Shown piece after piece: positions 1 through 64,000 of a DNA stretch of 64,000 nucleotides. The notes beneath the pieces were generated by a model that saw only the letters and a program-made list of their open reading frames with translations, had not been told where the DNA came from and did no database searches. Each line of letters opens with the position of its first letter. Position 1 is the first letter of the stretch. Source of the stretch: Mytilus galloprovincialis (Eukaryota > Mollusca > Bivalvia > Mytilida > Mytilidae); contig NC_134840.1 of the NCBI RefSeq assembly GCF_965363235.1, positions 92,330,416 to 92,394,415 on the forward strand. Direction: 5' to 3'. Made by a program: the position numbers and the translations under genes.

Positions 1-744
1 GTTCACACTTTCTTAAGAGCAACAACTCGGCGACAAAAGCTTTGCCTTTAATCTATTCATCATTAAAAAATAAGGGGGGGGATTATTTGGATTAAATTGC
101 TATCTAATAAATTTCTTTACCTAAACATGTACTATTTTCATAAAGAGTATTGTAAAATAAGTGTTATTTTATTTTCCTAAGATGCGGCAATATTCAAAAC
201 GACCTCTATGACAAAAATAAAACGTTACGAAAATATATGTTGAAATGAATATGTAGAGCCCTCGGAATTTCTATACATTTTTTAAATTACGAAAAGATAA
301 AAATTGAAAATCGAAAAATCGAAAATCAACCTAATTCGTCAACCCTAATCATGAATGTAAAACGTATGATTTCAAGGATAAACCAATATTTGAAGAAATT
401 ATTATACTCTCTCATTCTGGTTGTGACAAGTTTGATAAATTTTGATGAACCACGATAAAATTTGTCTCGTGTTATTCCCCGCCATAACAAATGTTTTAAT
501 GATTTTTAATTTGACAATTTACAAAAATACAACTTCAGAGTTTTAAATTTGACCTTTATCTCGAGTGGATGAATATCGAACATAATGAGATTGTGTGGCA
601 GAATCTGATGTACTAAGTATATAGTTTTACAAGTTAAACTTTCAGTACTATGCGTGTTTGGTTTTGAGAATGATGGCCAAAGACATTATTGCTCAACCAA
701 TAATTCATATTTCATATACACGGGATACCAGTTAAGATTTATAT
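1..744. other. AT-rich intergenic DNA, no gene seen
   Basis: No open reading frame of interest and no RNA gene was recognised. Around 541-592 the phrase TCTCGAGTGGATGAATATCG resembles the right arm of the palindromic element at 60,444-60,604, so a decayed copy of that element may lie here. Confidence 0.5.
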
Positions 745-960
745 AAAATTGAGAATGGAAATTGGGAATGTGTCAAAGAGACAACAACCCGCCAAAGAGT
801 AGAAAACAACCGAAGGCTATCAGTGGGTCTTAAATACGACCAGAAAATCCCGCACCGGAACCGTTTATTACAAACCATAGGCGTAACCAAAAGAGAGGGT
901 CTCGGGGCCCGGGCCACCCCTTTAGTGGGAACATATGGTAGATTATATACGGAATCGCTG
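745..960 (+). repeat. Dispersed repeat family R1, fragment
   Basis: Contains the phrase GTGTCAAAGAGACAACAACC, followed by a decayed version of the sequence seen more completely at 3,986-4,390 and 49,338-49,745. Short ORFs here are by-products. The family is recognised by its recurrence inside this window; its class (probably non-autonomous) is not determined. Confidence 0.75.
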
Positions 961-1155
961 ACGCATGATTAGTGCAGAACCCCCTTTAGGTCGATAAAGG
1001 CAAATGAAATGTAATAAAAAAAAAAACCAAAACACCATATAACTTAGTATAACTGTATCGGATTAAATTTGATTTTCTTGAAATTCCTCCAATATGTGTC
1101 AATTTTTTTTTTTTACTTTCAAGTATACATTAATTAATTACATATGCATATAATT

Positions 1156-1443
1156 TGATATCATGATAGTACATTATGCATGTTTTCAAGTTTAGAAGAG
1201 AGTATAGATGATATCAGTTCACCAGTGGGGGATCAAAATCAAAAGGGGTGTGGCGGTGGGGGGAAAGTATAGTATACAGAAATGACCATTGCAGGTCTTT
1301 GATATCATGATAGTACATTATGCATGTTTTCAAGTTTAGAAGAGAGTATAGATGATATCAGTTCACCAGTGGGGGATCAAATTCAAAAGGGGTGTGGCGG
1401 GTGGTGGGAAAGTATAGTATACAGAAATGACCATTGCAGGTCC
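1156..1443. repeat. 144-bp direct tandem duplication
   Basis: Two adjacent 144-bp copies (1,156-1,299 and 1,300-1,443) both begin TGATATCATGATAGTACATT and end near CCATTGCAGGTC. They differ at only a few positions within a G-rich stretch. This looks like a recent local duplication with no coding content. Confidence 0.9.
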
Positions 1444-1914
1444 ACTGTGGTGTCATAAACACAAAAAAAACTTCAAATTTGACCTTAAGGTATTTGACCA
1501 TACCATTTGGTATACCTACAATCCTCACTAAAAGATATTTTATTAAACACTAAAATCTTTGTATAAGACTAAACTTGTAACAATCTTCATCTCACTGGCC
1601 AAGGCTATTGACCTTAAATAAATATTACCGTATTTTCCCTAGCAATGACCTCAATACATGATTTTTTTAACAGTTGTTATTGGTTTTGAACTAACTATCA
1701 GTAACTGCGAGTGTTCTCAGATTTGTACATGATGCCTTTTTCGTTTTGAGGGATGTATTAATTCGCTGCCATGTCCGATCTGTGTTTCTGTTACATGTTT
1801 TTCATCATTGTACTAGTACTGATCTGATGACTTAAAAACTTTTCAACTGATTTTTATAGTTTGTTCTTTTGATGTACTGTTACAACACTGTCCCAGGATG
1901 TGTTTAACCCCGCT

Positions 1915-2200
1915 TCTTTATGTGCCTGCTTTAAGTCATTGGCCTGTAGTTCAGTGGTTGTCATTGGTTCATGTCTGTCATTTTGTTTTCGTAAATTGTT
2001 AAAAATGTTATAAATAAGCCTGCATGTTTTCTCAATTGGGTTATTTCAAATCTATCATGACTGGGTTTTTTTTTAAAACCCGACAATACGGCATGGTTTT
2101 TTTCTCGTCGTTGAAGGCCGTACGGTTGCCTATATTTCATCCACTTGTAATTCAAACTTTGGTGGTAAGGAGTTGGTCTCTTTGGTAATCATACCACAGT
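1915..2200 (-). repeat. Dispersed repeat family R2, minus orientation
   Basis: Read on the minus strand, this segment contains the same phrases (acagacatgaaccaa, gacaaccactgaactac) as copies at 24,060-24,350, 24,930-25,160, 33,570-34,100 and 36,730-36,960. It has only short meaningless ORFs. This is a common mussel-type interspersed repeat; the autonomous source is unknown. Confidence 0.7.
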
Positions 2201-3584
2201 CTCCTTATTTTTTTATCAAGATAATATTTTATAAATCAGTTAATGAATAAATGAATTAGTGAATTGCTCGAACATTGTTGCGGACAAGAACTGTTAATAT
2301 TTAAGTTTGCATCGCGTAGCGTACTATATTTAACGAAGACATGATTTCGAACGGTATTTTTCATTATTTGCACTGAATGTTCAGTTTTCTAATGTATTTA
2401 AATACCACACACCTAAGACCTTACACTAACATAGTAATAGAATATTGCATAACAGTTCTCCTGTACTCGCCCCTATGATAACGAAATAGAAAGGTCAATT
2501 GTGTCTGAAGCTGTTAACAAAACGAATTCACACTGTATCACAGCCAGTAAATAAATTACACATGCTTAAATTTACTTAAATAACAAAATAGCGATAATAA
2601 TTTACTTACCCGAATATTTCATTATCATACAGTATTTTTATCACCGTTTCACAAAAAGTTTTATAACACAGGTAAGTATTTTTGTGAAGGGCTAATGTTA
2701 ACCCGGTCAATAATTAGAATAACAAACATACGCGGCGGTCATAGTGAAACACTAAACGTGACTCATTCTGAAAGCAAACACTCGATCTAGAATAAGTATT
2801 GGAATTCACAAAAAATTGATCAGTTTGCTGAATGCGGGAACTGAATCTTTTTTGAAGTATCCCCTCTGTGATTTTCCTAAACGTGCCCGTAGACATGCTT
2901 ATTTTAGATCACGAAGCTCTGACTTCAATCTGCATACCGACTTAATGAAACGAAGAAACACATAATTTTTACACTTCTATATGTTTTTATAAATTTCAGT
3001 TATTGTTCGTCTCGATTTTTTTCTCTCACTTTAATATTTCTGTAAAATATTTGATGTCAAATTACAAAAACCTTTTGGTAAACATCAAACTCTTACGTAC
3101 TTAACATCAAAACCAGGTTCAATCCACCATTTTCTACATTTGAAAATGCCTGTACCAAGTCAGGAATATGACAGTTCTTGTCCATTCGTTTTTGATGCGT
3201 TTTGTTATTTGATTTTGCCATGTGATTATGGACTTTCCGAATTGATTTTCCTCTGAGTTCAGTATTTTTGTGATTTTACTTTTTACGTACTTAACATTAT
3301 ACTATACAGTATAGTCTTATTTAATGAATATTTAATTTCAAACAAAATGATTTAGTCATTATACTGTTGTCATTTGGCTTCTTTAAACACGCAAAATATA
3401 AATAATCGAAGCATCCATGTTAAATACAATTACTAATATTCATTTGGTTTTCAGATTTTTTGGTTTGACTGTTCCTGGTGAATGTAAGTTTCGCGTCAGA
3501 TGTATACACAGACTCAGTAACAAAGATAATAAGTAATGCAAGTGTTTATGGTGGGGTTCGTGTTGCTTAGTCTATAGGTTCAAG
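2201..3584. other. Intergenic DNA, nothing recognised
   Basis: AT-rich sequence. The longest ORF (2,714-2,896, minus, 60 codons) has no recognisable motif and no supporting context. Confidence 0.5.
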
Positions 3585-3748
3585 CAGTGGCGGATCCAGA
3601 AATTTTCATAAGTGGGGGCCCACTGACTAACCTAAGAGGGGGCCCGCTCCAGTCACGCTTCAGTGATTCCCTATATAAGCAACCAAATTTTTTCCCAAAA
3701 AGGGGGGGGGGGGCCCGGGCCTCCTGCCCCCCCCTAAATCCGCCTCTG
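3585..3748 (+). mobile_element. Small hAT-like MITE, copy 1 (164 bp)
   Basis: Begins CAGTGGCGGATCCAG and ends CCTAAATCCGCCTCTG, giving imperfect terminal inverted repeats of the CAGNG type typical of hAT elements. Flanks GGTTCAAG and GGTTGCAC match at 5 of 8 positions and may be a worn target duplication. A second copy in the same orientation is at 23,432-23,592. The interior has G and C runs and no transposase. Confidence 0.75.
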
Positions 3749-3985
3749 GGTTGCACTTTGTAAATACAGCTGTTTCTCAAACCACGCCTCTTTTGGGGAG
3801 ATTTAGAATATTCATAGAAAATTAATTTTGTTTACATACTGGTTCCCAATTATGCTCTCTTGTGTTCCATCTCATAGAGACACAACTTGGGAATGTTACC
3901 AGTAAATATACATGTGCATATTGTTTACATTGAAATCTGTGGTAACCCTTCATTCGAGGTAGGGGTAGTTAAGAAAATTAGTGTT

Positions 3986-4390
3986 AAAATTGAGAATGGA
4001 AATGGGGAATGTGTCAAAGAGACAACAACCCGACCAAATAAAAAACAACAGCAGAGGGTCACCAACAGGTCTTCAATGTAGCGAGAAATTCCCGCACCCG
4101 GAGGCGTCCTTCAGCTGGCCCCTAAACAAATATATACTAGTCCAGTGATAATGAACGCCATACTAATTTCCAAATTGTACACAAGAAACTAAAATTAAAA
4201 TAATACAAGACTAACAAAGGCCAGGGGCTCCTGACTTGGGACAGGCGCAAAAATGCGGCGGGGTTAAATATGTTTGTGAGATCTCAACCCTCCCCCTATA
4301 CCTCTAACCAATGTAGAAAAGTAAACGCATAACAATACGCACATTAAAATTCAGTTCAAGAGAAGTCTGAGTCTGATGTCAGAAGATGTA
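3986..4390 (+). repeat. Dispersed repeat family R1, long copy
   Basis: Nearly colinear with 49,338-49,745. Shared phrases include GTGTCAAAGAGACAACAACC, ATTCCCGCACCCG, CTCCTGACTTGGGACAGGCG and ATCTCAACCCTCCCCCTATA. The ORF at 3,887-4,081 runs through the repeat and is not a gene. Confidence 0.85.
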
Positions 4391-5144
4391 ACCAAGTTTA
4401 TCATACTCTGAAAAGTTCAGGGCATATAAACGTTGAAAATATGCCGCACAGCCCTATATTTTGACCTTTGAAAAAAATTGTAGTGCATTCTAGGATAAGA
4501 TTTTTTTCAAAACTTCATAGTAAAATTGGTACAGTTTTAGCCGTAATGGGAAATTGCATTGTCAATATTTACAGAAATGCAACCTATAGTTTTCTATGTT
4601 GTGTCTTGTGTACTAGTATTTGTCTGTAAATGTCTTTTTCATTTTTAGCCATGGTGTTGTCAGTTTATTTTTGACTGTTCCTCTGGTATCTTTCGTCCCT
4701 CTTTTAAGCTGGTATTAATGTTTTCAAACAGTTCATGAAATTCTTGCAGCCAAGAAATACATTATAGATTATTCTTGAGGATATACATAATTTGATATGA
4801 AAAACCTTTTATAAACTGTCTACAACAAATTTTATTTTCCAAATTTTATTCTTATGCAGTTTTTAAAGTAACTATCAAATCGCATTTTATCCAATATGGA
4901 GTAGGATTCCAGTTGACGGGATACCAGTTCAGTACCCACGAATAAAGTCCCTTAAAAATCCTTAATAAAACTTCCATGTTGTAAATGGGATATTGTTACT
5001 AGATGATAAGTATGGTAAGCTGATTGAATTTATATTTTTCTCAAAGAATAATCGTCATACTTTCGAAAATTCGGACATTTTGTGTGATTGTGAAATGTGC
5101 ACGGTGGATGATTATCTGAGTAAATCGCCTATTTTTAACCAGAA
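4391..5144. other. Intergenic DNA with R2 end fragment
   Basis: At about 4,640-4,712 the minus strand carries the R2 5' phrase (AAAAGAGGGACGAAAGATAC), as seen again near 33,570. A 70-codon ORF (4,993-5,205) runs across the junction into the kinase fragment; it has no recognised domain, so I do not call it a gene. Confidence 0.45.
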
Positions 5145-5196
5145 AATGAAATCATCGAACCGAAGAATTTGCCTTCGTTTTGATGGAATTTGCCGA
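5145..5196 (+). pseudogene. Truncated kinase fragment at the left edge of the array
   Basis: About 50 bp resemble codons 59-76 of the array kinase (phrases GAAGAATTTGCCTTCG and TTTTGATGGAATT). The kinase sequence then stops and the spacer of unit 1 begins at 5,197. The array edge is therefore a recombination junction inside a kinase gene rather than a natural unit boundary. The reading frame is shifted and the piece cannot be functional. Confidence 0.75.
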
Positions 5197-5766
5197 ATTG
5201 TATGAGGGTACGGTAAACAAAGATGCAATACCAAAATAAAAGGACCCAGTATTATACTTTATAGTCCAGTTTACCGTATCAGCATACAGTTTTTTTGTCT
5301 TCTCTAATCCCGAAACTCGTTGAATAAATTGGAAGCAAATATCCCGTTGAACATTCAGGCAGTGATTTAATATCGTTTAGTTTGTTGTGGTAAACCTTCA
5401 GCGTGCGAAGAAACGGTAAACTGCAGAGTATACTCTTATACTAATTGAGCTACGGTAAACCTTTGATAGAATTTTTATGGTTACGGTAAACATCGCAGTC
5501 ACAAGCTATGGAAAAGTTTATGGTAACGGTAAACATATAAGAAAAATGCCTTAGAAATGTTAACCGTTTGCAAGAGTAGGTACCATTAATGAAAAGGGGA
5601 GCTATTTCCAAAAATGTACTATTTAATTATGTAAGGAAGCATTTATTAAGACTTGTCTCCCCTTGAACATCAAGACATGGAAGAGGCCATATCGGCCGAT
5701 TCACTATATAAGGCTTGCATTTCTCTATTTGGTATCTTTATCACATCACATCCACGCCAGTTTAAA

Positions 5767-6488
5767 ATGGAATTTTTAATGAACAGTGGACTCTCAAATG
5801 TTGTAGCTCTTACTGAAGAAGTTTTCTCTGCCTCTAGCGAAATATTCGGTAAAGTTGCAATAAAGAAAGTCATCAAAACCTCAACTGAGTTTGAAGCTTT
5901 TCTCAGCCTCAAACACGAAAACATCGTCGAAGCCATTGAAATCATCGAAGCCGAAGAATTTGCCTTCGTTTTGATGGAATTCGCTGAATTCGGAGATGTT
6001 TTTGAATACATAATGAAAAACGGTCTCATGTCCGTTGAAGCCACCCTCTCTCTCTTCTCTCAGGTTGTCAAAGCAATCGAATACTGCCACTCAATTGGAA
6101 TCGCCCACAATGACATTAAATTAGAAAACGTCTTGTCTAATGGTTGTGTCAAATTGGCCGACTTTGGATTTGCCAAGTCGTCCGATATTGTTGCCGAATC
6201 TGAAGAATTTTGTGGAACCCTCCCATACGCTGCCCCAGAAGTTATTATGGGAATGGAACACAACACCATGAAAGCCGATATGTGGAGTATGGGAGTTATG
6301 CTCTACGTCATGCTCTTCGGAGCTTTCCCATTCTCCGATAGTGACGCTACCTCTATGGTCCAATCACCCTCTCTTTCCCAGAAAACACTAACGAAACGTT
6401 AAAGTCTCTCATCTCCTCTATGCTTGAACCCTCTATTGAAAAACGCGCTAATGCAAGCTCAGTCCGTCTTGCCTTGAGCCAGTTTTAA
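5767..6488 (+). pseudogene. Kinase copy 1, frameshifted
   Basis: Same start and N-terminal two thirds as the intact copies. It lacks one of two leucine codons after residue 122 (3-nt deletion). A 13-nt deletion after the Met-Val-Gln codons at ~6,360 then shifts the frame, and translation ends at 6,402 after 211 residues with a short unrelated tail. The lost part corresponds to the last ~45 residues (helices G-I of the C-lobe), so a stable kinase is unlikely. The out-of-frame remainder runs to the original stop at 6,488. The 13-nt deletion is shared with copy 3, which shows common descent. Confidence 0.85.
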
Positions 6489-6500
6489 ACACATAATTAA

Positions 6501-6538
6501 GCATCCTTGAAATCACAATGTTGTGATTTCAAGGATGC
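6501..6538 (+). terminator. 3' palindrome of copy 1
   Basis: Two 18-nt arms around a TG centre, followed by C and ten T. It lies 12 nt after the stop position and is identical to the palindrome of copy 2, which is described there. Confidence 0.6.
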
Positions 6539-6933
6539 CTTTTTTTTTTGTCTGAGCTGTTGTTACGGTAAACCGTGTGGACCTTCTTTTAATGTAACTT
6601 GATCAAATACGATATGCGGTTACGGTAAACAAATGTCAACGTTTGGTCTACAGGATTGGCACATCTTTTACTTCTTGTTTTATCAATGAGACACTGCTAA
6701 GTGATTAAGACTATTTGTTAGTCTAGTTTACCGTATCACCAAACAGTCCTTTAACATTTCAGTTTCCCGTTCCTTTGTATTAAATGTTTGAGAAACAAGA
6801 TAAGGATATTGATAGGTAATGTTTCAGGGTTTCTGTCCATTGATATCGAAACATATCAGCCGCGAGCCAGAGAGCTTCACCTTGTGTCGAGCGGCTGAAC
6901 ACCCATAATCTAGGTAAACTAATTGTATGAGGG

Positions 6934-7259
6934 TACGGTAAACAAAGATGCAATACAAAAATAAAAGGACCCAGTATTATACTTTATAGTCCAGTTTACC
7001 GTATCAGCATACAGTTTTTTTGTCTTCTCTAATCCCGAAACTCGTTGAATAAATTGGAAGCAAATATCCCGTTGAACATTCAGGCAGTGATTTAATATCG
7101 TTTAGTTTGTTGTGGTAAACCTTCAGCGTGCGAAGAAACGGTAAACTGCAGAGTATACTCTTATACTAATTGAGCTACGGTAAACCTTTGATAGAATTTT
7201 TATGGTTACGGTAAACATCGCAGTCACAAGCTATGGAAAAGTTTATGGTAACGGTAAAC
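6934..7259 (+). promoter_or_regulatory. Upstream TACGGTAAAC motif cluster (unit 2 as example)
   Basis: Unit 2 has TACGGTAAAC at 6,934, 7,176 and 7,207, the inverted form GTTTACCGTA at 6,994, AACGGTAAAC-type sites at 7,137 and 7,250, and a weaker GGTAAAC at 7,113. The cluster ends ~170 bp before the TATA box. The same arrangement recurs in all ten units. Such density in so short a spacer points to a binding site for a sequence-specific factor. The GTAAACA core in several sites resembles the forkhead-family consensus, but the conserved ACG 5' half is not explained by that. Confidence 0.65.
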
Positions 7260-7429
7260 ATATAAGAAAAATGCCTTAGAAATGTTAACCGTTTGCAAGA
7301 GTAGGTACCATTAATGAAAAGGGGAGCTATTTCCAAAAATGTACTATTTAATTATGTAAGGAAGCATTTATTAAGACTTGTCTCCCCTTGAACATCAAGA
7401 CATGGAAGAGGCCATATCGGCCGATTCAC

Positions 7430-7437
7430 TATATAAG
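7430..7437 (+). promoter_or_regulatory. TATA box of kinase copy 2 (conserved in all units)
   Basis: TATATAAG lies 62 nt before the chosen ATG. Equivalent boxes start at 5,705, 9,171, 10,894, 12,635, 14,370, 16,364, 18,104, 19,840 and 21,578. A start of transcription ~30 nt downstream would give a leader of about 30 nt. It would also exclude the longer in-frame 5' extension seen in some copies. A 5-nt deletion between TATA and ATG in copies 3, 5 and 8 is harmless under this model. Confidence 0.7.
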
Positions 7438-7491
7438 GCTTGCATTTCTCTATTTGGTATCTTTATCACATCACATCCACGCCAGTTTAAA

Positions 7492-8229
7492 ATGGAATTT
7501 TTAATGAACAGTGGACTCTCAAATGTTGTAGCTCTTACTGAAGAAGTTTTCTCTGCCTCTAGCGAAATATTCGGTAAAGTTGCAATAAAGAAAGTCATCA
7601 AAACCTCAACTGAGTTTGAAGCTTTTCTCAGCCTCAAACACGAAAACATCGTCGAAGCCATTGAAATCATCGAAGCCGAAGAATTTGCCTTCGTTTTGAT
7701 GGAATTCGCTGAATTCGGAGATGTTTTTGAATACATAATGAAAAACGGTCTCATGTCCGTTGAAGCCACCCTCTCTCTCTTCTCTCAGGTTGTCAAAGCA
7801 ATCGAATACTGCCACTCAATTGGAATCGCCCACAATGACATTAAATTAGAAAACGTCTTGTTGTCTAATGGTTGTGTCAAATTGGCCGACTTTGGATTTG
7901 CCAAGTCGTCCGATATTGTTGCCGAATCTGAAGAATTTTGTGGAAACCTCCCATACGCTGCCCCAGAAGTTATTATGGGAATGGAACACAACACCATGAA
8001 AGCCGATATGTGGAGTATGGGAGTTATGCTCTACGTCATGCTCTTCGGAGCTTTCCCATTCTCCGATAGTGACGCTACCTCTATGGTCCAATCTCAAATC
8101 TCCAACACCCTCTCTTTCCCAGAAAACACTAACGAAACGTTAAAGTCTCTCATCTCCTCTATGCTTGAACCCTCTGTTGAAAAACGCGCTAATGCAAGCT
8201 CAGTCCGTCTTGCCTTGAGCCAGTTTTAA
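7492..8229 (+). CDS. Compact non-RD Ser/Thr protein kinase, copy 2 (intact)
   Basis: A 245-residue protein that is almost nothing but a kinase catalytic domain; the fold resembles the CAMK/SNF1-AMPK type. The glycine loop is degenerate (residues 6-13: Asn-x-Gly-x-x-Asn-x-Val). The ATP-binding lysine is in VAIK (Lys33). The catalytic loop is HNDIKLEN (114-121), with Asp116 and Asn121 kept but Arg of HRD replaced by Asn. DFG is at 133-135 and AAPE at 156-159. Where AMPK-type kinases carry the activating threonine this protein has Glu148. No tail, signal peptide or membrane segment is visible. There is no intron. The start is ATG 7,492 because the TATA box is only 62 nt upstream and copies 3, 5 and 8 break the frame above it. 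This copy and copy 4 have Asn instead of Thr152 in the P+1 loop, which may weaken substrate binding. The substrate is unknown. Confidence 0.9.
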   Translation: MEFLMNSGLSNVVALTEEVFSASSEIFGKVAIKKVIKTSTEFEAFLSLKHENIVEAIEIIEAEEFAFVLMEFAEFGDVFEYIMKNGLMSVEATLSLFSQVVKAIEYCHSIGIAHNDIKLENVLLSNGCVKLADFGFAKSSDIVAESEEFCGNLPYAAPEVIMGMEHNTMKADMWSMGVMLYVMLFGAFPFSDSDATSMVQSQISNTLSFPENTNETLKSLISSMLEPSVEKRANASSVRLALSQF

Positions 8230-8241
8230 ACACATAATTAA

Positions 8242-8279
8242 GCATCCTTGAAATCACAATGTTGTGATTTCAAGGATGC
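8242..8279 (+). terminator. 3' palindrome plus T-run after kinase copy 2
   Basis: The arm GCATCCTTGAAATCACAA is followed by TG and then its exact reverse complement (18-bp stem, 2-nt centre), then CC and ten T. It begins 12 nt after the stop codon. It looks like an intrinsic terminator, which is unexpected downstream of an animal mRNA gene. It could act in 3'-end formation, mRNA stability, polymerase III-type termination on the T-run, or small-RNA production. It does not match the short stem-loop of replication-dependent histone mRNAs. The inverted repeat is certain; the function is inferred. Confidence 0.65.
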
Positions 8280-8304
8280 CTTTTTTTTTTGTCTGAGCTG
8301 TTGT

Positions 8305-8476
8305 TACGGTAAACCGTGCGGACCTTCTTTTAATGTAACTTGATCAAATACGATATGCGGTTACGGTAAACAAATGTCAACGTTTGGTCTACAGGATTGG
8401 CACATCTTTTACTTCTTGTTTTATCAATGAGACACTGCTAAGTGATTAAGACTATTTGTTAGTCTAGTTTACCGTA
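8305..8476 (+). promoter_or_regulatory. Downstream TACGGTAAAC motif cluster (unit 2 as example)
   Basis: TACGGTAAAC occurs at 8,305 and 8,362, and the inverted GTTTACCGTA at 8,467. The inverted site sits in TAGTCTAGTTTACCGTATCA, closely matching TAGTCCAGTTTACCGTATCA around the inverted site at 6,994. Both spacers therefore contain a convergent pair (TACGGTAAACAAA ... GTTTACCGTATCA), an old duplication inside the unit. Confidence 0.6.
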
Positions 8477-9227
8477 TCACCAAACAGTCCTTTAACATTT
8501 CAGTTTCCCGTTCCTTTGTATTAAATGTTTGAGAAACAAGATAAGGATATTGATAGGTAATGTTTCAGGGTTTCTGTCCATTGATATCGAAACATATCAG
8601 CCGCGAGCCAGAGAGCTTCACCTTGTGTCGAGCGGCTGAACACCCATAATCTAGGTAAACTAATTGTATGAGGGTACGGTAAACAAAGATGCAATACCAA
8701 AATAAAAGGACCCAGTATTATACTTTATAGTCCAGTTTACCGTATCAGCATACAGTTTTTTTGTCTTCTCTAATCCCGAAACTCGTTGAATAAATTGGAA
8801 GCAAATATCCCGTTGAACATTCAGGCAGTGATTTAATATCGTTTAGTTTGTTGTGGTAAACCTTCAGCGTGCGAAGAAACGGTAAACTGCAGAGTATACT
8901 CTTATACTAATTGAGCTACGGTAAACCTTTGATAGAATTTTTATGGTTACGGTAAACATCGCAGTCACAAGCTATGGAAAAGTTTATGGTAACGGTAAAC
9001 ATATAAGAAAAATGCCTTAGAAATGTTAACCGTTTGCAAGAGTAGGTACCATTAATGAAAAGGGGAGCTATTTCCAAAAATGTACTATTTAATTATGTAA
9101 GGAAGCATTTATTAAGACTTGTCTCCCCTTGAACATCAAGACATGGAAGAGGCCATATCGGCCGATTCACTATATAAGGCTTGCATTTCTCTATTTGGTA
9201 TCTTTATCATATCCACGCCAGTTTAAA

Positions 9228-9952
9228 ATGGAATTTTTAATGAACAGTGGACTCTCAAATGTTGTAGCTCTTACTGAAGAAGTTTTCTCTGCCTCTAGCG
9301 AAATATTCGGTAAAGTTGCAATAAAGAAAGTCATCAAAACCTCAACTGAGTTTGAAGCTTTTCTCAGCCTCAAACACGAAAACATCGTCGAAGCCATTGA
9401 AATCATCGAAGCCGAAGAATTTGCCTTCGTTTTGATGGAATTCGCTGAATTCGGAGATGTTTTTGAATACATAATGAAAAACGGTCTCATGTCCGTTGAA
9501 GCCACCCTCTCTCTCTTCTCTCAGGTTGTCAAAGCAATCGAATACTGCCACTCAATTGGAATCGCCCACAATGACATTAAATTAGAAAACGTCTTGTTGT
9601 CTAATGGTTGTGTCAAATTGGCCGACTTTGGATTTGCCAAGTCGTCCGATATTGTTGCCGAATCTGAAGAATTTTGTGGAACCCTCCCATACGCTGCCCC
9701 AGAAGTTATTATGGGAATGGAACACAACACCATGAAAGCCGATATGTGGAGTATGGGAGTTATGCTCTACGTCATGCTCTTCGGAGCTTTCCCATTCTCC
9801 GATAGTGACGCTACCTCTATGGTCCAATCACCCTCTCTTTCCCAGAAAACACTAACGAAACGTTAAAGTCTCTCATCTCCTCTATGCTTGAACCCTCTAT
9901 TGAAAAACGCGCTAATGCAAGCTCAGTCCGTCTTGCCTTGAGCCAGTTTTAA
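9228..9952 (+). pseudogene. Kinase copy 3, frameshifted
   Basis: Has the 5-nt leader deletion shared with copies 5 and 8, and the 13-nt coding deletion plus Val-to-Ile change shared with copy 1. Translation ends at 9,866 after 212 residues; the original stop position is 9,952. The catalytic motifs are present but the end of the C-lobe is lost. Having features of both groups, it looks like a product of recombination or gene conversion between units. Confidence 0.85.
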
Positions 9953-9964
9953 ACACATAATTAA

Positions 9965-10002
9965 GCATCCTTGAAATCACAATGTTGTGATTTCAAGGAT
10001 GC
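9965..10002 (+). terminator. 3' palindrome of copy 3
   Basis: Identical 38-nt palindrome, followed by CC and ten T, retained although the gene upstream is broken. Confidence 0.6.
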
Positions 10003-10955
10003 CTTTTTTTTTTGTCTGAGCTGTTGTTACGGTAAACCGTGTGGACCTTCTTTTAATGTAACTTGATCAAATACGATATGCGGTTACGGTAAACAAATGT
10101 CAACGTTTGGTCTACAGGATTGGCACATCTTTTACTTCTTGTTTTATCAATGAGACACTGCTAAGTGATTAAGACTATTTGTTAGTCTAGTTTACCGTAT
10201 CACCAAACAGTCCTTTAACATTTCAGTTTCCCGTTCCTTTGTATTAAATGTTTGAGAAACAAGATAAGGATATTGATAGGTAATGTTTCAGGGTTTCTGT
10301 CCATTGATATCGAAACATATCAGCCGCGAGCCAGAGAGCTTCACCTTGTGTCGAGCGGCTGAACACCCATAATCTAGGTAAACTAATTGTATGAGGGTAC
10401 GGTAAACAAAGATGCAATACAAAAATAAAAGGACCCAGTATTATACTTTATAGTCCAGTTTACCGTATCAGCATACAGTTTTTTTGTCTTCTCTAATCCC
10501 GAAACTCGTTGAATAAATTGGAAGCAAATATCCCGTTGAACATTCAGGCAGTGATTTAATATCGTTTAGTTTGTTGTGGTAAACCTTCAGCGTGCGAAGA
10601 AACGGTAAACTGCAGAGTATACTCTTATACTAATTGAGCTACGGTAAACCTTTGATAGAATTTTTATGGTTACGGTAAACATCGCAGTCACAAGCTATGG
10701 AAAAGTTTATGGTAACGGTAAACATATAAGAAAAATGCCTTAGAAATGTTAACCGTTTGCAAGAGTAGGTACCATTAATGAAAAGGGGAGCTATTTCCAA
10801 AAATGTACTATTTAATTATGTAAGGAAGCATTTATTAAGACTTGTCTCCCCTTGAACATCAAGACATGGAAGAGGCCATATCGGCCGATTCACTATATAA
10901 GGCTTGCATTTCTCTATTTGGTATCTTTATCACATCACATCCACGCCAGTTTAAA

Positions 10956-11693
10956 ATGGAATTTTTAATGAACAGTGGACTCTCAAATGTTGTAGCTCTT
11001 ACTGAAGAAGTTTTCTCTGCCTCTAGCGAAATATTCGGTAAAGTTGCAATAAAGAAAGTCATCAAAACCTCAACTGAGTTTGAAGCTTTTCTCAGCCTCA
11101 AACACGAAAACATCGTCGAAGCCATTGAAATCATCGAAGCCGAAGAATTTGCCTTCGTTTTGATGGAATTCGCTGAATTCGGAGATGTTTTTGAATACAT
11201 AATGAAAAACGGTCTCATGTCCGTTGAAGCCACCCTCTCTCTCTTCTCTCAGGTTGTCAAAGCAATCGAATACTGCCACTCAATTGGAATCGCCCACAAT
11301 GACATTAAATTAGAAAACGTCTTGTTGTCTAATGGTTGTGTCAAATTGGCCGACTTTGGATTTGCCAAGTCGTCCGATATTGTTGCCGAATCTGAAGAAT
11401 TTTGTGGAAACCTCCCATACGCTGCCCCAGAAGTTATTATGGGAATGGAACACAACACCATGAAAGCCGATATGTGGAGTATGGGAGTTATGCTCTACGT
11501 CATGCTCTTCGGAGCTTTCCCATTCTCCGATAGTGACGCTACCTCTATGGTCCAATCTCAAATCTCCAACACCCTCTCTTTCCCAGAAAACACTAACGAA
11601 ACGTTAAAGTCTCTCATCTCCTCTATGCTTGAACCCTCTGTTGAAAAACGCGCTAATGCAAGCTCAGTCCGTCTTGCCTTGAGCCAGTTTTAA
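10956..11693 (+). CDS. Compact non-RD kinase, copy 4 (intact)
   Basis: 245 residues, with the same encoded protein as copy 2, including the Asn at position 152. The whole unit appears identical to unit 2 by eye. Together with unit 3 it repeats the unit 1-2 dimer, so it arose by a ~3.46-kb block duplication (or, less likely, an assembly duplication). TATA box at 10,894. Confidence 0.88.
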   Translation: MEFLMNSGLSNVVALTEEVFSASSEIFGKVAIKKVIKTSTEFEAFLSLKHENIVEAIEIIEAEEFAFVLMEFAEFGDVFEYIMKNGLMSVEATLSLFSQVVKAIEYCHSIGIAHNDIKLENVLLSNGCVKLADFGFAKSSDIVAESEEFCGNLPYAAPEVIMGMEHNTMKADMWSMGVMLYVMLFGAFPFSDSDATSMVQSQISNTLSFPENTNETLKSLISSMLEPSVEKRANASSVRLALSQF

Positions 11694-11705
11694 ACACATA
11701 ATTAA

Positions 11706-11743
11706 GCATCCTTGAAATCACAATGTTGTGATTTCAAGGATGC
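11706..11743 (+). terminator. 3' palindrome of copy 4
   Basis: Identical 38-nt palindrome, CC, ten T. Confidence 0.6.
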
Positions 11744-12691
11744 CTTTTTTTTTTGTCTGAGCTGTTGTTACGGTAAACCGTGCGGACCTTCTTTTAATGT
11801 AACTTGATCAAATACGATATGCGGTTACGGTAAACAAATGTCAACGTTTGGTCTACAGGATTGGCACATCTTTTACTTCTTGTTTTATCAATGAGACACT
11901 GCTAAGTGATTAAGACTATTTGTTAGTCTAGTTTACCGTATCACCAAACAGTCCTTTAACATTTCAGTTTCCCGTTCCTTTGTATTAAATGTTTGAGAAA
12001 CAAGATAAGGATATTGATAGGTAATGTTTCAGGGTTTCTGTCCATTGATATCGAAACATATCAGCCGCGAGCCAGAGAGCTTCACCTTGTGTCGAGCGGC
12101 TGAACACCCATAATCTAGGTAAACTAATTGTATGAGGGTACGGTAAACAAAGATGCAATACCAAAATAAAAGGACCCAGTATTATACTTTATAGTCCAGT
12201 TTACCGTATCAGCATACAGTTTTTTTGTCTTCTCTAATCCCGAAACTCGTTGAATAAATTGGAAGCAAATATCCCGTTGAACATTCAGGCAGTGATTTAA
12301 TATCGTTTAGTTTGTTGTGGTAAACCTTCAGCGTGCGAAGAAACGGTAAACTGCAGAGTATACTCTTATACTAATTGAGCTACGGTAAACCTTTGATAGA
12401 ATTTTTATGGTTACGGTAAACATCGCAGTCACAAGCTATGGAAAAGTTTATGGTAACGGTAAACATATAAGAAAAATGCCTTAGAAATGTTAACCGTTTG
12501 CAAGAGTAGGTACCATTAATGAAAAGGGGAGCTATTTCCAAAAATGTACTATTTAATTATGTAAGGAAGCATTTATTAAGACTTGTCTCCCCTTGAACAT
12601 CAAGACATGGAAGAGGCCATATCGGCCGATTCACTATATAAGGCTTGCATTTCTCTATTTGGTATCTTTATCATATCCACGCCAGTTTAAA

Positions 12692-13429
12692 ATGGAATTT
12701 TTAATGAACAGTGGACTCTCAAATGTTGTAGCTCTTACTGAAGAAGTTTTCTCTGCCTCTAGCGAAATATTCGGTAAAGTTGCAATAAAGAAAGTCATCA
12801 AAACCTCAACTGAGTTTGAAGCTTTTCTCAGCCTCAAACACGAAAACATCGTCGAAGCCATTGAAATCATCGAAGCCGAAGAATTTGCCTTCGTTTTGAT
12901 GGAATTCGCTGAATTCGGAGATGTTTTTGAATACATAATGAAAAACGGTCTCATGTCCGTTGAAGCCACCCTCTCTCTCTTCTCTCAGGTTGTCAAAGCA
13001 ATCGAATACTGCCACTCAATTGGAATCGCCCACAATGACATTAAATTAGAAAACGTCTTGTTGTCTAATGGTTGTGTCAAATTGGCCGACTTTGGATTTG
13101 CCAAGTCGTCCGATATTGTTGCCGAATCTGAAGAATTTTGTGGAACCCTCCCATACGCTGCCCCAGAAGTTATTATGGGAATGGAACACAACACCATGAA
13201 AGCCGATATGTGGAGTATGGGAGTTATGCTCTACGTCATGCTCTTCGGAGCTTTCCCATTCTCCGATAGTGACGCTACCTCTATGGTCCAATCTCAAATC
13301 TCCAACACCCTCTCTTTCCCAGAAAACACTAACGAAACGTTAAAGTCTCTCATCTCCTCTATGCTTGAACCCTCTGTTGAAAAACGCGCTAATGCAAGCT
13401 CAGTCCGTCTTGCCTTGAGCCAGTTTTAA
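12692..13429 (+). CDS. Compact non-RD kinase, copy 5 (intact)
   Basis: 245 residues with the majority sequence (Thr152 present), so I treat this copy as the reference form. The leader carries the 5-nt deletion, so the in-frame upstream extension of other copies is lost while the coding part is untouched. This is direct evidence that translation starts at the Met of this CDS. TATA box at 12,635, 57 nt upstream. Confidence 0.9.
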   Translation: MEFLMNSGLSNVVALTEEVFSASSEIFGKVAIKKVIKTSTEFEAFLSLKHENIVEAIEIIEAEEFAFVLMEFAEFGDVFEYIMKNGLMSVEATLSLFSQVVKAIEYCHSIGIAHNDIKLENVLLSNGCVKLADFGFAKSSDIVAESEEFCGTLPYAAPEVIMGMEHNTMKADMWSMGVMLYVMLFGAFPFSDSDATSMVQSQISNTLSFPENTNETLKSLISSMLEPSVEKRANASSVRLALSQF

Positions 13430-13441
13430 ACACATAATTAA

Positions 13442-13479
13442 GCATCCTTGAAATCACAATGTTGTGATTTCAAGGATGC
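13442..13479 (+). terminator. 3' palindrome of copy 5
   Basis: Identical 38-nt palindrome, CC, nine T. Confidence 0.6.
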
Positions 13480-14431
13480 CTTTTTTTTTGTCTGAGCTGT
13501 TGTTACGGTAAACCGTGCGGACCTTCTTTTAATGTAACTTGATCAAATACGATATGCGGTTACGGTAAACAAATGTCAACGTTTGGTCTACAGGATTGGC
13601 ACATCTTTTACTTCTTGTTTTATCAATGAGACACTGCTAAGTGATTAAGACTATTTGTTAGTCTAGTTTACCGTATCACCAAACAGTCCTTTAACATTTC
13701 AGTTTCCCGTTCCTTTGTATTAAATGTTTGAGAAACAAGATAAGGATATTGATAGGTAATGTTTCAGGGTTTCTGTCCATTGATATCGAAACATATCAGC
13801 CGCGAGCCAGAGAGCTTCACCTTGTGTCGAGCGGCTGAACACCCATAATCTAGGTAAACTAATTGTATGAGGGTACGGTAAACAAAGATGCAATACAAAA
13901 ATAAAAGGACCCAGTATTATACTTTATAGTCCAGTTTACCGTATCAGCATACAGTTTTTTTGTCTTCTCTAATCCCGAAACTCTTTGAATAAATTGGAAG
14001 CAAATATCCCGTTGAACATTCAGGCAGTGATTTAATATCGTTTAGTTTGTTGTGGTAAACCTTCAGCGTGCGAAGAAACGGTAAACTGCAGAGTATACTC
14101 TTATACTAATTGAGCTACGGTAAACCTTTGATAGAATTTTTATGGTTACGGTAAACATCGCAGTCACAAGCTATGGAAAAGTTTATGGTAACGGTAAACA
14201 TATAAGAAAAATGCCTTAGAAATGTTAACCGTTTGCAAGAGTAGGTACCATTAATGAAAAGGGGAGCTATTTCCAAAAATGTACTATTTAATTATGTAAG
14301 GAATCATTTATTAAGACTTGTCTCCCCTTGAACATCAAGACATGGAAGAGGCCATATCGGCCGATTCACTATATAAGGCTTGCATTTCTCTATTTGGTAT
14401 CTTTATCACATCACATCCACGCCAGTTTAAA

Positions 14432-15423
14432 ATGGAATTTTTAATGAACAGTGGACTCTCAAATGTTGTAGCTCTTACTGAAGAAGTTTTCTCTGCCTCT
14501 AGCGAAATATTCGGTAAAGTTGCAATAAAGAAAGTCATCAAAACCTCAACTGAGTTTGAAGCTTTTCTCAGCCTCAAACACGAAAACATCGTCGAAGCCA
14601 TTGAAATCATCGAAGCCGAAGAATTTGCCTTCGTTTTGATGGAATTCGCTGTATTTGGTATCTTTATCACATCACATCCACGCCAGTTTAAAATGGAATT
14701 TTTAATGAACAGTGGACTCTCAAATGTTGTAGCTCTTACTGAAGAAGTTTTCTCTGCCTCTAGCGAAATATTCGGTAAAGTTGCAATAAAGAAAGTCATC
14801 AAAACCTCAACTGAGTTTGAAGCTTTTCTCAGCCTCAAACACGAAAACATCGTCGAAGCCATTGAAATCATCGAAGCCGAAGAATTTGCCTTCGTTTTGA
14901 TGGAATTCGCTGAATTCGGAGATGTTTTTGAATACATAATGAAAAACGGTCTCATGTAGCCACCCTCTCTCTCTTCTCTCAGGTTGTCAAAGCAATCGAA
15001 TACTGCCACTCAATTGGAATCGCCCACAATGACATTAAATTAGAAAACGTCTTGTTGTCTAATGGTTGTGTCAAATTGGCCGACTTTGGATTTGCCAAGT
15101 CGTCCGATATTGTTGCCGAATCTGAAGAATTTTGTGGAACCCTCCCATACGCTGCCCCAGAAGTTATTATGGGAATGGAACACAACACCATGAAAGCCGA
15201 TATGTGGAGTATGGGAGTTATGCTCTACGTCATGCTCTTCGGAGCTTTCCCATTCTCCGATAGTGACGCTACCTCTATGGTCCAATCTCAAATCTCCAAC
15301 ACCCTCTCTTTCCCAGAAAACACTAACGAAACGTTAAAGTCTCTCATCTCCTCTATGCTTGAACCCTCTGTTGAAAAACGCGCTAATGCAAGCTCAGTCC
15401 GTCTTGCCTTGAGCCAGTTTTAA
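14432..15423 (+). pseudogene. Kinase copy 6, internal duplication plus premature stop
   Basis: A 261-bp segment from leader to codon ~73 (14,391-14,651) is repeated directly at 14,652-14,912. The duplication keeps the frame, so the N-lobe is present twice. A 7-nt deletion after the next Leu-Met codons then makes a TAG at 14,957-14,959 and ends the ORF before the catalytic loop. The remainder (catalytic loop to C-terminus, to 15,423) is open in its own frame but has no promoter. Non-functional as a kinase; a truncated double N-lobe protein is conceivable. Confidence 0.88.
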
Positions 15424-15435
15424 ACACATAATTAA

Positions 15436-15473
15436 GCATCCTTGAAATCACAATGTTGTGATTTCAAGGATGC
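15436..15473 (+). terminator. 3' palindrome of copy 6
   Basis: Identical 38-nt palindrome, CC, nine T, retained despite the broken ORF. Confidence 0.6.
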
Positions 15474-16425
15474 CTTTTTTTTTGTCTGAGCTGTTGTTAC
15501 GGTAAACCGTGCGGACCTTCTTTTAATGTAACTTGATCAAATACGATATGCGGTTACGGTAAACAAATGTCAACGTTTGGTCTACAGGATTGGCACATCT
15601 TTTACTTCTTGTTTTATCAATGAGACACTGCTAAGTGATTAAGACTATTTGTTAGTCTAGTTTACCGTATCACCAAACAGTCCTTTAACATTTCAGTTTC
15701 CCGTTCCTTTGTATTAAATGTTTGAGAAACAAGATAAGGATATTGATAGGTAATGTTTCAGGGTTTCTGTCCATTGATATCGAAACATATCAGCCGCGAG
15801 CCAGAGAGCTTCACCTTGTGTCGAGCGGCTGAACACCCATAATCTAGGTAAACTAATTGTATGAGGGTACGGTAAACAAAGATGCAATACAAAAATAAAA
15901 GGACCCAGTATTATACTTTATAGTCCAGTTTACCGTATCAGCATACAGTTTTTTTGTCTTCTCTAATCCCGAAACTCTTTGAATAAATTGGAAGCAAATA
16001 TCCCGTTGAACATTCAGGCAGTGATTTAATATCGTTTAGTTTGTTGTGGTAAACCTTCAGCGTGCGAAGAAACGGTAAACTGCAGAGTATACTCTTATAC
16101 TAATTGAGCTACGGTAAACCTTTGATAGAATTTTTATGGTTACGGTAAACATCGCAGTCACAAGCTATGGAAAAGTTTATGGTAACGGTAAACATATAAG
16201 AAAAATGCCTTAGAAATGTTAACCGTTTGCAAGAGTAGGTACCATTAATGAAAAGGGGAGCTATTTCCAAAAATGTACTATTTAATTATGTAAGGAAGCA
16301 TTTATTAAGACTTGTCTCCCCTTGAACATCAAGACATGGAAGAGGCCATATCGGCCGATTCACTATATAAGGCTTGCATTTCTCTATTTGGTATCTTTAT
16401 CACATCACATCCACGCCAGTTTAAA

Positions 16426-17163
16426 ATGGAATTTTTAATGAACAGTGGACTCTCAAATGTTGTAGCTCTTACTGAAGAAGTTTTCTCTGCCTCTAGCGAA
16501 ATATTCGGTAAAGTTGCAATAAAGAAAGTCATCAAAACCTCAACTGAGTTTGAAGCTTTTCTCAGCCTCAAACACGAAAACATCGTCGAAGCCATTGAAA
16601 TCATCGAAGCCGAAGAATTTGCCTTCGTTTTGATGGAATTCGCTGAATTCGGAGATGTTTTTGAATACATAATGAAAAACGGTCTCATGTCCGTTGAAGC
16701 CACCCTCTCTCTCTTCTCTCAGGTTGTCAAAGCAATCGAATACTGCCACTCAATTGGAATCGCCCACAATGACATTAAATTAGAAAACGTCTTGTTGTCT
16801 AATGGTTGTGTCAAATTGGCCGACTTTGGATTTGCCAAGTCGTCCGATATTGTTGCCGAATCTGAAGAATTTTGTGGAACCCTCCCATACGCTGCCCCAG
16901 AAGTTATTATGGGAATGGAACACAACACCATGAAAGCCGATATGTGGAGTATGGGAGTTATGCTCTACGTCATGCTCTTCGGAGCTTTCCCATTCTCCGA
17001 TAGTGACGCTACCTCTATGGTCCAATGTCAAATCTCCAACACCCTCTCTTTCCTAGAAAACACTAACGAAACGTTAAAGTCTCTCATCTCCTCTATGCTT
17101 GAACCCTCTGTTGAAAAACGCGCTAATGCAAGCTCAGTCCGTCTTGCCTTGAGCCAGTTTTAA
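16426..17163 (+). CDS. Compact non-RD kinase, copy 7 (intact)
   Basis: 245 residues; differs from the majority form by Ser201Cys and Pro210Leu near the end of the C-lobe, away from the catalytic motifs. It shares the spacer variant ACTCTTTGAA with units 6 and 8, placing it in that subgroup. TATA box at 16,364. Confidence 0.88.
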   Translation: MEFLMNSGLSNVVALTEEVFSASSEIFGKVAIKKVIKTSTEFEAFLSLKHENIVEAIEIIEAEEFAFVLMEFAEFGDVFEYIMKNGLMSVEATLSLFSQVVKAIEYCHSIGIAHNDIKLENVLLSNGCVKLADFGFAKSSDIVAESEEFCGTLPYAAPEVIMGMEHNTMKADMWSMGVMLYVMLFGAFPFSDSDATSMVQCQISNTLSFLENTNETLKSLISSMLEPSVEKRANASSVRLALSQF

Positions 17164-17175
17164 ACACATAATTAA

Positions 17176-17213
17176 GCATCCTTGAAATCACAATGTTGTG
17201 ATTTCAAGGATGC
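17176..17213 (+). terminator. 3' palindrome of copy 7
   Basis: Identical 38-nt palindrome, CC, nine T. Confidence 0.6.
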
Positions 17214-18160
17214 CTTTTTTTTTGTCTGAGCTGTTGTTACGGTAAACCGTGCGGACCTTCTTTTAATGTAACTTGATCAAATACGATATGCGGTTACGGT
17301 AAACAAATGTCAACGTTTGGTCTACAGGATTGGCACATCTTTTACTTCTTGTTTTATCAATGAGACACTGCTAAGTGATTAAGACTATTTGTTAGTCTAG
17401 TTTACCGTATCACCAAACAGTCCTTTAACATTTCAGTTTCCCGTTCCTTTGTATTAAATGTTTGAGAAACAAGATAAGGATATTGATAGGTAATGTTTCA
17501 GGGTTTCTGTCCATTGATATCGAAACATATCAGCCGCGAGCCAGAGAGCTTCACCTTGTGTCGAGCGGCTGAACACCCATAATCTAGGTAAACTAATTGT
17601 ATGAGGGTACGGTAAACAAAGATGCAATACAAAAATAAAAGGACCCAGTATTATACTTTATAGTCCAGTTTACCGTATCAGCATACAGTTTTTTTGTCTT
17701 CTCTAATCCCGAAACTCTTTGAATAAATTGGAAGCAAATATCCCGTTGAACATTCAGGCAGTGATTTAATATCGTTTAGTTTGTTGTGGTAAACCTTCAG
17801 CGTGCGAAGAAACGGTAAACTGCAGAGTATACTCTTATACTAATTGAGCTACGGTAAACCTTTGATAGAATTTTTATGGTTACGGTAAACATCGCAGTCA
17901 CAAGCTATGGAAAAGTTTATGGTAACGGTAAACATATAAGAAAAATGCCTTAGAAATGTTAACCGTTTGCAAGAGTAGGTACCATTAATGAAAAGGGGAG
18001 CTATTTCCAAAAATGTACTATTTAATTATGTAAGGAAGCATTTATTAAGACTTGTCTCCCCTTGAACATCAAGACATGGAAGAGGCCATATCGGCCGATT
18101 CACTATATAAGGCTTGCATTTCTCTATTTGGTATCTTTATCATATCCACGCCAGTTTAAA

Positions 18161-18898
18161 ATGGAATTTTTAATGAACAGTGGACTCTCAAATGTTGTAG
18201 CTCTTACTGAAGAAGTTTTCTCTGCCTCTAGCGAAATATTCGGTAAAGTTGCAATAAAGAAAGTCATCAAAACCTCAACTGAGTTTGAAGCTTTTCTCAG
18301 CCTCAAACACGAAAACATCGTCGAAGCCATTGAAATCATCGAAGCCGAAGAATTTGCCTTCGTTTTGATGGAATTCGCTGAATTCGGAGATGTTTTTGAA
18401 TACATAATGAAAAACGGTCTCATGTCCGTTGAAGCCACCCTCTCTCTCTTCTCTCAGGTTGTCAAAGCAATCGAATACTGCCACTCAATTGGAATCGCCC
18501 ACAATGACATTAAATTAGAAAACGTCTTGTTGTCTAATGGTTGTGTCAAATTGGCCGACTTTGGATTTGCCAAGTCGTCCGATATTGTTGCCGAATCTGA
18601 AGAATTTTGTGGAACCCTCCCATACGCTGCCCCAGAAGTTATTATGGGAATGGAACACAACACCATGAAAGCCGATATGTGGAGTATGGGAGTTATGCTC
18701 TACGTCATGCTCTTCGGAGCTTTCCCATTCTCCGATAGTGACGCTACCTCTATGGTCCAATCTCAAATCTCCAACACCCTCTCTTTCCCAGAAAACACTA
18801 ACGAAACGTTAAAGTCTCTCATCTCCTCTATGCTTGAACCCTCTGTTGAAAAACGCGCTAATGCAAGCTCAGTCCGTCTTGCCTTGAGCCAGTTTTAA
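18161..18898 (+). CDS. Compact non-RD kinase, copy 8 (intact)
   Basis: 245 residues with the majority protein sequence, the same as copy 5, and with the same 5-nt leader deletion. The upstream spacer instead matches units 6-7, another sign of mixing between units. TATA box at 18,104. Confidence 0.9.
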   Translation: MEFLMNSGLSNVVALTEEVFSASSEIFGKVAIKKVIKTSTEFEAFLSLKHENIVEAIEIIEAEEFAFVLMEFAEFGDVFEYIMKNGLMSVEATLSLFSQVVKAIEYCHSIGIAHNDIKLENVLLSNGCVKLADFGFAKSSDIVAESEEFCGTLPYAAPEVIMGMEHNTMKADMWSMGVMLYVMLFGAFPFSDSDATSMVQSQISNTLSFPENTNETLKSLISSMLEPSVEKRANASSVRLALSQF

Positions 18899-18910
18899 AC
18901 ACATAATTAA

Positions 18911-18948
18911 GCATCCTTGAAATCACAATGTTGTGATTTCAAGGATGC
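18911..18948 (+). terminator. 3' palindrome of copy 8
   Basis: Identical 38-nt palindrome, CC, ten T. Confidence 0.6.
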
Positions 18949-19901
18949 CTTTTTTTTTTGTCTGAGCTGTTGTTACGGTAAACCGTGCGGACCTTCTTTT
19001 AATGTAACTTGATCAAATACGATATGCGGTTACGGTAAACAAATGTCAACGTTTGGTCTACAGGATTGGCACATCTTTTACTTCTTGTTTTATCAATGAG
19101 ACACTGCTAAGTGATTAAGACTATTTGTTAGTCTAGTTTACCGTATCACCAAACAGTCCTTTAACATTTCAGTTTCCCGTTCCTTTGTATTAAATGTTTG
19201 AGAAACAAGATAAGGATATTGATAGGTAATGTTTCAGGGTTTCTGTCCATTGATATCGAAACATATCAGCCGCGAGCCAGAGAGCTTCACCTTGTGTCGA
19301 GCGACTGAACACCCATAATCTAGGTAAACTAATTGTATGAGGGTACGGTAAACAAAGATGCAATACAAAAATAAAAGGACCCAGTATTATACTTTATAGT
19401 CCAGTTTACCGTATCAGCATACAGTTTTTTTGTCTTCTCTAATCCCGAAACTCGTTGAATAAATTGGAAGCAAATATCCCGTTGAACATTCAGGCAGTGA
19501 TTTAATATCGTTTAGTTTGTTGTGGTAAACCTTCAGCGTGCGAAGAAACGGTAAACTGCAGAGTATACTCTTATACTAATTGAGCTACGGTAAACCTTTG
19601 ATAGAATTTTTATGGTTACGGTAAACATCGCAGTCACAAGCTATGGAAAAGTTTATGGTAACGGTAAACATATAAGAAAAATGCCTTAGAAATGTTAACC
19701 GTTTGCAAGAGTAGGTACCATTAATGAAAAGGGGAGCTATTTCCAAAAATGTACTATTTAATTATGTAAGGAAGCATTTATTAAGACTTGTCTCCCCTTG
19801 AACATCAAGACATGGAAGAGGCCATATCGGCCGATTCACTATATAAGGCTTGCATTTCTCTATTTGGTATCTTTATCACATCACATCCACGCCAGTTTAA
19901 A

Positions 19902-20637
19902 ATGGAATTTTTAATGAACAGTGGACTCTCAAATGTTGTAGCTCTTACTGAAGAAGTTTTCTCTGCCTCTAGCGAAATATTCGGTAAAGTTGCAATAAAG
20001 AAAGTCATCAAAACCTCAACTGAGTTTGAAGCTTTTCTCAGCCTCAAACACGAAAACATCGTCGAAGCCATTGAAATCATCGAAGCCGAAGAATTTGCCT
20101 TCGTTTTGATGGAATTCGCTGAATTCGGAGATGTTTTTGAATACATAATGAAAAACGGTCTCATGTCCGTTGAAGCCACCCTCTCTCTCTTCTCTCAGGT
20201 TGTCAAAGCAATCGAATACTGCCACTCAATTGGAATCGCCCACAATGACATTAAATTAGAAAACGTCTTGTTGTCTAATGGTTGTGTCAAATTGGCCGAC
20301 TTTGGATTTGCCAAGTCGTCCGATATTGTTGCCGAATCTGAAGAATTTTGTGGAACCCTCCCATACGCTGCCCCAGAAGTTATTATGGGAATGGAACACA
20401 ACACCATGAAAGCCGATATGTGGAGTATGGGAGTTATGCTCTACGTCATGCTCTTCGGAGCTTTCCCATTCTCCGATAGTGACGCTACCTCTATGGTCCA
20501 ATCTCAAATCTCCAACACCCTCTCTTTCCCAGAAAACACTAACGAAACGTTAAAGTCTCTCATCTCCTCTATTTGAAACCTCTGTTGAAAAACGCGCTAA
20601 TGCAAGCTCAGTCCGTCTTGCCTTGAGCCAGTTTTAA
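19902..20637 (+). pseudogene. Kinase copy 9, C-terminal frameshift
   Basis: All catalytic motifs are intact. A net 2-nt loss at the Met-Leu codons near 20,572 brings in a TGA at 20,574-20,576, giving 224 residues instead of 245. The missing piece is the final C-lobe helix with its conserved arginine region, so folding is probably impaired, though a residual product cannot be excluded. The original stop would be at 20,637. Confidence 0.8.
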
Positions 20638-20649
20638 ACACATAATTAA

Positions 20650-20687
20650 GCATCCTTGAAATCACAATGTTGTGATTTCAAGGATGC
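20650..20687 (+). terminator. 3' palindrome of copy 9
   Basis: Identical 38-nt palindrome, CC, nine T. Confidence 0.6.
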
Positions 20688-21639
20688 CTTTTTTTTTGTC
20701 TGAGCTGTTGTTACGGTAAACCGTGCGGACCTTCTTTTAATGTAACTTGATCAAATACGATATGCGGTTACGGTAAACAAATGTCAACGTTTGGTCTACA
20801 GGATTGGCACATCTTTTACTTCTTGTTTTATCAATGAGACACTGCTAAGTGATTTAGACTATTTGTTAGTCTAGTTTACCGTATCACCAAACAGTCCTTT
20901 AACATTTCAGTTTCCCGTTCCTTTGTATTAAATGTTTGAGAAACAAGATAAGGATATTGATAGGTAATGTTTCAGGGTTTCTGTCCATTGATATCGAAAC
21001 ATATCAGCCGCGAGCCAGAGAGCTTCACCTTGTGTCGAGCGGCTGAACACCCATAATCTAGGTAAACTAATTGTATGAGGGTACGGTAAACAAAGATGCA
21101 ATACCAAAATAAAAGGACCCAGTATTATACTTTATAGTCCAGTTTACCGTATCAGCATACAGTTTTTTTGTCTTCTCTAATCCCGAAACTCGTTGAATAA
21201 ATTGGAAGCAAATATCCTGTTGAACATTCAGGCAGTGATTTAATATCGTTTAGTTTGTTGTGGTAAACCTTCAGCGTGCGAAGAAACGGTAAACTGCAGA
21301 GTATACTCTTATACTAATTGAGCTACGGTAAACCTTTGATAGAATTTTTATGGTTACGGTAAACATCGCAGTCACAAGCTATGGAAAAGTTTATGGTAAC
21401 GGTAAACATATAAGAAAAATACCTTAGAAATGTTAACCGTTTGCAAGAGTAGGTACCATTAATGAAAAGGGGAGCTATTTCCAAAAATGTACTATTTAAT
21501 TATGTAAGGAAGCATTTATTAAGACTTGTCTCCCCTTGAACATCAAGACATGGAAGAGGCCATATCGGCCGATTCACTATATAAGGCTTGCATTTCTCTA
21601 TTTGGTATCTTTATCACATCACATCCACGCCAGTTTAAA

Positions 21640-22377
21640 ATGGAATTTTTAATGAACAGTGGACTCTCAAATGTTGTAGCTCTTACTGAAGAAGTTTTCT
21701 CTGCCTCTAGCGAAATATTCGGTAAAGTTGCAATAAAGAAAGTCATCAAAACCTCAACTGAGTTTGAAGCTTTTCTCAGCCTCAAACACGAAAACATCGT
21801 CGAAGCCATTGAAATCATCGAAGCCAAAGAATTTGCCTTCGTTTTGATGGAATTCGCTGAATTCGGAGATGTTTTTGAATACATAATGAAAAACGGTCTC
21901 ATGTCCGTTGAAGCCACCCTCTCTCTCTTCTCTCAGGTTGTCAAAGCAATCGAATACTGCCACTCAATTGGAATCGCCCACAATGACATTAAATTAGAAA
22001 ACGTCTTGTTGTCTAATGGTTGTGTCAAATTGGCCGACTTTGGATTTGCCAAGTCGTCCGATATTGTTGCCGAATCTGAAGAATTTTGTGGAACCCTCCC
22101 ATACGCTGCCCCAGAAGTTATTATGGGAATGGAACACAACACCATGAAAGCCGATATGTGGAGTATGGGAGTTATGCTCTACGTCATGCTCTTCGGAGCT
22201 TTCCCATTCTCCGATAGTGACGCTACCTCTATGGTCCAATCTCAAATCTCCAACACCCTCTCTTTCCCAGAAAACACTAACGAAACGTTAAAGTCTCTCA
22301 TCTCCTCTATGCTTGAACCCTCTGTTGAAAAACGCGCTAATGCAAGCTCAGTCCGTCTTGCCTTGAGCCAGTTTTAA
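21640..22377 (+). CDS. Compact non-RD kinase, copy 10 (intact)
   Basis: 245 residues; majority sequence except Glu63Lys in the N-lobe. It is the last full unit. Its downstream spacer is more diverged (for example TACGATAAAC and TACGGTAAGC in place of the exact motif), as expected at an array edge that escapes homogenisation. TATA box at 21,578. Confidence 0.88.
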   Translation: MEFLMNSGLSNVVALTEEVFSASSEIFGKVAIKKVIKTSTEFEAFLSLKHENIVEAIEIIEAKEFAFVLMEFAEFGDVFEYIMKNGLMSVEATLSLFSQVVKAIEYCHSIGIAHNDIKLENVLLSNGCVKLADFGFAKSSDIVAESEEFCGTLPYAAPEVIMGMEHNTMKADMWSMGVMLYVMLFGAFPFSDSDATSMVQSQISNTLSFPENTNETLKSLISSMLEPSVEKRANASSVRLALSQF

Positions 22378-22389
22378 ACACATAATTAA

Positions 22390-22405
22390 GCATCCTTAAG
22401 GATGC
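22390..22405 (+). terminator. Shortened 3' palindrome of copy 10
   Basis: GCATCCTTAAGGATGC is an exact 16-nt palindrome that keeps only the outer 8 nt of each arm. The central 22 nt are missing symmetrically and ten T follow. Either the hairpin core was lost by replication slippage across the stem, or this is an ancestral short form. Confidence 0.6.
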
Positions 22406-22894
22406 TTTTTTTTTTGTCTGAGCTGTTGTTACGATAAACCGTGCGGACCTTCTTTTAATGTAACGATCAAATACGATATGCGGTTACGGTAAGCAAATGT
22501 TAATGTTTGGTCTACATTCCTTCTTTAAGGATTGGCACATCTTTTTGTTTTATCAATGAGACACTGCTAAGTGATTAAGACTATTTGTTAGTCTAGTTTA
22601 CCGTATCACCAAACAATCCTTTAATATTTCAGTTTCCCGTTTCTTTGTATTAAATGTTTGAGAAACAAGATAAGGATATTAATAGGTAATGATTTCAGGG
22701 TTTCTGTCCATTGATATCGAAACATATCAACCGCGAGCCAGAGAGCCTTACCTTGTGTCGAGCGGCTGAACACCCATAATCTCTTATTTCTTTCACTATT
22801 CGCCCCCTCTTTTGAACTGGTTTGCGCTTGACAAAAGTAGGCCTGACAACGTCTTGTGACGTCGCTGATAACTTCTCCTCAAACACTATGACGT

Positions 22895-23193
22895 GTAAGG
22901 GGAGCTATTCACAAAAATGTATTATTTTATTATGTAAGGAAGCATTTATTAAGACTTGTCAACCCTTGAACATCAAGACATGGAAGAGGCCATACCAGCC
23001 GATTCACTATTATAAGGCTTGCATTATATTACATATTTGGTATCTTTATTACATCACAGCCACGCCAGTTTAAAATGGAATTTTTAATGAACAGTGGACT
23101 CTCAAATGTTGTAGCTCTTACTGAAGAAGTTTTCTCTACCTCTAACGAAATATTCGGTAAAGTTGCAATAAAGAAAGTCATCAAAACCTCTAC
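22895..23193 (+). pseudogene. Kinase copy 11, left part, split by a transposon
   Basis: Starts with the AGGGGAGCTATT leader sequence, has a mutated TATA box (CTATTATAAGG), and reads the kinase from ATG 23,075 through VAIK to codon ~39. It stops at the TCTAC target site of the 3.69-kb element; only a few codons resume after 26,888. The preceding 22,781-22,894 is unrelated to the unit. Decayed and interrupted. Confidence 0.85.
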
Positions 23194-23431
23194 CACAGTG
23201 AGGTTTTGATGAACGGAACTTTACGGTTTTCTAATAATTTGGTCATTCGGGAGACTGTCAAGCGGGGCTCCGACATTTGCAAAATAACAAGTTGCTTGAT
23301 GGGAACTTTGATGAACTCTTATGTTCCTATATAACGTTTCTGCTTCAAGCTTTGATAGCTAAAACATTCTTTATGTAAATATGAACCAATAAAATAATAA
23401 GAAAGATATATGCATCCAAACGTTTTTCTCA

Positions 23432-23592
23432 CAGTGGCGGATCCAGAAATTTTCATAAGTGGGGGCCCACTGACTGACCTAAGAGGGGGCCGGCTCCAGT
23501 CACGCTTCAGTGATTCCCTATATAAGCAACCAAATTTTTTCCCAAAAAGGGGGGGGGCTCGGGCCCCTTCCCCCCCCCTAAATCCGCCTCTG
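23432..23592 (+). mobile_element. Small hAT-like MITE, copy 2 (161 bp), nested in the left arm
   Basis: Closely similar to the element at 3,585-3,748, with the same CAGTGGCGG start and CCGCCTCTG end. The right arm of the foldback element (near 26,150) lacks it and so gives the empty site. The ORF at 23,410-23,598 lies within the repeat and is not a gene. Confidence 0.85.
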
Positions 23593-24039
23593 CCTTAGAA
23601 TGGTGGAGCTCAGTGTAAAACGATCAAATTGTCACACAACAGCGATCAAAAATGTCAAATAATCATCGAAAAATCAATGTTTGCTACCTGAATTTTCACA
23701 TGTACCTTTTCTGATATATTGTCTTACCTGTCTGAAAGTTTTGTCCAAGTAGAAATCCAAATATATTCATTTTCTCCATGTCGGATATTTTTATTGACTG
23801 TACAATAGCTCGCAAGTTTACTGTAATATCACTCGGAGCCTTCCTGTACAATCGCTTGGAGCTTTCCTGTAGAATTGCTTGGCCAAATTTATTAAATATA
23901 TTGCATATGCATTGCATTGGTTGTTTCTTGCTGTCCTATTATATTCATTTATGGTATTTGAAGTGAAAATAAGCACAAAACCAGTCAGGCATTTTGACAA
24001 TTAAGATTCTATCAAGGAACCCTTTTAAGGTGACTATAT

Positions 24040-24350
24040 TAGGGACAAAAACAAAATGTGTACAATAGATATCAAAAAGAAGGTGTGGTATGATTGCCAA
24101 CGAGACAACTCTCCACAAGAGACCAAAATGACACATAAATTACCAACAATAGGTCACCATACGGTCGTCAACAATGAACAAAGCCCATGCCGTATAGTCA
24201 GCTATAAAATGCCCCGAAATAACAATGTAAAACGAGAAAACTAACGGCTTATTTATGTACAAAAAATGAACGAAAAACAAATATGTAACACATAATAAAC
24301 AAACAACCACTGAATAAGTATACAAGACAAAAAGAAAAGGACAGTACAAA
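24040..24350 (+). repeat. Dispersed repeat R2 inside the foldback element
   Basis: Contains GGTATGATTGCCAACGAGAC, ACAACTCTCCACAAGAGACC and GCCCCGAAATAACAATG, phrases typical of this family. It lies in the element centre, so it was probably inserted after transposition or carried along. Confidence 0.75.
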
Positions 24351-24929
24351 ATTTGTTAAAAATCTCATCTAAAATATAAATGAAAATAATCCTCGTACAA
24401 AATAAATATTTATATATACCGAAAAGGTGACTAGATGCTCTGGAAGGGTAATTAGCATATTTTGAATTTTACTTATTATTTAACAGCAATTTAAAAAAAA
24501 TACATATTTGAACAATACAACAAAGATTTTTTCATCACAGGATCGGGATATTGTAACTTGATAAAGGAATTCGAATGTGGAATGGTGGTAGTTAAAAACT
24601 GATCCAAGAAAAGACACGTATATGTCAATAAACATGATATTAAAATAAGAAGATGTGGTATAATTTAAAATGAGATGTCTGTTTATTACAAGCTAAAGAT
24701 ACTGGTAGAAAAAGCTCCAGTAAAATTAAATGTTATCAAGGATGGGAGAGAACTTGTTATCTGAAAAAACAGAGAAAACACAAAATCCTTCAACATCATT
24801 TTTTTTATATCAATGTCACGATTCAGGAACTTTTCAATATTCCCAACTATAGCATCCGACAAACGAACGAAACAGTTGGTGTGCTTTTTTGTGTGAGAAC
24901 AACATTTTATCAAACCACATTTATATGTT

Positions 24930-25160
24930 CAATATAAAAGTAAGGAGATGTGATATGATTGTCAAAGCTCAAAAAATAAATGGATTTAAGCAATTATAGT
25001 TGGCTATAAAAGGTCCCGACATGAAAAATAAGAATCAATACCTTTCGAATTTAACTGACGGCCTAATTCATATTAAAACAATTTACGAAAAACATACATG
25101 ACAGACATGAACCAACGACAACCACTGAACTACGGGCTATTGACTTGAAACAAGTACATA
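24930..25160 (+). repeat. Dispersed repeat R2, second fragment in the element centre
   Basis: Matches the R2 pattern (GGAGATGTGATATGATTGTC, TGACAGACATGAACCAACGA, CAACCACTGAACTACGGGC). At 25,290-25,440 a further GGATCC-ended segment resembles a worn hAT-like MITE. Confidence 0.65.
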
Positions 25161-26194
25161 ACGAATTTGGAGAGTTAAAAATGTCTATGTGCGCTCATTT
25201 CTTCCCAAAACTAGCACAGCACAAGACCAAACTATAAAAAATCAGTTGAATGATCGGATCATCATTTAATACTATCATTGACGATATCAGACCAGGTGCG
25301 GATCCCGCCTTTCTGCAAAAGGGGGATCCAAACCACGGAACACCCTGAACGTCCACAAAATTAAAAAAAAAATCGAAAGAAAATGAGGTTTCAACCACCA
25401 AAACTCCCTCTCCCCGCATACCGGATCCGCTAATGCAGGTTACATCCATTCAAATAAAATCTTCAAACATCATTAACACTTTTGAGTGTGAAATTTAGGT
25501 TTAAAAAAAATGATAACAATACCAAATAACTAACTGTTATTAAATCATAACAGAAAAAGGAGAGAAAAATCAAGCCAGACATATATTGTATTGGATTGCA
25601 GTAGTTTTAATAAATATTTATATGACAAAAGTATCATAGAAAACATAAACTGATCATGAATGTGGCAGAAGAGATAGTAGTAAGCATTATCTACTTAAGA
25701 GTTATAATTAGTCATATGCCACTAGAAACTATTACAGCAAAATGCAATGAGTGTGTAGGTAAAGGTAATACCTTTGACTAGCTTGATTGCTACCTGGACC
25801 GTAAAGTCATAACAAGGAACAGGTATGTTACCCTCCTTTCAGAAAAGTCTAGGTGGCCAAACGATGAAAAGAAAAGCTCCAAGCGATTGTACAGGAAGGC
25901 TCCGAGTGATATTACAGTAAACTTGCAAGCGATTGTACTGTCAATAAAAATATCCGACATGGAGAAAATGAACATATTTGGATTTCTAGTGGGACAATGG
26001 CTTTGAAACTTTCAGACAGGTAAGACTATATATCAGAAAAGGTACATGTGAAAATTCAGGTAGCAAACATTGATTTTTCGATGTTTATTTGACATTTTTG
26101 ATCGCTGTTGCGTGACAATTTTGATCGTTTTACACGGAGCTCCACCATTCTAAGGAAAACGTTTCGATGCATATATCTTTCTTATCATTTTATT

Positions 26195-26692
26195 ATAATA
26201 ATAATAATTTTATTTGCAAAATACACCCATATGGGTCAATCAAACACAAATACAACATTTAATACAGACAGTGAAGAATTACAAATATAAACATAAAAAA
26301 AAACCATAGTTATAAATGGTAATTAATGTAACCTTTGATGGACATGGACCTCATTTTCGCAATTCTAAAGATTGCTTTATAAAGTCACCAATTTCTGTCA
26401 AAAGCTCAGATTTAGGATTTAAAAGTTGTTTTAGCTTTAAAAGTGGTTGATAATTTGTAAAATCAGGATTTATATTATTAATCTTTAAAAATAAGCAATC
26501 TCTTAAAGTTGAGTTTAGTTTGCAATATAGAAAAAAATGGTATTTATCATCAATTTTATTACAAAGTTTACATAACCTTTGATCTCTGGGTACATTTTTA
26601 TATCTTCCCATTTCAACTTCTAGGTTATGGTCACTAACCCTTAATTTAGAAATTAATTGTCTGGTTTTAAAATTTGATTCTTTTAATAAATA
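26195..26692 (-). mobile_element. 5'-truncated non-LTR retrotransposon fragment in the right arm
   Basis: The minus strand encodes ~115 residues (26,351-26,692) ending in a stop. It has a Cys-x2-Cys...His-x4-Cys knuckle (RLCKLCNK...HFFLYC) typical of the C-terminal end of non-LTR retrotransposon ORF2 proteins. The 3' end is an A/T repeat (AATTATTATTATTATAAT) near 26,195. The left arm of the foldback element lacks this piece. Flanks ATTTTATT and ATTTTCTT look like a slightly worn target duplication. It is dead on arrival, with no reverse transcriptase domain. Confidence 0.8.
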
Positions 26693-26892
26693 ATTTTCTT
26701 GGTTCATATTTACACAAAGAATGTTTTAGCTATCAAAACTTGAAACAGAAACGTTATATAGGTACATAAGAGTTCGTCAAAGTTTCCATCAAGCAACTTG
26801 TTATTTTGCAAATGTCGGAGCCCCGCTTGACAGTCTCCCGAATGACCAAATTATTAGAAAACCGTACAGTTCCGTTCCCACACTGTGTCTAC

Positions 26893-27310
26893 TGAATTTG
26901 AAGTTTATCTTTATCACATAATATCCACGCCAGTTTAAAATTGAATTTTAATGAACAGTGGACTCTCAAATGTTGAAGCTCTTACTGAAGAAGTTTTCTC
27001 TGCCTTTCAATAAAGAAAGTCCTCAAAAAACTCTACTGAGTTTGAAGCTTTCCTCAGCCTCAAACACGAAAACATCATTGAAGCCATTGCCGAAATCATC
27101 GAATTTGACTTCGTTTGATATCGCCCACAATAACTTTAAATTAGAAAATGGCAAATAGTTTTGTCATATTGGATTTGAGTTTCCTGTTTCTTTGTATTAA
27201 AGATTTGAGAAACAAGATAAAAACAAGATAGTACGGTAAACAAAAATCGATCTACACAACTTAGTTCTTGTTTTATTAATTAGACATTGCTACGTGATCA
27301 CTAGTGTTAA
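26893..27310 (+). pseudogene. Kinase copy 11 right stub and copy 12, decayed
   Basis: A few codons resume after the target duplication (TGAATTTGAAG), then jump back to a kinase leader and start (TTTATCTTTATCACAT...). The start ATG is changed to TTG, VAIK is damaged, and large parts are missing. Spacer pieces follow, including one exact TACGGTAAAC at 27,232-27,241, in a scrambled order. This shows that the array once extended further right and is old as well as recently amplified. Confidence 0.8.
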
Positions 27311-29155
27311 TTAGCTTAAACTATAAGATAATCCACTTACTTTAAATAAGATGACTGATTCTTGATCCACAGTTTACACATTAGGAACATTAAAACATTA
27401 ACAGACAAAACTACGCCTGCCATGTTGCGTTACTAATCAATCCTAATCATGTAATGCCGTTGTTACGTGCAAAACATCTGTAACAAACACCCGTGCAGCT
27501 AGGCATCGGGTAACGTCACTATCGTCAGCTCCCCTCCTCACAAAAATATAAAAGAAAGACGGAAAAAGGAAATAATGCAACATGAAAAATATGTTACGAA
27601 GTTCTTAAATAATTTGGACAAACGAACTTTGTTTTGTTTTCAAATTTAATGTACAAACCAATTTTATATTCATTTGTATCTTCATAAATGACAATTAACA
27701 ATCTAAAAGCATTCAAATACAAATTATGCAGATATCTATAAACTTTTTTAATAAAGTCTACTTATTTGTTCATATTACTCATAAAGTAACTACTGATTGA
27801 TCACTGGTATACAGAGCACCTGATTTCACATAACTTAAAGAAAAAGAATCTTACCGTTAAGACTTTGAAAGATTTTTTTCTGCTCATAGTTTTATCTTAC
27901 TTTTAGATCTGCCTGAACACATAATAAGTTCCAATGGTAATTCTAACTACTAAAAAATTTCATTGTTCTCGCCAAATTTCTTAGTTTTTCTAATTCATTT
28001 TAATGGAAAATTTACAAATAAGTCTGTACAAGAAATCAAAAAGTTAAAGAGCATTGAGGACCAAAATTCCTAAAAGTTTTTCCAAATACAGCTAAGGTTA
28101 TCTATGTCTGAAGTAGAAAAGCCTTAGTATTTCAAAAAATTCAAAAATTTGTAAACAATAAATTTATAAATATAACCATATCAATGACAATTCATGTCAG
28201 CACAAAAAGTGCTGACTACTGGGCTTGTGATACCCTCGGGGAAATAAATCTCCACCAGCAGTGGCATCGACCCAGTGGTTGTAAATAAACTCATCATAGA
28301 TACCAGGACTAAATTTAGTATATACGCCAGACGCGCGTTTCGTTCACAAAAGACTCATTAGTGACGCTCGAATCCAAAAAAGTTATAAAGGCCAAATGAA
28401 GTACGAAGTTTAAGAGTTGCGGCATCTTCTGTTTCTTGTTCCTTCAAACAGACATCGTTGACTAGTACAAGAAAGTGACTCTTTGGAGTCATATGTTTGT
28501 ATATGCAACTTCTAGTAAATCATAGTAAAACAATTCTAAACGCAATACACGTACCTGGTGGTTATTCAAGGATGGAACTAACTTACAAGTTACAGTCAAT
28601 TGCAATCAATTGGTATAAAATCAGACATATTTTGAAGATATTTTAAGAAGATGGACTCTAAAAAACAGGACAGAAATGATGTATGAAGAGTCCTCTATAA
28701 AATATTCTGGAATTATGTGTATGTTGCACATATAAGTTAATCAAAACAGGAGCCTGTTTTTGTTTGTTGATGTGGTTCATAAATTTTTCTCGTTTCCGGT
28801 TTTTATATAGATTAGACCGTTGGTTTTCATGTTTGAGTGGTTTTTATACTAGTCATTTTTAGGGCCCTTTATAGCTCACGATTCGTTGTGAGCCAAGGCT
28901 CCGTGTTACATATTTAAAAAAGTATATTACCAAAAGTATTTAAAAGTTCCACATAACAGACCAGAACAACTCTTGGTTCTGAGAACAGACCTACAGACAA
29001 ACAAGAATGAACAACACATGGTACAGATAGTCTGGCTGAAGAACAAAGTTTGAATTTATGAATAAGTAATTTTCAATTGATTTTATAGCACTCTACAAAA
29101 ATCGCTATTTTGCCAAAATAGCCACTGCTTATAACTAATTAGATGAAGTTACATC
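27311..29155. other. Intergenic DNA with dispersed repeat pieces
   Basis: No gene was recognised. About 28,030-28,440 contains phrases (GACGCGCGTTTCG, AAGACTCATTAGTGACGCTC, GCATTGAGGACCAAAATTCC) that recur at 37,655-37,850 in a PEX6 intron and mark another interspersed family. A small palindrome, GCTCACGATTCGTTGTGAGC, lies near 28,875. Confidence 0.5.
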
Positions 29156-29159
29156 CTGC

Positions 29160-29292
29160 ACATCGTTTACCGAAAGGCACACATGTTAACCATAGCAAAA
29201 CGTGACAGACAAAGAAAGAATCCTTGAAATCGCAACAAGCTCCATTGTCTTTTTAAATTCCATTATTTCTAAACTGGCGTGGATGAACATAA
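29160..29292 (-). pseudogene. Internally deleted minus-strand relic of a kinase unit
   Basis: Read on the minus strand from 29,284: CCACGCCAGTTTA, a TGGAATTT start region, then a jump straight to ACAATG...TTG and the right half of the 3' palindrome (GATTTCAAGGAT). A T-rich run, TTGTCTG and finally CGGTAAAC follow. The order matches leader, palindrome, T-run and spacer of the array unit with the coding body deleted. The match is short but colinear. Confidence 0.6.
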
Positions 29293-29389
29293 GTAAAGGC
29301 TACAGATACTGACGTTATCGAGTGCACAATGGAATTCTTTATCGCTGCATATTTATCAGACTTATTATCGGATCTGTACTAACATGTGA

Positions 29390-29545
29390 TGAGCAATACG
29401 ACGAATGTCACATGTGGAGCAGAAGCTGCTTACCCTTCCAGAGCACCATTGAGATAACCCCGGCCAGTTTTTTTTAGCCATAGCGTTGTCACTTTATTTT
29501 CGACTGATGAGTTGGAATGTGACTCTTGTATCTTTCGTCTCTCTT
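29390..29545 (-). repeat. Dispersed repeat R2 end, minus orientation
   Basis: Contains TCCACATGTG-type and TAGCCATAGCGTTGTCAC phrases that match, in reverse, the R2 copies at 33,570-33,800 and 4,640-4,712. Confidence 0.6.
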
Positions 29546-29929
29546 TTAATAGTAGCAGAGACATATAGTTAAAATACAATCTAATGTTGTATAAATCTGA
29601 TAGTATCAATGAAATTTAATGTACATATTCTTTAGGAACATATATCTCGGCAATCAACATTTTTTATATTGACTCGGACATGTCGGAGTTATATTTGAAA
29701 TATGTATTTCACTTTATGTTAAACCCAACAATATGTCCTACGGTGTCACCTCTGTTATTTAAACAGATAAACGCGTATTAACACTATTTAAATATCGCAT
29801 TGGTCCATCTTCTGCTGAATTAAGCCGATTGTGCGAGGGCTATATAGCCAGTCAAAATCTTTAAAATATTCAACAGCAAGTTTCCAATAGAGGATATATT
29901 TTATTACGGGAATTAGTAGCTATCAAGCT

Positions 29930-30360
29930 GGTAATAGATTTTCTTACAACAGAAAAAACACTGAATCCATCATAATTATAATAATATTCCTAGAGAAAGT
30001 CGTTTATGTGAATGTTGTAAAATGTGTGTTATTGAAGATGAATACCATTTTGTTCTTGTTTGTCCATCTTATAGATCTGTACGAACACAATTTTTACCAA
30101 AGTACTATTGTCATTGGTCTAATAATATCAAACTATTAAATTTACTACAAGCTTCTAGTAAGTCTCTCACGATCAAATTATGTAATTATGTAAAAGCTGC
30201 ATGGAATATTCGATCTTATATAGTCTCATAACTTAATTTATGTGGCATTGTATTATACTATTGTTCTCTGTTGTCTATTCATGTTTTATATTATATAATA
30301 TATGTTGTTAATTTTGCCATAGCATGTCTATGCTTTGCAATAAAGATTCATTCATTCATT
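29930..30360 (+). mobile_element. 3' end fragment of a non-LTR retrotransposon
   Basis: Encodes RLCECCKMC...EYHFVLVCPSYR, the Cys/His knuckle region at the C-terminus of non-LTR ORF2 proteins, ending with a stop at 30,231. A 3' UTR with AATAAA follows, then a short (ATTC)n tail at ~30,345-30,362, a common style of 3' end in CR1/L2-like elements. The 5' part, including reverse transcriptase, is absent. Confidence 0.75.
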
Positions 30361-30369
30361 CACTGAATC

Positions 30370-31090
30370 CATCAAAATTTTCTCAGACAGCCAATCAGCA
30401 ATCGGAATTTTAACTTTAAATTGGAAATAAGATAATTACGGCAAAACTTTTCATGATATTAAAATCGGTATATTGGCACTAAAATCTGAAGGAATCATTG
30501 TTTCCATTGAATTGACCCCTGGACACGCTGATATACAGGGTAATGAACTAGCAGACCAACTGGCTAAAAAAGCAGCACAGGAGGCAGAAAAAATACAAAG
30601 CATTCAAATATTTACAAAACAAGATATAAAAAAAGGAGCAAAAGACAGTGTTATGTTAAAATGGCAAAACCGCCATGATGGGACACCAGTGATAAAGGAA
30701 GAAGGTATTATGCCTTTCAACAAAATGTGAAAAATACACTTCCAAAAGACAAACCGTCAACTAAAATATATATAATAAATACTAGTTTAAGAACAATTAA
30801 GCTATTGTAATTTAAACTCGTACAAATCAATGATATGCTCAGCACTCATCGACAAATGCAACTGTGGACAAATAGAAACAGTTGACCATTATCTACTGGA
30901 TTGTGAAAATTATGAGGAGGCTAGAGAAAAACTCCTCTCTGCACTCTACTTCATAACATCATAACTAACACTTGAATCAGAAGTATTATTAGCAACAACA
31001 GAAAATGAAACTTATAAACATCACATAGAAGATATTCAACATTTGTTAGGGGTCTTTATTAAAGATACTGGAAGGTTCACAAAATAGATA
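30370..31090 (+). mobile_element. Decayed non-LTR retrotransposon: RNase H and C-terminal knuckle
   Basis: A frame-broken translation shows IFSDSQSAI (RNase H first motif), then GHADIQGNELADQLAKKA (RNase H final motif, 30,520-30,580). Near 30,850-30,910 follows CNCGQIETVDHYLLDCENY, the C-terminal zinc knuckle of I/Jockey-type elements with an RNase H domain. Several stops break it. The ORF at 30,473-30,730 is only its best-preserved slice. No reverse transcriptase remains. Confidence 0.8.
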
Positions 31091-31675
31091 GTTAAGGTTT
31101 AATAAGGGTTAATTATTTATTCATTTCTATTTTTTGTTTGTTAATTAATCATTTAATTATTTATTTATTTTTCTCTGCAGTACCACATCATAAATACAAA
31201 TGTACTAATGAGTTTTATACAAAAGCGACATAAAATTACCAGGGTGATCGAAATTACAGAGAGATTATAGTGTCAAGTTGACACTTCTAAAGACTAAAGA
31301 CTATAAAGACTTATTTGGCATGGTTAACTGGTTTAAAGGAAAAATAAAATAATTGGTGTTGCTAGTGAGAACAGGGTTTTATACTATAGAAATACCTGAT
31401 GAGAACATCAGATCACCAGAAACTGTGACAGTTCTATTTATTTCATTAAAGTGTAGCGAGTTGGTGAAAAGAGGATAGCGATTTAGTATGGGGCGATATG
31501 CTGGTGGGGCGAGTTGTCTTGTTTCCATTTAAAGTCCGTTACAGTATAGTATAACTTTATAATATTTAAGTTCATAGACATATCATTGAAATACAAAGTC
31601 GTCGTAAAGTTTGTTTTACCATAATTTTAAACCTGATTTGAAAGAAATAAATAAACAAAATCTTCCAAATCGAAA
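31091..31675. promoter_or_regulatory. Upstream region of PEX6
   Basis: AT-rich with no clear TATA box at a useful distance. It contains the palindrome GTGTCAAGTTGACAC near 31,271. The 5' UTR probably lies in the last 100-200 bp; its start cannot be fixed from sequence alone. Confidence 0.35.
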
Positions 31676-51967
<20,292 letters not shown>

Positions 51968-52034
51968 TGAAAACCTGTCCTTAAAAATCTGTGATAATTA
52001 TAATTTATTGTTAAAAACCGATGAATATAAATGG

Positions 52035-52051
52035 AATAAATATGAAATAAA
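52035..52051 (+). terminator. PEX6 polyadenylation signals
   Basis: Two AATAAA hexamers at 52,035 and 52,046 lie 68-79 nt after the stop codon and just before the repeat that begins near 52,110, so a short 3' UTR is likely. Confidence 0.65.
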
Positions 52052-52107
52052 ATTTGTAAATCAGTATTGTTGTTACATTGTATATAATAAAACATATATG
52101 AAATGAA

Positions 52108-53340
52108 GACATTTTTCCTAAATCTTAGTAATCTTTTACAAAAATCTTCTCCTCTGAAACTACTGGGCCAAATTAATCCAAACTTGGCCACAATCATATT
52201 TGGGATATCTAGTTTTAAAAATGTGTGGCGTGACCCGGTCAACCAACCAAGATGGCCGCCATGGCTAAAAATAGAACATAGGGGTAAAATGCAGTTTTTG
52301 GCTTATAACTCAAAAACCAAAGCATTTAGAGCAAATCTGACACGCGGTAAAGTGTTTATCAGGTCAAGATCTATCTGTCCTGAAATTTTCAGATGAATCG
52401 GACAACCTGTTGTTGGGTTGCTGCCCCTGAATTGGTAATTTTAAGGAAATTTTGCTGTTTTTGGTTATTATCTTGAATATTATTATAGATAGAGATAAAC
52501 TGTAAACAGCAATAATGTTCAGCAAAGTAAGATTTACAAATAAGTCAGCATGACCAAAATGGTCAGTTGACCCCTGAAGGAGTTATTGCCCTTTATAGTC
52601 AATTTTTAACCATGTTTTCGTAAATCTTAGTAATCTTTTACAAAAATCTTCTTCTCTGAAACTACTGGGCCAAATTAAACTAAACTTGACCACAGTCATC
52701 ATTGGGGTAACTTGTTTAAAAAATGTGTGACGTGACCTGGCCAATCAACCGAAATGGCTGCCACGGCTAATAATAGAACATAGGGGTAAAATGCAGTTTT
52801 TGGCTTATAACTCAAAAACCGAAGCATTAAGAGAAAATCTGACAGGGTTTAATTGTTTATCAGGTCAAGATCTATCTGCCCTGATGTTTTCACATGGATC
52901 GGATAACCCGTTGTTAGGTTACTGTCCTGAATTGGTAATTTTAAGGAAATTTTGCCGTTATTTGTTATTATCTTGAATATTATTATAGATAGAGATAAAC
53001 TGTATACAGCAATAACGTTCAGCAAAATAAGATCTACAAATAAGTTTTCCATGACCAAAATAGTCAATTGACCCCTTAAGGAGTTATTGCCCTTTATAGT
53101 TAATTTTTAACATTTTTCATAAATTTTTGTTAATTTTTAGAAAATATTTTCCACTGTAATTACTGGGCCAAGTTCATTATAGATAGAGATAATTGTAGCA
53201 ACAAGAATGTTCAGTAAAGTAAGATCTACAAACACATCACTATCACCAAAACACAATTATGTCATGAATTTATCCGTGTCCATTGTTTAATATGCACAAG
53301 ACCAAGGTGAGCGACACAGGCTCTTTAGAGCCTCTAGTTT
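52108..53340 (+). repeat. Bivalve repeat R5 with ~502-bp internal units, partial copy
   Basis: AATCTTCT at 52,143 and 52,645 marks two tandem units of 502 bp containing CTACTGGGCCAAATTAA and AACCAAGATGGCCGCC-type phrases. The copy closes with GGTGAGCGACACAGGCTCTT TAGAGCCTCTAGT near 53,335, the same end as at 56,500. The beginning (AGCTCACCTGGCC) is missing. ORFs inside are translation of the repeat. Confidence 0.88.
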
Positions 53341-54685
53341 GGATTAATAATTCTTTGATTATTTACACTAAATACAAATAAATTGTATGGCTGCCTCAAT
53401 AGTTCTGTATCACACGATTTATATATTATCCATGGTTTTTCAAACAAAGACAGTGTTTCTCAGCTATAATCTCATCCAAGTGAAAAGTTATTACTCTTAA
53501 AATAATCCTTGAAAGATGGTTGTTACTAATTTTTTTTCAGATTTTGTTTTTTTGATAGATAGAAACATTAAGTGGCATGTTTAAAAACATTAATATATAT
53601 ATAACAGCAAAATAATCATTGATGGAGGATCTACATAAAAAAATCCAGATAAGCAATTGGAGCTCTTATGAGACTCTTGTATATTTTTAGAACAACTATT
53701 GTTCATGTGCCCCATACCCTGCCAAGTTTGGTTGAAGTGTATTAACCAAAATGGTTTCCATGTGTATTTGTACAATTTTGGTTTCATGATACTCTGTTGA
53801 TCTTATAGTCCTTGATTTGTCATTGTTTTGGATACTATTTCAAGTCTCCATTATATTGATTGTAACACATTTGTACAGGGGAAAATTGGCACATAAGTAT
53901 CAATGGTGCAAAACCATTTTAAAAAAAAGGTTTTTGTTTTCAATAAATTTGCAATTCAGGGAGCATCAAATTGGCAGTGCCAGCTTTGCATGTTTCTTTT
54001 TACAATAAAATAACCCAACTTATTTTGATCTCTAGAGTCTAGAAGAATTATTTTGAGGCTTTGCTGTCTCATTGGCATGTACCCCACATCTCGAATTATT
54101 CTCATGTACACAAATAAAAATTTTTTTTTTAAATTATAAAATAATCCATTACAAATAGAATTAGATTTTGTTTGAAATGTTTTGTTAGTACCAAGTTGGA
54201 CCTCCACATAACAAATTGAAGAACAAATATTCATAATGAGTGAAATAATGACTTTCTTAAGGATGTACACCTCTGAGAAGCCAAAAATTTCTAGAATTAA
54301 ATTTTTTTTCCTAACCTGATTTTTGGGTTATTAACACTGTAACAAAATAATTGGTGAAGAAAAAATGATATGGTGGTGCACTTCTTTTTTGCTACAAACC
54401 TTTGAAAATGCCCAATTTTGATGATTTTCCCATTTTTTATCGATTTGTACCTATTTTTGGGCTTTTATTGTGAAAAAATCACAGTTCCACAATTAAAGTT
54501 TTTCTTACTTTCTATAAAGATGAAGTGGACCAATCTGAATAAGTTTTACTTACAAAAACTCTACGTAGGTGTTAATATAAGAAAGTTTTATCATATTTTG
54601 ACACTTTTTTGTGTAAAATTTACCATGCTGTCAATTTTGTATTTTTGTGATTTTTCTCAGTTTTAAGAACAAAATGCATATTATT
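53341..54685. other. Intergenic DNA, nothing recognised
   Basis: AT-rich with homopolymer runs. The ORFs at 53,956-54,270 and 54,418-54,666 show low-complexity hydrophobic sequence and no motif. Confidence 0.5.
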
Positions 54686-54689
54686 TCAA

Positions 54690-56505
54690 CTTTTTTAGCT
54701 CACCTGGCCGAAAGGCCAAGTGAGCTTTTCTCATCACTTGGCGTCCGTCGTCGTCCGTCGTCATCGTCTTCCGTCGTCGTCCTGCATTAACTTTTACAAA
54801 AATCTTCTCCTCTGAAACTACTGGGCCAAATTTAACCAAACTTGGCCACAATCATCATTGGGGTATCTAGTTTAAAAAATGTGTCCTGTGCCCCGCCCAA
54901 CCAACCAAGATGGCCGCCATGGCTAAAAATAGAACATATGGGTAAAATGCAGTTTTTGGCTTATAACTCAAAAACCAAAGCATTTAGAGCAAATCTGACG
55001 GGGTAATATTGTTCATCAGGTCAAGATCTATCTGCCCTGAAATTTTCAGATGAATCGGACATTTCGTTGTTGGGTTGCTGCCCCTGAAATGGTAATTTTA
55101 AGGAAATTTTGCTGTTTTTGGTTATTATCTTGAATATTATTATAGATAGAGATAAACTGTAAACAGCAATAATGTTCAGCAAAGTAAGATCTACAAATAA
55201 GTCAACATGACCAAAATGGTCAGTTGACCACTTTAGGAGTTATTGCCCTTTATAGTTAATTTTTAACCATTTTTCGTAAATCTTAGTAATCTTTTAGAAA
55301 AATCTTCTCCTCTGAAACTACTGGGCCAAATTTAACCAAACTTGGCCATAATCATCATTGGGGTATCTAGTTTAAAAAATGTGTCCGGTGACCCGGCCAA
55401 CCAACCAAGATGGCCGCCATGGCTAAAAATAGAACATAGGGGTAAAATGCAGATTTTGGCTTATAACTCAAAAACCAAAGCATTTAGAGCAAATCTGACA
55501 GGAAGTAAAATTGTTGATCAGGTCACGATCTATCTGCCCTGGAATTTTCAGATGAATCATATAATTGGTTGTTGGGTTGCTGCTCCTGAAATGGTAATTT
55601 TAAGGAAATTTTGCTGTTTTTGGTTATTATCTTGAATATTATTATAGATAGAGATAAACTGTAAACAGCAATAATGTTCAGCAAAGTAAGATCTACAAAT
55701 AAGTCAACAAGACCAAAATGGTCAGTAGACCGCTTTAGGAGTTATTGCCCTTTATAGTCAATTTTTAACCATTTTTCGTAAATCTTAGTAATCTTTTACA
55801 AAAATCTTCTCCTCTGAAACTACTGGGCCAAATAAAATCAAACTTGGTCAGAATCATCATTGGGGTATCTAGTTTAAAAATTGTGTATAGTGACCCGGCC
55901 AACCAACCAAGATGGCCGCCATGGCTAAAAATAGAACATAGGGGTAAAATGCAGTTTTGGGCTTATAACTTAAAAACCAAAGCATTTAGAGCAAATCTGA
56001 CAGTGGGAGAAATTGTTTATCAAGTCCAGATCTATCTGCTCTAAAATTTTCAGATGAATTGGACAACTGGTTTTTAGGTTGCTGCCCCTGAATTGGTAAT
56101 TTTAAGGAAATTTTGCTGTTTTCGGTTATTATCTTGAATACTATTATAGATAGAGATAACCTGTAAACAGCAATAATGTTCAGAAAAGTAAGATTTACAA
56201 ATAAGTCAACATGACTGAAATGGTCAATTGACCCCCTAAGGAGTTAATGTCCTTTATAGTCAATTTTTAAAAATTTTCATAAAATTTGTAAATTTTTACT
56301 AACATTTTCCACTGAAACTACTTGGCCAAGTTCATTATAGATAGAGATAATTGTAAGCAGCAAGAATGTTTAGTAAAGTAAGATGTACAAACACATCACC
56401 ATCACCAAAACACAATTTTGTCATGAATCTATCTGCGTCCTTTGTTTAATATTCACATATACCAAGGTGAGCGACACAGGCTCTTTAGAGCCTCTAGTTG
56501 TTATA
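54690..56505 (+). repeat. Bivalve repeat R5, long copy with three internal units
   Basis: Starts with TTAGCTCACCTGGCCGAAAG and a CGTCCGTCGTCGTC run. Units with AATCTTCTCCTCTGAAACTA follow at 54,801, 55,301 and 55,803 (period 500-502), and it ends GAGCGACACAGGCTCTTTAG AGCCTCTAGT. The start and end sequences are each self-complementary (GGCCGAAAGGCC; GGCTCTTTAGAGCC). The ORFs at 55,342-55,635 and 55,844-56,044 are repeat translations. Confidence 0.9.
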
Positions 56506-56945
56506 AATGATTGAAAAAATACATATCTAAGAAATTTGAAAAGACCAAAATGATATGGGATGTATATGATTCTTGTAAAATCATTTTTGGTATCCCTCAC
56601 CCATTTTCTCAAAATTTTGGCGAAAAATACTTACTTGATTGGTTGTAAAATTTGAAAACTGGATTACTCAAAAACCATTCATTGTAAATGCACTTTTTTT
56701 CACAGATTTATGTTTGATTATAATATTTTTAAAATTCATTGATATTTTCCACTTCTATCTCATGTTTTGGAAATAATTCAAGAACGAGATTTCAAGGAGA
56801 CTGAATGAGACTGAAAAGTCAGAAGAATACATCCTTAATTGTTCTTTTAGTTGATTTGAATGTTATCAACAATATGAGGCCTTTTGTACAATTTGAAAAA
56901 GACCATTGCTAAGTTTTGACCTGAATGACCAGTTGTATAATTGTA
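56506..56945. other. Intergenic DNA, nothing recognised
   Basis: AT-rich, no convincing ORF or structured element. Confidence 0.5.
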
Positions 56946-57370
56946 AAAGAAAGACAGAAGATACAAAAGGAAAGGTCAAAACTAGTTGAAAAGAAATGAC
57001 AATGCCTCAGCAAAAAATTGGACAAAAAAAACCCAACCTAAGACGAACAACAGTCTACAAAACACAACTTAGAAAACTAAAAACTGAGCAACATCCAACG
57101 ACAACCACATCAAAATCTGAGGTGATCTCAAATGCTCTGGAAGGGAAAACAGATTCTGCTACACAAGTGGCACCTACCATGTTGCTCATTTAAAAACAAA
57201 CAAGTGATTAGTCTAGTTCAGTAAGTCACATTGAAGGAAAAGAAGACAAATTGTGGCTATGACATTTGTATTGTATCAGTCATCTGTGAAACATATTCCA
57301 TAACAATCCACCTTCTCCTCGTGGCAACCACTTGAAACTCTTGGTTTAATACCTTCCTTATTATCAGCAA
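56946..57370 (+). repeat. Dispersed repeat R2
   Basis: Colinear with 33,570-34,100 (ACAAGTGGCACCTACCATG, TCATCTGTGAAACATATTCC, CTTGAAACTCTTGGTTTAAT). It accounts for the 65-codon ORF at 56,996-57,193. Confidence 0.7.
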
Positions 57371-57608
57371 CATCTACCAAAGAAATTATGATGGGGAATT
57401 CTCAAAACTTTTGCAATCACTAATTAGACATTAGCCTGCTCTTTTTCGAAAATCTACAAAAGTGTCTTTTACATGCAAGAGATATTGCTCTCTCTTAACA
57501 CGGGTCAGCCATTTATCATCCCCTTCCGTCAGACTATTATCATTTCTCAAGACCATACTCACAAATGGTGTCATGGGAGAGGCAAAAATTAAGTCTCTGA
57601 AATTTTCA

Positions 57609-57683
57609 CCCCAGATTGGAGATCAAACCAGGAACCTTGTGTTTGAAGTCCGATGCACTAACCGCTGCACCACAGCTCTCCTG
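57609..57683 (-). repeat. tRNA-derived SINE head (or tRNA pseudogene), minus strand
   Basis: On the minus strand: GGAGAGCTGTGGTGCAGCGG, then TTAGTGCATCGGACT, an acceptor-like spacing, and a B-box-like GGTTCCTGGTTTGATCTCC. This resembles the 5' head of a tRNA-derived SINE, with the body continuing towards 57,430. The stem pairings are imperfect, so it is not a functional tRNA gene. Confidence 0.65.
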
Positions 57684-57752
57684 ATTTTAGATGGACATAA
57701 GATAGAAAACATGAATCATAATATTTATTTTTCAGTTTAAATTACACCTTTT

Positions 57753-58559
57753 TTATACAGCAGTCTGATCAGTAACAGATGCACATGGGATAGACATTGG
57801 GAGGATCATTATTTTGTCTTTTCTCACTTCAATTAAAGTTGCAAGTGTATCAAGCATACACATATCCTTATGCCTCAAGAGCCGAGCTGCAGATTTATCT
57901 AAGTATAGTACAGCTTTCACATCCATACAATTTTCTGTCAAAGGTTCATTGAAAATGTCTTTACATTCACTTTTCTTCGCTTTATCAGTATGAGTTTGTA
58001 GATCAGCGTCAGTAACCCATAACACTATTGTATTATCAAATGGTTTGAAGAACATTTGTAAACATTGAACAATCAATTCTATTTTCATTTGACAAAGTCG
58101 AAAAGATGACAGTTGTTGCTTCATTATTTTGATATAGAGTTCTACAGAAAGTTTACTTTCATTTTGTTCATAAGCTGACCCATTAGTTAGGTATTTGAGA
58201 TTGTTTGTACCAAAACGTTTATCTGTAATTAAAGATTTCCTATTTGTCCAATCAAAATAAACCTGTTTCAATTCACACAGATGTTCACATCCTTTGGACT
58301 TTTTTCTAACAGCAGAATCACTGAGCGATGTTTTCAATTTCTTTTTTTCAAATTTTCTAAATGACTTTTCATCAAGATAATCTGTGTACCAAGTTTGTAA
58401 TTCAAACCAGCATTTTGGAGCTTCTTTGTCAATTTTGCTGGCTGGAAATTTGTAGCTTTTCTTTGTTTCCTCTACTGGAACAAACTTTGGATATTTTACC
58501 TGGCTGTATTCACAAAATGTTCCACAACTGGGTCTGCTGAAAAGAAAAGAATCTGTCAT
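57753..58559 (-). CDS. Intronless ORF of unknown function (268 aa)
   Basis: A single open frame of 268 codons starts at ATG 58,559 and stops at TAA 57,753; a minus-strand AATAAA signal lies at 57,724-57,729. The protein is Lys-rich in its first half. It has a Cys-containing N-terminus (PSCGTFCEYSQVKYPKF), a CEHLCELKQVYFDW segment and a more hydrophobic C-terminal half (IVLWVTDADLQTH, ILPMSIPC). I recognise no domain, signal peptide or membrane segment. Its length, a clean open frame in AT-rich DNA, and its position 216 bp from the TRMT6 start in head-to-head orientation support a real gene sharing a promoter. A 5' splice upstream of the ATG cannot be excluded. Confidence 0.75.
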   Translation of the reverse strand: MTDSFLFSRPSCGTFCEYSQVKYPKFVPVEETKKSYKFPASKIDKEAPKCWFELQTWYTDYLDEKSFRKFEKKKLKTSLSDSAVRKKSKGCEHLCELKQVYFDWTNRKSLITDKRFGTNNLKYLTNGSAYEQNESKLSVELYIKIMKQQLSSFRLCQMKIELIVQCLQMFFKPFDNTIVLWVTDADLQTHTDKAKKSECKDIFNEPLTENCMDVKAVLYLDKSAARLLRHKDMCMLDTLATLIEVRKDKIMILPMSIPCASVTDQTAV

Positions 58560-58775
58560 TTTCTTTTGTTCCGTCTACATTTTGTTGGTGTTGCTTGGGA
58601 AGTCTGGATACAACAATCAAAGTGAAACCGCGTTTTACCACGTGGAATTGTTTACATAGATGTCGCTTCAAGATTACGCATCACTTTCCAAGTCATTTGT
58701 GCGTTTATCAATCGGGGTTAAAAACCATGTATTAAGTTCATAATTGAAAGCGAAATTGTACTTTCATTTTCTAAA
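58560..58775. promoter_or_regulatory. Bidirectional promoter region between the unknown ORF and TRMT6
   Basis: Only 216 bp separate the two divergent ATGs. No TATA box stands at a fitting distance for either gene. The stretch has local GC-richer parts (CCGCGTTTTACCACG, GTCGCTTCAAGATTACGC) compared with the flanks, as expected for a housekeeping promoter. Confidence 0.6.
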
Positions 58776-59933
58776 ATGGCATGTGCAGAGAATATTTCAT
58801 CAACAAAATTGTTGTCTGAAAATGATCAGGTGATACTGAAGAAAGGAAAATGTTGTCAAGTATTTCAGATTAAAAAGAAAAGGTATGTGATACTGGAAAA
58901 ATCTGACAAACAAACGTTTAAATATATGTAAATTAACCGGAATTATCAACATAAAAAAAATGATCAATATAATATTAGTTTTATAAATTGACCATAAACC
59001 CACTTATTCATGGTATGGTATCAATATTTCTGACCTGACACTACGTACTTTTTATTGCTTAATTCATTAGAATTTAATATGCAATGTTTCGGGTTCTTTC
59101 GGGAATAATCCCAAGTAAACCCTCATCAGAGGTCGACCTTTATATATTTATTTCGTATCTAGTATCATAGATAGATGTGTGTCTGTTTCATAACAGTTTT
59201 TTTCAAATTTACTACACGTGCATATAGGTCTACGTTGTAGCTAGTCTTTTTACAGACTCAATTTGATATGTATAAGGCTATTTTACATATTCAATAATAG
59301 CTGAAAATTTGAATCCTTAATAACCGGTTTACTCATAAGAATAAGAATATTTTATTACCTATATTAAAGGGCCCTATAAAGAGCTTTTTGTTTTATCACA
59401 TTGCATACAAATATATTGCATACTCTTTAGCATAATATGAGGCAAGCATAACCTGTGAATGGGGACGAAGTCTGTATGATTTTTTTTTATAAATCAAACA
59501 TGTTAAAAAGAGAAATGGAAATACCGTAACGTTTCCGATTTTGGTTCTGTTGTTAGGGATTTAATTGTGACGTTATGACGTCATATTCAATGTAAACAAA
59601 GAACGTACATTTGTAACGTTTCCGATTTTGGTTAGGTTGTTAGGGATTTTAGTTGTGACGTTATTTAAGTTATGACGTCATATTCAATGTAAACAAAGAA
59701 ACGCTGTCATCAGTTAACGTTTTTTTTTTTATAACAAACAATTTTTTAAAATGAATTAGTATTGAGTTCCTTTCTTAGACTGATAAATATACATTTTATT
59801 CAATGTCTCATGCAAACAAGACCGGAAACGGAAGTAGATTTCTGCGCAGATCCGGAAATTCAAAAATGCGACAAAAAAAAAAAAAAAAAAAAAATGAACA
59901 ATTTTGAGTTCATTAGTACAATGAAAATTTTCT

Positions 59934-59968
<35 letters not shown>

Positions 59969-60602
59969 TGAATTTTCTACTGTTATTAGGGACTTCGTCC
60001 CCATATTATACTAGTCCAAATAATTATGACATCTTGAAAGGCTATGATATTTTTTTATCTTTGTCGCCTTACATCGATGCAGGAAGGTGTCAAAGCGAAA
60101 ATTGAAATAGCCTTCCAAGAGGTCATAATTATTTGGACTATATATATATATATAAATATATATATATATTTCTCTAATTCTTCGTCAATTTATCCCTTTC
60201 TGCACCCATTGTATAAAAAAAATTTAATCAACGTGTGGTTCGTTTGATCTCAGTACTTCATTGGTTAAAATCCGATTGTGACGTCGAATTTTCTTGCTGT
60301 CCTCTGAATTTCCTATTGTGACGACATGAAAAAAGGCGACCATGCCTGACGACGTCACATAGAAAGAACACATCTTTTTGCAGATCATTCGAAAAGAAGG
60401 AATAAGTTTGCCTGCATAATGTTAGAAAATCATTAGAGAAACAGATTCCACCACCAAATCTCGTGTAATACGATATTTATCCACTCTCGACAGTTAAATT
60501 ATCAATTTTAAAGTCCTCGCCGAGGCGGCTCGGACTTTAAAATTGAAAATTTAACTGTCTCGAGTGGATAAATATCGTATTACACTCGATGCAGTGGTGA
60601 AA

Positions 60603-60657
<55 letters not shown>

Positions 60658-63600
60658 GAGTCTAAATTGAAAACTACGTTCAAACCTATGATTGCGTTGG
60701 ATAAAAACCGCAATTTTTATACGTGTGCGGATGATGTAAAACAAATTTCGTTGTAGAAGGGTCTAAAAACAGCACAAACAACATTTTCAAAAAGACCAAA
60801 AAAGTGAAAAAGTATATTTAAACAAAACGCATTTGACTAACAGGTCGAACAACTGATGTTCTTTAACCCTGCTGACTACCATTGGCGATTGCCAAATAAA
60901 ATTGATCACAAGATGTAACAAAATGGATCTTAATATAAATTTAATACTAAACAAAATTTTTTTTAACTTGTGGCCACGATGTTATGCCACAAACATATGG
61001 TGTCAATATTTATTTAGTACACCAGATCCGAATTTCGACAATAAATGTGTCTTCAGTGATGTTAGGGATCGAAATGGTATTTGGAAGGCCATATAAAAAG
61101 TACCCTCATTTTTAGAGAAAGTACCCTCATTTTTAGATAGACTCTTGAATTTTAAGAGTCAATGTAGGATGAACAGATCATATAAACCGGAGGGAAAATA
61201 TGATACAAGCCCAAATGAAAAAATATAACACAGAAAAGTGGAAAGACCTAATTAGGGAAACATAAAATAATCTAAAAACATTATAGCTTATGTTTTTTAT
61301 ACAGCTTCAATAGAGCTATTTGTCTGCCATAACTCAGGACATCACAAAGGTTCCCCTAAAAATTTGACATAAAATATCTGACGCCACAATGAAAAAGTGA
61401 TTGACGTCAATAGTTATAGCACCGCGGGTAAACTATCACGTTGTGATTGGTTTAACCCCTATGAGACCGTAGGGGGTTAGTAAATTTCATAGAGGGTTCC
61501 TGAGGCATTAATGCTGACGTCATCTATTAATGTGGTTCTGTTTCATCGTTTATTTTTCAACAAAACGCAGCAGAAAAAGTCCAGCATGGGATAAATTCGT
61601 TATTTGGTTAACTACTAACCACCTACGGATCCATAGAGGGTGAATAAAATCCATAGGGGATTCGGCCGCCGGCCTCACCCCTATGGATTTTACTAACCCT
61701 CTATGGATGCGTCCGGCTGAATCCCCTATGGATTTTATTCACCCTCTATGGATCTGTAGGAGGTCAGCAGCGAACATTTAACTTATATTCAAGATTCTCA
61801 GGTCAACTGGGACAAATTTCCAAATAGAGATAATGTTTATACTCTATACTGATATTATATAAAGCTTTTTGAACTTGAATTTTTGACAACAGATGAAAGA
61901 GTTTATTTACAGGGCTTTCCCTTGAAATTGAAGTAGTAGGCTAAATTACAATTATAAGTGACTGTAACATGCGTTCAGCGAAGCCGGACGCCCACCAAGC
62001 TGTAAGCTTGGTGCTTTACAGCAGGGGGCTTGGGGGCTGCTCAAGGCCCCCAGAAGCTCTGTCATAAATAAAGCAAAATCCTGCATTCTCACAATCTCCT
62101 GGCACCCAATTTCATCTTTCAAATAACCATTTTTTATGTATGAAATTAAAGAAAGAAAAAAGATCTCAAAGAATTTTTTTTTTTTTTATGTAATGATTTG
62201 TTTTTTATTTCCTTTTCCTTATGCTTAAAATTCATTTGCTTTTGAAGGAGTTTTATTTATATAAATAATCTGATTTGTTAGAAATCTTGATCGATTTATT
62301 TTGCATAACTATGTGCATTTGTAATCAAATGACCCCCTTTTTTCTCCAAAGACTGTTACGCATATTTAAATCATACAATTATTTTTCAAGCATTGACAGA
62401 AAATTGATATATCCTCTGATTTTCTCTTTTTTCGTAAACTGTTCAATAAGTCGGATACATAAAGGTTATTTGTGGTCAAGTCGACAATATTCTACTTTCG
62501 TTTTTGACCTTGATTCTCTGAACTTAAAAAGTTATTGTTTTTAGATTCTGAACAACATGATCTACTTCGACCATCGAAACGTCTCTTTTGTTATTGTTCA
62601 ATGACCACTGGAACGTCTCTCTTGTTATCTTTGAAAAGAAACAATGCATTCTGACTTTAAATAGACAACCAATCAGTGACCTGAATTCAGGTGAACTATA
62701 TTTAGCCCAAAGTAAACACTGATTTTTCATCCTTGTTTATGGTGACCGCGACTTTGCGCCAATAAGTCTCTCAGCTGCCTGTAAACATTTGAAAAAGATA
62801 TTTTTTTCTTTTTGAATTTATATTTTTGTCAGTGAAGTAGCCGACACTTGAAGCCACCGTAAACGGCGGTTATCCGCCGTCTACCTGCTACTTTGGAAAG
62901 CCCTGAGTTACACCTATACATACATGACATATGTATCATTACTGGTCGAAAAGTATTTATATATATAAAAAAATGTACTTGTAATTTACAAATTGAATTT
63001 ATTGTTTATTATTATAGATTTGTTTGGTTAGATAAAGTGAAATTTACATTAGATGGAGTTATCGGACATCGTTATGGGACAACTTTCAGGGTCACAAATG
63101 GAGAAATGGTTAAGGTCAACAAAAAAGAACTGGATGAAGCTTTCCAGTGTAAGTTTAGAAAAGAATGTGCCTCGAATACTATGACAGAACAGTATCATAT
63201 TGTCATGTGAAAGCAAAGTTTTGATAAAGCATGAAATAAACTTTTGAAATAAGTACTAAGCTTTGTTCTAATTATTAATCCACAAGTTATTTCCCTTTTG
63301 GCACTGTTGATTATTAGTTTAAAGGAAAAGTTTTATGAAAAAGAAATTGAGAACATCACCATCATTTTCATGGAATTTGTAACAAGTAATATTTATCAAG
63401 TATTTGATATTTTTAGCATGCAAAGATTAATTTGATTTGTAATTGTATAGCATGTGATGTCAAAGATATATTACTCATTGTAGCAACAGAACAGGGAAAA
63501 GATAACCGAGGATTGCATGATTTAGATTCCAATCAGAAACTGTCACGTGATGACATTGAACTAATGAAAAAGACTGGTATGGAAGGGGAGGTAATTAATA

Positions 63601-64000
63601 ATAAAATTAACGGTACCAATTTTCTTGCACCAGATGCACATTTCGACAATACATGTCTCTTCAGTGATGCTCGTGGCCAATAATAAGTGACTCAAAATAT
63701 AAAACATGTAATTCTTATACAAGTTTTGATATGAAAACTTTATATTTATTAACATTGATAAAATATGTCAAGTTTTTAATCAGAAAACATCTGTGTTGAA
63801 TTACTCTAGATTTTTTGTTTCTGGCCTTGTCATTAAAATTTCAAGTACTATACTCATGGTTAGACTCATAATTAAGCCAAACAATACTGGATTTAGTGTT
63901 TCAAGCATATATGTTTTTTGTGATAATAAGGCTCTCTTTTATTTTACAGAAAATTATCGATCAGCTGATAGAAAATAGTACAACATTTAAGGACAAAACA
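58776..64000 (+). CDS. TRMT6: TRMT6, non-catalytic subunit of tRNA m1A58 methyltransferase (5' part)
   Basis: TRMT6 (Trm6) pairs with the catalytic TRMT61A and helps bind tRNA for N1-methylation of adenosine 58. Four exons are seen: 58776-58882, 63018-63148, 63484-63590 and 63950-64000 (continuing past the window), with phases 2, 1 and 0 and GT/AG borders. The first 132 residues are encoded here. Family-typical segments are VIGHRYGTTFRVT in exon 2, the DNRG...QKLSRDDIELMK stretch in exon 3 and QLIENSTTFKDKT in exon 4. The start is the first ATG after the divergent promoter; it gives a short N-terminus (ATG to VILKKG) comparable to known family members. Intron 1 is 4.1 kb and packed with repeats. 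The catalytic-fold part lies beyond the window. Confidence 0.93.
59526..59712 (+). repeat. Tandem duplication with TGACGTCA sites, TRMT6 intron 1
   Basis: GTAACGTTTCCGATTTTGGT begins at 59,526 and 59,613. Each copy ends with TTATGACGTCATATTCAATG and TAAACAAAGAA. The TGACGTCA palindrome is the CRE/ATF consensus and is present once per copy. Confidence 0.85.
59870..60150. repeat. Homopolymer runs and small foldback element, TRMT6 intron 1
   Basis: An A-run at ~59,873-59,893 and a T-run at ~59,937-59,967 face each other. Then TAGTCCAAATAATTATGACA at ~60,011 pairs with TCATAATTATTTGGACTATA at ~60,120, enclosing ~75 nt, a short MITE-like hairpin. GGGGACGAAGTC (59,461) and GACTTCGTCCCC (59,990) form an outer inverted pair. 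Confidence 0.75.
60444..60604. mobile_element. Palindromic MITE-like element (arms ~73 bp)
   Basis: The left arm 60,444-60,516 (GTAATACGATATTTATCCAC, AATTTTAAAGTCC) and the right arm 60,532-60,604 (GGACTTTAAAATTGAAAATT, GTGGATAAATATCGTATTAC) are near-perfect complements around a GC-rich 15-nt centre. It is followed directly by a (TA)n run at 60,605-60,656. Confidence 0.88.
60605..60656. repeat. (TA)n microsatellite
   Basis: About 25 uninterrupted TA units directly beside the palindrome; palindrome-edge TA runs often mark a TA insertion site that expanded. Confidence 0.95.
61420..61765. repeat. Foldback cluster of CCATAGGGG / CCCCTATGG modules
   Basis: Arm 61,623-61,668 (starting CTACGGATCCATAGAGGG, then TGAATAAAATCCATAGGGG) is complementary to 61,714-61,759. 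The 45-nt loop contains a third, directly repeated module (CCCCTATGGATTTTACTAAC). Related half-modules occur at 61,455-61,500. A multi-module hairpin of this kind suggests a non-autonomous foldback element. Confidence 0.82.
61910..62905 (+). mobile_element. Non-autonomous hAT-like element (996 bp) in TRMT6 intron 1
   Basis: Begins CAGGGCTTTCC and ends GGAAAGCCCTG, an exact 11-bp inverted repeat of the CAGNG type. Inside, near the left end, is a GC-rich stretch with the hairpin ACCAAGCTGTAAGCTTGGT; near the right end is GGCGGTTATCCGCC. No transposase is encoded. The 8-bp flanks (TTTATTTA and AGTTACAC) do not match, so the target duplication is lost or the boundaries are slightly off. Confidence 0.75.
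63618..63685 (+). repeat. Short interspersed repeat in TRMT6 intron 3
   Basis: GCACCAGATGCACATTTCGA, CAATACATGTCTCTTCAGTG and ATGCTCGTGGCCAA match a worn copy at ~61,018-61,075 (CACCAGATCCGAATTTCGAC). It resembles the GACGCGCGTTTCG...TCAGTGACGCTC family near 28,330. Confidence 0.7.

Follow-up and report, generated by a model that had tools for sequence, protein, structure and literature searches.

Two unlinked tandem arrays of a compact TSSK-related kinase gene in the mussel Mytilus galloprovincialis

Array organisation

The window analysed is a 64,000-nucleotide stretch of the Mytilus galloprovincialis genome (RefSeq assembly GCF_965363235.1, contig NC_134840.1, positions 92,330,416 to 92,394,415). 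It contains a head-to-tail array of ten kinase units of about 1.74 kb at positions 5200-22783, the last unit ending at about 22783 (Table 1). The kinase gene is compact and intronless. Its 245-codon ORF, read from the second ATG, is intact in six of the ten units (U2, U4, U5, U7, U8 and U10) and broken in U1, U3, U6 and U9. The second ATG was taken as the likely start codon because the upstream ATG is missing in the second-array copy compared, and because a 5-bp deletion disrupts the upstream frame in three units (U3, U5 and U8), two of which, U5 and U8, still carry the 245-codon ORF. U6 measures 1,994 bp as a result of its 261-bp internal duplication. With gaps left out, pairwise identity is 99.7-100% among U1-U9 and 98.8-99.0% between these and U10. 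Coding differences within the array are six non-synonymous and none synonymous, where 79% non-synonymous would be expected at random; individual copies thus bear no sign of constraint. GC3 is 0.46 in both this array and the second one described below. The only two other window ORFs compared have values of 0.26-0.28, and the higher value is consistent with high expression.

The array formerly extended beyond its present ends. A truncated kinase fragment adjoins its left edge, and on the right an inserted element with inverted arms sits between a decayed unit piece and an older relic.

Table 1. Features of the kinase array in the window (positions are those of the window)
Feature	Position	Strand	Description
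Truncated kinase fragment, left array edge	5147..5199	+	BLASTN of U8 against flanks, 94% over 54 columns
Unit U1	5200..6924	+	ORF from 5767 broken, 211 aa
Unit U2	6925..8665	+	Intact 245-codon ORF 7492-8229; 100% identical to U4
Unit U3	8666..10388	+	ORF from 9228 broken, 212 aa; 13-bp deletion common to U1
Unit U4	10389..12129	+	Intact ORF 10956-11693
Unit U5	12130..13864	+	Intact ORF 12692-13429
Unit U6	13865..15858	+	ORF broken by 261-bp internal duplication (14391-14916)
Unit U7	15859..17598	+	Intact ORF 16426-17163
Unit U8 (reference unit)	17599..19334	+	Intact ORF 18161-18898
Upstream ACGGTAAAC cluster of U8	17609..17933	+	Sites 17609, 17668 (inverted), 17812, 17851, 17882, 17925
TATA box TATATAAGG of U8	18104..18112	+	About 57 bp before start codon
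3' hairpin of U8	18911..18948	+	12 nt past stop codon, then T tract; same in U1-U9
Downstream ACGGTAAAC sites of U8	18975..19144	+	18975, 19032, 19136 (inverted)
Unit U9	19335..21072	+	ORF from 19902 broken, 224 aa
Unit U10, edge unit	21073..22783	+	Intact ORF 21640-22377; shorter hairpin
Short hairpin of U10	22390..22405	+	Shorter version of the 38-nt hairpin
Decayed unit piece (promoter and ORF start)	22897..23193	+	91% over 297 columns
Inserted element within decayed array edge	23211..26877		188-nt inverted arms, 95% complementary
Older unit relic	26906..27298	+	Pieces 75-90% identical; one ACGGTAAAC at 27233

Control elements

Each unit is a self-contained minigene made up of a TATA box, a clustered 9-bp motif, the intronless 245-codon ORF, and a 3' hairpin with T tract. 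All ten units have the TATA box, TATATAAGG, ahead of the ORF. The 9-bp motif, ACGGTAAAC, occurs nine times in each of U1-U9 and seven times in U10; its count in the window is 89 (88 in the array, one in the relic), whereas 100 shuffles averaged 0.38. The 38-nt hairpin is present in nine units and shortened in U10. An initial annotation of this DNA had described ten homogenised, intronless kinase units with six intact ORFs, each with its own promoter and 3' hairpin. That layout is confirmed, and the TATA box and repeated motif were indeed found throughout; the palindrome, which it placed in every unit, is full length in nine.

Replication-dependent histone genes are likewise tandem and intronless, with a TATA box and a hairpin shortly past the stop codon. 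The mussel hairpin differs from the histone stem-loop in that it departs from the consensus and has no Rfam histone match. A histone-like 3' end was considered on account of U10, where a 6-bp stem closing a 4-nt loop is one way to draw the hairpin and GAGCTGT lies downstream. It was rejected because the heptamer is not kept in the second array and no histone family was among the Rfam matches: no family reached the gathering score in a scan of the window, and none of the 11 weak matches in U8 (E up to 5) was a histone family. ATTAAA lies 272-291 nt past the stop in all ten units of the window, which leaves room for ordinary polyadenylation.

Second array

Neither a single-copy gene nor a dN/dS near 1, the outcomes that the initial annotation had set against its own reading, was found. 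Whole-genome search of the same assembly identified a second, unlinked array on another contig (C1), with 18 units, mostly of 1,854 bp, 12 of them intact. The two arrays thus hold 28 near-identical units, 10 of them broken. All 29 genome matches to the promoter region fall in these arrays and their remnant and nowhere else. Identity between arrays is 93.0% in the CDS, 64.1% upstream and 67.4% downstream. Between-array dN is 0.035, dS 0.233 and dN/dS 0.148, and the protein is therefore under purifying selection. Aligned ACGGTAAAC sites are kept in 7/9 cases (6/8 when counted independently, as one kept site is the cut point of both segments), against 55/837 background non-coding 9-mers. In the second array the TATA box is found at one distance in 16/18 copies, and a counterpart of the hairpin in 17/18. 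The arrays accordingly keep the protein and its control elements while the remaining non-coding DNA drifts. Copies inside one array exchange sequence (concerted evolution), as supported by the four-gamete test. Both array sequence types also occur in other named Mytilus records, and relatives of the kinase were found in three named Mytilus species.

Neutral amplification, in which a satellite-like repeat carries a gene by chance and its copies decay at random, was weighed against these data. The 10 broken copies of 28 agree with it, as do very recent duplications (U2 and U4 are identical) and the lack of synonymous excess, 6:0 in the window array and 3:1 (non-synonymous to synonymous) in the 12 intact second-array copies. 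It is made very unlikely by the between-array dN/dS of 0.148, by catalytic residues kept in full-length relatives at 68-82% identity, and by the retention of control elements and of both sequence types in other named Mytilus records.

An assembly artefact or foreign (viral or bacterial) sequence is hardly credible. Near-identical repeats are prone to error and GC3 is unlike that of the two neighbouring ORFs, but differences between units fall at shared, phylogenetically structured sites, the second array stands in the same assembly, and the kinase has relatives in the three Mytilus species and is placed by the trees described below among animal TSSKs. Of two scans of viral contigs, one gave no match and the other one locus at 27% identity. 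In prokaryote contigs 51 kinase loci were found, all of them distant (best-segment identity 23-54%), and tblastn against phages gave 28 records, all with identity below 60% (24-33% for those 20 that were listed). Viral and bacterial origins were rejected.

Active site and predicted fold

The 245-aa protein contains a kinase domain (PF00069, 176.5 bits). Lys33, Glu41, Asp116, Lys118, Asn121 and the DFG motif are invariant in 16/16 aligned sequences. The HRD arginine is absent in 23/23 relatives, and the same 23 carry Glu (Glu148 here) at the position of the activation-loop Thr. The Gly-rich loop is absent in all relatives that cover the region (21 of 23); the regular expressions used for it were crude and failed to detect it in at least two other kinases that have one (P0056 and P0064). 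By pattern match, 272 other matches have HRD in 262 cases and the activation-loop Thr in 213. Structure prediction from 66 rows gave a confident kinase fold (pLDDT 93.2, pTM 0.90) and replaced a poor earlier model from 16 relatives (pLDDT 58.7). In the predicted model a short LTEE turn takes the place of the Gly-rich loop, between strands 9-14 and 19-24, and the best structural neighbours are CaMKII, DCLK1, DAPK and AMPK.

Ancestry

In trees of hand-picked rows, the array family and mollusc kinases grouped together (97/96) inside a TSSK group (99/98), which was separated from the CIPK/Snf1 outgroup at 100/100. A further tree supported the same grouping (99/96). In a first tree, sampled without mollusc relatives, the array family lay outside a 22-row TSSK clade. 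Named members of the branch holding the array kinase are molluscan (Haliotis and Tegillarca kinases of 253-269 aa). The stem of the array family is long (1.19-1.28 changes per column), and on it both the Gly-rich loop and the arginine of HRD disappeared and Glu took the place of Thr. Among six other kinase loci of the genome (L112 was left out of the tree, its frame being unusable), no single-copy parent gene was identified and none of the six carries the ACGGTAAAC motif.

The array kinase and the TSSK family share common ancestry, compact size and the Ser/Thr kinase fold. According to PMC8042308, scallop Tssk3 and Tssk7 are also intronless, scallop Tssk transcripts build up in spermatids and sperm, the ATP-binding Lys and catalytic Asp are present in all Tssks studied, and the Gly-rich ATP-binding loop is present in five of six subfamilies. 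The Lys and Asp are found in the array kinase (Lys33, Asp116). It differs from the family in lacking the Gly-rich loop and HRD arginine, in its Glu for the activation-loop Thr, and in tandem amplification; the same source gives five single Tssk genes in scallop.

Without a Gly-rich loop, catalysis could be weak or absent. The protein might then be a pseudokinase or dominant-negative scaffold that attaches to TSSK partners or substrates but does not phosphorylate them. Its missing loop (21 relatives) and arginine (23/23) and the predicted LTEE turn would suit such a role, for which Tssk5 of other animals offers a parallel, being described in PMC8042308 as also without the ATP-binding stretch and possibly inactive in mouse. 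A scaffold would have no need of Lys33, Glu41, Asp116, Lys118, Asn121 and DFG in 16/16 sequences, and we regard this role as rather unlikely.

Interpretation

We tentatively favour, at a probability of roughly 45%, a germline TSSK-derived kinase that is free of phosphorylation control and whose output is set by gene dosage from two concertedly evolving arrays. As read from the sequence, Glu148 and the missing arginine apparently represent an always-on form. The Glu at the activation-loop position would mimic a phosphorylated loop; the kinase would then need no activating kinase, and no phosphatase could turn it off. The amount made would determine its output, and amplification may supply that dosage in a brief window of male germ-cell differentiation. 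The hairpin and T tract may help to set the mRNA 3' end. Testis expression and kinase activity are presumed, and a germline role fits the TSSK descent. Counted against the dosage reading are the 6:0 differences, the 10/28 broken copies, loss of the Gly-rich loop, the sequence-level nature of the argument from Glu148 and the missing arginine, the first tree, the comparison of GC3 with two ORFs, and ATTAAA.

The initial annotation, which did not describe the derived active-site signature, the TSSK descent or the second array, considered tandem homogenised arrays atypical of catalytic kinases. Multi-copy sperm kinases are already known: mouse Smok and Smok-Tcr (t-haplotype) form a multi-gene family of male-germline Ser/Thr kinases within a known drive system (PMC9863905), here likened by description and not by sequence. 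Drosophila Stellate and Suppressor of Stellate also resemble the mussel arrays: their copies are tandem and homogenised, each has its own promoter, and they form two independently amplified arrays (PMC7874207). Stellate differs as an X-linked CK2 beta regulatory-subunit homologue with introns, repressed by Y-linked piRNAs; the mussel arrays are intronless, encode a catalytic-type kinase domain (PF00069) in place of CK2 beta homology, and had no silencing array in what was examined.

A selfish locus comparable to Stellate or Smok/Tcr, with copies that bias transmission or oppose a homologous array and the two arrays as opponents, would accord with a multi-copy, homogenised kinase of germline type in two diverged arrays, with the long family stem (1.19-1.28), with decayed edges and inserted elements, and with the Smok precedent. 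The between-array dN/dS of 0.15 is purifying, unlike an arms race; intact sense ORFs stand in their own units in both arrays (6/10 and 12/18); and neither an antisense nor a suppressor-like array turned up in what was examined. The annotation's suggestion of a selfish locus thus gained no direct support, with neither suppressor locus nor antisense source found, and drive is judged unlikely.

The dosage reading may be carried further, to a germline kinase lineage in which dosage replaced phosphorylation control, a single ancestral branch having dropped the loop and HRD arginine and fixed a phosphomimetic Glu. The two separately homogenised mussel arrays would predate several Mytilus species and might oppose each other in sperm competition or drive, and the transcript would end at the hairpin. 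Taken whole, this is doubtful. If true, the dosage reading would provide a natural test of whether copy number by itself can regulate a signalling enzyme, here a kinase that carries its own phosphomimetic residue and is amplified in the manner of histone genes. It would also provide a natural counterpart of engineered T-to-E kinases, a system for concerted evolution across two unlinked arrays, and a copy-number polymorphism that could be compared with sperm traits in this much-studied marine genus.

Matches elsewhere in the genome

Paired ACGGTAAAC sites gave 112 matches genome-wide, most of those listed lying in the two arrays. A reversed control pattern gave 212, so ACGGTAAAC clusters outside the arrays carry little meaning. 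A shared ACGGTAAAC regulon was rejected: nine other stretches contained repeats of other kinds, and none of their ORFs of at least 80 aa was seen to resemble a kinase. The genome protein search scored 150 of 221 candidates and listed 94 matches, weak matches being lower bounds; outside the two arrays, long matches among those listed are at most 38% identical. One match of 53 residues, on a further contig (C10), reaches 60% identity and contains three stops; it is perhaps another relic.

Structure of the array

The tandem kinase array claimed in the initial annotation was found to be real, with ten head-to-tail units (U1 to U10; the C3 array). Pairwise identity was 99.7-100% among U1-U9 and 98.8-99.0% between U10 and the others, and an intact 245-codon ORF was present in six of the ten units (broken in U1, U3, U6 and U9). 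U2 and U4 were identical in sequence (100%) and a 13-bp deletion, together with other variants, was common to U1 and U3, as if a block of two units had been duplicated. The four-gamete test failed for variant sites across the array, so copies have exchanged sequence. Divergence grew toward the right-hand edge, from U10 to a decayed unit piece and then a relic, the pattern expected if the array interior is homogenised. An element with inverted arms sits between piece and relic, inside the decayed edge; TCTAC, read by eye, may be its 5-bp target duplication. A short repeat (AGTGGCGGATCCAGAAATTT...AAATCCGCCTCT) flanks the array on both sides. Elsewhere in the window, a coding exon seems to be tandemly repeated out of frame at the 56-bp repeat, and a Pfam search of one of the frames that we take to be PEX6-like returned zero matches.

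Coordinates of the array and other features of the window
Feature	Position (nt)	Strand	Remarks
144-bp tandem repeat	1154-1442		2 copies
Short flanking repeat	3590-3752 and 23433-23595		
Kinase array	5200-22783		ten units
Decayed unit piece	about 22897-23193		91% identity
Inserted element	23211-26877		188-nt inverted arms (23211-23398 and 26690-26877), nested inverted repeats
Older unit relic	about 26906-27298		pieces, 75-90% identity
Frames presumably resembling PEX6	31655-32971, 47744, 48584		
56-bp tandem repeat	38740-38968		4.1 copies; translation resembles Walker A region of AAA ATPase
147-bp tandem repeat	44718-45337		4.2 copies
268-codon ORF	57753-58559	minus	without Pfam match

Genome-wide search

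The protein search covered the whole assembly (1.385 Gb, 331 contigs; the window lies on the 112-Mb contig C3) and yielded a second array of the kinase gene on contig C1, at 45.763-45.813 Mb. This C1 array contains 18 copies (12 intact), spaced mostly at 1,854 bp, with two longer interruptions; frames in one interruption resemble a retrotransposon by eye. Taken together, 10 of the 28 copies in both arrays are broken, and the CDSs of intact copies are at least 99.6% identical within either array. When the 562 bp preceding the U8 start codon (U8 being the reference unit) were searched against the genome, 29 matches were obtained and all were scored; they are the ten window units, the decayed piece and every one of the 18 copies in C1. 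At this search sensitivity, therefore, no other gene carries the promoter. A 53-residue stretch at C10:30912774-30912932, with 60% identity to the kinase and three stops, is perhaps an old relic.

Control elements and hairpin

A promoter and 3' hairpin had also been claimed for each unit, and this was confirmed: the TATA box (TATATAAGG) lies upstream of the ORF in 10/10 window units, and a hairpin, followed by a T tract, lies just past every stop codon. The 9-bp motif ACGGTAAAC was observed 89 times in the window (0.38 expected), with nine sites per unit (seven in U10) and zero inside the 738-bp ORF of U8. An alignment of one C3 unit with one C1 unit gave identities of 93.0% (CDS), 64.1% (upstream) and 67.4% (downstream). 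ACGGTAAAC was conserved between arrays at 7/9 sites versus 55/837 background 9-mers; one of the seven is a segment cut point, and the independent count is 6/8. The same motif make-up (seven direct, two inverted) was found in 12 of 17 C1 intervals, and the spacing of TATATAAGG is constant in 16 of the 18 C1 copies. An upstream ATG of the window units is not conserved in the C1 copy compared.

The hairpin lies 8-12 nt past the stop codon in both arrays, with 17 pairs in the window array and 26 in C1 (17/18 copies), where an insertion extends the stem and an A-to-G change in two copies preserves pairing. It matched zero Rfam families at gathering score. ATTAAA occurs 272-291 nt past the stop in 10/10 window units; within 500 nt of the stop, AATAAA and ATTAAA were absent from 10 of 17 C1 copies. 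The hairpin may have a role in 3' end formation. A different repeat array (L100, C3:12.262-12.271 Mb), of ~1.15-kb units in both orientations, carries ACGGTAAAC in pairs spaced by 22 bp, and a 97-aa frame recurs in it.

Ancestry of the kinase

Tree rows were picked by hand. In the first tree (76 rows) the kinase family fell outside a 22-row TSSK clade. Compact 253-269-aa kinases, found by search from the family's nearest outside relative (named members are molluscs, Haliotis and Tegillarca), were added to later trees, and the family grouped with them at 92/95, 97/96 and 99/96 in three trees. In the 97/96 tree the joint group lay within the TSSKs at 99/98, with TSSKs set apart from the outgroup at 100/100; the NCBI label 'TSSK3-like' is thus correct in ancestry. 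The family stem measures 1.19-1.28 changes per column, and all three active-site changes map to it (loss of the Gly-rich loop, loss of the HRD arginine, activation-loop Thr to Glu148). The family is nonetheless a divergent TSSK offshoot that lacks several TSSK kinase features. Three near-identical 268-aa kinase-like ORFs (L109, L110 and L111; C9:56.406, 56.428 and 56.454 Mb), ~21-26 kb apart, have HRDITPSN instead of HRDLKxxN and a very long tree branch.

Selection and age of the arrays

dN/dS was calculated from majority sequences of intact copies (six from the C3 array, 12 from C1). These differ by 31.5 synonymous and 19.5 non-synonymous changes (dS 0.233, dN 0.035, ratio 0.148), so purifying selection has acted on the protein ever since the two arrays separated. 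Within the window array 6/6 CDS substitutions are non-synonymous (random expectation 79%); the 12 intact C1 copies hold three non-synonymous and one synonymous. Individual copies look dispensable, the family as a whole does not.

The nearest proteins were from Mytilus, namely a 48-member cluster represented by M. trossulus (99% identity), and also records from M. coruscus and M. edulis, which points to a host in or near that genus; other full-length relatives were 68-82% identical, mostly on 1-2-kb contigs. Relatives were typed at the 19 residues that distinguish the C3 from the C1 protein. M. trossulus P0002 was C3 type at 19/19, M. edulis P0015 was C1 type at 11/17 and C3 type at 1, and M. 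coruscus P0021 was C1 type at 13/16. By these residues both array types seem to predate the three species, though M. coruscus P0016 is mixed (9 C3-type and 5 C1-type of 18).

Proposed mechanism and known systems

Protein and control elements are selected and copies exchange sequence, in two arrays. The missing Gly-rich loop is the chief worry for a mechanism with an active kinase, and makes a pseudokinase a serious alternative. If the kinase is active, Glu148 would take the place of the activating phosphate, and the HRD arginine, now lost, would no longer be required to hold it; phosphorylation would then not act as a switch, and activity would track protein amount. That amount would be raised by the array and by the C-rich third positions of codons (GC3 of 0.46 for either array, against 0.26-0.28 in two other ORFs). 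By analogy with scallop Tssk genes (as described in part of PMC8042308), the time and place would be male germ cells. The boldest reading would be dosage control in place of phosphorylation control, and all of the evidence at sequence level agrees with it.

A search of open-licence PMC for Mytilus TSSK, TSSK3 and tandem arrays, and for testis-specific ampliconic kinase arrays, found no description of this array among the papers listed. The array is real, selected and unusual in its combination of an amplified, putatively germline gene with a TSSK-derived kinase, each a known kind. A testis kinase, TSTK1, is reported in M. edulis (excerpt of PMC3144882). The nearest tandem analogue is Stellate, but its product is a homologue of CK2 beta and the gene contains introns (PMC7874207, in part); a precedent for sperm kinases in multiple copies is provided by Smok (extract of PMC9863905).
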